From: Lachnospiraceae bacterium
GTDB lineage: Bacteria; Bacillota; Clostridia; Lachnospirales; Lachnospiraceae
DNA: 64,000 nucleotides
Reading direction: 5' to 3'
Assembly: GCA_017476665.1 (NCBI GenBank)
Contig: JAFUZJ010000015.1
Location: 1 to 64,000 of the forward strand
Made by a program: the position numbers and the translations under genes. Under the pieces are notes generated by a model. The model did not search any database, was not told where the DNA came from, and saw only the letters and a program-made list of their open reading frames with translations. Of this stretch, positions 1-64,000 are shown in pieces (position 1 is the stretch's first letter; every line of letters starts with the position of its first letter).

Positions 1-23
1 ATACCTTTTTGCACAAATCACGA

Positions 24-51
24 CCCGCATATGGATATATCCATATGCGGG
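24..51. other. perfect inverted repeat after clpX
   Basis: An 11-base stem (24-34 with 41-51) closes a 6-base loop a few bases beyond the clpX stop codon. It could end clpX transcription, but the minus-strand sequence after the stem is not a clean T-run, so an intrinsic terminator is only possible. The rest of positions 1-62 shows no gene. Confidence 0.45.
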
Positions 52-62
52 GCGATACCTGT

Positions 63-1565
63 TTATTCATCCACCACATTCAGTTCACTGACCGGTGTCT
101 GGTTGATCAGATTACTGCGAATGTCGATGATCGGTCCGCCGGTGCCCTCGATATATTCCTTCGTGATGGTCACCGTGCCGATGTTGTCGTCCTTGGGAAT
201 CTCATACATGATATCCAGCATGAATTCCTCGATGATAGAGCGCAGAGCTCTGGCGCCGGTATCGCGCTTCATTGCCTTCTCCGCGATGGCCTCCATGGCC
301 TCGTCCGTGAACTCCAGCTTGACCTCATCCAGCTCCAGCAATTTCTGATACTGCTTCAGAATAGCGTTTCTGGGCTCCTTCAAAATCTTCACCATCATCT
401 CTTTGGTCAGACCCTGCAGGGTAAATATGATGGGCAGACGTCCGATAAACTCTGGGATCATACCGAACTTGCGGATATCCTCCACCGTCACCTTGGACAG
501 AATATTTTTGTCCTTGTCGTATTTGTCCTTCAACTCCGCGCCGAATCCGATGGAAGCGCTCTTGGTCAGACGCTCCTTGATAATGTCCTCCAGATCCGGG
601 AATGCGCCGCCGCAGATAAACAGAATGTTGCGGGTGTTCACCGTAGCCAGGGGCACCATAGCGTTTTTGCTGTTGGCTCCCACAGGCACTTCCACATCGG
701 CACCTTCCAGGAGCTTCAGCATGCCCTGCTGTACGCTCTCACCACTGACGTCGCGGCTGTGGGTTTCCTTCTTCTTGGCAATCTTGTCGATCTCGTCGAT
801 GAAGACAATGCCCTGCTCCGCTTTCTCCACATCATTGTCCGCTGCTGCCAACAGCTTGGAGATCACGCTCTCGATATCGTCTCCGATGTAGCCCGCCTCC
901 GTCAGAGAGGTGGCGTCCGCAATGGCAAGCGGCACATCCAATAATCTCGCCAGCGTTTTCACCAGATAAGTCTTACCGCAGCCTGTGGGACCGATCATGA
1001 GCATATTGGACTTCTCAATCTCAATGCTGTCCATGGAGTTGGTGGCCACGCGCTTATAATGGTTGTAGACCGCCACGGAGATGACTTTCTTGGCATACTC
1101 CTGCCCCACCACATACTCATCCAGGCTTGCCTTGATCTTGTGCGGTGCGGGGATATTGCGGATATCCAGAACCGGCTTTTCGCCTTCCTTCTTTTTCTTC
1201 TTTTTGATCTTCTGCTTGTTGGGGATACCGCCCTCACCCTGCAGATCCGCCAGATTCACAAAGCTGATATTCGGCAGTCCGTTCTGCTTGGAGAACTCAT
1301 CCATCTCCTTCTGGAAATTCGGGTTATTCAGCATGCCCTGATAGTCGAACTGGCTTACCGCATCCATAGTCTTGTGCATGCAGTCATCGCAGACGCAGAT
1401 ATTGTTGGGCAGCTTGAACATCTTACCCGCCTTGGATTCCGGTCTGCGGCATACGAAGCAGACGTCCTCATATTCGCTGCTTTCGCTTTGGGAGCCGTCC
1501 CCGCCTTTCGCCTGCTCTTTTTTCTCTATTTCCTGATCCTCATGATCGTCATAAAACTCTGCCAT
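63..1565 (-). CDS. clpX: ATP-dependent Clp protease ATP-binding subunit ClpX
   Basis: AAA+ unfoldase that recognises tagged substrates and feeds them to ClpP in the cytosol. The N-terminal zinc-binding domain has Cys36/Cys39 and Cys59/Cys62. Walker A (GPTGCGKT) is at about 192-199, Walker B (IVFIDEID) at 253-260, the pore loop GYIG at 225-228 and the ClpP-docking IGF loop at 339-341. At 500 residues it is longer than the usual roughly 420: there is an acidic extension of about 34 residues before the zinc domain, and a long linker with a run of lysines (about 120-126). The ATG at 1565 has AGGAG upstream. clpP is not adjacent. A sigma-A-like promoter lies about 100 bases upstream, and a half copy of a dispersed repeat lies in the leader. 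Confidence 0.97.
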   Translation of the reverse strand: MAEFYDDHEDQEIEKKEQAKGGDGSQSESSEYEDVCFVCRRPESKAGKMFKLPNNICVCDDCMHKTMDAVSQFDYQGMLNNPNFQKEMDEFSKQNGLPNISFVNLADLQGEGGIPNKQKIKKKKKKEGEKPVLDIRNIPAPHKIKASLDEYVVGQEYAKKVISVAVYNHYKRVATNSMDSIEIEKSNMLMIGPTGCGKTYLVKTLARLLDVPLAIADATSLTEAGYIGDDIESVISKLLAAADNDVEKAEQGIVFIDEIDKIAKKKETHSRDVSGESVQQGMLKLLEGADVEVPVGANSKNAMVPLATVNTRNILFICGGAFPDLEDIIKERLTKSASIGFGAELKDKYDKDKNILSKVTVEDIRKFGMIPEFIGRLPIIFTLQGLTKEMMVKILKEPRNAILKQYQKLLELDEVKLEFTDEAMEAIAEKAMKRDTGARALRSIIEEFMLDIMYEIPKDDNIGTVTITKEYIEGTGGPIIDIRSNLINQTPVSELNVVDE

Positions 1566-1595
1566 ATCCTTCTCCTTATTAAAGCTCTATATAAC

Positions 1596-1672
1596 AGCGT
1601 CCCTGCGGTGAAGTATACACTATGCACAACGCCACTGCTGTAACATCGAGTTTCGCATAATTGATTATACCG
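1596..1672. repeat. half copy of the dispersed palindromic element (copy A)
   Basis: This stretch matches only the right arm of the longer elements at 14146-14392 and 55629-55837, including the shared segments AGCGTCCCTGCGGTGAAGTA and GAGTTTCGCATAATTGATTA. The matching left arm is absent. It lies in the clpX leader, between the predicted promoter and the start codon. Confidence 0.7.
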
Positions 1673-1692
1673 AATATCCCTGCTGTACACAA
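1664..1692 (-). promoter_or_regulatory. predicted sigma-A promoter of clpX
   Basis: On the minus strand TTGTGT (1687-1692) is followed after 17 bases by TATAAT (1664-1669). Transcription would start near 1657 and give a leader of about 90 bases that carries the half repeat. Confidence 0.65.
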
Positions 1693-1721
1693 GTAAAGTT
1701 TTTATTAAGCAAACATAAAAC

Positions 1722-1761
1722 AAATCAGAAAGACCCTGCAGTTTCAGGCTGCAGGGTCTTT
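1722..1761 (-). terminator. intrinsic terminator of the htrA-type gene
   Basis: A 13-base perfect stem (1729-1741 with 1749-1761) with a short loop lies 48 bases after the protease stop codon. On the minus strand it is followed by a T-rich stretch. Confidence 0.8.
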
Positions 1762-1809
1762 CCGTGAGGGGAGTCATATGACTTGTAATCTTCTCTTCAT
1801 TTTTTCCAA

Positions 1810-3291
1810 TCAACGGCTGCGGGTGGGTCTTGTACCCAATGTAAGCTGCACTTCTTTTTCCGTATACTCACCGTTTGACGGGCGCATAATAGTCACTTTT
1901 ACCGTATCACCTGCGCCGAAATACTGTAACACATCCTGCAGGTCGGCAAAGGAAGTGATCCTCTCTCCGTCAAATTTGGTGATCACATCACCCTTCATGA
2001 TGCCTGCTGCCTCTGCGCTGGTTCCTTCATAAACCGTTGCCACATAGACGCCTTTGGGCATTCCGAACATCTTGGAGATATCATCTGTCACATCCTGATA
2101 GGAGATTCCGATATATCCGGTCTCTCCGTCCGCAACTTTATTTCTGGTCTGACGCTCCATCAGATCCGCAATGATAGGGCTGGCTGCAGTGATGGGGATC
2201 GCATACCCCATACCTTCTATGGAAGAACCGCCGATTTTATTGGAATTGATGCCGATCACTTCTCCTGCTGCATTTAACAATGCACCGCCGGAATTGCCGG
2301 GATTGATCGCTGCATCCGTCTGGATGAAGCTCTTGGTAGACCCGTCTTCCAGTTCAATCTCTCTGTCCAGTGCACTGATGTATCCGACTGTCACGGACTG
2401 ACCGTAGCCCAATGCATTGCCGATGGCGATCACCTGCTCGCCCAGTTCCAGTTCATCGCTGTCGCCCAGTTTTGCCACTGCGATCGCATCCAGCGTCTCT
2501 GCGGAGAGATCTCCCAGATCAACAGCGATAACTGCCAGATCCATGTCCGCATCTTTTCCCTTGATCTTCGCCTTTGCTTCCGTTCCGTCATCCAAAGTAA
2601 CGATCAGTTCATTTGCATCGGCCACAACATGCTGGTTGGTGACGATCAGCAGTTCGGAGTCATTCTTTGCCACGATGATACCGGAACCGCTGGCGGAATG
2701 ATCTTTCTGATAACGCTGTCCCCAGAAAGTGGTCACCTCTGTATAATTGTTCACGATGGACACCATAGCCGGCATCACATCTTTTACGATTTCTGTCACA
2801 TTGGTCTGGGCTGTGGTATAGATCACCTTGGTGTCTTCATCCTGACTGAACACCGTAGCGGGAAACTCACCAATCTCCTCATGGGGAACAATGGTCGTCT
2901 CCGTGTTGGAAGCAGGCAGGCTCTTCTGCAAAGCGCCGGATGCCTGAGTTACCCCGAGGAATCCCACGCCGGCAAAAATTCCGAAGAGCAGTCCCATGCT
3001 CAGGCTGAGCATGATCTTGCCAAACACATGGCCTTTCTTTTTCTCCGGCTGCGCAGCCTGTTCCGGCTGGACTGTGCGCTCCGGCGCCGCCGTCCACTCC
3101 TGTCTTCTCGCATACTCCTGTCCTGCATGATCCTGCCTTGCATACTCCTGCGCGGCCCCGTCCGCTGTCCGGGACTGTGTCTGCGCTCCCATGACCCCCG
3201 CCATGGCATCCGCGTCCTTATGATAGCTGTTGTCTTCCAGATTGTTGAAATATCCCTGTCCTATGCCTGATTCATTGTCATTCTCATACAT
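1810..3291 (-). CDS. HtrA/DegP-family membrane-anchored serine protease
   Basis: Trypsin-like protease with a PDZ domain, expected to face the cell exterior and handle misfolded surface proteins. From the ATG at 3291 it has 493 residues: a polar, Gln/Ala-rich cytoplasmic N-terminus (1-90), one membrane segment (about 92-115), a protease domain with His221 (TNQHVV), Asp251 (DMDLAV) and Ser334 (NPGNSGGA), and a PDZ domain at about 385-485. All three catalytic residues are present. The start at 3291 is preferred over an in-frame one 33 bases upstream because AGAGGG lies about 6 bases before it. It is a single-gene unit with its own promoter and terminator. Confidence 0.94.
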   Translation of the reverse strand: MYENDNESGIGQGYFNNLEDNSYHKDADAMAGVMGAQTQSRTADGAAQEYARQDHAGQEYARRQEWTAAPERTVQPEQAAQPEKKKGHVFGKIMLSLSMGLLFGIFAGVGFLGVTQASGALQKSLPASNTETTIVPHEEIGEFPATVFSQDEDTKVIYTTAQTNVTEIVKDVMPAMVSIVNNYTEVTTFWGQRYQKDHSASGSGIIVAKNDSELLIVTNQHVVADANELIVTLDDGTEAKAKIKGKDADMDLAVIAVDLGDLSAETLDAIAVAKLGDSDELELGEQVIAIGNALGYGQSVTVGYISALDREIELEDGSTKSFIQTDAAINPGNSGGALLNAAGEVIGINSNKIGGSSIEGMGYAIPITAASPIIADLMERQTRNKVADGETGYIGISYQDVTDDISKMFGMPKGVYVATVYEGTSAEAAGIMKGDVITKFDGERITSFADLQDVLQYFGAGDTVKVTIMRPSNGEYTEKEVQLTLGTRPTRSR

Positions 3292-3351
3292 AATAATCCC
3301 TCTTTTCTGAATCACCCGATCCATACGATCGTTCTGTTCCTTGATGAGTTC

Positions 3352-3384
3352 AGTATATCCACAAATTGTGTTTAATTTGTGTTT
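3352..3384 (-). promoter_or_regulatory. possible promoter with 11-bp direct repeat, htrA-type gene
   Basis: The minus strand has a good -10 box TATACT (3352-3357) about 60 bases before the start codon. No canonical -35 is visible. Instead, two direct repeats of an 11-mer of the form AAACACAAATT (3363-3373 and 3374-3384) lie where a -35 would be, as expected if an activator or repressor binds there. Confidence 0.4.
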
Positions 3385-3421
3385 AAAAAATGAAACAAAA
3401 GTGAAAAGTTCCGGATTATTT

Positions 3422-5248
3422 TTATTCTACCGTCACGGATTTTGCCAGATTTCTGGGGTGATCCACGTCATATCCCTTGCCCACTGCAATATAATACGCA
3501 AAGAGCTGCAGGGGAATAATTGCCAGGGAATTGGCAAAATAAGGATTGGTATACGGAATATAAATGACATAATCCGCCGCCTTCTCGATCTCCTTACGGC
3601 CTCTCTCCGCCACGGCCATGACAAATGCGCCGCGGGATTTTACTTCCACAATATTGCTCACTGTCTTGGGGAACAGATCCGGCTGCGTTGCCAATGCAAC
3701 CACCAGTGTGCCATCCTCGATCAGAGAGATGGTACCGTGCTTCAGCTCGCCTGCCGCATAGGCCTCGGAGTGCACATAGGAGATCTCCTTCAGCTTCAGC
3801 GATCCCTCCAGAGAGATCGCATAGTCGATGCCTCTTCCGATGAAGAACACGTTCTTCGCGCCCACATAGCGGTTTGCAAAATGCTGAAGCTTCTCTTTCT
3901 GTCCCAACAACAGCTCGATCTGATCCGGCAGTGCCTGAATATCCTCCAACAAACCTGCAAAGGTTGCATCGTCGATCATGCCTCGCACTCTTCCCAGTTT
4001 CATGGCCAACAGATACAGTGCCACCAGCTGCGCGCTGTATGCCTTGGTGGTGGCAACGGAGATCTCCGGTCCTGCCCAGGTATACATGACGCTGTCTGCC
4101 TCTCTGGCGATGGAACTTCCCACCACATTGACAATGCCCAATACCTTCAGGCCACGCTTCTTCGATTCGCGCACCGCCTCCAGGGTATCCGCCGTCTCTC
4201 CGGACTGACTGATCACGATCACCAGGTCTCTGGGATCCAGGATCGGATTGCGGTAGCGGAACTCGCTGGCCACTTCTACTTCTACCGGAATCCTTACCAA
4301 TCCCTCGATCACATATTTCGCGGTCACGCCGGCATGGTATGCGGATCCGCAGGCCACAATATGGATTCTCTGGATTGCCCGCAATTCCTCATCCGTCAGC
4401 TTTAATTCTTCAATCTGTATATCGCCGTTTTTGATTCGGGGAGAGAGCGTGTCCGTAACGGTCTTGGGCTCCTCATAGATCTCCTTGAGCATAAAGAACT
4501 CGTACCCGGCTTTTTCGGCGGAATTGGCATCCCACTCGATGGTCACAGCCTGCTTTACCACCGGCTCCTCATCCACGGTATAGAATTCGATCCCGTCTGT
4601 GGAAAGTACCGCAACCTCCTGATTATCAAGGTAAAATACCGTGCGCGTATATTTCAGGATCGCCGGAACATCCGAAGCGATCAGGCAGCCGTCTTCACTC
4701 TGTCCCACGATCAGCGGACTGTCCTTGCGTGCCGCAAAGAGCTTTCCGGGGCAGTCGTCAAACAGAATGCCCAGCGCATAGGAACCCTCCACGCGATGCA
4801 GCACCTTGGTGATCGTCTCCAGCGGATTTCCCTTGTAATAATAATCTAGGAGATGCGCCAGCACCTCCGTATCGGTCTCGGAGGTGAACTCGTATCCCTT
4901 CTTTTCCAGCTTCTTCTTTAACGCCATATAGTTCTCGATAATGCCGTTGTGAACCACCACGATAGAACCTGCTTTATTGGTATGCGGATGCGCGTTGAGA
5001 TCGCTGGGAGCACCGTGTGTCGCCCATCTGGTGTGTCCCACGCCGGAAAATCCTTTCATGGTCTCTCCGCCTCTTGTCAAATGCTCCAGCACAGCCAGAC
5101 GCCCTGCCGCCTTCTGCGTACAGATATGTTCTCCGTCAAACACTGCGATGCCGGCTGAATCATAGCCTCTGTACTCCAGTTTAGAGAGGCCGTCCAGTAT
5201 GATGGGTGCCGCCTGATTTTTTCCGATGTAACCAACAATTCCGCACAT
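3422..5248 (-). CDS. glmS: glutamine--fructose-6-phosphate aminotransferase (isomerizing)
   Basis: Makes glucosamine-6-phosphate from fructose-6-phosphate and glutamine, the entry step to UDP-GlcNAc and peptidoglycan. At 608 residues it has the family length. MCGIVGYIG gives the N-terminal nucleophile Cys after Met removal. The glutaminase domain covers about 1-220, followed by two SIS sugar-isomerase domains, and the C-terminus ends in the family-typical LAKSVTVE. GGAGG precedes the ATG. Only 21 bases separate it from the upstream glycosyltransferase, so there is no room for the glmS ribozyme often found before this gene in Gram-positives. It appears to be the last gene of the operon starting at 8.9 kb. 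Confidence 0.98.
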   Translation of the reverse strand: MCGIVGYIGKNQAAPIILDGLSKLEYRGYDSAGIAVFDGEHICTQKAAGRLAVLEHLTRGGETMKGFSGVGHTRWATHGAPSDLNAHPHTNKAGSIVVVHNGIIENYMALKKKLEKKGYEFTSETDTEVLAHLLDYYYKGNPLETITKVLHRVEGSYALGILFDDCPGKLFAARKDSPLIVGQSEDGCLIASDVPAILKYTRTVFYLDNQEVAVLSTDGIEFYTVDEEPVVKQAVTIEWDANSAEKAGYEFFMLKEIYEEPKTVTDTLSPRIKNGDIQIEELKLTDEELRAIQRIHIVACGSAYHAGVTAKYVIEGLVRIPVEVEVASEFRYRNPILDPRDLVIVISQSGETADTLEAVRESKKRGLKVLGIVNVVGSSIAREADSVMYTWAGPEISVATTKAYSAQLVALYLLAMKLGRVRGMIDDATFAGLLEDIQALPDQIELLLGQKEKLQHFANRYVGAKNVFFIGRGIDYAISLEGSLKLKEISYVHSEAYAAGELKHGTISLIEDGTLVVALATQPDLFPKTVSNIVEVKSRGAFVMAVAERGRKEIEKAADYVIYIPYTNPYFANSLAIIPLQLFAYYIAVGKGYDVDHPRNLAKSVTVE

Positions 5249-5269
5249 AATCTTATTTCCTCCGAATTT

Positions 5270-6193
5270 TTATTTTGTCCAATAGTCCGGGCTTGCCGTG
5301 CATGCAAGCACAAACCGCCGCGGTAATTTCCGATAATGTTTGCCGAGAAGATACCCTGCATATTTGAAAAAGCACTGCAGATAAAAGTATGGGATCTTCT
5401 CCGCCATACGATGGGATCTGAGGAATGCCGTGGCCGACTTTACCATGCGCATTCCCTCCGACTCAGACCGGATGCTCCCAAACACCTCCGGATGCTCCGC
5501 CTGGGAAACCCCCAGATCGAAATTCCGGTGGAACTGCTGCATGCAGGTGTAATTATGGGCATGAATCACTCCGGCCTCCGCTTCATAAGCGATACGGTAT
5601 CCCGCCCGAATCGCAGAAGCCGCATAGATCATATCCTCGTTAAAGATCGCCCGGTCCACAAACCCGCCCAGGCTGTCATAAATATCCCGCCTGTACGCGG
5701 CGCACACATTGGAACAGAAATAGGTCTTGATCCCCAGTCGGGGCAGATCTTCCGCCGATTTTATACAGGTCTTTGTCGGATAATTAAAACGCCTGCTGAA
5801 CCGCTCCAGCACACTGCTCTCTCTGCCGGCCAGCTGTCTGGCATAAGCAACCGCCACATCCCCCTTCAGATTTGCAGTCAGCTTCTCGACCAGCCGGGTG
5901 TCTTTGGGCATGGCGTCCTGGGTCATCATGAGAAAGACCGGCGCCTCGGATCTGCATACCCCTTCGCGCCTGGTGCCCCCATGGTCAAATTCCTGCTTGG
6001 TCAGGTGATACACCCGCACATTTTGATACCGATTGTTGAAATCCGTACCCGCGATCAACCGGTCAAAATATGGCTTCTCCGTATTCATCAGAATGATCCG
6101 ACGAATCGGAACTGTCTGGCGTTCCAGAATATCCAACAATGTAAATAATTCTTTACCGGGCTTATACAGAGGAATGATAACATCTATGTCCAT
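5270..6193 (-). CDS. GT2-family glycosyltransferase, rhamnosyltransferase-like
   Basis: Predicted cytosolic GT-A enzyme (307 residues) that adds a sugar from a nucleotide donor to the surface-glycan precursor. The N-terminus DVIIPLYKPG is the nucleotide-binding strand of GT2 enzymes, and MMTQDA near residue 95 occupies the place of the metal-binding DxD region. The length and the EQ-type motif region are typical of rhamnosyltransferase-like members, but donor and acceptor cannot be read from sequence. AGGAGG lies before the ATG. It sits between the LCP gene and glmS in one operon. Confidence 0.8.
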   Translation of the reverse strand: MDIDVIIPLYKPGKELFTLLDILERQTVPIRRIILMNTEKPYFDRLIAGTDFNNRYQNVRVYHLTKQEFDHGGTRREGVCRSEAPVFLMMTQDAMPKDTRLVEKLTANLKGDVAVAYARQLAGRESSVLERFSRRFNYPTKTCIKSAEDLPRLGIKTYFCSNVCAAYRRDIYDSLGGFVDRAIFNEDMIYAASAIRAGYRIAYEAEAGVIHAHNYTCMQQFHRNFDLGVSQAEHPEVFGSIRSESEGMRMVKSATAFLRSHRMAEKIPYFYLQCFFKYAGYLLGKHYRKLPRRFVLACTASPDYWTK

Positions 6194-6215
6194 ATAGTCC
6201 TCCTTTTAAGAAATA

Positions 6216-6246
6216 AGGGGGAAACCTGCTCCCACAAGCTTCCCCT
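6216..6246 (-). terminator. weak hairpin between LCP and GT2 genes
   Basis: A GGGGAA/TTCCCC stem with a long loop follows the LCP stop codon on the minus strand and is followed by CTTATTTCTT. It may be a partial terminator or attenuator separating the LCP gene from the glycosyltransferase and glmS. The stem is short. Confidence 0.35.
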
Positions 6247-6270
6247 GAACTTCTTCGTCAGAATATCTCT

Positions 6271-7404
6271 CTATCTTATATAAGGTGACGTATCGCTCTT
6301 TACCTTGGCACTGCACTCCTTCACGGTATCCGATACGGTATAACTGTCCAGATCAAACAGGAACTTATGCAGCCATACCACATTGCTCTCCAGATCAACC
6401 GGGATGACGCAGCTTCCTTTTGCACCGATGTTGCCGGTTGTCCGCATACTGTCCTCAGGGAAACCGCCCTCATCTATGATACGATAATTGTTGATATTTG
6501 TCACAAGATTTAACAGATCCTTGCTGTCCATGCTGGTGTAAATCTCTTCAACCACCTTGGAGAATACATTGGTCAGTGTCACAACATCCGTCTTCTTTGC
6601 CTGTTCCTCGATCGCCTTGATCACCTCACGCTGATTGGAGGCACGACCGAAGTCGCCGCCGTCAATATAACGGATACGGCAGAAAGCAGTGGTCTGAAGA
6701 CCGTTCAGCTTCTGATAACCAGTCGTCGTCACCGGCGTATAACCGCTCAGTTTCAAATCCTTTACGATGGTAGCCTGATAATTATTGATATGTTTCAGCT
6801 CTGTCTTGTTGACATCGATATAAATTCCGCCAAGTCCGTCCACCAGGTCAATCAGGCTCTGGTAGTTCACTGTGATAAAATTGGTGATATCCATATCCAG
6901 ATTCATGTTCAGCATCTTGATGGCCTGCTCCGCACCGCCTTCTGAGTATGCATGGTTACATTTATCGTACTTATCTGTGCCCTTGTTCAGGTATGTGTCA
7001 CGGTAAACACTGACCAGCTTGATATCGCCCGTATCCATATTGACACTGGCGATCATGATGGTATCACTGCGGCTTCCCTTATAGATACCGTTTTTCGTGG
7101 TGGCATCCACACCAAACAACGCAATATTCATGTAACCGGTATCTACGATCTCCCCGGGTTCTGCCACCCCGGTGTTAGTCCCTGCCTGATTCTCACTGGT
7201 ATTGTTGCTGATCGGCTTATCGTTGATGCCCAGTTTATTCGGATCCAGATCCACGATCTGCGGTCCCTTTCCCGATCTCATTACCACAAAGAGAATTGCT
7301 AACATTCCTAAGATCAGCAGTATCTCAACTGCAAAAATGATCATTTTGCCTTTACTCTTTGATTTTCTTGCTGTACGTCCGGTTCTTTGGGAATTGCCTG
7401 CCAT
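6271..7404 (-). CDS. LytR-CpsA-Psr (LCP) family glycopolymer ligase
   Basis: LCP proteins move lipid-linked wall glycopolymers to peptidoglycan on the outer face of the membrane. The 377-residue protein has a basic cytoplasmic tail, one membrane segment (about 21-42), a Ser/Thr/Asn-rich linker, and the LCP domain from about 95 onward. The domain has the family hallmarks LFGVDA, SRSDTIM, YRDTY and later CRIRYIDGGDFGRASNQREV, whose Arg and Asp residues bind the pyrophosphate. AAGGAG precedes the ATG. It follows the sugar-1-phosphate transferase gene by 24 bases, consistent with attachment of the polymer made by this locus. Confidence 0.95.
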   Translation of the reverse strand: MAGNSQRTGRTARKSKSKGKMIIFAVEILLILGMLAILFVVMRSGKGPQIVDLDPNKLGINDKPISNNTSENQAGTNTGVAEPGEIVDTGYMNIALFGVDATTKNGIYKGSRSDTIMIASVNMDTGDIKLVSVYRDTYLNKGTDKYDKCNHAYSEGGAEQAIKMLNMNLDMDITNFITVNYQSLIDLVDGLGGIYIDVNKTELKHINNYQATIVKDLKLSGYTPVTTTGYQKLNGLQTTAFCRIRYIDGGDFGRASNQREVIKAIEEQAKKTDVVTLTNVFSKVVEEIYTSMDSKDLLNLVTNINNYRIIDEGGFPEDSMRTTGNIGAKGSCVIPVDLESNVVWLHKFLFDLDSYTVSDTVKECSAKVKSDTSPYIR

Positions 7405-7428
7405 GGTTCCTTTTCTCCTTCATCTTTT

Positions 7429-8835
7429 TTAATATGCATTTTTGTTAATAAATCCTGTAAAAAATGTCAGGAATATGATCTTGATATCAAATCCTAGGGT
7501 CCAGTTTTCAATATAATAAATGTCATATTCAATCCGCTTGCGTATGGAAGTATCCCCGCGCAGACCGTTTACCTGCGCCCAGCCGGTCAGTCCGGGGCGC
7601 ACCTGATGCTTTATCATATAACGCGGGATTTCCTCTTTAAACTTCTCCACAAACTGCGGGCGCTCCGGTCTCGGACCGATCAGGCTCATATCTCCCTTTA
7701 AAATATTGAACAGCTGCGGAAGTTCATCCAGACTGGTGCGTCGAAGCACCTTTCCCACCTTGGTGACTCTCGGATCGTCCTTCACCGTCCAGCCTTTTTG
7801 TTCGTTGGACGGGGCCTGTACCATCATGCTGCGAAACTTATACATATAGAACGGCTTGTTGTGTAAGCCGACTCTTTCCTGCTTGAAGATCACCGGACCC
7901 GGACTGCTGCATTTGACTGCGATCGCAGACACCAGCATGATCGGCGAAGTGATCAGGATACCGAACAGGGAACCAACGATATCCATCGCCCGCTTGATCA
8001 CCCTGTTGCCGGTATTGGTGAGCGGCACATACCGGATATTGATTACCGGAAGTCCCATCAGGTCTTCGGTGTACGGTCTTGTCGGGATCAGACTGTTGTA
8101 GTCCGGAATAAATTTCGTATGCACACCCGACTTCTCACAGATATTCACAATCTGTTCCAAATTGTCATAGTCCTTCAGCGGAAGCGTGATCGCAATCTCA
8201 TCCAGCTTATTCTCCGGTAAAATGATCTCCAGATTCCCGAGCGTACCGAGAACCTTGATCCCTTTATAAAGAGTGCCGGCAGGTATATGGTTATCCAGAA
8301 TTCCGCAGACCACATATCCCCACTGCGGGTTGTCCTTCAACCGGTCAATATATTCCTCCGCCGCTCTCGAGTACCCCACCACAAGAATGTGCTTGAGATT
8401 ATAGCCCTTTTTGCGCATGGTGCGCAGGCCTTTCCGCAATATGAGCCGCAAGCCGCCTGTAAATGCAATATTGAATCCCCAGAAAAAAACAATAACGCTG
8501 CGGGAGTAGTTGATCTCCTTGATCACCATATACAGCATGATGATCATCAGCGCCAATCCGACCGTATTGGCCTGCACAATACTGAAGACCTCAAATTTAA
8601 AGCGGACGGTTCGTTTGGGCGTATAAACCCCGCAACGGTAATATAACAATACAAAACCCGGTACAAGTACAGGAAGCAGCGCGATATAATCTTCTACCGG
8701 CAATACTCCCGGTCCGGGACCGTCGTTTAAGATATAAAATTTCACAAAATAGGAAAACACAAAGGAGCCGGCAATAATCGCTGCATCCAGTATGACCAGC
8801 AGCCTGTTAAATACTTTCTGATTATCCTTTATCAT
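7429..8835 (-). CDS. polyprenyl-phosphate sugar-1-phosphate transferase (WbaP/WcaJ-like)
   Basis: Starts a surface-glycan repeat by moving a sugar-1-phosphate to undecaprenyl phosphate. About 468 residues: several N-terminal membrane segments, a central Rossmann-like region, one membrane segment near KRAMDIVGSLFGIL, and the C-terminal catalytic domain with FKQERVG, YKFRSM, DELPQL and SLIGPRPE. The ATG at 8835 is chosen over a GTG at 8844 because a GGTGG-like site lies at proper distance. It is first in an operon with LCP, a GT2 enzyme and glmS. The sugar is unknown; glucose or galactose is usual for the family. Confidence 0.92.
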   Translation of the reverse strand: MIKDNQKVFNRLLVILDAAIIAGSFVFSYFVKFYILNDGPGPGVLPVEDYIALLPVLVPGFVLLYYRCGVYTPKRTVRFKFEVFSIVQANTVGLALMIIMLYMVIKEINYSRSVIVFFWGFNIAFTGGLRLILRKGLRTMRKKGYNLKHILVVGYSRAAEEYIDRLKDNPQWGYVVCGILDNHIPAGTLYKGIKVLGTLGNLEIILPENKLDEIAITLPLKDYDNLEQIVNICEKSGVHTKFIPDYNSLIPTRPYTEDLMGLPVINIRYVPLTNTGNRVIKRAMDIVGSLFGILITSPIMLVSAIAVKCSSPGPVIFKQERVGLHNKPFYMYKFRSMMVQAPSNEQKGWTVKDDPRVTKVGKVLRRTSLDELPQLFNILKGDMSLIGPRPERPQFVEKFKEEIPRYMIKHQVRPGLTGWAQVNGLRGDTSIRKRIEYDIYYIENWTLGFDIKIIFLTFFTGFINKNAY

Positions 8836-8896
8836 AAGCACCACCCGGTGTCTTTTTCTGCCTGCCTATACTTATGGATCTTATCATCCATGAAAT

Positions 8897-8925
8897 ATTC
8901 TACAAGAACACATTATTACCGTCAA
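8897..8925 (-). promoter_or_regulatory. strong predicted sigma-A promoter of the glycan-initiation operon
   Basis: On the minus strand TTGACG (8920-8925) and TAGAAT (8897-8902) are separated by exactly 17 bases, about 60 bases before the sugar-1-phosphate transferase start. Confidence 0.75.
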
Positions 8926-8974
8926 CTTAAGTATTTATGAAGCCATTTCTTAAGAAATCATAAGAATTAGAATG

Positions 8975-9010
8975 AAAAAAACGACCGATAGAAATCTCTC
9001 TATCGATCGT
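8975..9010 (-). terminator. intrinsic terminator of the long glycan operon
   Basis: A 12-base stem (8981-8992 with 8999-9010, one G-U type mismatch) is followed on the minus strand by a run of seven T. It lies just after the stop codon of the putative immunity gene and so ends the operon that begins near 33.5 kb. Confidence 0.88.
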
Positions 9011-9027
9011 TTGTAACAGAATCATTT

Positions 9028-9345
9028 TTATGAAGCTGCATTTGCATCCTGCCAGATCAGCATGTCGTGCTGGGACCAGATCCTGCTCGGCGGCGATACA
9101 GGAGATACCTCCATCACCATATTGCCCGCATAGATCTGTCCGCTCTCATTCTTTATGACATCTTTGATCCGGAAGACCATTGCGTAATACTCTTTGAAGT
9201 CAGATACCGACTCCGGAAGACCGTTGTCTGTCTCATATATGGTTTCGATCAGTCCGCCCAGTGCCAGCTTTGCACTATCCCATTCAATCTTGATATATGT
9301 ACCGTTCGGAAAGCTGCTTAACAGCCGCATCATCTCATCCATCAT
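9028..9345 (-). CDS. small acidic protein, candidate immunity protein for the adjacent toxin-like gene
   Basis: A 105-residue soluble acidic protein that I do not recognise by family. It starts with ATG at 9345 with AGGAGG about 8 bases upstream, only 2 bases after the stop codon of the toxin-50-like gene, so the two are translated as a pair. Its small size, acidity and position fit an immunity protein that binds the preceding toxin domain; this is inference from context. It is the last gene before a strong terminator. It could equally be an unrelated small glycan-locus protein. Confidence 0.7.
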   Translation of the reverse strand: MMDEMMRLLSSFPNGTYIKIEWDSAKLALGGLIETIYETDNGLPESVSDFKEYYAMVFRIKDVIKNESGQIYAGNMVMEVSPVSPPSRIWSQHDMLIWQDANAAS

Positions 9346-9347
9346 TG

Positions 9348-9908
9348 TTATATCCTCCTGGCGGTGGCCGGTCTTGCCGGAACGATATATGCTCCGTCCG
9401 CGGTATAGTGGATTATGCCGATGGTCGTCTCCCGCTTACTGCTGGACTCCGGATCCACATATTGTCCGATCGGTGTACCAAAGTCTACCTTTTCCTTATT
9501 TGTCGCCACAAAGTCGCCGGTGCCGGCTTTCTCGTCCAAAAGCTTCTGTAATCCCGTTGCATCCCTGAAAATGATACTGCGCAGATTTCCCACATCCCGG
9601 GCTTTCTCATAGCTGCCGCGTCCGGGTATAAACCGTTCCTGCAGATCCTTGTTTAATTTTACCAGGAAACCGTTTACAACCCTATAGTTTCCGTCTATTT
9701 CCGCAAAAGAAATCCCGTCCTTGGAGCGGTAAAAATACTCGTCCTCCGCCCTCCGCTGCTCTTTCATCAGCTTGAGCAGTGCCTTGACTGATTTCACAAG
9801 CAATACGGATACGAAAAGGCAGCACAGCGTGGCTATGACCAACGGGGTCCATTCCCCAAGGGTTCCCGCAAAATTGAGGAGATTCTCTTCCATATGATTG
9901 ATATACAT
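9348..9908 (-). CDS. membrane-anchored protein with polymorphic toxin type 50-like C-terminal domain
   Basis: Encodes 186 residues from the ATG at 9908, chosen for the GGAGGTG about 6 bases upstream. One membrane segment lies near residues 22-42 (WTPLVIATLCCLFVSVLLV). The last 110 residues match my memory of the polymorphic toxin type 50 (Ntox50) domain: an ERFIPG start, a block with LLDEKAGTG, NKEKVDFG then IGQYVD, and the ending GIIHYTADGAYIVPARP. That domain is predicted to be an RNase and occurs in polymorphic toxins and some phage proteins. Here it stands alone behind a membrane anchor, with no recognisable secretion or delivery domain. It lies 45 bases after a glycosyltransferase gene and is followed at once by a small gene. 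Confidence 0.75.
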   Translation of the reverse strand: MYINHMEENLLNFAGTLGEWTPLVIATLCCLFVSVLLVKSVKALLKLMKEQRRAEDEYFYRSKDGISFAEIDGNYRVVNGFLVKLNKDLQERFIPGRGSYEKARDVGNLRSIIFRDATGLQKLLDEKAGTGDFVATNKEKVDFGTPIGQYVDPESSSKRETTIGIIHYTADGAYIVPARPATARRI

Positions 9909-9953
9909 ACAATTCACCTCCACTATATAGTATGGGCTCAAATAGTCAAAAAA

Positions 9954-10973
9954 TCAATAGTAAATTTTCGAAAGCATGCAATAAACCGTATTTTTATAAA
10001 GCATCCATTGAATTTTCAGATAGTTCCCGAAATATTTTTTTTCAAATCGGACTTTGTGCATCTGTCCTTCTTTTCGCATGGATTTTCGCAGCCCGTCCAA
10101 AAGTCCCGCAAGATAAAGCCTGCCCATCTTCTTCCGGCAGAAGAAGATCCACTTGATCAGAAATCCGGCCATGAGGAACGGCAGATTCCATAAAATCTGC
10201 AGAAGTGGCATATTTTTATAGATCATATAGACATTGTTGGCAGCAGCAATCCGCGTCTTGAACGCGTTGTAGCGGGAGCCGGAGGAAGCGCTTCCGTAAT
10301 GAACCACCTGGGCTCGGGGCTCATAGCTATTGGAATATCCGTGGATCAATGCCCGATATCCGATATCGATATCTTCCATGTACGCGAAATGCTGCTCGTC
10401 AAAGAGGCCGATCTCCTCCAGCATGCTGCGCCGGTAGATGGCTGCACCGCCGCATGCGGCAAAAATCCGGGAAGGGCTGTTATACGCCGACGCAGCCCTG
10501 CCTTTCCCGACCGCGTATGCCCAGCCAAACACTGTATAGAGATCCCCCGCATCGTCGATCAGATCCGGTCTGTCCCACATGAGCATTTTGGCGCTGACCG
10601 AAAAGATCCCAGTATCCTTCTCGATCGCCTGGTACAGCCGCTTGACAAATCCCGGTCTCACCTTCGTGTCGTTGTTCAGCAGGATCACATAGGGGGTCTG
10701 AGAGTTTTGGATCCCCACGTTCACGGCATGACAGAACCCTGTATTTTCTTTCAGGCACAGAAAACGGGTCTGTGTGATACCGGCAGAACCTCCCGCCTTC
10801 TGTTCTTCTGCCAAGGTTTTCGCCCGCTCAATACTCCCGTCCCCGGAAGCATTATCCACAATCAATACTTCAAAGGACGGCGTTCCGATCTCCTGCCTGT
10901 ACAAAGCTTTCAGACAGCCTTCCAGATATCGGATACCGTTATAATTTGGAATAACAACTGTTATTTTATTCAT
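9954..10973 (-). CDS. GT2-family glycosyltransferase (WbbL-like)
   Basis: Predicted cytosolic glycosyltransferase of about 339 residues. It has TVVIPNYNG at the N-terminus, VDNASGDGS, a metal-binding region NNDTKVRP, and the GGAAIYRR ... FAYMEDIDIGYR block typical of rhamnosyltransferase-like GT2 enzymes. A C-terminal hydrophobic stretch around the last 100 residues suggests membrane association. The ATG at 10973 is preferred, with GGAGGCGGG just before it; longer in-frame starts lie inside the upstream gene. It overlaps that gene's end by 8 bases, indicating translational coupling. The donor sugar cannot be determined. Confidence 0.88.
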   Translation of the reverse strand: MNKITVVIPNYNGIRYLEGCLKALYRQEIGTPSFEVLIVDNASGDGSIERAKTLAEEQKAGGSAGITQTRFLCLKENTGFCHAVNVGIQNSQTPYVILLNNDTKVRPGFVKRLYQAIEKDTGIFSVSAKMLMWDRPDLIDDAGDLYTVFGWAYAVGKGRAASAYNSPSRIFAACGGAAIYRRSMLEEIGLFDEQHFAYMEDIDIGYRALIHGYSNSYEPRAQVVHYGSASSGSRYNAFKTRIAAANNVYMIYKNMPLLQILWNLPFLMAGFLIKWIFFCRKKMGRLYLAGLLDGLRKSMRKEGQMHKVRFEKKYFGNYLKIQWMLYKNTVYCMLSKIYY

Positions 10974-12360
10974 CTTCCCGCCTCCAGAGAATGCGATATC
11001 CCTGCTTCCGAATCGCTCTGCAAAGCTCCATGCTGATATTTTTGTGATCGGTATTCTTCGGAAGCGTAGATGCATCAAAAAGGTCCGTGCCCGGCTGACA
11101 GCGATAGGGCACTCCCGTCACCTGCTCAAACAGTTCCCGCAATTCCTTCCGAAGTCTTATATTCCGGATATCAACCGCCCGGGCATCCTGCGTCAGGACC
11201 GCCCGATGCAGATAGCCGCTGTAATGTATCGGCAGATTTTCATAATATACCTTTCCCGAAGACTTCATCCTGCCGCCGATGATGCGTCCCCTGCGAACGA
11301 CCGGTCCGCCCACTGCGCCCAGATCTTTTCGAATGGTAAAGATTTCCTGCGGATACTTCACCTCATAAAATCCCACATGTTTAAGGGAACGCACCTCCCC
11401 CTGAAGCCCGTTCTCCTCCAGATAGGCCTCCAGTGCCCGTCTTCCGGCTTCATAGGCATATGTCTTACTCTGCGGATTCTCCGCAGTGGACGTCCCATGG
11501 CAGCGCCAATGGTAAAGAACCTTGGATATATGCGCCACAAATTTCTCTTTGGCAGGCTCTCTGTCCAGCCCCAGTGCAGCTACAACGCGCAGCAAGAGAT
11601 CGTAGTCCTGCGCTCCGTCATATGCGGGACGGAAGCCAAGCTGCTGCAGTAATTCCCGTTTTATGACCAGAAAGTGACAGATATAATTGTTGCTCAGCAA
11701 AAGATCATAATTGAACTTTTCTTTGAGATTGGGTTCATAAAATCGGATTCCTCTGCCGTCACATTTATCTTCGTCCGAATACAGAAACGCCAGTCGGATT
11801 CCCCGCTCCTCCTGCAGTCTTCGGATCTCGTCCGCCATTTCAAACAGGGCGTCCGGCGTCAGCAGATCGTCATGATCCAGCAGCCCCACATAGTCTCCTG
11901 TTGCATGCGCCAGCGCCTGATTGGTATTTTCTGAAATCCCTTTGTTTTCCGGCAGCTTATAGTAACGTATCTTCCCGTCAATCCCACTGTCCGTTTCCCG
12001 CAGTTTTTCTACGAGATCCGCTGTCACATGGGCTACGCTGTCGTCCTCTGTAGCATCCGCCAGGATCAATTCCCAGAAGGGATAGGTCTGCGCCTGTACG
12101 GACTCCACCAGCTCCTGCAGATAGACCGGATCCGTACGGTAGGCAGGCACCAGAAGACTGAACGTGACAACCTCTCCTGTCTCTTTCCACTCCGCCGCCT
12201 GTTTTCTCTGCTGTTCCAACACTTCCTCAGCCGGCGGATCATAGGTATAAAAATCCGTCGTCACAAGCCGCTCCTGGGCGGCATACCAGGTATCCCGCAA
12301 CCCGTTTCTCTTCAGGTAATATATGGTTTTTTTCAGATTCGCGGGAGATAATTTACCCAT
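10966..12360 (-). CDS. GT2-family glycosyltransferase
   Basis: A 464-residue enzyme with an N-terminal region of about 65 residues before the GT-A domain (FSLLVPAYRTDPVYL). The domain has YVGLLDHDDLLTPDAL (DxD-type motif), FLYSDEDKCDG and a DGAQDYDLLLR block. The same architecture recurs in the first GT domain of the protein at 14372-16393, so the two are probably paralogues acting on the same polymer. A C-terminal part of about 130 residues follows the catalytic domain. GGAG precedes the ATG. It is part of the long glycan operon, between the hexomutase and another GT2. Confidence 0.88.
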   Translation of the reverse strand: MGKLSPANLKKTIYYLKRNGLRDTWYAAQERLVTTDFYTYDPPAEEVLEQQRKQAAEWKETGEVVTFSLLVPAYRTDPVYLQELVESVQAQTYPFWELILADATEDDSVAHVTADLVEKLRETDSGIDGKIRYYKLPENKGISENTNQALAHATGDYVGLLDHDDLLTPDALFEMADEIRRLQEERGIRLAFLYSDEDKCDGRGIRFYEPNLKEKFNYDLLLSNNYICHFLVIKRELLQQLGFRPAYDGAQDYDLLLRVVAALGLDREPAKEKFVAHISKVLYHWRCHGTSTAENPQSKTYAYEAGRRALEAYLEENGLQGEVRSLKHVGFYEVKYPQEIFTIRKDLGAVGGPVVRRGRIIGGRMKSSGKVYYENLPIHYSGYLHRAVLTQDARAVDIRNIRLRKELRELFEQVTGVPYRCQPGTDLFDASTLPKNTDHKNISMELCRAIRKQGYRILWRREDE

Positions 12361-12391
12361 AATACACTCCTTTAGCTATTTCGGAATCCTC

Positions 12392-14116
12392 CTACAACAG
12401 CGCCTTGATATCCGCCGTCAGCTTCTCGTTCTTCGCGGCGGCATCTGCGATGCTGTCGCCTTTCACACCCATATAAAATTTAATCTTTGGCTCCGTTCCG
12501 GAGGGTCTGGCACAGCACCAACAGTTGTCCGGCAGTTCAAAATAAAGCACATTGGATCTGGGCAGGCCGGTAGTCGTCTTTTCACCGGTCTCCATATCCA
12601 GGATCACATCCTCTTTATAATCGCGGAATTTCAAAACCTTCAGATCTCCAAATGCCTTTGGCGGATCCTTGCGCAGACGCTCCATGATCTCTGTGATCTG
12701 TTTTGCTCCGTCCACTCCCTTTAAGGTAATGGTGTACTGTGTTTCCTTATAGTAGCCGTACTTTTCATACATTTCCAGCATCATATCCCACAAAGTCTGA
12801 CCGTGCTTCTTGCAATAGGCCGCCGCTTCGCACAGGCACATAACTGCGACAATCGCATCCTTGTCTCTGGAATGGGTGCCCGCCAGACATCCGTAGGATT
12901 CCTCCAGCCCAAACACATAATGATTGCTTCCGGTCTGTTCAAAAAACTTGATCTGCTCTCCGATATACTTAAATCCGGTCAACACCTCGATCCTTTTCAC
13001 CTGATAGGCTTCCGCAATGGGGATTGTCATATTCGTGGTCACGATCGTGGTCACCAGAGCGGGATTTTCCGGCATGATCCCCAGTGCCGTGCGCTCTCTC
13101 AACTCATATTCCGCGATCAGCATCCCGGACATATTCCCGGAAAACGCCACATATTCTCCTGTTTTGGCGTCTTTTGCATATACCCCCAGCCGATCCGCAT
13201 CCGGATCCGTCGCTAACACCAGATCCGCATCCTTCTCCTTGGCCAGACGCAGCGCATAGGTAAAGGCTTTGGGATCCTCCGGATTCGGATATTCCAGTGT
13301 GGTGAAATCGGGATCCGGATTCTCCTGCTCCGGCACCACATATACATGCCGAAAGCCCAGCTCCGAGAGAATTCTCTGTACCGGCTTGTTTCCGGTTCCG
13401 CAGAGCGGTGTGTATACGATCCTGATGTCATCCGCCATCTCCTGAATGATCTCCGGATGCAGGATCTGCTTCTTCAGGGCCTCCATGAAGGCATCGTCAA
13501 TCTCCCTGCCAATCACCTCATACAATCCGGCCTTTACCGCTTCCTCCCGTTCCATTGTCTTCAGCGCATGATAATCCGTGCAGGCATTGACTTCCGCAAT
13601 GATCTCCTTGTCCCTGGGAGCCGTGATCTGCGCGCCATCCTCCCAGTAAACCTTATAACCGTTATATTCCGACGGATTGTGGCTCGCCGTCACCATCACA
13701 CCTGCCGTACAGCCCAACGTCCGCAATGCAAAGGACAATTCCGGTGTCGGTCTCAGGCTCTCAAAAAGGTACGCTTTGATCCCGTTGGCCGCCAGACACA
13801 GTGCGGTTACCTCCGCAAATTCCGTGGACATATGGCGGTTATCGAAAGAGATTGCAACACCCTTCGCCTGGGTTCCCTGCTTCAGGATATAATTTGCCAG
13901 CCCCTGGGTTGCCTTGCGCACGGTGTACCTATTCATGCGGTTGGTCCCTGCGCCCACCACGCCCCGCATGCCGCCGGTGCCAAACTCCAGGTCCTTGTAA
14001 AACCGGTCCTCTATCTCCTCCGGCCGATCCTTGATCTCGGCTAACTCCCTGCGCGTAGCCTCGTCAAAATAACCGTCCTCCAGCCAGAGTTTATATGCAT
14101 CCGTATATGCCATCAT
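12392..14116 (-). CDS. pgcA: phospho-sugar mutase (phosphoglucomutase/phosphomannomutase)
   Basis: Interconverts hexose 6- and 1-phosphates, supplying glucose-1-phosphate to RfbA and other nucleotidyltransferases. About 574 residues from the ATG at 14116 (a second ATG follows at 14113), with AAGGGG upstream. The phosphoserine loop is TASHNPSEYNGYK, the metal loop DPDADRLG, the sugar-binding loop GLEESYG, and the C-terminal phosphate-binding loop RPSGTEPKIKFY. It is separated from the upstream glycosyltransferase by a palindromic repeat element, which may change its expression relative to the rest of the operon. The symbol follows the Gram-positive alpha-phosphoglucomutase; substrate choice is not proven. 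Confidence 0.93.
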   Translation of the reverse strand: MMAYTDAYKLWLEDGYFDEATRRELAEIKDRPEEIEDRFYKDLEFGTGGMRGVVGAGTNRMNRYTVRKATQGLANYILKQGTQAKGVAISFDNRHMSTEFAEVTALCLAANGIKAYLFESLRPTPELSFALRTLGCTAGVMVTASHNPSEYNGYKVYWEDGAQITAPRDKEIIAEVNACTDYHALKTMEREEAVKAGLYEVIGREIDDAFMEALKKQILHPEIIQEMADDIRIVYTPLCGTGNKPVQRILSELGFRHVYVVPEQENPDPDFTTLEYPNPEDPKAFTYALRLAKEKDADLVLATDPDADRLGVYAKDAKTGEYVAFSGNMSGMLIAEYELRERTALGIMPENPALVTTIVTTNMTIPIAEAYQVKRIEVLTGFKYIGEQIKFFEQTGSNHYVFGLEESYGCLAGTHSRDKDAIVAVMCLCEAAAYCKKHGQTLWDMMLEMYEKYGYYKETQYTITLKGVDGAKQITEIMERLRKDPPKAFGDLKVLKFRDYKEDVILDMETGEKTTTGLPRSNVLYFELPDNCWCCARPSGTEPKIKFYMGVKGDSIADAAAKNEKLTADIKALL

Positions 14117-14145
14117 CCGTTTTCCCCTTTCTATTTCTGATTCTC

Positions 14146-14392
14146 CTAGACAATCGCGAAACTCTTTTTTGCGGAATCGAATTGTGTATATTGTATATTT
14201 CATTAGTAGGGCATTTGAGGACGTTGGTACTTAGATGCGGTACTTTCGCATAAACATCCGCAGGATGTTTTAGTACCCATTACGTCCGAAATCAAAAGCA
14301 ATCTGCGATTGCTTTGCGCAAGCGTCCCTACGTTGAAATATACAATGTACACAATGACACTCGATCCAGAATCAGGTTTCGCGATTTTCTAG
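14146..14392. repeat. long palindromic MITE-like element (copy B)
   Basis: The ends are matching inverted arms of about 75 bases, starting CTAGACAATCGCGAAAC on one side and CTAGAAAATCGCGAAAC on the other. They share the inner motif ATTGTGTAyATTGTATATTT. Between them are further nested hairpins, one bounded by GGACGTTGGTACTTAG. It resembles the element at 55629-55837 base for base over long stretches. It encodes no protein and fills the gap between the glycosyltransferase and the hexomutase. The last codons and the stop of that glycosyltransferase lie inside its outer arm. Confidence 0.85.
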
Positions 14393-16393
14393 CTGATTCT
14401 CCAGCTTCAGCGAAAAATCACTGCGGTCCAGTGAAAAATTGGGATTGTAAAAAGGATCTCCCTTTTCCAGAAACGTCTTCCACTTCTCCCGGAACGAAGC
14501 GGACTCCCGATTATACCGCTCCGCCTTCTCCCCGTTGTCGTCCAGTCCTCTGGAGACAGACTCATAATGAAACAGCTCCGCAAACGGCGTGAACACATTC
14601 CACAGCCCCTTTTCCAGAAGCCGCAGGCAGAAATCCACGTCATTGAGCGACACGGCAAAGCTCTCATCCAATCCGCCCAATTCATCGTACAGGCTCTTTT
14701 TCACCATCAGGCATGCGCCCGTTACCGCCGAGACATCCTGTGCATAACAGAGCCTCCCCATGTATCCCAGATTGGTCTGTGCAACCTTGTAATGGCTGTG
14801 TCCTGCCGTGCGATGCGCCCCCAGCCCGATCACCACGCCCGCATGCTGGATCGTATGATCCGCGTAATAGAGTTTTGCGCCCACCGCGCCCACATCCTCG
14901 CGCTGCGCATACATTAAAAGCTCTTCCATCCAGTTGATGGTGATGACTTCCGTATCATTGTTCAACAGCACCAGATACTCTCCCGATGCCTGTTTTGCAC
15001 CCAGATTATTGATGGCGGAGTAGTTAAAATCTCCTTCATAGCGCACGATCCTGATCTTGCCTACCTTCGCTTCTTTGCTCTCCAGAAGCTTCGCGTAATA
15101 GTCCTCGATTTCCCGGGTCACGCTGTTATTTTCCAAGATAATGATCTCATAGTTGTCATAGGTGGATTTCTGCAGGATCGACCCCACACAACGCTGTAAG
15201 TCCTCCACGTGATCCTTATTGGGGATCAGGATCGAAATCTTGGGATTCCCGATCACCTCATACTGGATGCGGAAAATGGTCTCGAACGCTTTTGTGCTGG
15301 TAATCTCAAAATTCCGGAAACCGCAGTTGGTCAGATGATCCGCCACCGCACCCCTGGCCGCCTCGATGGCGTAGCTCTTGGAGTTGATATCCGCCGCCGT
15401 GCTGCCCTTGTGAGAGCGCCAATAATACATGAGTTTCGGCACATGGACCACGTGTTTCGCTTTTGCCGTCAGGCGGAGGATCATATCATGATCCTGGCTT
15501 CCGTCAAACTGAGAGCGGAACAGCTCCATCCCCTCCAACAGCCTTCTGTCAAAAACGCTGAAGTGGCAAATGTAGTTATTGGCCCTGAGATTATCAATGG
15601 CAAAATCCGGCTTGAAGTGCAAAGTGATCATGGCGTCGATCCCCTTGCTGCCCTGGAAGGTACACTCATCGCAATACAGATAATCCGCATCCTCGTCGCA
15701 GATCCGCTTCATGTACTCATAGAGTACCGACGGATGTAACAGATCATCGTGGTCGAACAATCCGATGTATTCCCCGGTGGCAAGCTTCAGGCACTCATTG
15801 GTATTGGCAGAGATACCGCCGTTTTTTTCCAGCTTGCTGTACCGCACGCGGGAATCCTTTGCCGCATATTCCATGCAGATCTCACCTACATTTTTATGCT
15901 CCGCATCCGACCCGTCCGCCAGGCAGAGCTCCCAGTTGCCGTAGGTCTGTGCCTGTACCGACTCAATCATTTCCCGCAGGAATTTCTCCGGCGTATTGTA
16001 GAGCGGTGTCAGGATACTGATCTTAATATTCCTGGAAAACTTCGTCTCCTGCTGCCGCTTGCGCTCCGCTTCATCCGGAAAACTTCTGGTTCCGTGCTGA
16101 AGGCATGCCAGCTTCTCGATCCGTTTGCTGTCCAGTTTGCGGGCGAACCCTTTCACGGAGCCGTAATTGCCCACCCGCTCCTTGGTACGCTTCGTCCAAT
16201 GGTACACGCTGCGAAGCGGCGCCGAGATCTTCCATGCGGCACTCCCCTTGATATTGTCCAGTTTCCTCTGCAGATCCTCGGCCTCCCTGGTAGCATTGGC
16301 CAGACGCGCGGAAAGTTTTCTGGACTTCTCCTTTTCTTCCTCATACAGTTTTTGATAAAATGCGATCTGCTCTTCTTCCGTCATGGTTTCCAA
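14372..16393 (-). CDS. two-domain GT2 glycosyltransferase with coiled-coil N-terminus
   Basis: A 673-residue protein with a charged coiled-coil-like N-terminus (1-50) and two GT2 domains. The first (about 123-330) has SILTPLYNTP, LFDHDDLLHPS and YCDECTF. The second (about 385-650) has SILIPNKDHVE, VLLNNDTEV, AVGAKLYY and CLRLLEKG. Two catalytic domains suggest it adds two residues in turn, as in polymerising rhamnan or O-antigen enzymes. The start is a TTG at 16393 with AGGA upstream, or an ATG at 16384. The last six codons and stop fall inside the repeat element, so the natural C-terminus may have been altered by its insertion. Confidence 0.9.
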   Translation of the reverse strand: METMTEEEQIAFYQKLYEEEKEKSRKLSARLANATREAEDLQRKLDNIKGSAAWKISAPLRSVYHWTKRTKERVGNYGSVKGFARKLDSKRIEKLACLQHGTRSFPDEAERKRQQETKFSRNIKISILTPLYNTPEKFLREMIESVQAQTYGNWELCLADGSDAEHKNVGEICMEYAAKDSRVRYSKLEKNGGISANTNECLKLATGEYIGLFDHDDLLHPSVLYEYMKRICDEDADYLYCDECTFQGSKGIDAMITLHFKPDFAIDNLRANNYICHFSVFDRRLLEGMELFRSQFDGSQDHDMILRLTAKAKHVVHVPKLMYYWRSHKGSTAADINSKSYAIEAARGAVADHLTNCGFRNFEITSTKAFETIFRIQYEVIGNPKISILIPNKDHVEDLQRCVGSILQKSTYDNYEIIILENNSVTREIEDYYAKLLESKEAKVGKIRIVRYEGDFNYSAINNLGAKQASGEYLVLLNNDTEVITINWMEELLMYAQREDVGAVGAKLYYADHTIQHAGVVIGLGAHRTAGHSHYKVAQTNLGYMGRLCYAQDVSAVTGACLMVKKSLYDELGGLDESFAVSLNDVDFCLRLLEKGLWNVFTPFAELFHYESVSRGLDDNGEKAERYNRESASFREKWKTFLEKGDPFYNPNFSLDRSDFSLKLENQLENRET

Positions 16394-16432
16394 CCTATAT
16401 CTTTCCTGGACTGTTTTATTGCACTGTTATTC

Positions 16433-18796
16433 TTACTCGATATTGATAACCATATCCGCGCCGGCATAGTATCGCCGCCCGCTCGCCTTATGCTGATACA
16501 GCATTCCGGTCCGATACCGCCCCGGCCGCAGCCCCGCCTTGGCGATCCTGCAGGTAAAACCCGCCAGCCCTATATTCATCTCCCCGGGCAGAATGCTGCA
16601 TACGTCATACCGGTAGCGGTCATGCACGGAATACAGCAATACCTCTCCGTTTTCCGCAAGCAGCACAAACGCTCTGGAAAACATGGCGTTATCCGCGCCG
16701 GCCAGATAGCACCATCCTTCCGCAAACAGGATGTCCGGCTCTTCTTCCTGAAATTTACGCTGGATCAGCACACGATCCAGTGTAAGGCAAAGTGCACCGT
16801 TTTCCCATCGTTTTACCGCGCCCGCTGTCTCTTTCCCGCAGGATTCGCAGACCAGAAGCCTGTCCTCATACGGATAGGCGTAGCCTGTCACATACTCGGG
16901 TGAATTCTGGGTCAGATATGCGCTGTAGTAGGGATCGTTTTCCCTGCGTTCCGGATACATCGCATACAATCTGGCTTTTTCCGACAGAAGCCTCTTCCAC
17001 TTTTCATCCGACTGGTCATCTTTTCCCCGGCTCAAAGATTCATGATGCCACAGAACCGCATCATTTCTCTGGACATTGCGATAGCCGTGCCTGTAAAGTC
17101 TGAAGCAGAACTCCACATCATTATACGCCACCGCCATCTCTTCCTGCAACCCGCCCAGTTCATCATAAATCTGTTTTCGTACGAGCAGACAGGCTGCGGT
17201 CACGCCGATCATGTCCATGATCACCGCTCCGTGTCCGTAATAATAGAGCCTGTCATCCGGGAAGGTGATCAGTTTATGGGAAGGGCCGATGGCCAGGTTT
17301 GTGATCCCCGCATGCTGGATCCGCTCGCACTCCGGATACCAGAGTTTGGCTCCCACCGCGCCCGTTCCGGGCAAGAGAGCCTGCCCCACCAGAATCTTCA
17401 GCCAGTTCTCCTCCACGATCTCAATGTCATCGTTCAACAGCAAAATATATTCCCCTTCTGCCGCCTGCGCACCGCAGTTGCACATATGGGAAAAATTAAA
17501 CGGGGCCTGCTCGTACAGATACTTCGTTCCATATACTTTAGAAGAACGCTGTATATTTTTCAGGAACTGCTCCACTTTCCGTCGGTTTTCCGTACTGCTG
17601 CCGTTATCCACAATCAGAAATTCCACATTGGCGTAATCGGTCTTCTGTACAAAAGAGCAGATGCAATTCTTTAGCACCTCATAATTATCCTTCGACGGGA
17701 TCACCACCGACACCAACGGCTCATTCGGAATGACCGGCACCACGGACCATACCCCCTGCTCGCAGGTAGGAAACGCTTTCCCCTGAAAGCCCAGTCCGGC
17801 AAGCGCCGTCAGCTTGCCGTCCGCATAGGTCTGCTCATACCCCCAGTAATTCCCGTACCGCCTGTAGTCCTCGGAAACCGTAGTCTCCAGCACGGTCTCA
17901 CCGCTGTCGGCACTGTCAGCACGTCCGGCCTCCTGCCCGATCCGTCCCGTGTATAATACCAACGGCGTTCTGCATGCACTACTTGTGCATGCACTACCTG
18001 TGCATGCAAGCTGCAGGCACAGGTCATACAGGTTCTTCCGGCCGTCCCGGTCTCCACCAAGCTGCAGGTCTTTCACCCTGCTCACCCTGAGCCCCACATA
18101 GCTGCCAAAATAAAAGAATCCGAGCAGGGTATCCGGCGACCATTCCGGTTTAAAATACGGTGCAGACCGTTTGCCTGCCTCGTCCGCAAGATCCTCATCC
18201 CCGTACCAGAACACCGCATCCTTCTGTGTCCGCAGAGCCGCCAGTGCAAGTCTGGCTGCATGGGGATCCAGCCACCCGGGATGCTCCGCCAAAAGCAGAA
18301 GCTCCGGTTCTCTCCCGTGCTCCCACAATTCTTCCAACGAGCGGATGCCTGCCATATCCGCATATGCTTTGACTGCGCAAACCTCCTGCGCCTCTCTATC
18401 CGTCACGGAGCATTCCCGCAAAAACGATTCCCGCAGTCCCGGTTCGATCAGACGAATCCATTCCCCGTACGGGTCCGTCTGTCTCTCCAATTCCTGCTGA
18501 TACGCCCTGTAAACAGCCGCATCCTGCCCTGCGCTGTCTGCTGCTTTCCAGCCGCCCACGCTCCCCGTGCCTGCTCCCGTTCCGTTTTTCAGTTTCCGGA
18601 GCACACGCCCGGCCAGACGCGCCGGCGCCAGGACTTTCCAGGCAAAACTGCCTGTGATCCTGTGATATTTTTCAGACAGCTCGTCCCGTTTGTTCTGCAT
18701 CTCGTACAGCCTGGCCGTCAGTCTGGCCGCATTCTTTTTTTCTCTCTCATAGGCGCACCTGTAATATGCCGCCCAGTCATACACTTCTCTGTCCAT
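16433..18796 (-). CDS. large GT2-family glycosyltransferase
   Basis: A 787-residue protein. The N-terminus (1-70) is coiled-coil-like and resembles the same part of the neighbouring two-domain enzyme, including ITGSFAWKVLAPAR. Residues of about 100-340 look like a decayed or diverged first GT domain, with WYGDEDLAD but no clear Rossmann start. The intact GT2 domain (about 365-610) has SVVIPSKDNYEV, LLLNDDIEIV, AVGAKLWYP and FCFRLYRHGY. A C-terminal domain of about 120 residues follows. A 15-base tandem repeat (17971-18010) adds an ACT/SSAC-rich stretch in the diverged part. AAGGA precedes the ATG. Confidence 0.88.
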   Translation of the reverse strand: MDREVYDWAAYYRCAYEREKKNAARLTARLYEMQNKRDELSEKYHRITGSFAWKVLAPARLAGRVLRKLKNGTGAGTGSVGGWKAADSAGQDAAVYRAYQQELERQTDPYGEWIRLIEPGLRESFLRECSVTDREAQEVCAVKAYADMAGIRSLEELWEHGREPELLLLAEHPGWLDPHAARLALAALRTQKDAVFWYGDEDLADEAGKRSAPYFKPEWSPDTLLGFFYFGSYVGLRVSRVKDLQLGGDRDGRKNLYDLCLQLACTGSACTSSACRTPLVLYTGRIGQEAGRADSADSGETVLETTVSEDYRRYGNYWGYEQTYADGKLTALAGLGFQGKAFPTCEQGVWSVVPVIPNEPLVSVVIPSKDNYEVLKNCICSFVQKTDYANVEFLIVDNGSSTENRRKVEQFLKNIQRSSKVYGTKYLYEQAPFNFSHMCNCGAQAAEGEYILLLNDDIEIVEENWLKILVGQALLPGTGAVGAKLWYPECERIQHAGITNLAIGPSHKLITFPDDRLYYYGHGAVIMDMIGVTAACLLVRKQIYDELGGLQEEMAVAYNDVEFCFRLYRHGYRNVQRNDAVLWHHESLSRGKDDQSDEKWKRLLSEKARLYAMYPERRENDPYYSAYLTQNSPEYVTGYAYPYEDRLLVCESCGKETAGAVKRWENGALCLTLDRVLIQRKFQEEEPDILFAEGWCYLAGADNAMFSRAFVLLAENGEVLLYSVHDRYRYDVCSILPGEMNIGLAGFTCRIAKAGLRPGRYRTGMLYQHKASGRRYYAGADMVINIE
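17971..18010. repeat. 15-bp tandem repeat inside a glycosyltransferase gene
   Basis: The unit TGCATGCACTACyTG occurs twice (17971-17985 and 17986-18000), with a partial third copy. It keeps the reading frame and encodes a small Ala/Cys/Thr/Ser stretch, so it is likely a slippage expansion in a tolerant loop. Confidence 0.75.
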
Positions 18797-18814
18797 ACTG
18801 TCCTTATTTCTTCT

Positions 18815-20908
18815 CTAAAAGAACGGTCTCTTTGCCCGGATCAGCTCCTCCGTCATCTCGGCGGACAAGATCTCCACCCGTGCCCGGAACACCAGCGTCC
18901 CCGTCTCCTTAGGAGCCGCGTCCCCGGACAATTTCGTCAGATCGACGGTAATATTCGGATCTTCCGTATCAAACAGGACCACATCGCTGCTCTTTAACCG
19001 GGTTCCGTTCACGCTGACCAGCTTTTCATCCCGCAGTGCAACCGCTTTCCCGCGATAGGTGATCTCCCTCAGTTTGATCATGCAGGATCTGCTTCCCGGA
19101 TCCAGACGCACCCGTCTGACAGTCTGAGAGATTGTGATCTCACACGCTAACTCCCCGGATTCCACCTGAATTCCCTGCACAAAATAGGACTGGGGCTCGC
19201 TGAAGCCTGCTCCCGTATCCTCATAGACCTGAAACGCCGTCTGGGGCGACCTCTCGCAGCCTCCCGCACTGCCGCTCCGCAGGAGTTCGGTCAGCGTGAT
19301 CAGACGGTTTCCGATTTTCTCGCGGATCTGTGCCAGAGAAGCCCTGCCGCCGGTCACCTTCTTTTGAAACTCCGCTTCCATCCGCTCCACCTGCGCCGCC
19401 TGCATCTCCGTCAGGGAAAGTTCCTTCAGCATTCGGTCTCTGTCCAGCACGTTTCTTCTCTCATCTTCCAACAGGTAGCAATACACCGCCTTATAGATCA
19501 GCAGCTTCAGATCCGTTTCCTCGCCGGTCCACTCGTAATCGATCAGCGTCCATTTGTCCCCGTCCGTCAGAAGATTGGAAAAGATCAGATCCCTGCTTAT
19601 CAGATTTCCCCGATAGGACTCGCTCCGATAAGAAATCCGCTTTACATATTCCCGAAACAGCGCATAAAATCCCTCTATATCATGACTGAAGAGCTTCTCA
19701 TCCATACGTTTGGACAGCGGCTCGCCCTGTACAAACACGAATCGGGAATCCCTCTCCTGATCAGTTCCCTCGGAAAGGCACTGATTCACCGAGATAAGCC
19801 CGCCTTCATATCGGGCGGAAAGCTCACGATATGCTTTCGCCATCGTCTCCCCGCAGATATGCGCGCGTGCGGCATCCGTCATCGGATATTTTCTCACCAC
19901 GGTCTGCCCGTCCCTATCCCGCAGGATCTGCGTACAGATCGCATAGTCCGGCGCTCTGTCGTTGGAGTATTTCGCGTACTTTACAGGCAGCCCCGGTCCC
20001 GTCACCACCAGAAAGGAATTGGAGAAAAAGGGGAAGTTCCCCTCTTTGATCAACCCGTCAAAGGCATGTTTTTCGTCAAAAAGATGCAGTCTGTCCCTGT
20101 CAAAATTCCGCAGATTGTCCGAGAGTTCCCCTGTCTTTGGCAGATAGGAGTCACTGTACAGACAAGACATAAATTTGTAATCCGGATAGGGATAATAAAA
20201 ATGGGACTCCCAAACATCGGCCTGTTCCAGCACGCCTGCAAGCCCTTCCCGCCCGAAGGTGCGCACACCTTTGTTCTCGGAGTAATCCTCGATCCCCTCA
20301 AAAAAGCCGCCCGTGTGGTCCTCCCTGCAGCCGGCAAAATATTTCAGACCGTATTTATTTTCAATGGCGATCACAAGTCGTCCGCCTGCCGCCAGATGCT
20401 TCTTCAAGATCCGGATAAAATCCGCATGGGGCGTGTTACCGCCGATATAACTGTCTGCATATTCCAGCACACCGATCAGCATGATATAGTCATAATCCGT
20501 GGGCAGTTCCGGCTCAATATCCTTAAAATTCCCCACATGGATTGTAATGTTGTCGCACTCCCTGTGCCGATAGGCATTGATCATGCTACGCTTTTGGGAC
20601 AGTTCCACACAGGTTACACTGCCCGCCTTGCGGGACAGCACACCCGTGATCGCACCGCAGCCGCTTCCCACCTCCAACACTTTTGCCCCGTGTTCCATCG
20701 GGATCCACTCCACAATATTTTCGCGAAGTGTGGACAAATGATACAGGATTGGCCAGCTTCCCTGCCCTTCTATGAGTTCCGGATATTCTTCCTGCGTCCT
20801 GGAACGTGCGATCTCCAAAAGCGTTTCTTCCACTTCACCGTCGCAATAGAAATCCTGTCCCGGATACTTACTGTAATCCAGCGTGACTTTCCCAATATTC
20901 TCCGTCAT
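18815..20908 (-). CDS. SAM-dependent methyltransferase with kinase-like domain (WbdD-like architecture)
   Basis: A 697-residue protein. Residues 77-89 (VLEVGSGCGAITG) form the SAM-binding motif I of a class I methyltransferase, with VECS-like motif II and IMLIGVLEYAD downstream. A second part contains RDLIFSN (Asp440, Asn445) and LIDYEW (Asp457). This pattern resembles the catalytic and metal-binding loops of small-molecule kinases of the APH type. A helical stretch at about 500-545 and a beta-rich tail follow. The order methyltransferase, kinase, helical region recalls WbdD, which caps and so sets the length of ABC-exported O-polysaccharides. The gene lies next to the Wzt gene. AGGAG precedes the ATG. 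The methyltransferase call is firm; the kinase and capping role is inference. Confidence 0.85.
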   Translation of the reverse strand: MTENIGKVTLDYSKYPGQDFYCDGEVEETLLEIARSRTQEEYPELIEGQGSWPILYHLSTLRENIVEWIPMEHGAKVLEVGSGCGAITGVLSRKAGSVTCVELSQKRSMINAYRHRECDNITIHVGNFKDIEPELPTDYDYIMLIGVLEYADSYIGGNTPHADFIRILKKHLAAGGRLVIAIENKYGLKYFAGCREDHTGGFFEGIEDYSENKGVRTFGREGLAGVLEQADVWESHFYYPYPDYKFMSCLYSDSYLPKTGELSDNLRNFDRDRLHLFDEKHAFDGLIKEGNFPFFSNSFLVVTGPGLPVKYAKYSNDRAPDYAICTQILRDRDGQTVVRKYPMTDAARAHICGETMAKAYRELSARYEGGLISVNQCLSEGTDQERDSRFVFVQGEPLSKRMDEKLFSHDIEGFYALFREYVKRISYRSESYRGNLISRDLIFSNLLTDGDKWTLIDYEWTGEETDLKLLIYKAVYCYLLEDERRNVLDRDRMLKELSLTEMQAAQVERMEAEFQKKVTGGRASLAQIREKIGNRLITLTELLRSGSAGGCERSPQTAFQVYEDTGAGFSEPQSYFVQGIQVESGELACEITISQTVRRVRLDPGSRSCMIKLREITYRGKAVALRDEKLVSVNGTRLKSSDVVLFDTEDPNITVDLTKLSGDAAPKETGTLVFRARVEILSAEMTEELIRAKRPFF

Positions 20909-20919
20909 GCCTGCTCTCC

Positions 20920-22212
20920 TTATGCTTTTTGGACAAACGGTATGATCTTGTCCTGTTCCGCCGCATCCTTCACTTCCATGGTGGTATCCATGTCATAAAA
21001 TCCGACCGTATTCTTGTCGGAAACAACCGTGACATGCAGGGCATCGTAAAGTCTGTGATACACTTCAAAATCATCTCCGTTATACCCCGTCACGCCGAAA
21101 GAGATCAGATATTCTCCCCCCTGAAGACTCATTTTCTGCCGAAAAGAGACATCCTTGATCTGACCGGGCCACACAGAATCCAAAAACGCTTTCTCTATCA
21201 TGGAATTGGTCCCTGTGATCTCCGTCCCCTGTACATTTTTAAAAGACATGGCAAAGATCGGCGCCGGAAGCGTATCGGTGAACTCCACCGTCATATGCAC
21301 CGTAAACTCCGTCCCCTTGATCACCGCCGTGGTCTTCGTGCCCTTGTCATCCGTAATGTAATATTCCAGGATCCGGGCCTGCCCGGTTCCGTATTCCAGC
21401 AGCTGGGGATTCACATCCTCCTGCACGGAAACCTCCTGCGGCAACTCATATTGTCCTACCAGCACACGCTTATAGGCGTCGATCATCTCTTTGGGTTTTC
21501 CGACGCCGAGGATCTCTCCCTTATTCAACAGAAAAACCCTGTCGCAATACTTACTGATACTGCTCAGGTCATGGCTTACAAATACGATGGTCTTACCCAT
21601 CTCCTTAAATTCCTCAAACTTGTGGTAACACTTTGCCTGAAAGAACACATCCCCTACGGAAAGTGCCTCGTCCACGATCAGGATCTCCGGCTCGATATTG
21701 ATGGCCACCGCAAAAGCCAGCCGCACAAACATGCCGCTGGAATAAGTCTTTACAGGCTGGTACACATAGTCCCCGATGTCCGCGAATTCCAGGATCGCAG
21801 GAAGTTTCTCATCAATCTCCTTCTCAGAAAATCCCATCATTGTACCGTTCAGATACACGTTCTCAATCCCGTTGTACTCCTGATTAAAACCGGCACCCAA
21901 TTCCAACAGTGCGGAAATCCTGCCGTCCACCGCCACTTCCCCCTCTGTGGGATTCAGCACACCGGTAATGATCTTCAAAATGGTCGACTTGCCGGATCCG
22001 TTTGTACCGATGATCCCCACCGTCTCGCCCCGACGGATATCCATGCTGACCCCCTTCAGGGCATAGTGCAGCTTATACTTGGTCTTTCCTCCCAACCCCA
22101 GCGCTTCTTTCAGGCGATCCTTTGGGTTGTCATACAGCTTATATATTTTTTTCACATTTTTGACGGCAATGGCAATCCCGTCCTGTTTTGCCGTCTGTTC
22201 CTGATTGTCCAT
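20920..22212 (-). CDS. ABC transporter ATP-binding protein for polysaccharide export, with C-terminal cargo domain (Wzt-like)
   Basis: Energises export of the finished polysaccharide through the permease at 23768-24751. It has Walker A GTNGSGKST, signature YSSGMFVRLAFA, Walker B ILIVDEALSVGD and the switch His in VSHDLSS. Beyond the ATPase (about 1-250) there is an extra domain of about 160 residues with a beta-sandwich pattern (YYITDDKG, FTVHMTVEF, VTGYNGDDFEVY) like the C-terminal Wzt domain that recognises the glycan's capped end. The ATG at 22212 is chosen over a GTG at 22224 that overlaps the upstream gene; the upstream GGGAG/GAGAG sites are weak. Confidence 0.94.
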   Translation of the reverse strand: MDNQEQTAKQDGIAIAVKNVKKIYKLYDNPKDRLKEALGLGGKTKYKLHYALKGVSMDIRRGETVGIIGTNGSGKSTILKIITGVLNPTEGEVAVDGRISALLELGAGFNQEYNGIENVYLNGTMMGFSEKEIDEKLPAILEFADIGDYVYQPVKTYSSGMFVRLAFAVAINIEPEILIVDEALSVGDVFFQAKCYHKFEEFKEMGKTIVFVSHDLSSISKYCDRVFLLNKGEILGVGKPKEMIDAYKRVLVGQYELPQEVSVQEDVNPQLLEYGTGQARILEYYITDDKGTKTTAVIKGTEFTVHMTVEFTDTLPAPIFAMSFKNVQGTEITGTNSMIEKAFLDSVWPGQIKDVSFRQKMSLQGGEYLISFGVTGYNGDDFEVYHRLYDALHVTVVSDKNTVGFYDMDTTMEVKDAAEQDKIIPFVQKA

Positions 22213-22220
22213 ATTATCTC

Positions 22221-23720
22221 TCACTCCCGCGGCAGCAGAAAAACCGCTTCCTTGTCATACCAGCTTGCCAGCGACCGGTTGGACTCATTCTCCGGGTCTT
22301 CCGACAGATCACCCATGCAGAGAAACCAGGGTTTCCAAATATAAGGCTCTAATCCTACCGTCTGCTCATCGCTCTTCAAGCGCGCGACCCGTTCCAGATA
22401 TTCCTGATAAAAATTATTTGCCTCTCCCGTATGAATATAATAGTAGGCGCCATAGGAACTGAAACTGCCCGCCTGATTGCTCTCCGTATGAAAGACCAAA
22501 AGCACCATCACTGCGATCAGAGGATAAAACCACCAGGAAAACATTTGGGACTTGCGTGACCCTTTCCGCTTTTTCCAAATCCAGCCGCACCAATAGATCA
22601 CATTGAGAAGCAACAGCATCTGCCAGGTCAGTTTTACGGCGTTCAGCGTTCTGCCCAATCCACCGTGCCCCAGCGAATACAGGCTGGGCGTAAACCCGGT
22701 GGCATACAGGCATACGGACCACAGGCTTACCACTCCCGGAAGCGGGAAGGTAAATGTCGTCCTGCTCACTATATGCAGCAGGATTGGCAACAGAAACAGC
22801 AGGATGACAAACGCCATCCATCCGGTAAACTGCCAGGCCCTCTTTCCGCCTTCCGCGAAAGAATACACAATCGCTCTCCAGGGAGACATCCCCCATCCGA
22901 TATAACTGTCTGCCCGCCTCATATTACCCGGGGCTGAAACATTCAGGTAAAAGCCGGCCACATACACTCCAAGCACCGGCAGTATCCAGAAAGTTTCCGG
23001 TCGTCTCCTGACCGCTTCCATAACCATGATCGACACTAGGATCAACAGCCCTTGCAACGCCGTGACAAAATTGGCCCCTGCCACCACAAATGCCAGGATC
23101 ACAGCCACGATCATCCTAAAAACTTTTCGAATCCAGCCTTTCTGCTTCTCTTCTCTCTGTATGATCCGTATTGTGATCGCGGTCAATATCATCAAAAAAG
23201 AGTGCATGCCCACATAGTGCACGCCTCCATTGTACCAATAGATCCCTTCTTTTGCCGTGTGGATCAGTTCCAACGCCAGAACAGCGCCGCCAAATCCTAC
23301 CGCTAACGCGTGTATCCGGTCTGCGCGAAGCAATACCCTCACAACAGTATATAAAAGCAGAGATACGGCAAAGGTCAGAATCAGGATCAGAAAAACCGGT
23401 CCCAGATAATAGTATTCCTCTCCCCAAATTGCCGGCATCAAAGTCATAAAAAAGATAGAACTGTATGTCCCCTGCCATGCATACCAGGAGGTTCTTATAC
23501 TTTCCCAGGCACCTTTTATGGCATTTCCCCAGGTCATGCCATCCCACAGCATCTGATCTCTGGCAAAACGCCCATAATTATAATCGTCATACCACGGCAC
23601 AGAATACCCTGCCAGTCTGAGGAGCGGATATAACGAGAGTAACAGTACCAGTATTGTCATTCCGAGATACCACACCGGCTCTATGCGCCATTGTAGAAAC
23701 TTTCTCATTTTACGTTTCAT
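22221..23720 (-). CDS. polytopic membrane protein, GT-C-like (DUF6056-like)
   Basis: About 499 residues from the ATG at 23720, with AGGA upstream. There are roughly 10-12 membrane segments. An acidic motif WYDDYNYG lies in the first external loop, as in GT-C glycosyltransferases that use polyprenyl-linked sugars. A soluble tail of about 80 residues ends the protein. I recall similar proteins under DUF6056, but this is from memory. It lies between the permease and ATPase genes of the exporter, so it probably modifies the exported chain outside the membrane. The sugar is unknown. Confidence 0.78.
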   Translation of the reverse strand: MKRKMRKFLQWRIEPVWYLGMTILVLLLSLYPLLRLAGYSVPWYDDYNYGRFARDQMLWDGMTWGNAIKGAWESIRTSWYAWQGTYSSIFFMTLMPAIWGEEYYYLGPVFLILILTFAVSLLLYTVVRVLLRADRIHALAVGFGGAVLALELIHTAKEGIYWYNGGVHYVGMHSFLMILTAITIRIIQREEKQKGWIRKVFRMIVAVILAFVVAGANFVTALQGLLILVSIMVMEAVRRRPETFWILPVLGVYVAGFYLNVSAPGNMRRADSYIGWGMSPWRAIVYSFAEGGKRAWQFTGWMAFVILLFLLPILLHIVSRTTFTFPLPGVVSLWSVCLYATGFTPSLYSLGHGGLGRTLNAVKLTWQMLLLLNVIYWCGWIWKKRKGSRKSQMFSWWFYPLIAVMVLLVFHTESNQAGSFSSYGAYYYIHTGEANNFYQEYLERVARLKSDEQTVGLEPYIWKPWFLCMGDLSEDPENESNRSLASWYDKEAVFLLPRE

Positions 23721-23767
23721 TCTGCTTTTCCTGCATTCCTTCTGTATACCAGAATTTATCAAACATC

Positions 23768-24751
23768 TTACAATACATCTGCAAAATGTACCTTCAACCG
23801 CTTAAAGATCAGTGCGCCGATCCCAAACAGGATCATGGTGGCGATCCAAAAATACATAGTGGAAAAAAAGTCCTCAAAAAACCATTCTCTCTCGTAAATC
23901 GCACTGCGATACCCGTTGACAATATAGACCAACGGATTCAGCTTCAAAAGACTCACCCATCTGTTGTCACCGATATTATTGATATCCCATAGAATGGGCG
24001 TGGCCCACATACCGATCTGCAATGCGATCCCGATGATCTGTGCCAGATCATTGAAAAACACGACGATCGCACAGGTGGTATAACTGAGTGCCAGCACAAA
24101 AATAAACAGACACGCGCTGTAATAAACCAATTGTATCGTATAGATCGTCGGATAATACCCATAGATTGCCGCCACGATCAGGAGCACAATCACAAAAAAC
24201 ACATGGATGAACGTGGCTGCGATCACCTTGATGATCGGCAGGATACTGATCTTGAACACAACTTTTTTCACCAGATAATTATATTCCCGCAGGGCATTTG
24301 TCCCGTTGTTCAGCGCTTCGCTGAAATAAAACCACGGCACCAGCCCGGCTGTCAGAAAAAGCACAAACGGCACCTGTGCTGAAGTCCTGCTGGCGTTTCC
24401 GCCCATGATCACATCAAACACTACATAATACATACCGACCGTCACCACGGGCTGCAGCATTGCCCAGAATGCGCCCAGATAAGATCCTGCGTAACGTTTT
24501 TTGAAATCATTTTTTGCAAGTTTCCAGATCAGATGCCTGCTCTGCCAAAGTTCCTGCGGCAAAACAATAAATTTATCATATCCCCTTACAAACACCAGAC
24601 AGGAAACCAGGATCACCATGACGGAGATTCCTTTCTTCATGATTTCCTGAACCGGATCTGCATTCGGATTGCTGTGCAGCAAAATAATCGCCGCCAGGAT
24701 CGTCGCCGCTGCAAGGAACAGCGCAATCCCTTTTCTCTTACTTATTTGCAT
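23768..24751 (-). CDS. ABC transporter permease for polysaccharide export (Wzm/TagG-like)
   Basis: Membrane partner of the Wzt-like ATPase. About 327 residues from the ATG at 24751, with GGAG upstream; this start overlaps the rfbC stop by 10 bases, suggesting coupling. Two extra membrane segments at the N-terminus precede the family core, which begins with LIWKLAKNDFKKRYAGSYLGAFWAMLQP and includes the LVPWFYFSEAL block. The family has about six segments; with the N-terminal pair this one has about eight. ABC-2 fold is expected. Confidence 0.93.
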   Translation of the reverse strand: MQISKRKGIALFLAAATILAAIILLHSNPNADPVQEIMKKGISVMVILVSCLVFVRGYDKFIVLPQELWQSRHLIWKLAKNDFKKRYAGSYLGAFWAMLQPVVTVGMYYVVFDVIMGGNASRTSAQVPFVLFLTAGLVPWFYFSEALNNGTNALREYNYLVKKVVFKISILPIIKVIAATFIHVFFVIVLLIVAAIYGYYPTIYTIQLVYYSACLFIFVLALSYTTCAIVVFFNDLAQIIGIALQIGMWATPILWDINNIGDNRWVSLLKLNPLVYIVNGYRSAIYEREWFFEDFFSTMYFWIATMILFGIGALIFKRLKVHFADVL

Positions 24752-25299
24752 GCCAGATACTCCTTCAGTCCGCCCCACTTGGTATCCTTTTCGGATAAGA
24801 GGAGCTCCATATCCTCCGCAAACGGCCATTCCACTCCGATCTCAGGATCGTCATAACGGATGCCGCCCTCATCTCCCGGATGATAATAATCGGAGCATTT
24901 ATAGAAAAATTCTGCATAGTCGGACAGCACAAGAAATCCATGTGCAAAATTTTTAGGGATAAAAAATTGCTTTTTATTCTCTTCCGACAACAGGACGCCA
25001 AACCACTTTCCGAACGTCGGCGACCCCTCTCTGAGATCCACCGCCACATCAAAGACCTCTCCCCGGATCACCCGCACAAGCTTGTCCTGAGGAAATTCCT
25101 TTTGAAAATGAAGACCTCTGAGTACGCCGCGCTTGGATGCCGACTGATTATCCTGTACAAATACCTGCGGTATGCCGGCCGCTTTATAATCTTCATACTG
25201 GTAGGTCTCCATAAAATAGCCTCTGGCATCTCCGAACACCTTCGGAGTGATCACCTTTAATCCCTCTATCTCACATGTTTCCACTGTGATCTGTCCCAT
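24742..25299 (-). CDS. rfbC: dTDP-4-dehydrorhamnose 3,5-epimerase
   Basis: Third step of dTDP-L-rhamnose synthesis. At 185 residues it has the family length. Core motifs are YFMETYQ, QDNQSASKRGVLRGLHFQ (catalytic His), VRVIRGEVFDVAVDLR, and IPKNFAHGFLVLS with YKCSDYYHPGDEGG. GGAGG precedes the ATG. It lies between the GH25 gene and the permease. RfbD, the last enzyme of the pathway, is not in this window. Confidence 0.97.
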   Translation of the reverse strand: MGQITVETCEIEGLKVITPKVFGDARGYFMETYQYEDYKAAGIPQVFVQDNQSASKRGVLRGLHFQKEFPQDKLVRVIRGEVFDVAVDLREGSPTFGKWFGVLLSEENKKQFFIPKNFAHGFLVLSDYAEFFYKCSDYYHPGDEGGIRYDDPEIGVEWPFAEDMELLLSEKDTKWGGLKEYLACK

Positions 25300-25325
25300 G
25301 TTATTTCCTCCGTCCTGTCACATAC

Positions 25326-26627
25326 TTATTCATACATAATATTCATGTCCACATTGCCCTCGATGCCATCCACATGACCTTTCGAGCTATACTGCCACAT
25401 TCTGTAGTAACCCTGGTACAGCGGCACGCTTCGGTACTCCGCCAGCCAGATATAGTAGTCTTCCAGCCGTCTCGTCTGAAGATTGTGATCATACCAGTTC
25501 CTGCTGGCATAAACTCCCGCCTGATATCCTCCGTTGCGGATCGTCCTGCAGAACGCATCGCACACCAACGTTCTTGTATCGATATCCAGCCCGTCTGCCC
25601 GGCCGTTTCCTCCGGCTCCTTCCGTATCGATAAAGACCGGATAGGTGATCTCATATTCCTTGATCCACTCTAATACAGCAGATGCTTCTTCCACTGCCTC
25701 CACCTCATTGGTGGCCTGCGTAAAGAAATATACGCCCACCGGCACACCGGCCGACGCAGCTCCCTTCATATTCGCTTCAAAACAGATATCCTGCACCAGA
25801 CTTCCCGTGGAAGAGCCGCGATATCCCGCCCGCACGATGGCAAACTGCACGCCCGCTGTCTTGGCGCGGTCCCAGTCAATATCCCCGTTCCATTTGGATA
25901 CGTCGATCCCGGCTTTTGTCTTTCCGCTAAACGCTTTCAGATCCGTCATTTCCGTCTTGTCCGCATCCGCCAGCGCATCCTTCTCACCGGTATCCTCCGC
26001 AGCCGCATCTATCTCACTCTCTTTTCTGATCAGAAGAGAGATATCACGAATTGGAAGATATTCCACCTTGTTTTTTACTTTGACTCTGGTCTGACTGGCA
26101 GGCACTTTATATCCCGATATCGGTGAAAGCTGCACCAGGTATTCCCCCGCATCCAAATCTCCGATATAGATCACACCGTCTTTATCCAGATCCTTATACC
26201 GTCCGTCCTTGGAAGAGCCCTCCGCCGCCTCGGTCTTTTCCAGCTCCACAAAAAAGCTTTCTCCGGGCACCAGATTTCCCGCCGTATCCACAATCTGGAT
26301 CCGCAGGTCTTTCTCAATGGATGTCACTATAAGGGAGAGGTGATTCGACAGATCCTTCGCCGCTTCCAATACCGCATTTCTCTCCGGATCAAAGAAACCG
26401 TCATCCCGCTCAAAAGCCTTTTCATCCGTACCAATCCTGGCAGGATCCATGTTCCTATCCTCTGTCGGTTCCTCTTCGGACACGGACATCGACTGACTTT
26501 CCTGCACGTTTTGCTTCTGGCTGCCGGCCCCGAATCGGTTCTGATTGGACCATAGCACGGCTAACATGACCGCCAGGATCACAGCCAGACTGGAAAGGAT
26601 CGCAGTCCACTGTAATTTAGAGTCCAT
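25326..26627 (-). CDS. membrane-anchored GH25 muramidase
   Basis: A 433-residue protein: one N-terminal membrane segment (about 6-27), a Glu/Ser-rich linker, a beta-rich domain of about 100 residues with [13 protein letters not shown], and a GH25 domain from about 240 to the end. The catalytic acids are in DVSKWNG and FIDTEGAG, both intact. GH25 enzymes cut the MurNAc-GlcNAc bond, and here the anchor puts the domain at the wall side. GAGGT precedes the ATG, and the gene starts 11 bases inside the rfbA end. It is paralogous to the larger protein at 30622-33477. A role in opening the wall for glycan export or attachment is plausible but not shown. Confidence 0.9.
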
Positions 26628-27486
26628 TTGCTACCTCTGTCAAATATTTTCCGTAATTCGTCTTCATCAACGGTTCAGCCAGCACCAGCAGCTGCTCCTT
26701 ATTGATAAATCCTTTTTTGTACGCAATCTCCTCGATACAGGAGATATACAGCCCCTGCCTCTTCTGGAATGCCGCCACAAAATCCGCCGCATCCAACAGT
26801 GCATCATGATTTCCCGTATCCAGCCATGCAAAACCTCGTCCCAGGGGCTCCACATTCAGGGTACCTCTGTTCAGATATTCATTATTGATGCTGGTGATCT
26901 CAATCTCGCCTCTCGCAGAGGGTTTTACATTCTTGGCAATCTCCACCACATTATTGTCATAGAAATACAATCCTGGCACCGCATAATTGGACTTGGGATT
27001 CTCCGGCTTTTCCTCAATGGAGATGGCTTTCCCGTTCTCATCAAACTCCACCACGCCGTACTCTCTGGGATCCCGCACGTAATAGCCAAAGATCGTGGCG
27101 CCAACTTCTCTCTCCGCCACCCGCTTCAGCACCTTAGTAAAACTCTGGCCATAGAAGATATTGTCTCCCAGCACCAGCGCCACCCTGTCGCTGCCGATAA
27201 ACTGCTCTCCGATGATAAAGGCATCTGCCAGCCCCCTCGGGCTCTCCTGTACGGCATAGGACAGTTCCATGCCCAACTGATGTCCGTCTCCCAAAAGCTC
27301 CTCAAACACCGGCAGATCTCTCGGAGTGGATATGATCAATACCTCCCTGATCCCCGCCAGCATCAGCGTGGACAAGGGATAATAGATCATGGGCTTGTCA
27401 TACACCGGCATGATCTGCTTGGAAATCGCTTTTGTCAGAGGATACAGCCTGGTTCCCGATCCGCCCGCCAATATGATACCTTTCAT
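26617..27486 (-). CDS. rfbA: glucose-1-phosphate thymidylyltransferase
   Basis: First step of dTDP-deoxysugar synthesis: glucose-1-phosphate plus dTTP to dTDP-glucose. At 289 residues it has the family length. It begins with [16 protein letters not shown] (nucleotide loop), then [23 protein letters not shown] and the later EIEITSIN and WLDTG blocks. AAGGAG precedes the ATG. A repeat element separates it from rfbB upstream, so its position in the operon is interrupted only by that element. Confidence 0.98.
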
Positions 27487-27520
27487 TTTAACATTCTCCT
27501 TATTGTTTCATCTATATTAT

Positions 27521-27650
27521 TGTTGCGTAGTTTCTTGGCACGTATCATTGTGCACATTGTATACTTCACCGTAAGGAGGTTCGAGCGAAAGCGTCCCCAG
27601 CATATGAATGTACAATGCGCCCAATGACACTCGCATAGTTTTACCGATTC
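27521..27650. repeat. palindromic MITE-like element, short copy (copy C)
   Basis: Two inverted arms of about 60 bases meet without the central hairpin seen in copies B and D. Shared core: ATTGTGCACATTGTATACTT on the left, and AATGTACAATGCGCCCAATG on the right as its inverse. It occupies the rfbB-rfbA gap and overlaps the rfbB stop region. Confidence 0.75.
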
Positions 27651-28726
27651 CCATACATATCATCATAATATTTCTGGTAGTCACCGCTTGTCACATTCTT
27701 CATCCAGTCCTCATGCTCAAAGAACCACTTGATCGTCTTTTTGATCCCTTCTTTGAACATGGTTTCCGGCTCCCAGCCGATCTCGGACTTGATCTTGTCC
27801 GGTGCAATGGCATATCTGCGGTCATGCCCTTTGCGGTCCTCCACATACGTGATCAGCTTCTCGCTCACCACTGCCTTCCGGGGATCTCCCTCCGGAAGCA
27901 TCTCCTGCAGCGTATCCAGAATGATATGCAGGATCTCAATATTCTGCTTCTCGTTGTGCCCGCCGATATTGTAGGTTTCAAACAGTCTGCCCTGCTCCTG
28001 CACCATGTCAATGGCCTTGGCATGATCTTCCACATATAACCAGTCACGGACATTCTTGCCGTCACCGTACACCGGCAGATTCTTGCCCTGCAGCGCATTG
28101 TTGATCATCAATGGAATAAACTTCTCCGGGAACTGGTAAGGTCCATAGTTATTGGAACAGTTCGTGATGTTCGCCGGGAAATGATAGGTGTCCATATAAG
28201 CCTTTACCAGCATATCCGAGCTCGCCTTGCTGGCGGAATATGGGCTGTGCGGATCGTAGGGGGAAGTCTCATAGAAAAATGCCGTATCATCCTCCGGCAG
28301 GCTGCCGTACACTTCATCTGTAGATACATGCAGGAATTTCTTGCCTTCCTTGAAACTGCCGTCCGGCAATTCCCATGCGGCTTTCGCACAGTTCAACATG
28401 ACTGCTGTGCCCAGTACATTGGTCTGCACAAACACTTCCGGATTTTTGATACTTCTGTCCACATGGCTCTCTGCCGCAAAATGCACCACTCTGTCAATGT
28501 CATTTTCCGCAAAGATCTTGCTGATCGCATCCTTGTCACAGATATTTGCCTTGATAAACGTATAGTTGTCACGGTTCTCGATATCCTTCAGATTCTCCAG
28601 ATTCCCCGCATAGGTGAGTGCATCCACATTGATGATGCGGATCTCATCCCCATACTTTTTGAACATGTAATGAATGTAGTTTGAGCCGATGAAGCCGGCC
28701 CCTCCTGTTACCAGATAAGTTCTCAT
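27641..28726 (-). CDS. rfbB: dTDP-glucose 4,6-dehydratase
   Basis: Converts dTDP-glucose to dTDP-4-keto-6-deoxyglucose, the branch point for rhamnose and for the amino sugar made by the WecE-like enzyme at 41045-42175. It has the NAD loop TGGAGFIGSNY at the N-terminus, the HFAAESHVDRS block, the catalytic TDE in HVSTDEVYG and the YSASKASSDM Tyr/Lys pair. 361 residues, slightly over the usual 340. Its ATG overlaps the stop of the GGDEF gene as ATGA, with AAGGAG upstream, so the two are translationally coupled. Confidence 0.97.
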   Translation of the reverse strand: MRTYLVTGGAGFIGSNYIHYMFKKYGDEIRIINVDALTYAGNLENLKDIENRDNYTFIKANICDKDAISKIFAENDIDRVVHFAAESHVDRSIKNPEVFVQTNVLGTAVMLNCAKAAWELPDGSFKEGKKFLHVSTDEVYGSLPEDDTAFFYETSPYDPHSPYSASKASSDMLVKAYMDTYHFPANITNCSNNYGPYQFPEKFIPLMINNALQGKNLPVYGDGKNVRDWLYVEDHAKAIDMVQEQGRLFETYNIGGHNEKQNIEILHIILDTLQEMLPEGDPRKAVVSEKLITYVEDRKGHDRRYAIAPDKIKSEIGWEPETMFKEGIKKTIKWFFEHEDWMKNVTSGDYQKYYDDMYGNR

Positions 28727-30618
28727 GATTCTTCTCCTTTATCGTTTGATCTGTTATTTGCCTTTTCAAGTTCCCACCAGCACTTTCCGATGAACTGCGC
28801 CGTAATGTAGAGCAGCCCTCTCTCATTGCCGGACCATTTTCGAAATCTTCTGAGTATTTCAAAAGTGACGAGCATCTCACAGCCGTCCTGACCAAAAATC
28901 TTTGTGGCATGATAGCCTTCCGTACCCTGAGCCTTTAATTTATCATATAGCTCAGGAAATTTTTCCTTAAGCGGCAGGGACTGGTTCTGGGTATACAACC
29001 CGCTCTCGTCAAAAAGAGCTTTCCCTCTCTCATCCTCCAGATAATCCGCACGCTGCATCAGGCAGCCGCAATCACCCATGCTGTATTTCAATTCATATCC
29101 ATCTCCGCCGTACACGGTAATCCGATCAATGTCAAAGCTCTTCATCAGATATTGCACCGCATTGTCCAGACCTTCTCTGGTGCCTCCCGCCATGCGGTTA
29201 AAGGTGTCCACGATCTGTCTGCACCGCGCATCATAAGCGTTTACAGGATATACTTTGGAATCCTTTTGTTCGGTGGAATACAGATGGAAATCTTTATGCT
29301 TTTCTTCCACGTAAATAATATAACGGTTTTTCCCCTTCGCCTTGGCAAGATACAGGCATTTATCGGCAAGCTTAAACAATTCCTCATAATCGGATGCATC
29401 CTTGGGATACTCCGCAATACCCGCAGAGGTTGTAACATTCAATCCTCTGTACATCTCTGCACATTGATATGCAATGGTTTTACGCATCGTCTTTAACATC
29501 AGGATAAATTCATCTGCATTCTTCACACGATCCGCAACGATCAGGAATTCATCCCCGCCGAATCTGCCGGCGAACCCGCGTCCCGCCATATTGTTGTTAA
29601 TCACTTCCGCAACCTTTGCAATGATCTCGTCTCCGGCCAGATGCCCGTAACTGTCATTGATATTCTTAAAATCGTCCACATCCAGAATGCACAAAAAAAC
29701 CGACGCACCCTTGGCATTATCAATTGTCTCCATTGCGAGCTCTGCAATGGCTCTCTTGTTATACAGACCGGTTCCTCCATCTCTGGCATAGACGCTCTTA
29801 TAATATTTCTCCTCGCTTTTAGCCTCCTTGCATACAGTGATCGTGGCAACAAACAGCTCTTTGCGGTTGTCATGGTATGCCGCGCTCCCTCGCAGCAGCA
29901 GGTATCCCCTGTCCAGCCCGAACAGGCGGCTGTCTACTTCCATCTCCACATCCATATTCTCCATACGATTGGTCAGATGGTCGCACAATGTTTCAAACTC
30001 CGCTTTCTGTTTAAAGGAGTAATCCGGGCAGGTGGCTATCTCTTCCCGGAAGTCTTCCAGCTTTTTGGCGAACAGATCATTGCTCCGGTTATTGATATAC
30101 TCATAGATGGAGATCATACCGTCACTGTAACGGTATTCAAAATACATCTTGTCACTGAGGGACATAAGCTTACGGTATTTCTCCACCCGTCCCTTTGTCA
30201 GATCATACAAATGTCCGATGCGGATGATATCGATCAGCTCCACATCCACGCAGGGCATATCCTCCCATTCTCTCTCATGCTTTGAGAACTTTGCGTATAC
30301 ATACCGATATTTTTCATCTCCGCCCTGCATGCGAAAAGTCACGCACTGCGGCTCGCCGGTTTCATGGACATCAGCCAAGGCCTTCCTGACACAGTCTGCG
30401 TCCTCCGGATGCGCAAGCCCCGGAAAGGGCAGCGCGGAAAGCCGTTTTAGAAAAGCATATATGCTCTCGTCCGCATTCATGATCGCATCGTCGCTCTTCA
30501 GCGAAAGCTTCCCATGTCCAAAAGAGAGTGCATCTTCCGATTCCGGATAAAAATCTGTCACATTCTCTGCCACGTTCTTCATCCCCCACTGTTTATAACT
30601 GTCTTCTTTTCTCTGCAT
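28723..30618 (-). CDS. GGDEF-domain protein, predicted diguanylate cyclase
   Basis: A 631-residue soluble protein. Residues of about 30-280 look like PAS-type sensing regions (PFPGLAHPEDADCVRKAL; YRYVYAKFS). The GGDEF domain (about 285-445) has CILDVDDFKNINDSYGHLAGD and an intact FGGDEF motif, so c-di-GMP synthesis is expected. The usual inhibitory RxxD site just before the motif is not visible. A GAF-like region fills the last 150 residues. No membrane segment. It begins 3 bases after the upstream GH25 stop, with AAGGA almost touching the ATG, and overlaps rfbB. It is therefore co-expressed with polysaccharide genes. Confidence 0.9.
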   Translation of the reverse strand: MQRKEDSYKQWGMKNVAENVTDFYPESEDALSFGHGKLSLKSDDAIMNADESIYAFLKRLSALPFPGLAHPEDADCVRKALADVHETGEPQCVTFRMQGGDEKYRYVYAKFSKHEREWEDMPCVDVELIDIIRIGHLYDLTKGRVEKYRKLMSLSDKMYFEYRYSDGMISIYEYINNRSNDLFAKKLEDFREEIATCPDYSFKQKAEFETLCDHLTNRMENMDVEMEVDSRLFGLDRGYLLLRGSAAYHDNRKELFVATITVCKEAKSEEKYYKSVYARDGGTGLYNKRAIAELAMETIDNAKGASVFLCILDVDDFKNINDSYGHLAGDEIIAKVAEVINNNMAGRGFAGRFGGDEFLIVADRVKNADEFILMLKTMRKTIAYQCAEMYRGLNVTTSAGIAEYPKDASDYEELFKLADKCLYLAKAKGKNRYIIYVEEKHKDFHLYSTEQKDSKVYPVNAYDARCRQIVDTFNRMAGGTREGLDNAVQYLMKSFDIDRITVYGGDGYELKYSMGDCGCLMQRADYLEDERGKALFDESGLYTQNQSLPLKEKFPELYDKLKAQGTEGYHATKIFGQDGCEMLVTFEILRRFRKWSGNERGLLYITAQFIGKCWWELEKANNRSNDKGEES

Positions 30619-30621
30619 TCC

Positions 30622-33477
30622 TTAGTACGCCAGATAACTGATATCCATATCCACATTTCCGGTGATGCCGCTCACCCGGCCGGTCGCTTTGTACTGCCAC
30701 ATATCGTATCTTCCCGCATAGGTGGGCGAAGCCGCATATTGTGCCAGCCAGATCTTATAGCTGCCAAGCTGTCCGGGATCCAGTTTTTCCTCCAGCCAAT
30801 TTTTGTTTGCATAGATACCTGCCGAGTAGCCACCGGATTGTACGGTTGCACAGAACGCTTTACATACCGCTGTCCGGGTGCTCTTGTCCAATCCGTCCGC
30901 ACGTCCCTTATTGCCGGAAGCACCGCTGTATTCCACATCCAGGAAGATCGGGTATGTGATCTTATATCCCTTTACCGCATCCAACACAAAGGATGCCTCC
31001 TGCACCGCTTCGACCTCGTCCACAGCCTGGCTGAAGAAGTACACTCCCACTTTCAGCCCCGCCGAGGTAGCTCCCTTGATATTCTGTTCAAACTTAGAGT
31101 CGATGACCAGCGATCCCTGGGTATATCCCCTGTATCCGCAGCGGATGATCACATAGGAAACACCGGAATTCTTCACGGCATTCCAGTCGATCGATGCATT
31201 GTGCTTGGAAACGTCGATTCCCATGGTGCCGGAATCCGCCCGGAGTACGCCCTCGCTGCTGAAGGTATATTTTGCACCTTGGATCACCTGTTCTCCGGTC
31301 ACTTTGTTTCCGTTTTTATCAAAGAAATAAACATTACCGTCTATCGTCTGCCATCCTGTGTACTTCGCTTCGCCCTTCTTGAAGAACTTGGTACCGTCCT
31401 TGTAATAATCCGCATAAACCGCAAGTCTGTAGGTATCATTCTCCAACACATAGAGCTGATTGCCATCTTTATCCTTCAAGGCTGTGCTGGTATCGGTCTT
31501 CGGGTGATTTTTCACCGTTACCGCACAGGTAGCGGATGCGCCTGCCACCGTGACCTTGATCTCCGCACTGCCCTCTTTTACGCCTGTGACCTTGACTGTC
31601 TGACCGTCTACAGCCACCGTTGCCACACCGGTATCAGAGGAAACCGCGCTTAACGCTGCCGAGGAAACATTTCCGTTGACCTTAAGTGTTACCGGCTCTC
31701 CGATGAAGACCTTCTCCGAAGTCTTTTCCAGACTCAGCCCCGCCATAGCGGTCACCTTCACTGTGATCTTAACAGAAGGTGCTGTTGTCAGCGGATTTTC
31801 ATTGTAATTTGCGGAAACCGTGATCTCTGCGTCGCCGACCGCTACGCCGTTCACAGTAACCTTGCCATTTTCATCCACCGTGGCGGTAGCAATTCCTGTA
31901 TTGTTGCTGTCCGCTTTATAAACCAGCTTCCTGCCGCTCTCAAAACCGCTTGCCGTAATTTGTGTGGTCTTGCTCTCCTGCACATACAGACTGACCGTTG
32001 CGGGATTCACGGCTAACGTTCCTGCCACAGGCGTCGCCTCCACCGTCACGTCGCACTCAGCCGCATATGTTTTGACAGCGTTTCCGCCGGATACATCAGT
32101 GGTTGTGGTAGTCACCGTGCAGGTAATCTTTGTACTCCCTGCCGCAACAGCAGTCACCGCACCGTTTCCGTCCACAGTCGCCACAGCGGGATTACTGCTC
32201 CCCCATGTGGTGGCCGTCACATTGGTCAGCGAATGGTCTGCACTCAGCTGCAAGGTCTGTCCCGCCTTTAAGCTTGCCATGGTCTGGCTCAGCTTGATCT
32301 CATTATCCATACGCAGAAAAGTACCTGCTAACGCAACCGTCAACGGATCCACAATACTGCTTTTGCTGATCTCCACATAAGTGTTCACTACTTCAGTACT
32401 GGCTACCCACTCCACCGTATCTGTCAAAGTTGACTCCACAACCGGTGTTACCTTTTTCTGCTCCTCAGTAGCCACATTGATCTGTGACTCCGTCTTCACT
32501 TCATCGGAGACATCTATCTTTTTATAGACGATATCTTTCTTCACTTCCGCCGTGATCTCGCCCGCAGGTACGGTGTAGTCTGCATACTTCTCCCCGTTCA
32601 ATTCATCCACTTTGATCTTGTAATCTCCCGGAGTGATGCCTTTTTTATAGATAATACCGTCCATATCATCATCGCTCCAGATTTCTGACTTCTTATCCGG
32701 TGTTGTGACCGTAACGGAAAACGGAACGTTGGAGATCAGTTTTTTACTGCTGCTGTTGACAAACTTGATCTTGAGATCCTTTTGAATAGACACGGTATTC
32801 AGCGAAACCGTCACTTTCTTGCTGTAATTCACTTCCTGATATCCGTTTTTTCCTTTTTCCGCATCCTCCTGTTGCTGGCGCAGCTTAAGCGCCTCCTGAC
32901 GTGCGATCGTCGCATCCGCCACAGCTAACAGCCCCTGATCTCCCACAATATCGATCCCATCCAACTGATTTCCTACCGTCCCCAATGCAGCCACCTGTTT
33001 CCCAACCGCACGGGATTGCAAAAAGACTGCACCTGTTATGATCATGAGGATCACAACACATACGCCCGCTGCCAGGATTGCACCACCGCCCAAAAGGCTC
33101 TTTATGTCATCGTTTTCTTCATCATTGGTGATCTCTTCTATGTCGTAGTACCGGTCTTCCGCTCCATCCACTTCATCGTCTTCATAATACGCTTCATCGG
33201 ACTCGTAATATTCTTCTTCCGGCTCCTCGTCCTCTTCAGACTCGTAATATTCTTCTTCCGGTTCCTCGTCCTCTTCAGACTCGTAGTACTCTTCCTCCGG
33301 CTCCTCGTCCTCTTCAGACTCGTAGTACTCTTCCTCCGGCTCCTCGTCTCCGTCCAGTTCTTCGTACGCTTCCTCCGATGCCTCTTCGTCAGATTCGTAG
33401 TACTCCTCTTCCGGAATCTCATCCTCAAAACTTTGTTCGTCCGCTATATCTCCGTTCCATTTAAAAAAATTCTTCAT
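30622..33477 (-). CDS. large GH25 muramidase with acidic repeats, Ig-like domains and wall-binding repeat
   Basis: A 951-residue protein. Residues 1-128 are extremely acidic with four copies of a 13-residue unit (EEPEEEYYESEED) and should face the cytoplasm. A membrane segment spans about 129-153. Outside lie two regions of the PFSVTVTTPD type (about 210-330), three bacterial Ig-like domains (about 400-665, e.g. NPAVATVDGNG), a glucan/choline-binding-like repeat (GWQTIDGNVYFFDKNGNK), and a C-terminal GH25 domain with DVSKHNA and FLDVEYSG as catalytic acids. No LPXTG motif. GAGG precedes the ATG. It is the first gene of the long glycan operon and a paralogue of the protein at 25326-26627. Confidence 0.92.
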   Translation of the reverse strand: MKNFFKWNGDIADEQSFEDEIPEEEYYESDEEASEEAYEELDGDEEPEEEYYESEEDEEPEEEYYESEEDEEPEEEYYESEEDEEPEEEYYESDEAYYEDDEVDGAEDRYYDIEEITNDEENDDIKSLLGGGAILAAGVCVVILMIITGAVFLQSRAVGKQVAALGTVGNQLDGIDIVGDQGLLAVADATIARQEALKLRQQQEDAEKGKNGYQEVNYSKKVTVSLNTVSIQKDLKIKFVNSSSKKLISNVPFSVTVTTPDKKSEIWSDDDMDGIIYKKGITPGDYKIKVDELNGEKYADYTVPAGEITAEVKKDIVYKKIDVSDEVKTESQINVATEEQKKVTPVVESTLTDTVEWVASTEVVNTYVEISKSSIVDPLTVALAGTFLRMDNEIKLSQTMASLKAGQTLQLSADHSLTNVTATTWGSSNPAVATVDGNGAVTAVAAGSTKITCTVTTTTTDVSGGNAVKTYAAECDVTVEATPVAGTLAVNPATVSLYVQESKTTQITASGFESGRKLVYKADSNNTGIATATVDENGKVTVNGVAVGDAEITVSANYNENPLTTAPSVKITVKVTAMAGLSLEKTSEKVFIGEPVTLKVNGNVSSAALSAVSSDTGVATVAVDGQTVKVTGVKEGSAEIKVTVAGASATCAVTVKNHPKTDTSTALKDKDGNQLYVLENDTYRLAVYADYYKDGTKFFKKGEAKYTGWQTIDGNVYFFDKNGNKVTGEQVIQGAKYTFSSEGVLRADSGTMGIDVSKHNASIDWNAVKNSGVSYVIIRCGYRGYTQGSLVIDSKFEQNIKGATSAGLKVGVYFFSQAVDEVEAVQEASFVLDAVKGYKITYPIFLDVEYSGASGNKGRADGLDKSTRTAVCKAFCATVQSGGYSAGIYANKNWLEEKLDPGQLGSYKIWLAQYAASPTYAGRYDMWQYKATGRVSGITGNVDMDISYLAY
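33199..33348. repeat. 39-bp tandem repeat coding for acidic units
   Basis: Nearly four copies of a 39-base unit encode the EEPEEEYYESEED repeats of the GH25 protein. The copies are nearly identical, so copy number probably varies between strains. It is coding, not a CRISPR array. Confidence 0.9.
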
Positions 33478-33606
33478 TTGTCACATTCCTCTTCTCAAAA
33501 TATAATCCATAATATTATATCATCCTGTCCGTTCATCTTCAAGCAAATATACCATTTCTTCATAATTTCTTAAATCCTTGTCCTAAATCTTAAACCTTCA
33601 TGAATA

Positions 33607-33635
33607 TTGTAGACTTTTATTTCCCAAAATAGTAA
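33607..33635 (+). promoter_or_regulatory. possible promoter of the SGNH-like gene
   Basis: TTGTAG (33607-33612) and TAGTAA (33630-33635) are 17 bases apart, in an AT-rich divergent intergenic region, 40 bases before the ATG at 33676. No equally clear promoter was found for the divergent GH25 gene. Confidence 0.45.
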
Positions 33636-33675
33636 AATAATGGATGTGTTTTATAGTAAATTCAGGAGATATGAT

Positions 33676-34644
33676 ATGAAATTCAAACGTTTTATCAACG
33701 TGCATACTATTTTAATGCTGGTCTTCATTCTGATGATCGGCGGAATTATCTATCGATTTTTTCACTGGGGAAATCTTATTGATCTGGATATGATCCATGC
33801 AGACGACAGCGAACCCAGACCGGATACATTTGATTTCTTCCTGCCCTTGATGAACAGTGAAGGACAAACTGTCTCTACAGGAAAAAAAGCCGAAACGATC
33901 GTATGTTTCGGCAATGCCCCCTTTGCAGATGACAGGGACTCAGAGGACAACCTGGCTAACATGATTGCCCAAAAAACCGGCGCAACCGTCTATAATTGTT
34001 CGATTGGCCGCAGTTATTTGTGTGCGTTCAATTACACGCTGGATGTTACCGATAATCCCCTGGATTCTTATAATTTCTACTGGCTTTGCCAGGCTGCAGT
34101 CAAAGCAATCCCCCACTCCCAATGGGAAGATTCTGCTATTGCGCTTGGCAATACTGCGCCTCCTGAAGCACAGGAAGTATATGATACCCTGTGGGATCTG
34201 GATTTTCAGAAAGTTGACACCATCGTGATCATGTATGATGCCAGTGATTATCTTGAGGGAAACTCCATGTACAGCGATGATAACCCTACCGACATCCAAT
34301 GTTTTACCGGCAATCTGGAGGCCGGAATAGAATTGTTGCAGAGCAGTTTCCCCTGGATCCGCATTATCGTCATGTCTCCAACCTATGCTTTTGCAATAGA
34401 TAAAAACGGAGACTATGTGAGCAGTGATCTTTATACCTATGGTTGGGACGTACTCTCCACATATGTGATCAAGGAATCCGAGTCCTGTTTCCGCCATAGT
34501 GTATCATTTGTCGATCATCTTTACGGCACTGTAAATGAAGACAATGCCTCCAAATATCTGGTTGACAATCTTCACCTGAACACAGCCGGCCGCAAGCTGG
34601 TGGCAGATCGTTTTATAGACGCGTTGACCTACTACGATGACTGA
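33676..34644 (+). CDS. membrane-anchored SGNH/GDSL-like protein with substituted nucleophile
   Basis: 322 residues from the ATG at 33676 (AGGAG upstream), with an N-terminal membrane segment (about 8-32) and an SGNH-fold domain. It resembles the protein at 44669-45532: VCFGNAPFADDR aligns with VVFGDSLIGLCR there, CSIGRSY with AAMGGTS, and DNLHLNTAGR with DGLHPNEASR. Block I thus reads GNA instead of GDS, so the nucleophilic Ser is replaced, while the C-terminal Asp-His pair is kept. It may bind rather than hydrolyse acyl groups. It is the only plus-strand gene among the glycan genes, and it ends directly against the stop codon of the converging gene. Confidence 0.8.
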   Translation: MKFKRFINVHTILMLVFILMIGGIIYRFFHWGNLIDLDMIHADDSEPRPDTFDFFLPLMNSEGQTVSTGKKAETIVCFGNAPFADDRDSEDNLANMIAQKTGATVYNCSIGRSYLCAFNYTLDVTDNPLDSYNFYWLCQAAVKAIPHSQWEDSAIALGNTAPPEAQEVYDTLWDLDFQKVDTIVIMYDASDYLEGNSMYSDDNPTDIQCFTGNLEAGIELLQSSFPWIRIIVMSPTYAFAIDKNGDYVSSDLYTYGWDVLSTYVIKESESCFRHSVSFVDHLYGTVNEDNASKYLVDNLHLNTAGRKLVADRFIDALTYYDD

Positions 34645-35409
34645 TCAGTGGTTGGACAATGTGTCTTTATAGATACAATATCCTTGTATTTCTGCATACT
34701 TCACATAATTCTCACTGCTTAAGTTTCCGACTATTTTCTTATTCTGCGGCAGGATGATATAAGTGCAATAGGTCATCCTTGCCAGCTGCCCGAGCTCCGA
34801 TGCATCGATCACATCCGCCTCCATCGCTTCACATAATTTCTCCGCATCTCTCCAGCCATTCCAATCCGCATTCATCAGCATTTCTCTGCCGTACGGCATA
34901 CGTACCGAAGACGAATACTGACGTACATACTGCACCATATTCAGGGGAAACACTGCCTGGATCTCGCGCCCCGGGCTTTCAATGACATTGCAGATCTCGA
35001 CCACACTTTCCGGTATATGATATAAATTTTCTGCCTTAGCAAAAAAACGGTCTGCGTAAATATAGCTACCGGACAAACCGATCACACACACCGCACCCAG
35101 CACAAAGAACATCCTGAATTTTCCCTTAAGGCTGACACATATATGCACGATCGTATAAGCCAGCACCGGCGTCACCGGCACCAGCCACAGAATGCGGTAG
35201 TAGATTTCATCTCCTAAATATTCGCTCAATTTTTGGGCAAATACCGGATTTAAAAAAAGCAGCAGTATAACGACCGGCACATAGATAAACAAAATTCTGG
35301 TCTGTTTCTTATTCTCCCGCAGGAACAGGTAGACCAGCGAAAGCAAAAACCATGCCATGATCAGTCCGGTTCCCATATAGTCCTGAAACATCATAACAGA
35401 GCGACTCAT
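34645..35409 (-). CDS. polytopic membrane protein with soluble C-terminal domain
   Basis: A 254-residue protein with about four membrane segments in the first 135 residues and a soluble part of about 115 residues after SGSYIYADRFFAKAENLYHIPES. I do not recognise the family with certainty. The architecture resembles the C-terminal half of GT-C-type wall-glycan proteins. The preceding gene (35431-36519) ends 21 bases before it and is also polytopic, so the pair may be two halves of one larger protein split into separate genes. GGGGAGGT precedes the ATG. It is last in the pse/decoration operon, with no terminator visible after it. Confidence 0.72.
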   Translation of the reverse strand: MSRSVMMFQDYMGTGLIMAWFLLSLVYLFLRENKKQTRILFIYVPVVILLLFLNPVFAQKLSEYLGDEIYYRILWLVPVTPVLAYTIVHICVSLKGKFRMFFVLGAVCVIGLSGSYIYADRFFAKAENLYHIPESVVEICNVIESPGREIQAVFPLNMVQYVRQYSSSVRMPYGREMLMNADWNGWRDAEKLCEAMEADVIDASELGQLARMTYCTYIILPQNKKIVGNLSSENYVKYAEIQGYCIYKDTLSNH

Positions 35410-35430
35410 TTCTACCTCCCCGGCATGACC

Positions 35431-36519
35431 TTATGCCTTAAACATATACAGCGCAACACATATTCCGCATGGAACACAGCACAGTGCCAACGGGATCAGC
35501 ACCAGCCATCGGCGGTAAGCCACCGCCGCGCATACGCCTGCCACGCCCACCAACATGCAGCACAGAACAGCCCCCATCACACTGCACAGACATCCGCTCG
35601 CCATCACACAAGTCAAAAGCTCCCAGAAAGCCAGCCCGCATTTTTTGCGTTCCTCCAGCTTGCTCATCAGCACAGACATGAGCATAAACAGCATAGGGAT
35701 CACGATACTCCCCAGAGCCGCCTTACCCTGACGGTTTCTGGCGATCATAAAGTTCTCTACTGTATAAAAAGAATAATCCCCGAAAAGGACTAACAACTCT
35801 GTAAAGATCAAAAAAAGAGGAATTCTCTGCTCTTTCCCGGCAAACAGTTTCTTACCCAGCAAATAGAAGATCATATAGGTCATAGGAATCAGCATAAGCG
35901 GCGCTGCCACATGTGCCACACTCACTGCCCTGATCCCGCTGATTGCCGACAGATAAGCTATCCAGATTGGAAAAGGCGCCAATCCATGCCGGATATCCAC
36001 TGATGTAGTGCCACCGGTATAGGGAAGCTTATGATACATCGTATCAGAATTAACTGCAATGGTTGAAACTGCCACATAATAGGCGTCATCTCCATCTGCA
36101 TAAGTCATGCGCACTGCCTGTATCAATTGAAAAAGCAGGATCCCTGCAAAAAGAATCCAAAAAATCCAGTGAGATTTTTTTTCTTTTGAAAATTGGAATA
36201 AATGTAATCCTTTTCTTTTCTCTCTCACCTGTCCGCACAAGTCACAAATTCCTCCCATTATAGCCAGTGTGACTGAGACCATTTCAAATGTGTATGCCAC
36301 ATCCAAAAAAAACCATTCCTGAAAAATCCCATAAACACAAATAATCCAAAACGCTGTCCACAACACGAACTGACCGCTCACCCACATATAGATCAGACGA
36401 TCATTCCCCCGGGTCATTTCGTTTTTTCGTGTGCAAAAAAAGCCGCCCGTGAGAATTGGCAGAACCAACATCAAAAGGATCAATTTACCGAGTTGAGTCA
36501 CCATAGACATATCACCCAT
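35431..36519 (-). CDS. polytopic membrane protein (DUF6077-like)
   Basis: A 362-residue protein with about ten membrane segments. A loop containing YADGDDAYYVAVSTIA follows the fourth or fifth segment; the GDDA acidic pair there recalls the catalytic loop of GT-C transferases. I associate the sequence with DUF6077, from memory only. AGGAG lies about 13 bases before the ATG at 36519; in-frame ATGs at 36510 and 36504 are alternatives. Its position among decoration genes suggests a role in extracytoplasmic sugar transfer, but no substrate can be named. Confidence 0.72.
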   Translation of the reverse strand: MGDMSMVTQLGKLILLMLVLPILTGGFFCTRKNEMTRGNDRLIYMWVSGQFVLWTAFWIICVYGIFQEWFFLDVAYTFEMVSVTLAIMGGICDLCGQVREKRKGLHLFQFSKEKKSHWIFWILFAGILLFQLIQAVRMTYADGDDAYYVAVSTIAVNSDTMYHKLPYTGGTTSVDIRHGLAPFPIWIAYLSAISGIRAVSVAHVAAPLMLIPMTYMIFYLLGKKLFAGKEQRIPLFLIFTELLVLFGDYSFYTVENFMIARNRQGKAALGSIVIPMLFMLMSVLMSKLEERKKCGLAFWELLTCVMASGCLCSVMGAVLCCMLVGVAGVCAAVAYRRWLVLIPLALCCVPCGICVALYMFKA

Positions 36520-36562
36520 CTTGTCATCCGTCTCCTATCTCTTCACACTTCTTCATACCTTA

Positions 36563-38299
36563 TCACAGCCGGGAACCCGTCCCAAAATACAATATTTCAT
36601 CACCATGCGCCCCTCCCTGCGGCATCAGCACTTCCATCGCAGTCAGCTCATATGCTTGCGCCATGATCTCACATACTTTTTCCCTGTCTGCCCCATCTTT
36701 GAGCAGGACCACCACACGCGTCATGCCCTGTATCAAATCCGGCGTTTTCTCAAATTCCTGCGGCGTGAGTATCAGCGTACACCGGTAATGTGTAAATTCC
36801 GGCAGATTCTCATAATACCCGACGCCATCTCCGATGCAGATGCAGGGACATTCCCCGTATTCCTCGGATATCCTGACCTGTGCTTCATATCCCCGGTACA
36901 AATACGGATTATCATACCTCCATGTCTGCAAAGGCTGCAAAAGGATCGTCAGGGCCGCCAGCCCCCATAACAATCTCTTTCCGGCAAAACAGGAAACCGC
37001 CGCAACAGACAGCAGAATCACCAAAGGAAACAACGGCATAATATAACGGTCCACCAGATAAGGTGACATACGGGCAGCCAGAAGAAAATACCCGGCCACC
37101 GGAAGCAGCAGCAGACCTGCCAGTCCTCTGGAGACAATCCCTCTCTCCTTCCACAGATGCCATGCAATGCAACCGATCAGGACTGCACCTACTAAGAGCA
37201 CCGTCAGGACACCCGTCTCCTGTACCAGGATCCCGCCAAACCTTCTCAGCCGCATGCCGTATCCGTCAAGTCCGGAAGACAGATTGGCCAGCGCTTCCAC
37301 ACCTCTCCCGCTGGAAAACACATCCGAGATGGCAAACGGAAAACATACCAACCCGATGACTGCCGCCAACACCATGCTTCGGATATAGCACCAAACTTCC
37401 TGCCTTCGATCCGCTCTCCACAGCAGGATCACCGTCACCGCTGCCAGGATCAGACAATAAAACAGGAAAAAATACTGTGTCCAGAAGCCGCACAATGTCA
37501 CCAGGATCAGAAATTTATTCTTTTTCCCAAAATCACTATACTGCTGCCCCTGTACACGCAAACGGGGCGCCGCCAGTTTGCTCAAGTGGATCGCCAGCAG
37601 TGCCGCACACCAGAAACTCAGCATCCCGTACATTCGGATCAACAGTGTGGTACTCATCGCCCCCGCCGAAAATCCATACAGTGCGGCCGCCCAAAATCCC
37701 GCAAATCTTCCCCGCTCCGTTTTCCCCAAAAGGAAGCATAGCATTCTGCCCATCCACATCAACAGTCCCATGATCCCCATGACACAGATCAGATTAATGC
37801 CGCATCCCATAAGCGGGGTGATCTGTCCCCGAAACACAGAGGAAACTGTGTGCAATGCCATAAAATGCAAAGGCGGATGGTTGTCATCTTTCACATTAAA
37901 ATAGACCGACAGATAATCAAACGCATCTCCGTCTCCCACTGTAATGTAATCCCGAAACTGCTCCGCCGTGATCCACACCGGCTCCTCGTACACATCCGCC
38001 TTGTAGGTCAAAAGCTTACTGTTTCCCTTGTTCTGAATCACATCCGCGATCGTGTCCCTGAGGTTTCCGAGTGTTTCTCCAAACGTCTCCCCCTCAATCT
38101 CCTGCTCCACAAATTTGGCCAGTCTGCCCTGAGGCTGTGTGGGTACAATCCACGGATTAAATTTTGCGTTTGCCAGTTCGAAACTCAAAAGCTCATCCAT
38201 GTGATACCCTTCCTTCTGGGAAATCCCATACAGAAGCCAGATGGCACATGCAATAAGCAGCAGAAGTTCCGGCCACGATCTCCACTTATCTTTCTTCAT
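36563..38299 (-). CDS. GT-C-type glycosyltransferase, PMT_2/GT39-like
   Basis: A 578-residue polytopic protein with one N-terminal membrane segment, then a large external loop, then about ten more segments. The first loop has HMDELLSFE, matching the acidic catalytic motif of PMT-type enzymes, and DDNHPPLHFMALH matches their second conserved loop. Such enzymes use lipid-linked sugars outside the membrane. The gene starts 14 bases inside the upstream gene, with GAGGT before the ATG. The acceptor is probably the polysaccharide of this locus or a wall component. Confidence 0.82.
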   Translation of the reverse strand: MKKDKWRSWPELLLLIACAIWLLYGISQKEGYHMDELLSFELANAKFNPWIVPTQPQGRLAKFVEQEIEGETFGETLGNLRDTIADVIQNKGNSKLLTYKADVYEEPVWITAEQFRDYITVGDGDAFDYLSVYFNVKDDNHPPLHFMALHTVSSVFRGQITPLMGCGINLICVMGIMGLLMWMGRMLCFLLGKTERGRFAGFWAAALYGFSAGAMSTTLLIRMYGMLSFWCAALLAIHLSKLAAPRLRVQGQQYSDFGKKNKFLILVTLCGFWTQYFFLFYCLILAAVTVILLWRADRRQEVWCYIRSMVLAAVIGLVCFPFAISDVFSSGRGVEALANLSSGLDGYGMRLRRFGGILVQETGVLTVLLVGAVLIGCIAWHLWKERGIVSRGLAGLLLLPVAGYFLLAARMSPYLVDRYIMPLFPLVILLSVAAVSCFAGKRLLWGLAALTILLQPLQTWRYDNPYLYRGYEAQVRISEEYGECPCICIGDGVGYYENLPEFTHYRCTLILTPQEFEKTPDLIQGMTRVVVLLKDGADREKVCEIMAQAYELTAMEVLMPQGGAHGDEILYFGTGSRL

Positions 38300-40022
38300 C
38301 CGCTACCTCATACAAAAAAATGCGATAATAACTGTCCTGCGTCTCAAACGGTTCCTCCCGCATCAACACCAGTCCCAACTCCTCACTGTTTGCTATATAG
38401 GCGGCAGACAGCAGATAATCTCCGCCCAGATCCCGTAAAGCTTTTGTATCCAGTTCCAAATGTTGAAAATAGAACCCGTTTTTCTCAATGGTATAATACC
38501 CGGGACACTCCGTTCCAAACAGGTAGCACCGATTCCCCCATTCATCAAAATAGGCCCTCAGATAATCGCTCTCTGCCAATGCCGGCGCGATCACTCTCCG
38601 AAAAGCGTGTTTGTAGTCCAATGCATAGTTATTGGAATAGCCGTCCAGACAATAGAAACCGTGATACAGCGCAGCCGCCGGATCAATACCCAGGCTGACC
38701 ACCCGATACGACTCCTGCGTCAATCCCATTTCCTGTTCTAGGTAATCTCTCACCTGATCCAGCACACCAATCGCGTAATACTCACTGTAACTCAGCATCG
38801 GGTAACCCGGATTGCGCAGCTTTTGCAGATTTGATTTGATATCACTTTCCTTCAGGAGTGTAATGCCCGTCACCCCCGACACAATCAGACACACCAACAC
38901 GGTAACGACTGCACGGGATTTCCACACATACGCCAGGCAGCAGCCCAATGCCAGATACCAGAGACAGGGCGCCAGCCACAAAAAACGGTCCAATTGAAAA
39001 GCACCTGCCGCTCCCATATGTTCTTTCAATCCTACGAAAAAGCTGCAATTCCAAAACGCACTGATTCCTGCAAACGCAGCATTACACCCGAGACACCACC
39101 AGATGACTGTAACAGATCGATCCCTTTGTACCCCTTCCTTCTGCAAAACACCCGACCGGCGTACCCGGATTTCCTCTGCGATCAGAATCAAAACCGCCAC
39201 TCCCAAAATTCCGATATGCCTATCCGTACTATACTGTCCTCCCTCCAAAAAACCTTGGAAAAACCCACGCCATAAATTTTCTGACCCGAGAACATATTCT
39301 GTTTTATGGGAAACTTCCTGATCCCCGATTCCCAACACCTGCAGAATCAAGGCAAAATTCTCGGCCAGATAGATTGCCGTCATCGTTCCCCATAACAACA
39401 CCATTGGAATCGGAGCCGCTTTCTTCCGTACCCAGTCACGCACGATCCAAATTGCCAATACCGCCAATACCGCAAAACCAACCAATATCAGAGAAGAGTT
39501 TAACGCATACAGGATTCCGTATGCCAGGCAGAAAGCACGCCTCCCCCTGCCCTGCCGCAGTCGGAGCACACACCACAAGAGAAGCGGAAGTCCATATTGC
39601 GAAAGCCCATACACCGGCAGAAAGGGAATGATCCCATACAGTCCTCCCGCCACAAAAGCAGCGATATCACTCTCCGTGTTCTCGTACACCAACAGATACA
39701 TGCCTGCGTATCCGGTCACGCAGCCCAGAAGCTGCATCAGATATAAGGCTTTCAGCGGAGAAAATACCCGAAACAATAAGATACATGCCGGCGCCGGGGG
39801 CATCAACGCTGTCTTGGAAGCGCCCCCCAAAAACTCCGGAAGGATCCTGCCATCCCCCAAATGTCTGGCCTGCAAAATATATGCGATCACTTCCCCATCC
39901 AGCTGATCGTGATAGGTATAGATTGCATTTTCCCCCAGAAAAAGGCTCGGCAAAAGCGTCAATATGATAAGGACACATCCTATTCCAAAAAGAAGACTAC
40001 TTTTCTTCTGTATATGCAGCAT
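38286..40022 (-). CDS. polytopic membrane protein (DUF6044-like)
   Basis: A 578-residue protein with about 12 membrane segments and a soluble C-terminal tail of about 150 residues. The first loop holds TYHDQLDGEVIAYILQARHL, a conserved-looking acidic loop. I recall this pattern from DUF6044 proteins found near exopolysaccharide genes. AGGAGG precedes the ATG, and the gene starts 26 bases inside the preceding one, so the two are coupled. It may be a GT-C-like transferase or a flippase-associated protein; the sequence does not decide. Confidence 0.75.
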   Translation of the reverse strand: MLHIQKKSSLLFGIGCVLIILTLLPSLFLGENAIYTYHDQLDGEVIAYILQARHLGDGRILPEFLGGASKTALMPPAPACILLFRVFSPLKALYLMQLLGCVTGYAGMYLLVYENTESDIAAFVAGGLYGIIPFLPVYGLSQYGLPLLLWCVLRLRQGRGRRAFCLAYGILYALNSSLILVGFAVLAVLAIWIVRDWVRKKAAPIPMVLLWGTMTAIYLAENFALILQVLGIGDQEVSHKTEYVLGSENLWRGFFQGFLEGGQYSTDRHIGILGVAVLILIAEEIRVRRSGVLQKEGVQRDRSVTVIWWCLGCNAAFAGISAFWNCSFFVGLKEHMGAAGAFQLDRFLWLAPCLWYLALGCCLAYVWKSRAVVTVLVCLIVSGVTGITLLKESDIKSNLQKLRNPGYPMLSYSEYYAIGVLDQVRDYLEQEMGLTQESYRVVSLGIDPAAALYHGFYCLDGYSNNYALDYKHAFRRVIAPALAESDYLRAYFDEWGNRCYLFGTECPGYYTIEKNGFYFQHLELDTKALRDLGGDYLLSAAYIANSEELGLVLMREEPFETQDSYYRIFLYEVADEER

Positions 40023-41055
40023 CCGATGCAGCCTCCTTTTTCCAAAATGTTGCCCCCTCTGTCATCCAGAAAAGCCACAGGCACAGGATATAGATAACAT
40101 TTTTGTAATCCATTTTTCCTGTCGTGCTGAACGTATACCATGCCGACATAACAACGGTCGTAAATATGGCATAGAGTAAAGCAGACGCATGACAACCTCG
40201 TCCGTCTTCCAGCAAAACCAAAAGCAATCTGAAGATCAGCGCCAGCGCAAACCAACAGCAACCATACCGCATCGCATACTTGCCCCAGATCGGGGAAACC
40301 TGCAAAAACTGCCGATAATTCAGACCTGCATAAGAATCATACGCTCTGTGCTGTAATTGCAGCAGCAAAACCACCGGCGGCAGTACATATCCTGCCTCAT
40401 CCCATAGGATTTCCTTGACAATCTGCTTTTTATGCCCTTTCCATGCAGCATCCCGCAATGCTCCCATCAGGACCCGCACCTCCTCTTCCGAATACTTTTC
40501 CCGCAGATCCGGAACCAGGATGGTTTCGACCCCCGAAGCCTCCAATGTACTGTCTACCATAACCCAGTAGTCAATCTTATCTTTTGCCTCGTCTTCCAAG
40601 GCATAGTAATCCCGATATAAAGTAGTCCATACGATCCTGCTGCCACAGAGGGCCGGCAGATCCGCTCTCACTATAAGCACAGCTCCAACCCCTAAGCCCA
40701 GGATCACGCAAAGGCATGTCACCGGTATCCGGTTCCTGCAAGCCTTCCATCCCAACAGCAGGATCAGCACTACCAAAATCCGCAGGTCCGGTTTGGTCAG
40801 CAGCTGCAGGATCATAGGAAAACTCTCCACTGCCAATACCCGAAACAAGCTTTGCGGGACCGTTGCCTTCGGCATCAGAAACCACAACACCGCGCCCAGA
40901 AGTAAAATCTGTACCACGCAAACAATGCCTTTACCGAAATCATGCATTCCGGCAAAAGCATTGCACATCCAGAACATTCCCAAAGCAATCTGGACGCAGA
41001 AGCCTATGAATATCACTCTGCTCATCACAGCAGCACAGTTCTTCTTAACATCCAT
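39997..41055 (-). CDS. polytopic membrane protein of unknown family
   Basis: A 352-residue protein. About five membrane segments come first, then a soluble external domain (about 130-225) with YRDYYALEDEAKDKIDYWVMVDSTLE, then about four more segments and a short charged tail. I do not recognise the family. It starts 11 bases inside the wecE-like gene end, with AAAGGA before the ATG, and overlaps the next gene. The tight coupling with glycan genes on both sides is the only functional hint. Confidence 0.7.
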   Translation of the reverse strand: MDVKKNCAAVMSRVIFIGFCVQIALGMFWMCNAFAGMHDFGKGIVCVVQILLLGAVLWFLMPKATVPQSLFRVLAVESFPMILQLLTKPDLRILVVLILLLGWKACRNRIPVTCLCVILGLGVGAVLIVRADLPALCGSRIVWTTLYRDYYALEDEAKDKIDYWVMVDSTLEASGVETILVPDLREKYSEEEVRVLMGALRDAAWKGHKKQIVKEILWDEAGYVLPPVVLLLQLQHRAYDSYAGLNYRQFLQVSPIWGKYAMRYGCCWFALALIFRLLLVLLEDGRGCHASALLYAIFTTVVMSAWYTFSTTGKMDYKNVIYILCLWLFWMTEGATFWKKEAASDAAYTEEK

Positions 41056-42175
41056 AAAATTCCTTTACTTTATCGCAGATATGATCAACCTGCGCCGCAG
41101 TCAGGCCGTAGTACATCGGCAGTCTCACCAACCGCTCGCTCTCTTTTGTCGTATAGACATCCTCCCCATGAAAACGTCCGTATTTTTGCCCTGCCGGCGA
41201 GGAGTGCAGCGGAATATAGTGAAATACTGCCAATATCTCATTCTCTTTCAGATAAGCAATCAATGCACTTCTTTCTTCAATCTCCGCCGCTTTCAGATAA
41301 AACATATGCGCATTGTGTACACAGTTCCCCGGGATCACAGGCAGCACGATCTTTCCTTTTTGCGCCAAGGTCTCCAAATTCTTGTAATACCGGTTCCAGA
41401 GAGCAATTCTCGCCTCATTGATCCGGTCGGCAACCTCCAACTGCGCATAAAGATAGGCTGCATTCATATCACTGGGGAGATAGGACGAACCATAATTTAC
41501 CCAGGTATACTTGTCAATCTGCCCCCGGAAATATTTGCTTCGATTTGTTCCCTTTTCCCGGATGATCTCTGCATCCTCAATTTTCTCCTCATCCCGGATC
41601 AGAAGTGCGCCGCCTTCCCCCATACTGTAATTTTTCGTTTCATGAAAACTGAAACATCCGTAATCGCCAAATGTCCCCAGTGCTTTTCCTTTATAGGTGG
41701 ACATGATCCCCTGTGCCGCATCCTCGATCACCCACAGATGATATCTTTCCGCAATATCCATAATGGTATCCATCTCGCAGGCAACTCCCGCATAGTGCAC
41801 CGGCACAATGCCCTTGGTACGTTCCGTGACCGCCGCCTCGATCTTGGTCTCATCGATGTTCATGGTGTCCGGGCGAATATCCACAAACACCGGTGTCGCC
41901 CCGCGCAGCACGAAGGCATCCGCCGTGGACACAAACGTGTAAGACGGCATGATCACTTCATCTCCCGGTCCCACCTCGGCAAGTAATGCCGCCATCTCCG
42001 TGGCATGGGTGCAGGAAGTCGTCAACAGACACTTTGCCGTCCCGGTCTTTTGCTCGATCCACTCGTTGCACTTCTTCGTATATGCCCCGTCTCCGCAGAT
42101 CTTCTGATTTTGAACACATTCCTGAATATATCCTGCCGCTGTTTCCACATAAGGCGGCACATTGAAATTGATCAT
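41045..42175 (-). CDS. wecE: dTDP-4-amino-4,6-dideoxygalactose transaminase (WecE/RffA-like)
   Basis: PLP enzyme of the DegT/DnrJ/EryC1 family that aminates dTDP-4-keto-6-deoxyglucose (product of RfbB) to a dTDP-4-amino sugar. 376 residues. It has MPSYTFVSTADAFVLRGATPVFVD, IEDAAQG (PLP-binding Asp) and SFHETKNYSMGEGG, where the Lys forms the internal aldimine. The HETKN form is the RffA/WecE variant. GAGGAG precedes the ATG. With rfbA and rfbB in the neighbouring operon, an aminodideoxyhexose such as Fuc4N is the likely product, which the GT enzymes here could use. The sugar stereochemistry is inferred from the subfamily. Confidence 0.9.
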   Translation of the reverse strand: MINFNVPPYVETAAGYIQECVQNQKICGDGAYTKKCNEWIEQKTGTAKCLLTTSCTHATEMAALLAEVGPGDEVIMPSYTFVSTADAFVLRGATPVFVDIRPDTMNIDETKIEAAVTERTKGIVPVHYAGVACEMDTIMDIAERYHLWVIEDAAQGIMSTYKGKALGTFGDYGCFSFHETKNYSMGEGGALLIRDEEKIEDAEIIREKGTNRSKYFRGQIDKYTWVNYGSSYLPSDMNAAYLYAQLEVADRINEARIALWNRYYKNLETLAQKGKIVLPVIPGNCVHNAHMFYLKAAEIEERSALIAYLKENEILAVFHYIPLHSSPAGQKYGRFHGEDVYTTKESERLVRLPMYYGLTAAQVDHICDKVKEFYGC

Positions 42176-42191
42176 TTTGACTTGTCTCCTC

Positions 42192-43145
42192 TCAACGCTT
42201 CCAGGCGCCTACAACGTTTCCCGAAACATTGTCTGTCACCTGACTGATAATGTATTTGGGCCGGCCCTTCACTTCCTCATAAACACGGGCAATATAATGC
42301 CCAATGATCCCAAGGCTCAACATGATGAACCCTCCGATGATCAGGATCAACAGGATCACTGTGGTAAAGCCTTCCACGCTGTTTCCCATAAAATAGCGCA
42401 CCAGCGTCTGTATGAACAGAACAATACTGCCCAAAATAGAGATCAGACCGACAACCGTCACAATCTGAAGCGGCATCGTACTGAAAGATGTGGCATTGGT
42501 GATCGCATATCTCATCAGGCTCCACAGTGACCACTTGCTCTTGCCGAACTTTCTCTCCTGCACCTCATATTCTACCGTATCTCTGCGAAAACCTGCCCAG
42601 AATGTCAATGCTCTGAAAAAGGTATTCCGCTCCGGCAGTTCCAATAAAACCTTGACCACTTTGCGGTCCAAAAGTTTAAAATCAGAGGATGCATTCATAT
42701 CGATCTTGATCAGTCGGCTCATGATCTTATAAAACAATCCCGCCGACAATTTATAACCAAGGCTTTCCCTGCCGCGGTCGGATTTGATCCCCTCCACGAC
42801 CTCCGCGCCATCGTTCCATTTTTCCCACATTTGGGGAATCACCTCGGGCGGATGCTGCAGATCACAGTCCATAACGATCACCGCATCTCCGGTCGTCAGT
42901 TCAAGCCCTGCAAAAATCCCCGCTTCCTTACCGAAATTTCGCGAGAACTGAGCCCCCTTCACGCGGGGATTCTTTGCTGCCGCTTTCAAAATTTCCGCAT
43001 ACGTATTGTCCACCGATCCGTCACTGACAAACACAAGCTCATAATCTATCCCGTGTTTTTCCAGAAGCTCTGCCAATACCGTTGCCGTGTTTTCTATATT
43101 CTGTTCCTCATTGTAAGCGGGCAAAACAATGGACAAAACCGACAT
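42192..43145 (-). CDS. polyprenyl-phosphate glycosyltransferase (GtrB/DPM1-like)
   Basis: Moves a sugar from a nucleotide donor to undecaprenyl phosphate on the cytosolic side, for later use by an external transferase. 317 residues: a GT2 domain with SIVLPAYNEEQNIE, VSDGSVDNT, VMDCDLQHPPEV (DxD) and QERKFGKSKWSLWSL, then two C-terminal membrane segments. This is the layout of bactoprenol glucosyltransferases. It directly follows the GtrC-like gene, so the two form a gtrB/gtrC-type pair that decorates the polymer outside the cell. GGGAGAG precedes the ATG. Confidence 0.93.
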   Translation of the reverse strand: MSVLSIVLPAYNEEQNIENTATVLAELLEKHGIDYELVFVSDGSVDNTYAEILKAAAKNPRVKGAQFSRNFGKEAGIFAGLELTTGDAVIVMDCDLQHPPEVIPQMWEKWNDGAEVVEGIKSDRGRESLGYKLSAGLFYKIMSRLIKIDMNASSDFKLLDRKVVKVLLELPERNTFFRALTFWAGFRRDTVEYEVQERKFGKSKWSLWSLMRYAITNATSFSTMPLQIVTVVGLISILGSIVLFIQTLVRYFMGNSVEGFTTVILLILIIGGFIMLSLGIIGHYIARVYEEVKGRPKYIISQVTDNVSGNVVGAWKR

Positions 43146-43148
43146 AAC

Positions 43149-44648
43149 TCAATCTCTCCCTACATTTTCCGTCTTCACATAAATAATACCGTCCACCAGC
43201 TTTACTGAAGATGCCGCCGGAAAACTTTCCATCTCGATATACTCCTCAGAATAATAGATATCACCCATCTCCTTCGGCGTCATAATATTCAGACTTGCAC
43301 CCAGATAATTTCTGATAAACGCCTCATAATTCTCAGCAGTGTATAGTAAAGTATCTCCGTTCAATCCAATCATATTAGAGGTGACCGGTAACGTGATATC
43401 CGTTACCGGGAACGGTTCATACCCTACAACTCCCACCATTGCAATGGGAATCCCCTGATAATACCCTTCTGTCTGTTCAATCCGGTCCAGCAGTCGTACA
43501 CAATATGCATAGGTCTTCTCATACCGTTTTTGCAGATTTGTATATCCGATATTATCCACCAGTGCATAGTGAAAGACCAGTACAAATGCTGCCGCCAGAC
43601 CGATCCACGCCTTTTTTTCGCCGTGGCGGCTTACAAATGCCACCATCAGAATCAGATATACCACCCATTGATAGCGCATCAGCAAATGATATGTCACATT
43701 GGGAGAAATCAGAAGGATCACATTTGTTGCTAACGGTACCGCCAGCAACACCATGGTTATTATAACAAATAGAGCCGGATTCTTCCATACTTTTCTTTGT
43801 TTCCCCAATCTGCAGGCTCCGTAGATCGCACACCCGCACAACACAATCAACGCAATCAGAGAAAAAATATTCTGGAACAATACATTCCCACGCAATGTAA
43901 AACTGAGAAAATCCCGATACGTATGCGTGATCGTCCCGACTGCCGCCCCGCTGATCCCATCGTTGATCCCCTGATAGGAATCCAGTTCTTTTCCCTCTAT
44001 CACCAACAAAATCCGCAGGATCACATAATAAAACAGGACACCCAACACTCCCATACACAGATAGCGGAATACTTCCCAGCATTTTTCCCTGAAAGGATCT
44101 TCCCTGCCGAAAATGCGAAGCGCCTCATAAAGACAGAGCAGGATCGCAAAGGGCAGATACGCCTGGTAAGTCCCCATGCTGAATGCCAGACAAAAAGCCC
44201 CGATCCAAAAGCCCTTTCTCCACTTTTTGGTACAGAGCACAGACAATACGGCCAGCAACAATGCCAGCATATAACCATCCATGGTAAACACATAAGCAAA
44301 GGTGGACGCCAGCGCCGGAAAGCTTACAAGCAATCCGCTGATCAGCATGATGGGGACAGTGTCCTGTATTTCCAGCAATTCTGCCAAGGCAACAGACGTC
44401 AGTCCCAAAAACACCAATCCCAGCAATCCAATCACCCAGGGAATCGTATAATACGTTGAAAATCCGCATGCAATCGTCAGAAACCATCTGCCGGATGTGA
44501 TCATATTCTGATCAAAATACAGGCTGCTCAGCCCGTCATGATTCGGAATATCCGAAAGCATCACCGGCATATGGATCAGCAAACCGATAAAAAACGCAGA
44601 TAAAAACGCAACTTTATATTCTTTTTTGATCTTTGATGTCCATTTCAT
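43149..44648 (-). CDS. GtrC-like polytopic glucosyltransferase (Glucos_trans_II-like)
   Basis: About 499 residues from the ATG at 44648. Around 11 membrane segments, with an early external loop IPNHDGLSSLYFDQNMITSGRW that matches the conserved loop of the serotype-converting glucosyltransferase family. A soluble tail of about 100 residues ends in a region with SNMIGLNGDTLLYTAENY. It should take the sugar from the lipid made by the GtrB-like enzyme and add it to the chain. GGAGACA or an upstream AGGGGGA could serve as ribosome binding site. It ends 3 bases before the GtrB-like gene starts. Confidence 0.85.
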   Translation of the reverse strand: MKWTSKIKKEYKVAFLSAFFIGLLIHMPVMLSDIPNHDGLSSLYFDQNMITSGRWFLTIACGFSTYYTIPWVIGLLGLVFLGLTSVALAELLEIQDTVPIMLISGLLVSFPALASTFAYVFTMDGYMLALLLAVLSVLCTKKWRKGFWIGAFCLAFSMGTYQAYLPFAILLCLYEALRIFGREDPFREKCWEVFRYLCMGVLGVLFYYVILRILLVIEGKELDSYQGINDGISGAAVGTITHTYRDFLSFTLRGNVLFQNIFSLIALIVLCGCAIYGACRLGKQRKVWKNPALFVIITMVLLAVPLATNVILLISPNVTYHLLMRYQWVVYLILMVAFVSRHGEKKAWIGLAAAFVLVFHYALVDNIGYTNLQKRYEKTYAYCVRLLDRIEQTEGYYQGIPIAMVGVVGYEPFPVTDITLPVTSNMIGLNGDTLLYTAENYEAFIRNYLGASLNIMTPKEMGDIYYSEEYIEMESFPAASSVKLVDGIIYVKTENVGRD

Positions 44649-44668
44649 TGTCTCCGTCCCCCTGTACA

Positions 44669-45532
44669 TCACAGGCTCCCATTCAATCCATTGATTATTT
44701 TTTCAGCGATGATCTGTCTGGATGCTTCATTCGGATGCAACCCGTCTATTGTAAAACGTTCCCAGTCTTCCCACTCCTCATGCGTATATACATCATGATA
44801 CAGATCGATGGCAGGAATCCCAAATTCTTTCGCGATCTCCAGTTCCTTCTGCACATACTCCTCCAAAAAGGCATATCCTGTATTGTACTCCTCGCAGGTT
44901 AACCCGTTAGAGAGATACCAAGTATAAGTTGGCGTCACCACGATCAGGTTTATGTCCGGATATGCTTTGTTTATCGTGTATAGCACACTCCGGAGTGCCC
45001 CGCCATATGTATTTTCATCAAACAGATTTTCAGGGTTATCCACCGGAATTCCTGCATGGTAATCATTTAATCCGAATGCAATCACGATCGTCTTTACCCG
45101 ATGAAAATCAATCTCCGGAAGATCTTCTATGATATCAGCAAAGTAGTTCGTAATTTCCCGTCTGCTGCGCACCGTCTGCTGCACTCCGAAATCGTCAGCT
45201 GCCAGCGCCTTTGCTAAACTGACCATGTTCAGAAGCGTCATCGTGTAGTTTACATCCAGATTTTCATCCTGTACTGCCAGGCTTGTGCCACCCATAGCCG
45301 CATTATACACCGAAAATCCGGATATGGTTTCCAGAGCAGTCGTCACAGAAGTCTCATCTCTGCAGAGCCCGATCAGACTATCCCCAAAGACAACCACATC
45401 ATATTCCTGATCTTTATGGTTGTTTAGCTGTAAGGAGACAAAAACTGCAAGAATCATTGCAAAAATCCCAGCAGCCGCCATCCAATAACGCATGTTATTT
45501 TTCTTATGTGCAAGTTTTTTACTCTTTTTCAT
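44669..45532 (-). CDS. membrane-anchored SGNH/GDSL hydrolase
   Basis: A 287-residue protein with a basic N-terminus, one membrane segment (about 14-34) and an external SGNH domain. Block I is VVFGDSLIG with the nucleophilic Ser intact, MGGTS supplies the oxyanion Gly, IAFGLNDYH the Asn, and DGLHPNEAS the Asp-His pair. A likely role is removing or transferring acetyl or other acyl groups on the surface glycan. The start overlaps the pseG stop by 4 bases (ATGA). The protein at 33676-34644 is a paralogue that lost the Ser. Confidence 0.9.
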   Translation of the reverse strand: MKKSKKLAHKKNNMRYWMAAAGIFAMILAVFVSLQLNNHKDQEYDVVVFGDSLIGLCRDETSVTTALETISGFSVYNAAMGGTSLAVQDENLDVNYTMTLLNMVSLAKALAADDFGVQQTVRSRREITNYFADIIEDLPEIDFHRVKTIVIAFGLNDYHAGIPVDNPENLFDENTYGGALRSVLYTINKAYPDINLIVVTPTYTWYLSNGLTCEEYNTGYAFLEEYVQKELEIAKEFGIPAIDLYHDVYTHEEWEDWERFTIDGLHPNEASRQIIAEKIINGLNGSL

Positions 45533-46599
45533 AATCCTATCCGGCTTTTCACCAAAATATCCGCCAGCCTTCCGGCTCCCTGTCCGTCCGTCAGCCTGCG
45601 TTCACAGACGGAGTACTCCTCTCTCAGTTCCTTGCTTTTGCACAATTGTTTGAAGAGCATTGCTATCTTCTCCGTACAGGCATCCCTGTCTTTGTGCCAT
45701 GCGCCTGCAAAACCTCCGCTCCCGGTTCTTCCGATAGATTCCGCCAGCGCTTCCTGATTTTCCGCATAGGAAAAACAGAGGAACGGAATGCCCACGGCTG
45801 CCAGCTCATACACCGTGCTGCCGCCCGCCGTGATCGCCAGATCGCACGCGCACATCAATTCCGCCATATTTTTCACATCATAATGGATCTGCAGATTCGG
45901 CGTCTGCTCCGCCCGTTCCGTCCACCCGGAAAAATGCGGGGAAAAACGCCCCACCAGAACATGGAAGAAAATGTCCGGCGCATACACCGCGCGCAGGATC
46001 TGCTCCGCAATATTATCCGCGTCCCCTCCACCGGTGGTGAGAAGCACCTGTTGCACTGCCGGCCGGATGCTGTACTCTGTATTTTGAAACTGCTCCCGCA
46101 GCGGCGCATACTGCGCTCCCAGGAAAAATTTCGTACTCTGCCCCCGATAAAGTCTCCGATAAAGATCCGGATCGGCAAACACGTTATAATTGATCACCCC
46201 GTCCACGGGATAAGGCTGGGCCTGCAGATCGTCCATGAGGAACACACTACCGTAGGCATGCAGCGCCTGCAGATACCGCTCAGTCACATAATAGCTGTCC
46301 ACCAGGATAACATGTCCTGTCCCCGTAATCCATTTATCCCATGGGCAGATACCCGCACTGTCTCTGGACAGTTCCGATTCCATCTGTCGATAGTCGGTAT
46401 CTAGAACTCCCGCCTGGAACCCATGGTCCCGTGCCATCCGCGCCGAATCCTCATCCGCGCACAGGAACAGCACCTGTGTTTCCCCGTTCGTTTTTTCTTT
46501 ATCCGCATACCGTGCATGCACCGCATGCGCGATCGTCAGGCACCGCATCAAATGTCCGGCGCCGATCCTTGCATTTCCGTCCGCCCGAATGATCAACAT
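45529..46599 (-). CDS. pseG: UDP-2,4-diacetamido-2,4,6-trideoxy-beta-L-altropyranose hydrolase (PseG-like)
   Basis: Removes UDP from the pseudaminic acid precursor. 356 residues of the GT-B type. The N-terminus has RADGNARIGAGHLMRCLTIA with the catalytic His of PseG, then VDSYYVTERYL, FLMDDL, TTGGGDADN and DLAITAGGSTVYELAAVGIPFLCFS. The full motif set favours PseG over other GT-B enzymes. It lies between pseI and the SGNH gene, 23 bases after pseI. The product feeds PseI. Confidence 0.92.
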   Translation of the reverse strand: MLIIRADGNARIGAGHLMRCLTIAHAVHARYADKEKTNGETQVLFLCADEDSARMARDHGFQAGVLDTDYRQMESELSRDSAGICPWDKWITGTGHVILVDSYYVTERYLQALHAYGSVFLMDDLQAQPYPVDGVINYNVFADPDLYRRLYRGQSTKFFLGAQYAPLREQFQNTEYSIRPAVQQVLLTTGGGDADNIAEQILRAVYAPDIFFHVLVGRFSPHFSGWTERAEQTPNLQIHYDVKNMAELMCACDLAITAGGSTVYELAAVGIPFLCFSYAENQEALAESIGRTGSGGFAGAWHKDRDACTEKIAMLFKQLCKSKELREEYSVCERRLTDGQGAGRLADILVKSRIGL

Positions 46600-46622
46600 A
46601 ATCTGCTCTCCAACACCGCTCT

Positions 46623-47690
46623 CTAATGCTGCCCGTCAAATTCTACCAGATCCCAACTCATCGGAGTGCCGAGTTTTGCATCCCTTGTGATCCGCTTCCC
46701 CAAAAGGTCCTCGTAATATTTCGTGTGCAGCCCGCAGCCGGGACGCACCGAGCGCAGATTCTCGGGCGTGAATACTTCCCCCGCCTTCATGTCCTGCGCC
46801 ACAAACAGCGAACGGGAATGCTCCCTCTCTCTGGTCTGCTTCTCGGTCAGCTCATAGGTCACTTTTCCCAATGCCAGCTCAATCTTGCGGATATTGTCCA
46901 CCATCAGCTTAAACTCTTCCGGCTCCATGGAAAACGCCGCATCCGCGCCGCCGTCCGCCCTGCGCAGAGTCAGATGTTTCTCCACCACCTTCGCCCCCAG
47001 TGCCACCGCTGCATCCGCCACGGCATGTCCCATGCTGTGATCGGACAATCCGGTCAGGCAGTCAAAGGTCTGCGCCATGGACGGGATTGTTTTTAAATTA
47101 ATATCCTCGTAGGGCGCCGGATATGCGGAGGTACACTTGAGCAGGATCACATCCTCATTTCCCTCCTGCCTACAGGTATCCATCGCCAGCTCTATATCCG
47201 CCAGACGGGCAATCCCTGTGGCAAAGATCATGGGCTTCCCAAGCTTTGCGATCTTGCGGATCAGCGGAATGTCCGTGATCTCAAAGCTGGCGATCTTATA
47301 CGCCGGCACCTTCATCTCCTCCAAAAAATCCACCGCCGTGAAATCAAAGGGCGAAGAGAAGAATTCCAGTCCCATCTCCCGGGCTTTCTCCTGCAATCTC
47401 GGCTGCCACTCCCAGGGAGTGTAAGCCGTCTGATACAGTTTGTGCAGCGTGGTCCCGTCCCACAGCGTCCCCTGGGTGATCTGAAAACAGGGATCGTCGC
47501 AGTCCAGCGTGATCGTATCCGCCGTGTAAGTCTGGATCTTCACAGCGTCCGCTCCCGCATCCTTTGCCGCCTGCATCACGGCCACCGCCCTGTCAAAATC
47601 CATCAAATGGTTGGCGGACATCTCCGCTATGACAAATGTCGGAGAATCCTCGCTGATGATATGATCGCCAAATTGAATTACTTTGTTCAT
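46623..47690 (-). CDS. pseI: pseudaminic acid synthase (PseI/NeuB family)
   Basis: Condenses phosphoenolpyruvate with the PseG product to form pseudaminic acid. 355 residues from the ATG at 47690 (AGGAG upstream; a longer frame runs into pseH). The TIM barrel carries EMSANH, AGADAVKIQTYTADTITLDC, GTLWDGTTLHKLY, TPWEWQ, SSPFD, KIASFEI, KCTSAYPAP and GLSDHSMGHAV. A C-terminal SAF antifreeze-like domain follows (AQDMKAGEVFTPENLRSVRPG). The GTLWDG and TPWEWQ blocks are typical of PseI rather than sialic acid NeuB. Confidence 0.94.
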   Translation of the reverse strand: MNKVIQFGDHIISEDSPTFVIAEMSANHLMDFDRAVAVMQAAKDAGADAVKIQTYTADTITLDCDDPCFQITQGTLWDGTTLHKLYQTAYTPWEWQPRLQEKAREMGLEFFSSPFDFTAVDFLEEMKVPAYKIASFEITDIPLIRKIAKLGKPMIFATGIARLADIELAMDTCRQEGNEDVILLKCTSAYPAPYEDINLKTIPSMAQTFDCLTGLSDHSMGHAVADAAVALGAKVVEKHLTLRRADGGADAAFSMEPEEFKLMVDNIRKIELALGKVTYELTEKQTREREHSRSLFVAQDMKAGEVFTPENLRSVRPGCGLHTKYYEDLLGKRITRDAKLGTPMSWDLVEFDGQH

Positions 47691-47703
47691 TGCACTCTGC
47701 TCC

Positions 47704-48249
47704 TCACACAAATACAATCTTTTCGTACTTCTTCCCTTCACGGATCTCCCGCCAGTGCTCCGCCGTCATCCGCATAAATGTCACGTCATAATAAATACCG
47801 TCTTTTAAAATATGATCCTTTTTCTCCTCCACCACTTCACATCCGCAGATCTTGTGCAGCTGGATCACGCCCTTGTTCAGCGTGAACACATCGCTGATCA
47901 CCGCCTCTTTTCCCAGTTCGATCAGCGCATGGTCGTACATGCTCATCTCCAACGCCAATGCCGTCTGAATGCTGCGCAGCCTCTGTTCGCCCACATAGTA
48001 GGCCCAGCCCAGCACGCCGTCCGCTTTGGTGAGCCCCGTCAGGTTGATGACGCCCGCCGATTCCCCATTCACCCGGATCAGCCAATAGCGCACATCCTTA
48101 TTTTCCCGGATGCCAGCCAGCCACTTTTTCTGTCCCTCCAGGGTCAGCTTAGGGTTCGTGTTCATATATCTGGTGATCTCCTCCGCCATGCGCCAGCGTA
48201 TGATGTTTTCCAGATCCCCTTCCTCGATCGCGCGCAGTGTCACACTCAT
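47704..48249 (-). CDS. pseH: GNAT acetyltransferase, PseH-like
   Basis: Predicted N-acetyltransferase acting on UDP-4-amino-4,6-dideoxy-N-acetyl-altrosamine in the pseudaminic pathway. 181 residues from the ATG at 48249, whose TGA-overlap (ATGA) with the upstream acyl-carrier gene explains why longer in-frame starts are unlikely. It has LRAIEEGDLENIIRWRM, NPKLTLEGQKKWL and GWAYYVGEQRLRS in the expected order for this subfamily. pseI follows after 13 bases. The donor is acetyl-CoA in known PseH enzymes, but the coupling to an acyl-carrier gene leaves open another acyl donor. Confidence 0.88.
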   Translation of the reverse strand: MSVTLRAIEEGDLENIIRWRMAEEITRYMNTNPKLTLEGQKKWLAGIRENKDVRYWLIRVNGESAGVINLTGLTKADGVLGWAYYVGEQRLRSIQTALALEMSMYDHALIELGKEAVISDVFTLNKGVIQLHKICGCEVVEEKKDHILKDGIYYDVTFMRMTAEHWREIREGKKYEKIVFV

Positions 48250-49124
48250 AGGCAGCCTGCCTTCTGAAGCAGCTCCCGCATACCCGTCAGCTCGATTGCA
48301 TCCTCCAGCGGAATCTTCACACCCAAACGTTCCTCCAGTTCCCCGATGATCGTCACATGCATGAGGGAATCCCACTCTTCCACATCCTCGATCAAGGTAT
48401 CCTCCGTGATCGTACCCGCAGGCACCGCAAGGATCTCCTCGATCAACGCTATGATCTTATCCTGCAATTCTTTGTTTCCTTCCATAGCTTTCTCCACACC
48501 TCTCAGTTTTATGATCACGCCGCCACGATCCGTCCGCCGGCAGACATACTTTTCTTCTGACGCATTCTTTTCATTCCATACATTCCAAGCAGCCTCAGGC
48601 AGGATTGCAAAGGGCTCCGCACCGGGCTCTGCACCATCACAGATCTCTTCCAGCGAAGGCGACGGATCTGAAAGCTCCAATTCCGTCTGGATCAGACAGA
48701 CGCAGGGAAACTGCCACATTTTTTCACCCAGCAGGACCAGCCGGTCAACCTTCTTGGCATCATATTCCGGTCCGCTTTTATGCCAGCAGATCAGCTCATC
48801 CTCCGGAAGAATCACATGAAATTCAAAATAAGCATCCTCCCGCCGATTCAGCCAAAAACCGCGCACTTCCGAAAACCCGCCATATTCAAAAAGCATCTGC
48901 TTATACCCATTGAAATAAGGCTCCGACGGCTCCGGCACATAATCCGCTTCCAACTTTGCCTGGTTCCAGGCAATGATCTCCTCCGGGGTATCCATATCAT
49001 AGCCCCAGTATCCGCCTGCAAACCGAAATCCGTTTCCGATCAGAGCCGTATAAAAATCCTGCACCAGCTTCGGATATATGCATTTCTTTTCACATACAAA
49101 TTTCATTGAAAAATAAGCCGGCAT
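48246..49124 (-). CDS. unknown domain fused to a C-terminal acyl carrier protein
   Basis: A 292-residue protein. The last 79 residues form an acyl carrier domain with EEWDSLMHV, where the Ser should carry phosphopantetheine, preceded by the helix ELQDKIIALIEEIL. The first 213 residues match no family I recognise; they are rich in aromatic residues and contain YFNGYKQMLFEYGG and PEDELICWHKSGPEY. An internal ATG at 48485 (Met214) has GGAG about 7 bases upstream, so a free carrier may also be made. It is first in the pse operon, behind a good promoter, and AGGAGG precedes its ATG. It is the natural partner for the FkbH-like protein at 60150-61862, which in known systems loads a carrier. Confidence 0.85.
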   Translation of the reverse strand: MPAYFSMKFVCEKKCIYPKLVQDFYTALIGNGFRFAGGYWGYDMDTPEEIIAWNQAKLEADYVPEPSEPYFNGYKQMLFEYGGFSEVRGFWLNRREDAYFEFHVILPEDELICWHKSGPEYDAKKVDRLVLLGEKMWQFPCVCLIQTELELSDPSPSLEEICDGAEPGAEPFAILPEAAWNVWNEKNASEEKYVCRRTDRGGVIIKLRGVEKAMEGNKELQDKIIALIEEILAVPAGTITEDTLIEDVEEWDSLMHVTIIGELEERLGVKIPLEDAIELTGMRELLQKAGCL

Positions 49125-49175
49125 ATCAGTGCTCCTCCTGGCAGGGATCTGTAAACCTCAGACCATACTGCATTT

Positions 49176-49204
49176 ACTATAACACACCTGCCGGCATTTC
49201 ACAA
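49176..49204 (-). promoter_or_regulatory. predicted sigma-A promoter of the pse/decoration operon
   Basis: On the minus strand TTGTGA (49199-49204) and TATAGT (49176-49181) are 17 bases apart, 52 bases before the start of the acyl-carrier fusion gene and just after the glmM terminator. Confidence 0.65.
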
Positions 49205-49207
49205 CTT

Positions 49208-49243
49208 TAAAAAAAGGCATCGGAAACGATTGTTTCCGATGCC
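49208..49243 (-). terminator. intrinsic terminator of the nagB-glmM operon
   Basis: A perfect 12-base stem (49216-49227 with 49232-49243) with a 4-base loop is followed on the minus strand by a run of T. It lies 8 bases after the glmM stop. Confidence 0.92.
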
Positions 49244-49250
49244 CCTTTTG

Positions 49251-50597
49251 TTAAACAAGATGTCCCTTTTGTTTTATGACATCTATCACCTGGTCCACAT
49301 ATTTCTCGCAGATCTCATCCGACCCCGCTTCCACCATCACGCGGATCACAGGCTCCGTACCGGACTCACGCACCAGGATACGTCCTTCATTTCCGAGTGC
49401 CGCTGCAACATCCGCAACCGCTTTCTGCACATCCGGATCATTCTGTGCCTCCGGTTTGCTCTTTACACGGACATTCTTTAAAACCTGCGGGTAGAACACC
49501 ACCGGTGCCGCCAGCTCGCTCATGGGCTTGCCTTTCGCCAGCATAACCTCCATGAGTTTCAGGGAAGTCACAATGCCGTCACCCGTCGTCTCGTATTTGC
49601 TGAAAATAATGTGACCGGACTGCTCGCCGCCGATACGGTTCCCCGTCTGCACCATATTCTCATACACATACTTGTCGCCCACCTTGGTCTTCTCATACTC
49701 GATGCCCACCTTGTCAAGGGCCTTGTAGAGACCAAAGTTGCTCATGACCGTAGTCACAACCTTGTTGTTCAGAAGCTTGCCTCTCTCTTTCATGTAGAGA
49801 CCGTAGATGTACAGGATATGATCACCGGTGATCACATTGCCCTTCTCATCCACTGCAAGACAGCGGTCCGCATCGCCGTCATAGGCAAAACCGATATCCA
49901 GCCCCTTCTCCACCACGAACTTCTGCAGATGCTCAATATGAGTGGAACCGCAGTCCGTATTGATATTCAGACCGTCGGGTGCATCATTCATCACATAAGT
50001 CTTGGCGCCCAGGGCATCAAACACACCCTTTGCGATCTGCCATGCCGCGCCGTTCGCCACATCCAGACCCACCTTCACATCCTTGAAGCTGTACTTTGAC
50101 AGGGAGATCAGGAAACCGATGTAACGGTTTCTTCCGGCCACATAATCCACCGTTCTGCCGATGGTCTCTCTCTCACTCACCGGAATCTCAATCTTTCCGT
50201 CGATATAATCCTCCACCTTGAGGATCGTCTCCTCATCCATCTTCTCACCGTTTCCGTTCAACAGCTTGATACCATTGTCGTAAAACGGATTGTGGGAAGC
50301 GGAAATCATAATACCGCAGTCAAAATCATCCACTCTCGTGATATACGCCACGGAAGGAGTCGTTGTCACATGCATGATATATGCATCTGCGCCGCTTGCC
50401 ATCAGGCCGGTGCAAAGCGCATACTCAAACATATAAGAAGATCTTCTGGTATCCTTGCCGATAACGATCTTTGCTTTTTTCCCCTGATTGGCACCATAGT
50501 ACCAACCCAGGAAACGTCCGATCCGGATCGCATGCTCAAAAGTCAATGTCTTGTTTGCTTCTCCGCGGAAGCCGTCTGTTCCAAAATATTTTCCCAT
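49251..50597 (-). CDS. glmM: phosphoglucosamine mutase
   Basis: Converts glucosamine-6-phosphate to glucosamine-1-phosphate on the way to UDP-GlcNAc. 448 residues, family length. It starts MGKYFGTDGFRGEAN, has the phosphoserine loop ISASHNPFYDNGIK (first Ser phosphorylated), metal loop AYDGDADR, sugar loop GGEQSGH and phosphate loop RESGTEPVIRVM. Its ATG overlaps the stop of the beta-helix gene by one base (TGATG), so it is translationally coupled. It ends at a strong terminator. In this operon its expression would be controlled by the ribozyme at 52150-52275. Confidence 0.98.
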   Translation of the reverse strand: MGKYFGTDGFRGEANKTLTFEHAIRIGRFLGWYYGANQGKKAKIVIGKDTRRSSYMFEYALCTGLMASGADAYIMHVTTTPSVAYITRVDDFDCGIMISASHNPFYDNGIKLLNGNGEKMDEETILKVEDYIDGKIEIPVSERETIGRTVDYVAGRNRYIGFLISLSKYSFKDVKVGLDVANGAAWQIAKGVFDALGAKTYVMNDAPDGLNINTDCGSTHIEHLQKFVVEKGLDIGFAYDGDADRCLAVDEKGNVITGDHILYIYGLYMKERGKLLNNKVVTTVMSNFGLYKALDKVGIEYEKTKVGDKYVYENMVQTGNRIGGEQSGHIIFSKYETTGDGIVTSLKLMEVMLAKGKPMSELAAPVVFYPQVLKNVRVKSKPEAQNDPDVQKAVADVAAALGNEGRILVRESGTEPVIRVMVEAGSDEICEKYVDQVIDVIKQKGHLV

Positions 50598-51259
50598 CAG
50601 TCTGCCCTCTTTTCTGCGATCACACCATTATTTTTAAAGATGCTGTTGGCGGGTACCGTTCCGCGCACGCAGGATGTGGGATACACATTGCTGTGACGGC
50701 CGATGACGGTTCCCGGATTGCAGACGGAATTGCAGCCTACCTCCACATAATCTCCCAGCATCGCGCCGAATTTCTTCAGTCCCGTCAGGATCTGCTCCGT
50801 TCCGTTATGAACCACTACCAATGTCTTATCAGACTTCACATTGCTGGTGATGCTGCCGGCGCCCATATGGCTGTAATAACCCAAAATCGAGTCGCCCACG
50901 TAATTGTAATGGGGTGTCTGCACATGATCGAACAGGATCACGTTTTTCAGTTCTACGCTGTTGCCTACCACACAGTCTGCTCCCACCAGAGCCGAACCTC
51001 TGATGAACGCACAGTGACGCACCTCCGTGTTGGGGCCGATGATGCAGGGTGCCCCCAGATATGCGGAAGGGAACACCTTCGCAGTCTTGTGAACCCATAC
51101 GCCGGGCTCCCGCTCCTCATAATCCTCTCCCAGAGTCGGTCCCAACGCCAGAATCATATCCTTGATGCCTTTCAACGCCTCCCAGGGATAGGTAAACTGT
51201 GAAAGATACTCAGCTGCCAGCGTATGCTCCAGATCATATAACTCTTTTATCGTATACAT
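50597..51259 (-). CDS. left-handed beta-helix protein, GlmU C-domain-like
   Basis: A 220-residue protein with hexapeptide repeats from about residue 55 (VHKTAKVFPSAYLGAPCIIGPNTEVR), as in the acetyltransferase half of GlmU. It includes the GlmU-like stretch DSILGYYSHMGAGSITSNVKSD. It lacks the uridylyltransferase half. It could acetylate glucosamine-1-phosphate or a related sugar phosphate, which fits its place between nagB and glmM. It starts on the last base of the nagB stop (TAATG) and overlaps glmM by one base, so three genes are coupled. Annotation as a nucleotidyltransferase in databases would be misleading. Confidence 0.88.
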   Translation of the reverse strand: MYTIKELYDLEHTLAAEYLSQFTYPWEALKGIKDMILALGPTLGEDYEEREPGVWVHKTAKVFPSAYLGAPCIIGPNTEVRHCAFIRGSALVGADCVVGNSVELKNVILFDHVQTPHYNYVGDSILGYYSHMGAGSITSNVKSDKTLVVVHNGTEQILTGLKKFGAMLGDYVEVGCNSVCNPGTVIGRHSNVYPTSCVRGTVPANSIFKNNGVIAEKRAD

Positions 51260-52050
51260 TACAGCCTCTCTTTCTTCTCAATATCGAGAAAATACTTATA
51301 GGTATCCACTGTCAGCTCGCCGCAGGCTGCCTCATCGCACGCGATGATCGCGCCATTGTGCATCTGTAATGCGGAACATGTCCATTTCTGGCTTACGCCG
51401 CCCTCCACTGTTGCTGCGAGTGCACGCGCTTTGTTATGCCCGTTGATGAGGATCAATACCTCCTTGGAATCCGTCACGGTTCCCACACCCACAGACAATG
51501 CCTGTGCAGGTACTTTCTCCGGATCATTTCCGAAGAAACGGGAATTTACAATACGGGTATCTGTGGTCAGATCACGTACGCCCGTGCGGGATGCCAGACT
51601 TGTAAAGGGCTCATTAAACGCAATATGGCCGTCCACGCCGATACCGCCCATGAACAGATCGATTCCGCCATAGGAAGCGATCTTCGCCTCATATCTTGCG
51701 CACTCCCCTTCCGGATCGTCCGTCATACCGTTCAAAATGTTGATATTCTCCGGCTTCATATCCACCAGATGATCAAAGAAATTGTCATGCATAAAGTACC
51801 AGTAACTCTGGTCATGCTCTCTGGGAAGTCCAAGGTACTCATCCATGTTAAAAGTAACCACATTGGCAAAAGACACCTTTCCCGCCTTGTTTTGTCTCAC
51901 CAGCTCCTGATAGACGCCAATAGGACTGGAACCGGTAGGCAGCCCAAGTACAAAAGGACGATCCTCCTTGTGCGCCTGGATCTTTGCTGCAATATAATCC
52001 GCCGCCCATTTACACATTTTCTCATAGTTGTCCTGTATTACAACCCTCAT
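51259..52050 (-). CDS. nagB: glucosamine-6-phosphate deaminase
   Basis: Interconverts glucosamine-6-phosphate with fructose-6-phosphate and ammonia. 263 residues from the ATG at 52050 with AAGGAG upstream; a longer frame runs through the ribozyme and is not a start. Motifs: GLPTGSSPIGVY, NMDEYLGL (catalytic Asp), GIGVDGHIAFNEP and DTRIVNSRFF. NagB is usually catabolic, but this one heads a coupled operon with glmM and a GlmU-like acetyltransferase and carries a GlcN6P-sensing ribozyme in its leader. Together these argue for a role tied to amino-sugar synthesis. GlmS at 3422-5248 provides the standard route. Confidence 0.96.
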   Translation of the reverse strand: MRVVIQDNYEKMCKWAADYIAAKIQAHKEDRPFVLGLPTGSSPIGVYQELVRQNKAGKVSFANVVTFNMDEYLGLPREHDQSYWYFMHDNFFDHLVDMKPENINILNGMTDDPEGECARYEAKIASYGGIDLFMGGIGVDGHIAFNEPFTSLASRTGVRDLTTDTRIVNSRFFGNDPEKVPAQALSVGVGTVTDSKEVLILINGHNKARALAATVEGGVSQKWTCSALQMHNGAIIACDEAACGELTVDTYKYFLDIEKKERL

Positions 52051-52149
52051 ATTGTCGTTCTCCTTATTGTTTTCAGCATATTTTATTGATTTTTTGCGAA
52101 AAATATTCGCTGCCGCACCGGGAAAACCTCTGTTACAGTTTTTATTCTG

Positions 52150-52275
52150 CTTTTTCCTCTTTCCCTTACGATCTGCGGTCAAATGTGGTCGCTCACATTT
52201 TGTGACCGTGACAGCATCCGCCGAGTCTTTCGATCGCTGTCATTCCTCGTCACCCTCTCAGGGCCTGGCGCTAAT
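52150..52275 (-). ncRNA. glmS-type self-cleaving ribozyme in the nagB leader
   Basis: Reading the minus strand, the segment contains the glmS ribozyme core in order. These are the cleavage-site GCGCC (predicted cut before the G at 52271), a short P1-like stem CCCT/AGGG, TGACGAGGA, a perfect 7-base stem TGACAGC/GCTGTCA around GATCGAAAGAC, the invariant TCGGCGGATG, a long P4-like stem CGGTCA/TGACCG, then CAGATC and CGTAAGG. Order and spacing match the Bacillus glmS ribozyme as I know it. It lies about 100 bases before nagB, not glmS. Glucosamine-6-phosphate should act as cofactor for cleavage and so lower expression of nagB, the beta-helix gene and glmM. Confidence 0.92.
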
Positions 52276-52337
52276 AACGATCCCTGTATCCTCCTTCCAT
52301 GGCACGATCATCATTTTAACTATAACATATCTATGAT

Positions 52338-52365
52338 AGTATATCATAAATAAAGGGAAATGCAA
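52338..52365 (-). promoter_or_regulatory. predicted sigma-A promoter of the ribozyme-nagB-glmM operon
   Basis: On the minus strand TTGCAT (52360-52365) and TATACT (52338-52343) are 16 bases apart. Transcription from about 52331 gives a leader of about 280 bases that contains the ribozyme. The 480-base gap 52051-52529 otherwise holds only the terminator of the next gene. Confidence 0.7.
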
Positions 52366-52435
52366 ACCGTTTTGTGCATGACAGTGCAAAGCGCTATGCC
52401 GGTACGGCAGACAAATTGGCTCATTGCCCGCGGAA

Positions 52436-52487
52436 ATCAAAAACGCATAATTTTCAGATATGGTGAATCTCTGAAAACCATGCGTTT
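52436..52487 (-). terminator. intrinsic terminator of the Rpn-family gene
   Basis: An 18-base stem with two mismatches (52441-52458 with 52470-52487) lies about 40 bases after the stop codon and is followed on the minus strand by a run of T interrupted once. Confidence 0.8.
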
Positions 52488-52529
52488 ATTAATTCTATGC
52501 TCTAAAAATGCAGAATGTATACCGTTCCG

Positions 52530-53555
52530 CTACACTGCTGATCTCCTGTTTTTCCGTTGCATTACTTTTGCAAGCACCTGCTCCACATCATATTCCGGGG
52601 CAAAATGTTCGGCCTCTTCACAGATCAGACTGATTTCGGAAATATCTTCCTCGAGTTCCTCAGCAATTGCATCTGTATTTTTCCCTTTGCGCAGCTTTCT
52701 GCAAACCTGTGCAACCAATTTGAAGCACTCTCCTTCTGCCTTTCCTTCCTCCCACGACTCTTTCTGGATCGTCTTGTCATGCAGTTCTTGGTCAAATTCA
52801 AAAATGCTCATGCTGATCACCTTCGCCTTCTCCCGCAGCAGAAAATCCCGCAAAATTCCTGCATCAATACATTCCTCTACTGCTGCCTCAACTGCGTCCC
52901 GCAGAGGCATAGTCTTCTCATATTTCCTGACGCATTCCACATACTGCACATATTGCAGCAGCGTCGGACACTTCTGTTTCAGAGCCTCGTTATAACCCGG
53001 ATTAATGTTTAACTGTAGCACCCGCAGCTCCAGATTCGGTGTCTCTGCGCTGCCATTGCACCCATCCTCCGCTGTATCCGTCGCACGGTAATACGCCTCC
53101 GACAGTCTCTGCTCCAACCGTTCCGGCTGCTTTCGCATCCCGTTATAAAACGTGATAAACCTCGGCGCCGGCAGGCGTATCAGCGAACAGGCATAAATAT
53201 CCTGCCCTGCTGTCAGCTGTTCAAACTGTTTCGCCACATAAAAAAGATTCCGCAGCGGCATATTCCTGCACACCGTTGATTGCTGTTCATACAAACTCAG
53301 CCGCGTATCCAGAATGAACGACACATCATTCTTCATAGACATGTAGATTGCCTGCTCCAACGTCACCACCTGAAGCTGCTCCGGATCCGTATAACTCCCG
53401 TCGCTCACCGCATTGTATAACGCCAGCAACTCTCTTCTGTCGCTGTAGAGCATGCGAAAAATCGTATCTTTGTACTTCTGCACAACCGCAGGTTTGGCAT
53501 GCGCTGTGCGCTTGCTGCGAACGCCCTGCTTACGTCCTCCTGGCCGTTTTTTCAT
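52530..53555 (-). CDS. Rpn-family PD-(D/E)XK nuclease/putative transposase-like protein
   Basis: A 341-residue protein of the Rpn (recombination-promoting nuclease) group, often named transposase though not part of an insertion sequence. The N-terminus is very basic (first 30 residues). The nuclease fold starts at KYKDTIFRMLYSDRRELLALYNAV and carries DVSFILDTRLSLYEQQST, with the Asp and E-x-Q of the active site. A coiled-coil, charged C-terminus (about 240-341) has an EGKAEGECFKL stretch typical of the family. AGGAGG precedes the ATG. A different Rpn-type protein lies at 62711-63766. No terminal inverted repeats flank the gene. Confidence 0.88.
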   Translation of the reverse strand: MKKRPGGRKQGVRSKRTAHAKPAVVQKYKDTIFRMLYSDRRELLALYNAVSDGSYTDPEQLQVVTLEQAIYMSMKNDVSFILDTRLSLYEQQSTVCRNMPLRNLFYVAKQFEQLTAGQDIYACSLIRLPAPRFITFYNGMRKQPERLEQRLSEAYYRATDTAEDGCNGSAETPNLELRVLQLNINPGYNEALKQKCPTLLQYVQYVECVRKYEKTMPLRDAVEAAVEECIDAGILRDFLLREKAKVISMSIFEFDQELHDKTIQKESWEEGKAEGECFKLVAQVCRKLRKGKNTDAIAEELEEDISEISLICEEAEHFAPEYDVEQVLAKVMQRKNRRSAV

Positions 53556-53881
53556 CTTTTTTCCTCCTGTATTAGATTTTTAACTCTTTCAGGAGGTTTG
53601 TTCGTCCTTCACATTTTTCAAAACTCCTGCTTCATCGTATGGGATATGAAAAGCAAGAATTTTCTGAAGGCCATCGATATGTGACAGACGCCTTAACGGC
53701 AATAAGAAAAGTTTGCTTTTATGCTATTACTTTATCATGAATCATTCTCTTTCGCAAGATAATTTTGCAGTAATTTTATAGAAAAAACAGGAAATACTAT
53801 CTTATCATAAACCGGAAAGCCGCTGCTTTGCCGATCGGCTTTCTCGTTAAAACATACAGATCAAGAAAGGAATAATGTCAC
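53556..53881. other. divergent intergenic region
   Basis: A 326-base AT-rich gap between divergently read genes. A small inverted repeat (AAAGCCG at 53816-53822 and CGGCTTT at 53836-53842) lies in the leader of the prenyltransferase-like gene and could be a small terminator or attenuator. I see no convincing promoter for either side and no open reading frame with a ribosome binding site. Confidence 0.5.
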
Positions 53882-54505
53882 ATGAAAAAAGCAACTCCCC
53901 GACACATCGGCATCATACCTGACGGCAACAGACGCTGGGCTGCAGAACGTGGATTGAACAAAGAAGACGGCTATGCTTACGGACTCGCCCCCGGGCTTCA
54001 GCTCGTGCGGAAAGCAAAAGAGTTTGGCATCGAGGAGCTCACCTATTACGGTTTCACCGCGGATAACTGCAAGCGCCCCAAAGCGCAGTTCGAAGCCTTT
54101 CGGACCGCCTGCGTAGATGCGGTGCAGCTGCTCACCAAAGAGGGCGCGGACCTGTTAGTCCTGGGCGACCAAAGATCCAAATGCTTTCCGGGAGAGCTTG
54201 CTCCCTACACCACAAGAACCGCCATAAACGGTGGCGGCATCAAGCTTAATTTTCTGGTCAATTACGGCTGGCAGTGGGATTTGTCCCACATCCGCCAGGA
54301 CGGCATGCCCTACTCCGCCGATGTCTCCCGCATAGACCTGATCGTGCGTTGGGGCGGTATGCGGAGGCTTTCCGGCTTTCTGCCCATTCAGTCCGTGTAC
54401 TCGGATTTTTATGTTATTGACCGCTACTGGCCGGATTACCGTAACTCCGATCTGCGGGACGCCATCGACTGGTACGCCCGCCAGGATGTGACGCTGGGCG
54501 GGTAG
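53882..54505 (+). CDS. divergent cis-prenyltransferase (UppS family) homologue
   Basis: A 207-residue protein, shorter than the usual 240-250 of undecaprenyl diphosphate synthase. It keeps the catalytic Asp in PDGNRRWA and the fold landmarks FTADN, NFLVNYG and RLSGFLPIQSVYSDFYVIDRYWPD. It differs at two signature sites: the usual RTGGE is RWGGM, losing the metal-binding Glu, and NYGGRWD is NYGWQWD. It may be a paralogue with changed or lost activity, not the housekeeping UppS. AAAGGA lies about 11 bases before the ATG. It stands alone on the plus strand. Confidence 0.82.
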   Translation: MKKATPRHIGIIPDGNRRWAAERGLNKEDGYAYGLAPGLQLVRKAKEFGIEELTYYGFTADNCKRPKAQFEAFRTACVDAVQLLTKEGADLLVLGDQRSKCFPGELAPYTTRTAINGGGIKLNFLVNYGWQWDLSHIRQDGMPYSADVSRIDLIVRWGGMRRLSGFLPIQSVYSDFYVIDRYWPDYRNSDLRDAIDWYARQDVTLGG

Positions 54506-54517
54506 ATTGCCCTGCTA

Positions 54518-55108
54518 TTACTGCCTGTCCCAGCAGCGTTCTCTGTCCGCCTCCGTGATCTTACGCACCACTCTGCAGGGATTTCCGTACGCCACACTGT
54601 GATCCGGAATGTCTTTCGTGACGACGCTCCCGCCGCCGATCACCACATCGTTTCCGATGGTCACGCCCGGCATCACCTGCACGCCGGCGCCAATCCACAC
54701 ATTATCCCCTACCGTGATCTCCCAGGCATACTCCAATCCCTGATTTCTCCGTTCAAAGTCAATCGGATGTCCTGCCGTGTGAAACCCGCAATCCGGCGCG
54801 ATAAACACATTGTCTCCGAACTTCACTTTCGCCCCGTCCAAAATCACCAGATTATGATTTGCAAAAAAATTCTCTCCGATCTCGATATTGTATCCATAAT
54901 CACACCAAAAGGGCGCAATGATACAGAATGCGCCCTTTGTCTTGCCCAGGATTTTCTTCATAAGCACAGTCTGTCCTTCCTCATCGGACGGCCGCAGCTG
55001 ATTGTACTCAAAGCACAGATCCTTGACCCGTTTCCGCTCCTCAATCAACGCGGTATCATAATTGGCGTCATACATTTTTTGTGCCAGCATCTTTTCCTTT
55101 TCTGTCAT
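54518..55108 (-). CDS. maltose/galactoside O-acetyltransferase family protein
   Basis: Left-handed beta-helix acetyltransferase (LacA/Maa type) of about 196 residues from the ATG at 55108, with GAGGGG upstream. The N-terminal helix MTEKEKMLAQKMYDANYD is the Maa-type leader. The helix domain has FWCDYGYNIEIGENFFANHNLVILDGAKV, DCGFHTAGHPID with the catalytic His, and the VVIGGGSVVTKDIPDHSVAYGNPCRVV ending. The substrate is a sugar or sugar-like acceptor with acetyl-CoA. A longer in-frame start at 55222 would add a KCEKx-repeat tail from the tandem repeat upstream; its ribosome binding site is poorly spaced. Confidence 0.92.
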   Translation of the reverse strand: MTEKEKMLAQKMYDANYDTALIEERKRVKDLCFEYNQLRPSDEEGQTVLMKKILGKTKGAFCIIAPFWCDYGYNIEIGENFFANHNLVILDGAKVKFGDNVFIAPDCGFHTAGHPIDFERRNQGLEYAWEITVGDNVWIGAGVQVMPGVTIGNDVVIGGGSVVTKDIPDHSVAYGNPCRVVRKITEADRERCWDRQ

Positions 55109-55120
55109 GATCCATCCCCT

Positions 55121-55180
55121 CTTTTCACATTTTCCCTTCTCGCATTTTCTCTTTTTACATTTTCTCTTTTCGCATTTTCC
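55121..55180. repeat. 15-bp tandem repeat upstream of the acetyltransferase
   Basis: Four exact-length units of a 15-mer of the form CTTTTCGCATTTTCC (55121-55135, 55136-55150, 55151-55165, 55166-55180), each with one to three changes. They lie in the leader, just before the chosen start codon, so a change in copy number would alter leader length in steps of 15. Confidence 0.8.
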
Positions 55181-55249
55181 ATCCGATCTGCGGCTTGCTC
55201 CAACAACTGTTTTGCCTCGCATGCCTCACCGGAATCAGATTTCCCGACG

Positions 55250-55603
55250 CTAACCTCCATAATACTCTTGCCGCTTTTCAAAATATAATGTCGGGATTAA
55301 CTGCATTGCCGTGTCCAGTCTTTTAAACGCGTCCTCGTCCTCCGCTGAAATAAAAAGTACAAATTCATCTACGGCGACCCGAAAAACTTCCTTCACAACC
55401 TTTTTCAGCCTCGCTGCAACAAGGATCACACAATTGTCCCCGGTAGGAAGACTGTAATGATCCCATATGTGCTTTATATCATTGATCCCGACGCACACCG
55501 CTACGATCCTGCGATGTTCACACTTTATAAAATCTAAGTATTTTTTTAAAGAGTCTTTGTCATAAGCACAGGTTTGGCTATCTTCGACCAGTTCTAAATG
55601 CAT
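55250..55603 (-). CDS. short degenerate GGDEF-domain protein
   Basis: A 117-residue protein that follows the GGDEF fold from start to core: YDKDSLKKYLDFI, VCVGINDIKHIWDHYSLPTGDNCVILVAARL, then FRVAVDEFVLF where an active enzyme has R-x-GGDEF. The signature is VAVDEF, so cyclase activity should be lost. It is also shorter than a full domain of about 160 residues. It may be a pseudogene remnant or a small c-di-GMP-binding or protein-binding module. It lies between the acetyltransferase gene and a repeat element. No typical ribosome binding site was pinned down. Confidence 0.6.
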   Translation of the reverse strand: MHLELVEDSQTCAYDKDSLKKYLDFIKCEHRRIVAVCVGINDIKHIWDHYSLPTGDNCVILVAARLKKVVKEVFRVAVDEFVLFISAEDEDAFKRLDTAMQLIPTLYFEKRQEYYGG

Positions 55604-55628
55604 TTACATTCCTCTCTGTGTTACTCAT

Positions 55629-55837
55629 CTAGGTAATTGCGAAACTCCTTTTTATCAGTATCAAATTGTGCATATTGTATACCTCATAAGCAGGGCGTTT
55701 GAGGACGTTGGTACTTAGGCTGCGTACTTTGCAGGCTTAGTACCACTACGTCCGAAATCTAGCTCAAGCGTCCCTGCGGTGAAGTATACAATGTACACAA
55801 TGACGCTTATCAAAAACTGAGTTTCACAATTGACTAA
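55629..55837. repeat. long palindromic MITE-like element (copy D)
   Basis: Inverted arms of about 75 bases: left CTAGGTAATTGCGAAACTC and, inverted, right TTAGTCAATTGTGAAACTC, both leading to TTGTATAC and a GGGCG/GGGACG block. The centre is a hairpin with GGTACTTAG and CTTAGTACC. It lies directly after the symporter stop codon and could act as its terminator. It shares long identical stretches with copy B. Confidence 0.88.
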
Positions 55838-57247
55838 TCACTTCCAAAAGCTGAGTTTCCCCGCGTCCATTCCGATATCCGCCGCATGAAACACGGGATT
55901 TTTTCCTGCTTTCTTCTGCTTCTCATAATCCGCCAGCGCCTTCTTGGCCGTTCCGAACAACACAAAACAACAGGGCAGATTGATCATCGTCATAAGCCCC
56001 ATGGTGATATCCGCCGCAGCCCATGCCGCCCCCATCGGGATCACCGCCCCGAAAAAGATGATCAGCACACACACGACATAAAAGAGCTTCCTAAACAGAT
56101 TCCCCGGACGTTTCTTCCCGTTCATATAGATCAGCGCATTGTCCACATAATACAGATTCCCCAACAGCGTGGTGAAGGCAAACAGGATCATTGCCAGCGT
56201 AATGAACACCGGACCCAGTCCCCCGAACACGGTTCCCAGCGCATTCTGCACATAGGGCGTGCCGTTGACCTCCTCCGAGATCTCCACGCCGGAGCTTAAA
56301 CACATCAGCGCCGTCGCCGTACACAAGAGCATAGTGTCAATATAAACCGAAACCGTCTGCACCAGTCCCTGTTTCACCGGATGGGTCACATTCGCGGATG
56401 CGGAGGCATTGGGCGCCGAACCCACACCCGCCTCATTGGAATACAGTCCTCTCTTGACGCCATAGATCAGGCACGATCCGGAAACGCCGCCCAGGATTGC
56501 TCGAAAATCAAAGGCATCCCGAAAGATCATGCCAAACATATGCGGAAGATTCGGCAGATGCAGCACAATCACGATGAGCGCCAGCGCCACATAGAAAATT
56601 CCCATAAAAGGAACCACCACCTCTGTCAGCTTCACGATCTTTTTTCCGCCGCCCATAAGGCAATATCCCACCAATAGCGCCAGCACTGCACCCACGATCA
56701 TGGGCGTCACCTTGGCATCATAAAAACCATACGCTGCAAAGGTAGACTGCAGATTATAGGAACAGAGCAGATTGAATCCCACCGCATAGGTGGAGATCAG
56801 ACACACACAAAACAGCATGGACAGCCAGGGCGCTTTCAGCGCCTGCTCTATGTAATAGGCCGGGCCGCCATAACAGCTCCCGTCCTCATCTTTCCGTTTA
56901 TAGATCTGGGCCAGGGTACTCTCCACAAACGCGGAGGCCGCGCCGACGATGCACATCACCCACATCCAGAACACCGCGCCCGGGCCGCCCAGACAGATTG
57001 CCGTGGACACACCCACGATGTTTCCCGTACCCACCCGGGAAGCGGTAGACACCATCAGCGCCTGAAACGACGACACATGCTGCTTGTCTTCCGGTTTCTC
57101 CAGAATCAGCCGGCACGCCTCCCCCAACAGCCTGATCTGCACGAACCGCGTCCTGCAGGTAAAATACAATCCCGCCACCGCCATGATAATGATCAGGATC
57201 GGGTAATACATCACATCGTCAATCTTGGTCAATATCTCTAAAAACAT
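55838..57247 (-). CDS. sodium:alanine symporter family protein (AGCS)
   Basis: Imports alanine or glycine with sodium. 469 residues with about ten membrane segments. Family signatures: VSTASRVGTGNIVGVSTAICLGGPGAVFWMW near residue 70, YGGPAYYIEQAL, and the GVKRGLYSNEAGVGSAPNASA block, which carries the AGCS sodium-site motif. GGGGGG precedes the ATG. The upstream gene (57297-57929) ends 49 bases before it. Not obviously linked to the glycan genes. Confidence 0.96.
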   Translation of the reverse strand: MFLEILTKIDDVMYYPILIIIMAVAGLYFTCRTRFVQIRLLGEACRLILEKPEDKQHVSSFQALMVSTASRVGTGNIVGVSTAICLGGPGAVFWMWVMCIVGAASAFVESTLAQIYKRKDEDGSCYGGPAYYIEQALKAPWLSMLFCVCLISTYAVGFNLLCSYNLQSTFAAYGFYDAKVTPMIVGAVLALLVGYCLMGGGKKIVKLTEVVVPFMGIFYVALALIVIVLHLPNLPHMFGMIFRDAFDFRAILGGVSGSCLIYGVKRGLYSNEAGVGSAPNASASANVTHPVKQGLVQTVSVYIDTMLLCTATALMCLSSGVEISEEVNGTPYVQNALGTVFGGLGPVFITLAMILFAFTTLLGNLYYVDNALIYMNGKKRPGNLFRKLFYVVCVLIIFFGAVIPMGAAWAAADITMGLMTMINLPCCFVLFGTAKKALADYEKQKKAGKNPVFHAADIGMDAGKLSFWK

Positions 57248-57296
57248 TTCTGTGCCCCCCCTGCCTTGTCTGTCTTAAATCGTACCCCTATTTTTC

Positions 57297-57929
57297 TTAC
57301 AGCATGACAAAAAGAATAGCTGCTATAAACAATACCACCATCGCCACGGCCGCGATCGCCGCAAACCGCCCCTTTCCCTCTTTGATGGACAGGATCATGA
57401 TGATAATCACATCTAAAGTAAAAACAAACTGCCCGCACCCGGACAACACACACAGCCATACCGGATGCGCTTTGTTCTGCCCTGCCTTTATGATATACGC
57501 CAGGGAAAACGGTGTGGCGCCAACCAGTCCCGTGTAACCCATCACCGCCAGTGTGACCCCGATGATCGGTCCCAGGAAATTCACCCCTGGCACTGGGATA
57601 AACAGGATCAGCCAGGCCAGAACCACGCAGAGCCCGCCCAACAGATAAAACGGCATCAACAGGTATTTGATGAGCATCGCACAGTTTAAAAAGCAAGACC
57701 GCTCCAGATCCTTGTTGATGATCACTGTGATCAGATTGACAAGCCCCAACGCTAACGGCAATACCATAAAGAAGACCCGCACCCAGCCGTTTAGGTCAAT
57801 CGTAATTTCGCTGCCTCGGGCTCCGGCTGAAAGGGAAATGTAAAACAAGACCGGATAACTATACATACCGATCACATAAACAACCGACAAAACATACAGA
57901 AAAACTCGTCCTATTTTTTGTTTATTCAT
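57297..57929 (-). CDS. six-segment membrane protein of unknown function
   Basis: A 210-residue protein with about six membrane segments and very short loops. Residues such as FIPVPGVNFLGPIIGVTLAVMGYTGLVGATPFSLAY give no family I can name with confidence. AAAGGGAG precedes the ATG. It lies between an ATPase gene (28 bases upstream) and the symporter gene, all on the minus strand, so it may be co-transcribed with either. Confidence 0.75.
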   Translation of the reverse strand: MNKQKIGRVFLYVLSVVYVIGMYSYPVLFYISLSAGARGSEITIDLNGWVRVFFMVLPLALGLVNLITVIINKDLERSCFLNCAMLIKYLLMPFYLLGGLCVVLAWLILFIPVPGVNFLGPIIGVTLAVMGYTGLVGATPFSLAYIIKAGQNKAHPVWLCVLSGCGQFVFTLDVIIIMILSIKEGKGRFAAIAAVAMVVLFIAAILFVML

Positions 57930-57957
57930 GAATACTGCTCCCTTTACCCCCTATGGA

Positions 57958-58998
57958 TCAACCATAGTTCTGCACGATCCCCGAAAATCTTGGCAGTGCC
58001 AATGCTACAAAACCATGCTTCGTAGCACAAATAACCCCCTTTTTTATAAGCCTCTCCCGATACTTTGAAAATACTGCCGAAGTCATAGATAATTTTCCGC
58101 ACAGCTCACCAACCTTAATTTCACCCTCCGGCATGACCTGTACGATCTGCCTGTCCTGCGCAGAAAGCGTCTCCCAAATCTTTTTATATACAAAATCATC
58201 CAGCATATCATCTAATTTTTCGAGAATATCTTTTAGGTCTTCCGTCTCACGGTATTCGTAATATAACATCCCCAACGCCTGAAACGCAAATGCATATCCC
58301 TTTGTGATATCAGCCAACTCCCTGGCCTCCTCTGCACCAATCTGGAATATACTCCTATATTGCTTTGCAATCTGATACATACTCAACGGCTCCAGGTGAA
58401 TCTTGGGTGTCCGCAGCAAAAATGTCAATGCAGGGTCATTTTGGATCGCGTAAATATTTTCATACAATCCCGTCATAAGCAAAAATATGGGATAATCCTT
58501 CCGGACCCAAATTTGAAATTGACTTGCAAAATACCTCATGTTATGTCCCTGCATAACCTCATCTATCGTGATCAGTACTCTCTTTTGCTTCTTATGCAAT
58601 ACTCTCAGAAGTTCCTCTATCGCACTGATTTCATCCCGCGGTTGAGTACTGCCGTTGAATCCTACACCATATCCGGCAAACGAAATATTGATACCCGCTT
58701 CCACAAGCTCCGGTGCTTTCTTACAGGAATCAGCCAGTCTCTTGCACAAGTCCTCCACCAGATCCTGTGTTGCGTTCAGATCAACCACAACCCAATCATT
58801 TTTCTGTTTCAATTCATTGGCGATGGTTGTCATTAACACAGTTTTCCCGCTTCCCCTGATACCTTCAATCAGGTATGCCTGACTGACCGGATGCTCTGCT
58901 GTAAATGTGCTGATGACCCTGTCCGTACTTTCATAGCGGGATATATATTCAATCGGTTGCTTCCCAAAAGTTAAGGTAAATGGATTATCTTTTTTCAT
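57958..58998 (-). CDS. P-loop ATPase with C-terminal winged-helix-like region
   Basis: About 346 residues from the ATG at 58998, preferred because AAAGG lies just upstream; another in-frame ATG at 59019 lies inside a repeat. It has Walker A IRGSGKTVLM near residue 50, Walker B VLITIDEVMQG, and an FLLMTGLYENIY sensor-like stretch, as in AAA ATPases of the archaeal-type/Orc-like group. The C-terminus (IKVGELCGKLSMTSAVFSKYRERLIKKGVI) looks like a DNA-binding winged helix. Such proteins are often encoded alone or near mobile DNA, and the function is unknown. Direct repeats directly upstream could be its own binding site. Confidence 0.88.
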   Translation of the reverse strand: MKKDNPFTLTFGKQPIEYISRYESTDRVISTFTAEHPVSQAYLIEGIRGSGKTVLMTTIANELKQKNDWVVVDLNATQDLVEDLCKRLADSCKKAPELVEAGINISFAGYGVGFNGSTQPRDEISAIEELLRVLHKKQKRVLITIDEVMQGHNMRYFASQFQIWVRKDYPIFLLMTGLYENIYAIQNDPALTFLLRTPKIHLEPLSMYQIAKQYRSIFQIGAEEARELADITKGYAFAFQALGMLYYEYRETEDLKDILEKLDDMLDDFVYKKIWETLSAQDRQIVQVMPEGEIKVGELCGKLSMTSAVFSKYRERLIKKGVICATKHGFVALALPRFSGIVQNYG

Positions 58999-59014
58999 CG
59001 TTGCCTTTCTCGTT

Positions 59015-59095
59015 TTCATAAATCTTCATAAATTAAAATTTCTTTCATAAATCTTCATAAATCAAAATTTCTTTCATAAATCTTCATAAATCATT
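59015..59095. repeat. 29-bp direct repeats upstream of the ATPase gene
   Basis: Two complete units (59015-59043, 59044-59072) and one partial (from 59073). Each unit contains the 10-mer TTCATAAATC twice, giving six copies of TTCATAAAT. The array lies immediately before the ATPase start, where an operator or iteron would be expected. Confidence 0.88.
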
Positions 59096-59152
59096 TTATC
59101 AAATACCATCTTACTTGTAAAGCCTGAAACAATTTTACCTCTCCTAATCCCA

Positions 59153-60072
59153 TTAATCACTGTATGTCTCTATCCCGATCAGTTTTCCGTCTGCATCCAA
59201 CGCAACCGTCAGTTTCCCGACATTTATCAAAATCTGATCCGGCGTGATCTCTTTCACCGCAATCTCATCCACACATTTGGAAAAAGTATCACCGTATTCC
59301 TCAAGGATAATATTATCTATCTTTTTCTCAGCAACATAATGAATAAAATATTTTGTTCCAGAAAAATCTGCATTTTCTGTTATCTTCCGTTCCATTTCTT
59401 TGGTTATGCATCTTAAATATATACCCTCAACACTTTTTCTTACCTCATCCTGCAAATGCCATTTTTTATCATTTGCCTGGTATTTTTCATACTTCAAATC
59501 CCCAATTGCGTCTCGATAACGCATCTCTATCTTAAAATAGAATCCTTCATCCGTCAGCGTTTTACCAATTCTGTCAATTGATCGATGGTTTCCTGCATAT
59601 CCGCGTCTGGAGGCAATTCCACTATGGGAAATACAGTAATCAAATGATATTGCATAAAAACATTAAACGGCATAACAGAAGGAATCCATTCATTTGTAAG
59701 CTTGTAAGAAATCATCGGTTCCCCGCTTTTGTATTCTTTTGGATATACGTTCATGTCGCTGTTTTGAACAATTTCATTCAACTTATTCTGTATCCGGCTT
59801 TAAAAATATTTTTTATAATAATCATCATGATATCCATCTTTTGTAATATATAAATTATAGACATTTCCGTCCAAATCTTCAAACGTTCCATCTGCTTTAT
59901 GTTCCAGAATCCATGGATATTCTCCCTCTCCTATATAATTTCTTACTTTAAGGTTCTGAATGAATGTCATATGATAGGAATCCAGCCAAATATAATGCCT
60001 GAATGGATAAGCGCCAATCAATACAATAACTGCAATAATTACAATCAAAATACATAAATTCTTTTTTGTCAT
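59153..60072 (-). pseudogene. broken gene for a membrane-anchored protein
   Basis: Three adjacent short frames appear to be one ancestral gene of about 300 residues. It starts with ATG at 60072 (GAGGA upstream) and a membrane segment (about 5-24), and reads to DGYHDDYYKKYF at an in-frame TAA (59800-59802). The same frame then continues as SRIQNKLNEIVQNSDMN to about 59570. There a -1 shift is needed to continue as IGKTLTDEGFYFKIEMRYRD and on to 59153. Both joins read as natural protein. No family is recognised. Stop and shift could be real decay or a sequencing error; the first 90 residues could still be made. Confidence 0.7.
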
Positions 60073-60149
60073 TTTGTTTGTTCCTCATAATTACCGGTTA
60101 CTTTATAAGCATTTGCAATGCTTTAATATTATAAAGCTTTAGGCTGGCA

Positions 60150-61862
60150 TCACAGCGGAATCTCCTTGATCCTGATATTTTCCAGCACCATCTGTCCCAC
60201 GAACTCCCTGAGGGGCGCCTTGGTCAGATCCACCTCATAGACCTTTGTGCCGTCAGCACGCTCGCCCAGCATCTCGTAGCCTGCTTTCGCGTAAAAATCC
60301 TCCACCGGCTTGTTCTTCGCCGTGGGGATATAGTACCCGCGCAGCTTGGTGAAATGCTCGTCCAGCATCTCCAGCTCCACGTCCTTTAAGATGCCGTACT
60401 CCACATTTTTGCCCATCACGCGGCAGCTCATCAGAAACTCTTCGATCACCGGCACCGACTGGGACATATCCACGATCACCGCGGCCACCACACCATTGTC
60501 TCCAAAGCGGTCTTCTACCCGGTAGGCAAACAGCTTTTGATAAGGATCATTTAACATCCGCTGCAGCTCACTCATGGTATGGCGCACCGTGGTCAGATTA
60601 AATTGGTTGGTCTTATTGACCATGTCCTCCAGACGCTTCAGATGCTTGTCCGCTTCCACTCTGGTGACCACAATCTTCAGTTCCTTCAGGTATTCGTAAA
60701 AGTTGCTGGTTGTCTTCTTCAGTTCCATGCGCTTTGCATTCTCCGCGTATTGTGCTGTTTTGTCCAAATCCTCTTTGGTCAGTACACTTTTTTCAAAATA
60801 ATCATGATAGATCTTCGTCATGGCAGGCGCCAGCTCCTCCGCATTCTCCGGAAAGTCCGGCACGGTCAACTGAGGCAGCATCTGCGCCACCTCCATGCGC
60901 TCCTGGGGGCTGTCATCCCAAAATACAAAGGAATCCACACCCAGATTCAGCTCCTGTGCGATCTCCAGAATGTTCTCGCTCTTTGCATTCCAGTTGATCC
61001 GCTTCGCCGCGAAATGTTCGGGTTTCAGCACCATATGGGGATGATTTTTCAGGATTGCCTCCGCATCCTCCTCATTGTTCTTGGATACGATTGCCAGCAG
61101 CACCCCCTGCTTCTGCATCTGTCGGATCACACGCTGGTGATTCTTGTAGGCAAGACCACTGTGATCCTCGGAGAGTACCACCGGGCTCTGATCATGTTCC
61201 CCGGCCAGTCCACCCCACAGCGTGTTGTCCAGATCCAGCACCAGCACCTTTTTCGGCGTCCGGTATTCCATATGCACATAGCGCAGGATCAGCTCCGCCA
61301 GCCGTTTCTGCGCTTCATTGCTGAGCAGGATCTTGCCCATATACCACATCTTCATGGAAAAGGCATTTTCCTCTCCCAGCTGCTCTATCATTCTCCGATA
61401 CGGAAATTTCCTCACGTTGGGAAACTGTTCGCACAGCGCATCCAGCCTGTCCATCCACAGATTCTCCAGCACCACTCTGTCCACCAAGAGATCCGCCGCC
61501 TCCAGCTCCGGACTATAAAGATAGACATCGCTGACGTAATAGATCCGATCCGGACGCATCGCTTCCGCAAACGTGGCATACCACTGCTCCACATGCGCCT
61601 CCACGGCTTCCTTTTCCAGCTCATGTTCCGTCAGTTCCGCCAGATCCATAACCAGAAACGTGATCTCCGGCTCAAACTGATTATAGTCGGAATTCGGATT
61701 CATCATGGCCCCCAACTCGTTTCCGTAACCGGATGGCTGGTGAACCTCCGCCTCCCTGGAAAGCCGTCTGCTCACGGAACTCATATTCACATTGGACAGC
61801 AGGGTGATACGTCTCCTGACGGGCGCTCCTGCCGCTGATCTTGTCACATTTTCCTCAACCAT
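60150..61862 (-). CDS. FkbH-like HAD-family protein (HAD-IIIC)
   Basis: A 570-residue protein: an N-terminal region (about 1-190) without a clear motif, a HAD domain with VLVLDLDNTLWGG (nucleophile DxD) near residue 205 and FWDDSPQERMEV, and a C-terminal GNAT-like part of about 180 residues. In polyketide pathways FkbH proteins dephosphorylate 1,3-bisphosphoglycerate and load a glyceryl group on an acyl carrier protein. Here it follows the pseF-like gene by 22 bases, so it probably contributes a carrier-bound acyl group to the nonulosonate or glycan. The carrier would be the fusion protein at 48246-49124. AGGAG lies about 11 bases before the ATG. Confidence 0.9.
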   Translation of the reverse strand: MVEENVTRSAAGAPVRRRITLLSNVNMSSVSRRLSREAEVHQPSGYGNELGAMMNPNSDYNQFEPEITFLVMDLAELTEHELEKEAVEAHVEQWYATFAEAMRPDRIYYVSDVYLYSPELEAADLLVDRVVLENLWMDRLDALCEQFPNVRKFPYRRMIEQLGEENAFSMKMWYMGKILLSNEAQKRLAELILRYVHMEYRTPKKVLVLDLDNTLWGGLAGEHDQSPVVLSEDHSGLAYKNHQRVIRQMQKQGVLLAIVSKNNEEDAEAILKNHPHMVLKPEHFAAKRINWNAKSENILEIAQELNLGVDSFVFWDDSPQERMEVAQMLPQLTVPDFPENAEELAPAMTKIYHDYFEKSVLTKEDLDKTAQYAENAKRMELKKTTSNFYEYLKELKIVVTRVEADKHLKRLEDMVNKTNQFNLTTVRHTMSELQRMLNDPYQKLFAYRVEDRFGDNGVVAAVIVDMSQSVPVIEEFLMSCRVMGKNVEYGILKDVELEMLDEHFTKLRGYYIPTAKNKPVEDFYAKAGYEMLGERADGTKVYEVDLTKAPLREFVGQMVLENIRIKEIPL

Positions 61863-61884
61863 TGTTGCATTTCAGCTCCTTGTC

Positions 61885-62586
61885 CTATTTCTTGGGCGAC
61901 TCTCCGGTCATCAGCCAATACTTCATCTCCGCGATCTCCCAGTCGGTCAGATTGTCGATGTCCTGCACCTCCAGCTCTGACACAATGAGCGGCAGGATGT
62001 TGCCCACCATCAGCTTCTGATTACGTCTGAATGCCTCCGTGCGGAACACGTAAAACTGTCCCACATCATGATAATGCGGCACCAGATCCTGGGAACGGCT
62101 GTCCAGATACTCCGGATACTCAAACACCAGCTTCCCGTCTTTTACAATCATGGCACGCTGGGGTGGATAAGAAAACGCCACCACAGGGATCAGCGTGTCC
62201 GCATCCGACTGTTCCAGCTGCTCCACCGCGCTCCTTAATTTCTCTGCTGTCACAAAGGGTGCTGTGGGATAAATGCACACACCCATGTCAAATTTCTCTC
62301 CACGCCTCTCATACTCTGCCAGCACCTCCAGCAGCACATCATTGGTGGTTGCAAAGTCATTCGCCGTTTCCGCACTCCGGTAAAAAGGCACCTCCGCACC
62401 ATATTGCTTCGCCACCTCCGCGATCTCTTCATCATCCGTGGACACCATGACCGTGTCAAAAATACCGGACTTCACCGCCGCTTCAATGGAGTACGCCAAA
62501 ATCGGCTTTCCGCAGAACTCTCTGATATTTTTACGCGGGATCCGCTTGCTCCCGCCCCGTGCCGTAATAATTGCTATTTTTTTCAT
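61885..62586 (-). CDS. pseF: CMP-nonulosonate cytidylyltransferase (PseF-like)
   Basis: Activates the nonulosonic acid with CTP. 233 residues, typical for PseF. The N-terminus has IITARGGSKRIPRKNIREFCGKPI, the CMP-transferase nucleotide loop, then VSTDDEEIAEVA, YPTAPFVTAEKL and HDVGQFYVFR. The acid is named pseudaminic because PseG, PseI and PseH are encoded 12 kb away. The gene is separated from them and paired instead with the FkbH-like gene behind its own promoter. Confidence 0.9.
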   Translation of the reverse strand: MKKIAIITARGGSKRIPRKNIREFCGKPILAYSIEAAVKSGIFDTVMVSTDDEEIAEVAKQYGAEVPFYRSAETANDFATTNDVLLEVLAEYERRGEKFDMGVCIYPTAPFVTAEKLRSAVEQLEQSDADTLIPVVAFSYPPQRAMIVKDGKLVFEYPEYLDSRSQDLVPHYHDVGQFYVFRTEAFRRNQKLMVGNILPLIVSELEVQDIDNLTDWEIAEMKYWLMTGESPKK

Positions 62587-62630
62587 TTCTCTATTTTCCC
62601 CGTTTCCCTGAAAACTCGCTTGTATTTTTT

Positions 62631-62659
62631 ATTTTATCATAACCAAAAAAGAACCGCAA
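62631..62659 (-). promoter_or_regulatory. predicted promoter of the pseF-fkbH operon
   Basis: On the minus strand TTGCGG (62654-62659) and TAAAAT (62631-62636) are 17 bases apart, 45 bases before the pseF start and just after the Rpn-type terminator. Confidence 0.6.
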
Positions 62660-62663
62660 CCAG

Positions 62664-62697
62664 ACAAAAGCCGGAGCGTTTCATCTATTGCTCCGGC
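62664..62697 (-). terminator. intrinsic terminator of the second Rpn-family gene
   Basis: GCCGGAGC (62690-62697 on the minus strand) pairs with GCTCCGGC (62670-62677) and is followed by TTTTG. It starts 14 bases after the stop codon. Confidence 0.85.
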
Positions 62698-62710
62698 CAT
62701 TATTACGCTA

Positions 62711-63766
62711 TCATATTTTCTTTGAAAAATCCTCAATACTCGTTGCATCTAAACCGATGCGAAACCATTTTCCCAAAACCTCTGCATCCTTTTGCTCGTC
62801 TATTTTACAATGCAGATCCTTCGGAATTTTCCCCAATCGATCCAACAGCTGGAGCAATAAACTTCTGGTTGTACGTTCTATTCCCTGTTCTATTCCCTGT
62901 TCTATTCCCTGTTTTATTCCCTGCTCTATTCCCTGCTCTATTCCCTGCTCTATTCCCCGCTCCATTCCATACGCCTCATACCAATCTGCCAACCCTCGCA
63001 TCTTCTGCAACCCCTCCTTTACTTCTTTGGTCGGTTTGACGCCATACTCCTGCTCCAATATCCTTACCTTATCATCTGATGAAAGCTTGGGAGAAAAAAT
63101 CGTCCCCAAATACCCATGTAAATCTGTTGCTCTCTTTTGATAGCTGTCTTCATTCAATCCGATCATTGTCACATTCAAAAGATCGTATCTATGCCGTTTG
63201 GAATCCACTGCTCCCGCGATATTCTCTGGCGTGATACGATAACTGGTAATCGTATCTGCCTCTATCAGAGGTGCATTCAGACATAGCCAGATTGAATAAA
63301 CCTTCTTGATATTATCATAATCCTCCCCGGTAAATTCTGTGTCCATCTGGGCAGAAATCATACGGCAACAATAAAATATTCCTCTGGGCACCAGATCATA
63401 TCCCGGGTAAAAGTCTTTTTGTATCTCCACATTCAGTAAAATCCTGATGCGCTCGCTCCCCGGTATGCTAACATAAAAGCGCACATCATATGTGATTCTG
63501 CCTTCCCCCGGCACAGAATCTTCCGTGTTCATGCCGGTGATTGCCTCCGTCTTACTCCCCGGGATCAGAGGTACTTTTGAGATTTCAGTTCCTTCAATAA
63601 ATGTTTCGATTTCCTGCAGATCGTAATCCTTGAGTTCCACGACATTGCTCTGTAAAATTCTTGCCAAAACCCCTTTGTCCGCTGTAATCTTTTTTGCTTC
63701 CGCATCAAATTCCGCCCTATCCCCATAGGAGTCAAGGCTTCTGTTCAAATAAGCAGTCTGTTTCAT
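62711..63766 (-). CDS. Rpn-family PD-(D/E)XK nuclease-like protein with GIEQ repeats
   Basis: A 351-residue protein. The nuclease-like domain (about 1-240) has ITYDVRFYVS and LLNVEIQKDF, giving the Asp and E-x-Q of a PD-(D/E)XK site, followed by the family stretch YDLVPRGIFYCCRMIS. After the charged region come seven GIEQ units (about 275-305) and a C-terminal helix. AGGAG precedes the ATG. It differs in sequence from the Rpn protein at 52530-53555. Members of this family are found in many copies in Clostridia and may move between sites. No inverted repeats flank it here. Confidence 0.87.
   Translation of the reverse strand: MKQTAYLNRSLDSYGDRAEFDAEAKKITADKGVLARILQSNVVELKDYDLQEIETFIEGTEISKVPLIPGSKTEAITGMNTEDSVPGEGRITYDVRFYVSIPGSERIRILLNVEIQKDFYPGYDLVPRGIFYCCRMISAQMDTEFTGEDYDNIKKVYSIWLCLNAPLIEADTITSYRITPENIAGAVDSKRHRYDLLNVTMIGLNEDSYQKRATDLHGYLGTIFSPKLSSDDKVRILEQEYGVKPTKEVKEGLQKMRGLADWYEAYGMERGIEQGIEQGIEQGIKQGIEQGIEQGIERTTRSLLLQLLDRLGKIPKDLHCKIDEQKDAEVLGKWFRIGLDATSIEDFSKKI
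62881..62965. repeat. 12-bp tandem repeat coding GIEQ units
   Basis: About seven copies of a 12-mer of the form ATTCCCTGyTCT lie inside the Rpn-family gene and encode GIEQ. The copies are nearly identical, so expansion or contraction in steps of four residues is likely. Confidence 0.88.
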
Positions 63767-63802
63767 TCATACTCCTTTCTGTTTTGGGATATAGCAGAAA
63801 AG

Positions 63803-63830
63803 AGTGTATCAAAAATAATCTGTCTGACAA
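63803..63830 (-). promoter_or_regulatory. predicted promoter of the second Rpn-family gene
   Basis: On the minus strand TTGTCA (63825-63830) and TACACT (63803-63808) are 16 bases apart, 37 bases before the start codon. The remaining 234 bases to the window end are AT-rich, with no gene visible. Confidence 0.55.
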
Positions 63831-64000
63831 CTATAGTCTGCCATATCTTTTTCTTCATTTACAAAAATAATTCATTCTAGTGAAATATGGCGACACGCCA
63901 GATATGCACATTGAATTAAGATATAGTCATCATAATACAATACTCAGAAGTTGTCAATATTTATTTTCTTTTACATTTTACCTCAAATATCCCGGCCGCT

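Follow-up and report, generated by a model that had tools for sequence, protein, structure and literature searches.

A complete ribozyme of the glmS class was found in the leader of nagB within a 64,000-nt stretch of a Lachnospiraceae genome (hereafter the window), in which nagB is followed by a glmU-C-like gene and glmM. Ribozymes of this class are known as dedicated glmS switches, and NagB is described in textbooks as a degrader of glucosamine-6-phosphate (GlcN6P). We propose with fairly high confidence that the arrangement as a whole represents GlcN6P feedback on a biosynthetic operon, in which NagB would work in the aminating direction. We also favor, a little less firmly, the view that the ribozyme has been redeployed from GlmS to a NagB-derived, ammonium-dependent GlcN6P synthase, carried on a horizontally moving unit mostly of ruminant gut bacteria. 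The relevant features of the window are as follows.

52338-52366, minus strand: promoter-like site TTTGCA-17-TATACT with TG before the -10 element (consensus scan, 9/12 matches, weak)
52111-52283, minus strand: glmS ribozyme, RF00234, full length (53.5 bits; gathering cut-off 37)
52271-52272, minus strand: predicted cleavage site between A52272 and G52271, before GCGCC (from the position of AGCGCC)
52113-52178, minus strand: P3.1 pseudoknot, CCGCA (52178-52174) with TGCGG (52117-52113), a five-pair helix read from the sequence
51259-52050, minus strand: nagB, 263 aa, E. coli-like glucosamine-6-phosphate deaminase/isomerase family (TIGR00502, 377.8 bits; cut-off 236.9)
50597-51259, minus strand: glmU-C-like gene, 220-aa left-handed beta-helix, GlcN-1-P acetyltransferase-like (TIGR03992, Hexapep)
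49251-50597, minus strand: glmM, phosphoglucosamine mutase (TIGR01455, 545.3 bits; cut-off 447.55)
3422-5248, minus strand: glmS without ribozyme, separated by 21 nt from a preceding family 2 glycosyltransferase gene at 5270-6193 (TIGR01135, 798 bits)

When all 64,000 nt of the window were searched with cmscan at gathering thresholds, RF00234 was the single Rfam match above threshold (52283-52111, minus strand; E 1.4e-9), covering positions 1-167 of the 167-position model without truncation and lying 60 nt before the nagB start. The whole-genome search gave the identical site at 57 bits, and no second RF00234 match was found in it. In addition to the AGCGCC cut site, the core motifs GACGAGG (52251-52245), AUCGA and UCGGCGG (TCGGCGG at 52224-52218) are all present on the minus strand, and TGACAGC (52242-52236) pairs with GCTGTCA (52215-52209). 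The double pseudoknot, formed by P2.1/P2.2 and P3.1, can also be drawn in the window RNA, with P2.2 as CGCC/GGCG in what we take to be its register. P2.1 is represented by CGA/UCG in the register of the pair C38-G55 of PMC11602151. The original prediction, that the nagB leader carries a glmS-type ribozyme, was to fall with a sub-threshold RF00234 score and missing P2.1/P3.1 pairing; it stands, as the score lies above threshold, both pairings are present and the core motifs sit at the places assigned to them. The usual location in a glmS mRNA, by which the RNA is not defined, is lacking, the next gene being nagB. A chance match was rejected on the basis of the full-length match at the above E value and of 12 further family copies before similar gene runs, and we regard the identity of the RNA itself as nearly certain. 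As to the promoter-like site, the consensus scan of the region gave 11 sites against 4.8 expected.

The start of nagB was assigned to the ATG at 52050, preceded by AAGGAG; a longer ORF of 307 aa was discarded as upstream read-through from a TTG. nagB overlaps the glmU-C-like gene by one base, and so does the latter with glmM. Within the genome, nagB is the one match to TIGR00502, GlmM the sole match at E 1e-40, and the glmU-C-like gene the one match at the threshold used. For the latter the best NCBIfam match was TIGR03992 (Arch_glmU), with 135 bits over the C-terminal part against a cut-off of 292. All of its 22 NCBIfam matches stayed under the cut-off, and those of GlmU type span only C-terminal parts of the models; the name "GlmU-C-like" was chosen because no GlmU-family model reaches its curated cut-off. 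Since no gene of the genome exceeds the cut-off for bifunctional glmU, the uridylyltransferase step is left without an identified gene. The glmS gene is intact, and no other gene of the genome matches TIGR01135 at E 1e-60. As had been noted from the sequence, glmS is devoid of such an RNA: no RF00234 match lies near glmS in either the window or the genome search. Displacement of the glmS ribozyme by an assembly error was rejected, because glmS is intact, has its own gene context and shares the contig with the operon.

Downstream of the operon, a pseudaminic-acid-type cluster (43149-49124, minus strand) encodes PseI and PseG above cut-off and a PseH-like protein below it, together with a GtrII-type glucosyltransferase and an ACP-domain protein. 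Use of UDP-GlcNAc by pseudaminic-acid-type glycans is a possible reason for an extra supply of GlcN6P in this organism. The 341-aa gene upstream of the operon (52530-53555, minus strand) has no Pfam match at E 0.001.

Following the proposal that RF00234 hits be sorted by their downstream gene, we surveyed 397 genomes drawn from the family of the window for RF00234 at E 0.001, and found it in 74 genomes, in 73 of them above cut-off. The next gene on the same strand was scored among GlmS, NagB, GlmU-C and GlmM at all 74 places: GlmS came next at 60, GlmU-C at 7 and NagB at 6, and one place was followed by the contig end. In this RNA-based survey, each of the 13 places at which the next gene is visible and is not glmS (13/13) precedes a unit with window-type nagB in the run. 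A NagB-based search of the same 397 genomes at E 1e-60 yielded the identical 13 genomes at an identity of at least 86%, plus one genome at 74% (G326) and seven at 44-47%. The unit copy in one of the surveyed genomes (G211) ends at a contig end. The place before the contig end (L062 of G366, 2372-2534) is a divergent RF00234 match with GCGCUA at the cut site and CAGCGG in the core, located 65 nt from the end, so that its next gene is out of view. At another locus (L039 of G230, 418-5481), the ribozyme is situated between glmS, directly upstream, and a glmU-C-nagB-glmM run.

The true targets of the ribozyme might be glmM and glmU-C, as feedback on the later steps, with nagB as a passenger or a drain. 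The location of glmU-C directly after the ribozyme in 7/13 family genomes agrees with such an arrangement. We nevertheless give it little credence, because nagB is present at all 13 places of the RNA-based survey at which a gene other than glmS comes next, the complete family NagBs are 86-94% identical across genera, and two family loci (L045 and L070) have nagB with neither glmM nor glmU-C in the run. The same is true for 7 of the 38 ribozyme loci of named relatives described below, a set found through nagB, although one of these seven (L170) ends 742 nt after nagB.

In two further species of the window's genus, neither NagB at E 1e-20 nor RF00234 was found. Their GlmU-C matches (E 1.2e-88 and 5.6e-82) are much weaker than those in nine genomes with a copy inside the unit (2.3e-125 or better), and the nagB unit of the window's genome therefore looks imported. 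The ribozyme-nagB unit seems to be widespread and to move between lineages.

For closer analysis of the RNA, a ribozyme model was built on 12 sequences of the family, of which L054 is linked to glmS and the other 11 are linked to nagB. Among the named relatives, that is, the best 80 of 586 from a scan of genome contigs, with NagB identities of 72-100%, this model matched 38 loci with 112.8-152.1 bits. All 38 matches have the same orientation as nagB and precede the run that contains it, with a spacing to the next unit gene of 23-287 nt (median 47). In these 38 ribozymes, 95.8% of the cells are paired; two-sided changes were detected in 15/31 pairs as against 10.7 in shuffles, and 119 cells are compensatory as against 35.2 (0/500 shuffles as high), in an alignment that was fitted to the model and thus leans towards its pairing. 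The fold of the ribozyme is supported by this covariation. Since P3.1 is absent from the built model, it was tested separately, by matching every loop in turn with the tail of the same ribozyme and with tails taken from the other ribozymes. The test set of 51 ribozymes came to 49 after removal of one duplicate and one unparsable sequence, and one empty loop was scored 0. The mean longest helix was 4.24 for own against 3.51 for mismatched loop/tail pairs, a value as high as that in 0/10000 permutations, and at least 4 pairs were formed in 37/49 own combinations compared with 48% of mismatched ones; the parse is rough, as it missed the five-pair helix of the window and scored 3 pairs there.

L4 of the window RNA, AAUAAAAA, is not the GNRA tetraloop that docks on P1, a peripheral feature. 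In the group as a whole, P4 ends in a loop of AAUMAAMA type, in place of the GNRA-like GUGA of the Rfam consensus. Because this loop was also detected in at least three glmS-linked family ribozymes (L044, L048 and L054; 37/73 loci parsed), it is a mark of subtype rather than of linkage to nagB. In a near-identical relative with 100% NagB identity (L150, 4269-4459), loop L3 carries an additional copy of a short repeat compared with the window RNA (52111-52283), which is a length change at a peripheral loop.

The leader RNA could instead be a decayed or re-purposed relic that does not respond to GlcN6P. One family copy has this appearance: at L074 of G257 (2421-2572 and 2800-3150), a ribozyme remnant of 30.1 bits, below cut-off and without the cut-site motif, accompanies a nagB whose match is confined to residues 1-114 of 263. 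The other 12 of the 13 nagB-linked family copies are above cut-off; the TAGCGCC columns are invariant in 12/12 rows of alignment A1, as are the core columns, 11 of these rows being nagB-linked; and the stems covary in the 38 named copies. We consider the relic reading very improbable, and an RNA of this class in the window would, by its class, be expected to cleave in a GlcN6P-dependent manner.

We next describe the gene runs of the named relatives, for which adjoining was defined as the same strand with gaps below 450 nt. Of the best 80 of 586 relatives, 58 have NagB of at least 84% identity. One or both of glmM and glmU-C adjoin nagB in 44/58 of these loci, and neither does in 14/58. All six possible orders of nagB (N), glmU-C (U) and glmM (M) occur: NUM, UNM and UMN in ribozyme-led runs, and NMU, MNU and MUN exclusively at loci in which the ribozyme was not found. 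glmS also adjoins in five loci (L154, L197, L199, L204 and L211), and in a sixth (L164) it is located 1.2 kb downstream. In two of these, glmS (S) is inside the ribozyme-led (R) run itself, in the order R-U-N-M-S at L199 and R-M-N-S at L211, the latter with NagB of 79%. A deaminating NagB would there run a futile cycle against GlmS, which counts for synthesis. At L168 and L188, nagB shares 89-91% identity with that of the window but the glmM and glmU-C next to it no more than 60-71%, as if nagB had been added to genes already resident. Neither glmM nor glmU-C was seen in the runs of the group with NagB of 72-75% (L212-L229 except L220), which was left out of the 58.

The built model detected the ribozyme in 37/58 of these loci, and additionally in L211. 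In the other 21/58 it was found with neither the built model nor Rfam, of which a few may be hidden: L180 offers only 95 nt before nagB, and the run of L204 begins at a contig end. Ribozyme control is therefore not obligatory. As judged from titles and tree labels, the ribozyme-bearing loci belong to Lachnospiraceae, Oscillospiraceae and Erysipelotrichaceae, and the ribozyme-less ones additionally to Mogibacterium, Spirochaetales and Flexilinea, where single odd labels may reflect mis-binning since most are MAGs; L178 (Ruminococcaceae bacterium P7) is not labelled as such. A ruminant animal and gut section are named in 19/58 titles, 23 more carry RUG names, presumably rumen uncultured genomes, and 16 have no such label, these being raw counts without base-rate control. 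Mapping of the ribozyme label onto the NagB tree requires 12 changes (11-13 on bootstrap trees, with 6 forced by the starred branches, in a bootstrap that had not settled), a number as low as that being reached in 0/500 shuffles of the labels; several losses, gains or transfers of the ribozyme are implied by this pattern. raiA RNAs (RF03072) were detected about 2-6 kb upstream of the nagB units of L177 (243-405), L188 (2076-2240) and L195 (458-620), units at which the glmS ribozyme was not found.

The NagB protein was then compared with two solved chains, with residues numbered along a solved NagB chain. It belongs to TIGR00502, and D72, D141, H143, E148, R172 and K208, which we take to be the catalytic set, are kept in 81/81 sequences. 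The allosteric site for GlcNAc6P consists of Tyr121, Asp141, Glu148, Ser151, Arg158, Lys160 and Tyr254 (PMC4281351). Within this site, Asp141, Glu148 and Tyr254 are kept in 81/81 and Tyr121 in 80/81 sequences, and the changes S151T, R158G and K160R are found in 81/81, so that the site is not of the E. coli subtype. The three changes are common to 22/22 relatives at 72-80% identity, mostly without glmM, glmU-C or ribozyme nearby; they are thus not specific to the operon and are probably older than the unit. By itself, the allosteric change says nothing about the direction of the reaction.

NagA was looked for in 30 genomes, 13 with window-type NagB and 17 others. It exceeded the cut-off in 6/13 genomes with window-type NagB as against 8/8 with ordinary NagB (Fisher p 0.018), a type with 38-44% identity whose gene has NagA next door on the same strand in four of eight genomes. 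No NagA above cut-off was found in 7/13 genomes, that of the window included. A depletion of NagA in these genomes as such was rejected, and only the contrast of NagA per NagB was used, because 6 of the other 17 genomes are also without NagA above cut-off. A second NagB type was not found at E 1e-20 in any of the 13 genomes, including the 6 with NagA; NagB could therefore also serve catabolism in these six.

NagB might instead be an ordinary catabolic deaminase, which the ribozyme throttles at high GlcN6P, for instance in a bistable switch or as a saving of GlcN6P for the cell wall. Besides the NagA of 6/13 genomes and the NagB family membership above cut-off, the energetics fit this reading: the catabolic direction is favored, with an equilibrium constant of 0.2 M, and the Km for NH4+ is 31.4 mM for "eGNPDA", taken as the E. 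coli enzyme (PMC11593775). High ammonium Km values also appear in PMC5902328. The case of Akkermansia fits as well: the organism is without GlmS and needs GlcNAc, its NagB formed no GlcN6P at physiological conditions, and the enzyme is unaffected by GlcNAc6P (PMC5902328). Owing to this NagB, neither the loss of GlmS nor a lost allosteric site proves amination. Against ordinary catabolism, a consumer repressed by its own substrate would have the wrong sign; moreover, glmM and glmU-C, and twice glmS, lie in the run, the GlcNAc6P-site residues are altered in 81/81 sequences, and 7/13 genomes, including the window's, have no NagA above cut-off. We consider the catabolic reading unlikely.

We thus return to the reading of NagB as a synthase. 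The leader RNA would bind GlcN6P and cut its own mRNA between A52272 and G52271, so that expression of nagB-glmU-C-glmM would fall when GlcN6P is plentiful. NagB would act as an ammonium-dependent GlcN6P synthase, converting fructose-6-P and NH4+ to GlcN6P. The reversible NagB step would be pulled forward by GlmM, forming GlcN-1-P, and by the GlmU-C-like acetyltransferase, forming GlcNAc-1-P with acetyl-CoA. Co-transcription of the unit, destabilization of the cut mRNA and a net aminating flux are presumed in this scheme. The relation of NagB to GlmS would resemble that of glutamate dehydrogenase to GS-GOGAT, with NagB as a route that consumes no glutamine and is of advantage at high ammonium. 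The rumen is such an ammonium-high setting. Given the equilibrium constant and the high ammonium Km, net synthesis needs both high ammonium and a pull, and the glmM and glmU-C of the same run offer the latter. The logic of sign, by which cleavage triggered by GlcN6P suits an enzyme that makes it, the gene content and the convergence described below point to synthesis.

The original prediction had suggested that NagB may work in the synthetic direction, and the results speak for it: the ribozyme-nagB pairing recurs in 13/397 family genomes and 38 of 80 named loci, glmM and/or glmU-C adjoin in 44/58 loci with glmS in two ribozyme-led runs, the GlcNAc6P-site residues are changed in 81/81 sequences with the catalytic ones kept, and NagA is missing above cut-off in 7/13 genomes as against 0/8 with ordinary NagB. 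NagB is not the only route to GlcN6P, because GlmS is present in 13/13 ribozyme-nagB genomes; the claim that it is the only source is false here.

GlmS at E 1e-60 was unmatched in 25/397 family genomes (G096, G288, G123, G141 and G178 among them), of which 20 were examined further; 15/20 are at least 90% complete, G269 included. GlmS was above cut-off in 0/20 and NagB in 17/20. Of the 17 NagB places, only those of G096 (99% complete, order M-N-U) and G288 (97%, M-U-N) have glmM and glmU-C beside nagB, and six others have a neighbor of nagA-like size, as judged by size only. The NagB of both G096 and G288 is of a distant type with 39-42% identity, and its occurrence in a glmM/glmU-C run without GlmS above cut-off may represent convergence. 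Only these two were used as evidence. The GlmS-less genomes were rejected as a proof of NagB amination, because pieces of GlmS, probably truncated at contig ends, are present in G269 and G199, such runs are few, and the case of Akkermansia shows such a conclusion to be fallible.

The ribozyme gives the sign of control, more GlcN6P leading to less NagB, and the direction of NagB thereby becomes a testable prediction instead of a problem of annotation. If the proposed reading is true, the unit would provide a feedback-controlled and glutamine-sparing entry to UDP-GlcNAc and cell-wall synthesis, through which, in guts rich in ammonium, the latter would pass directly into the amino-sugar pathway. 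Many nagB genes annotated as catabolic would then be biosynthetic, and the nagB annotations in these genomes would mislead metabolic models. GlcN6P mimics proposed as antibacterials would also strike a different set of enzymes in these bacteria.

The RNA class and all of the enzymes are already known, and what is new is the deployment before nagB. All but two of 463 glmS ribozymes are said to reside in glmS mRNAs in the abstract of McCown, Roth and Breaker from 2011. Among the titles and abstract openings seen, none was found to report a glmS ribozyme before nagB. Of the known systems, GlmNagB of Giardia lamblia (GPI1/GN6PI) is also of the NagB family, insensitive to GlcNAc6P and dominantly anabolic in function; it differs in being eukaryotic and encystation-induced, and ribozyme control is not mentioned in the part of the report at hand (PMC4281351). 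NagB of Akkermansia muciniphila (Amuc_1822) likewise comes from a gut bacterium and is unaffected by GlcNAc6P, but it showed no amination at physiological conditions, in an organism without GlmS that needs GlcNAc (PMC5902328). With NagB/GNPDA of E. coli and mammals (TIGR00502), the window NagB shares a full-length match and the catalytic residues, but S151, R158 and K160 are replaced and it is encoded with glmM and glmU-C, not with nagA. The closest system for the RNA is the glmS ribozyme of Bacillus subtilis, which has the same RNA class, cut site and P2/P2.1/P2.2/P3/P3.1/P4 plan and presumably senses the same metabolite; in contrast to it, the window RNA carries the AAUMAAMA-type P4 loop and precedes nagB-glmU-C-glmM instead of glmS.
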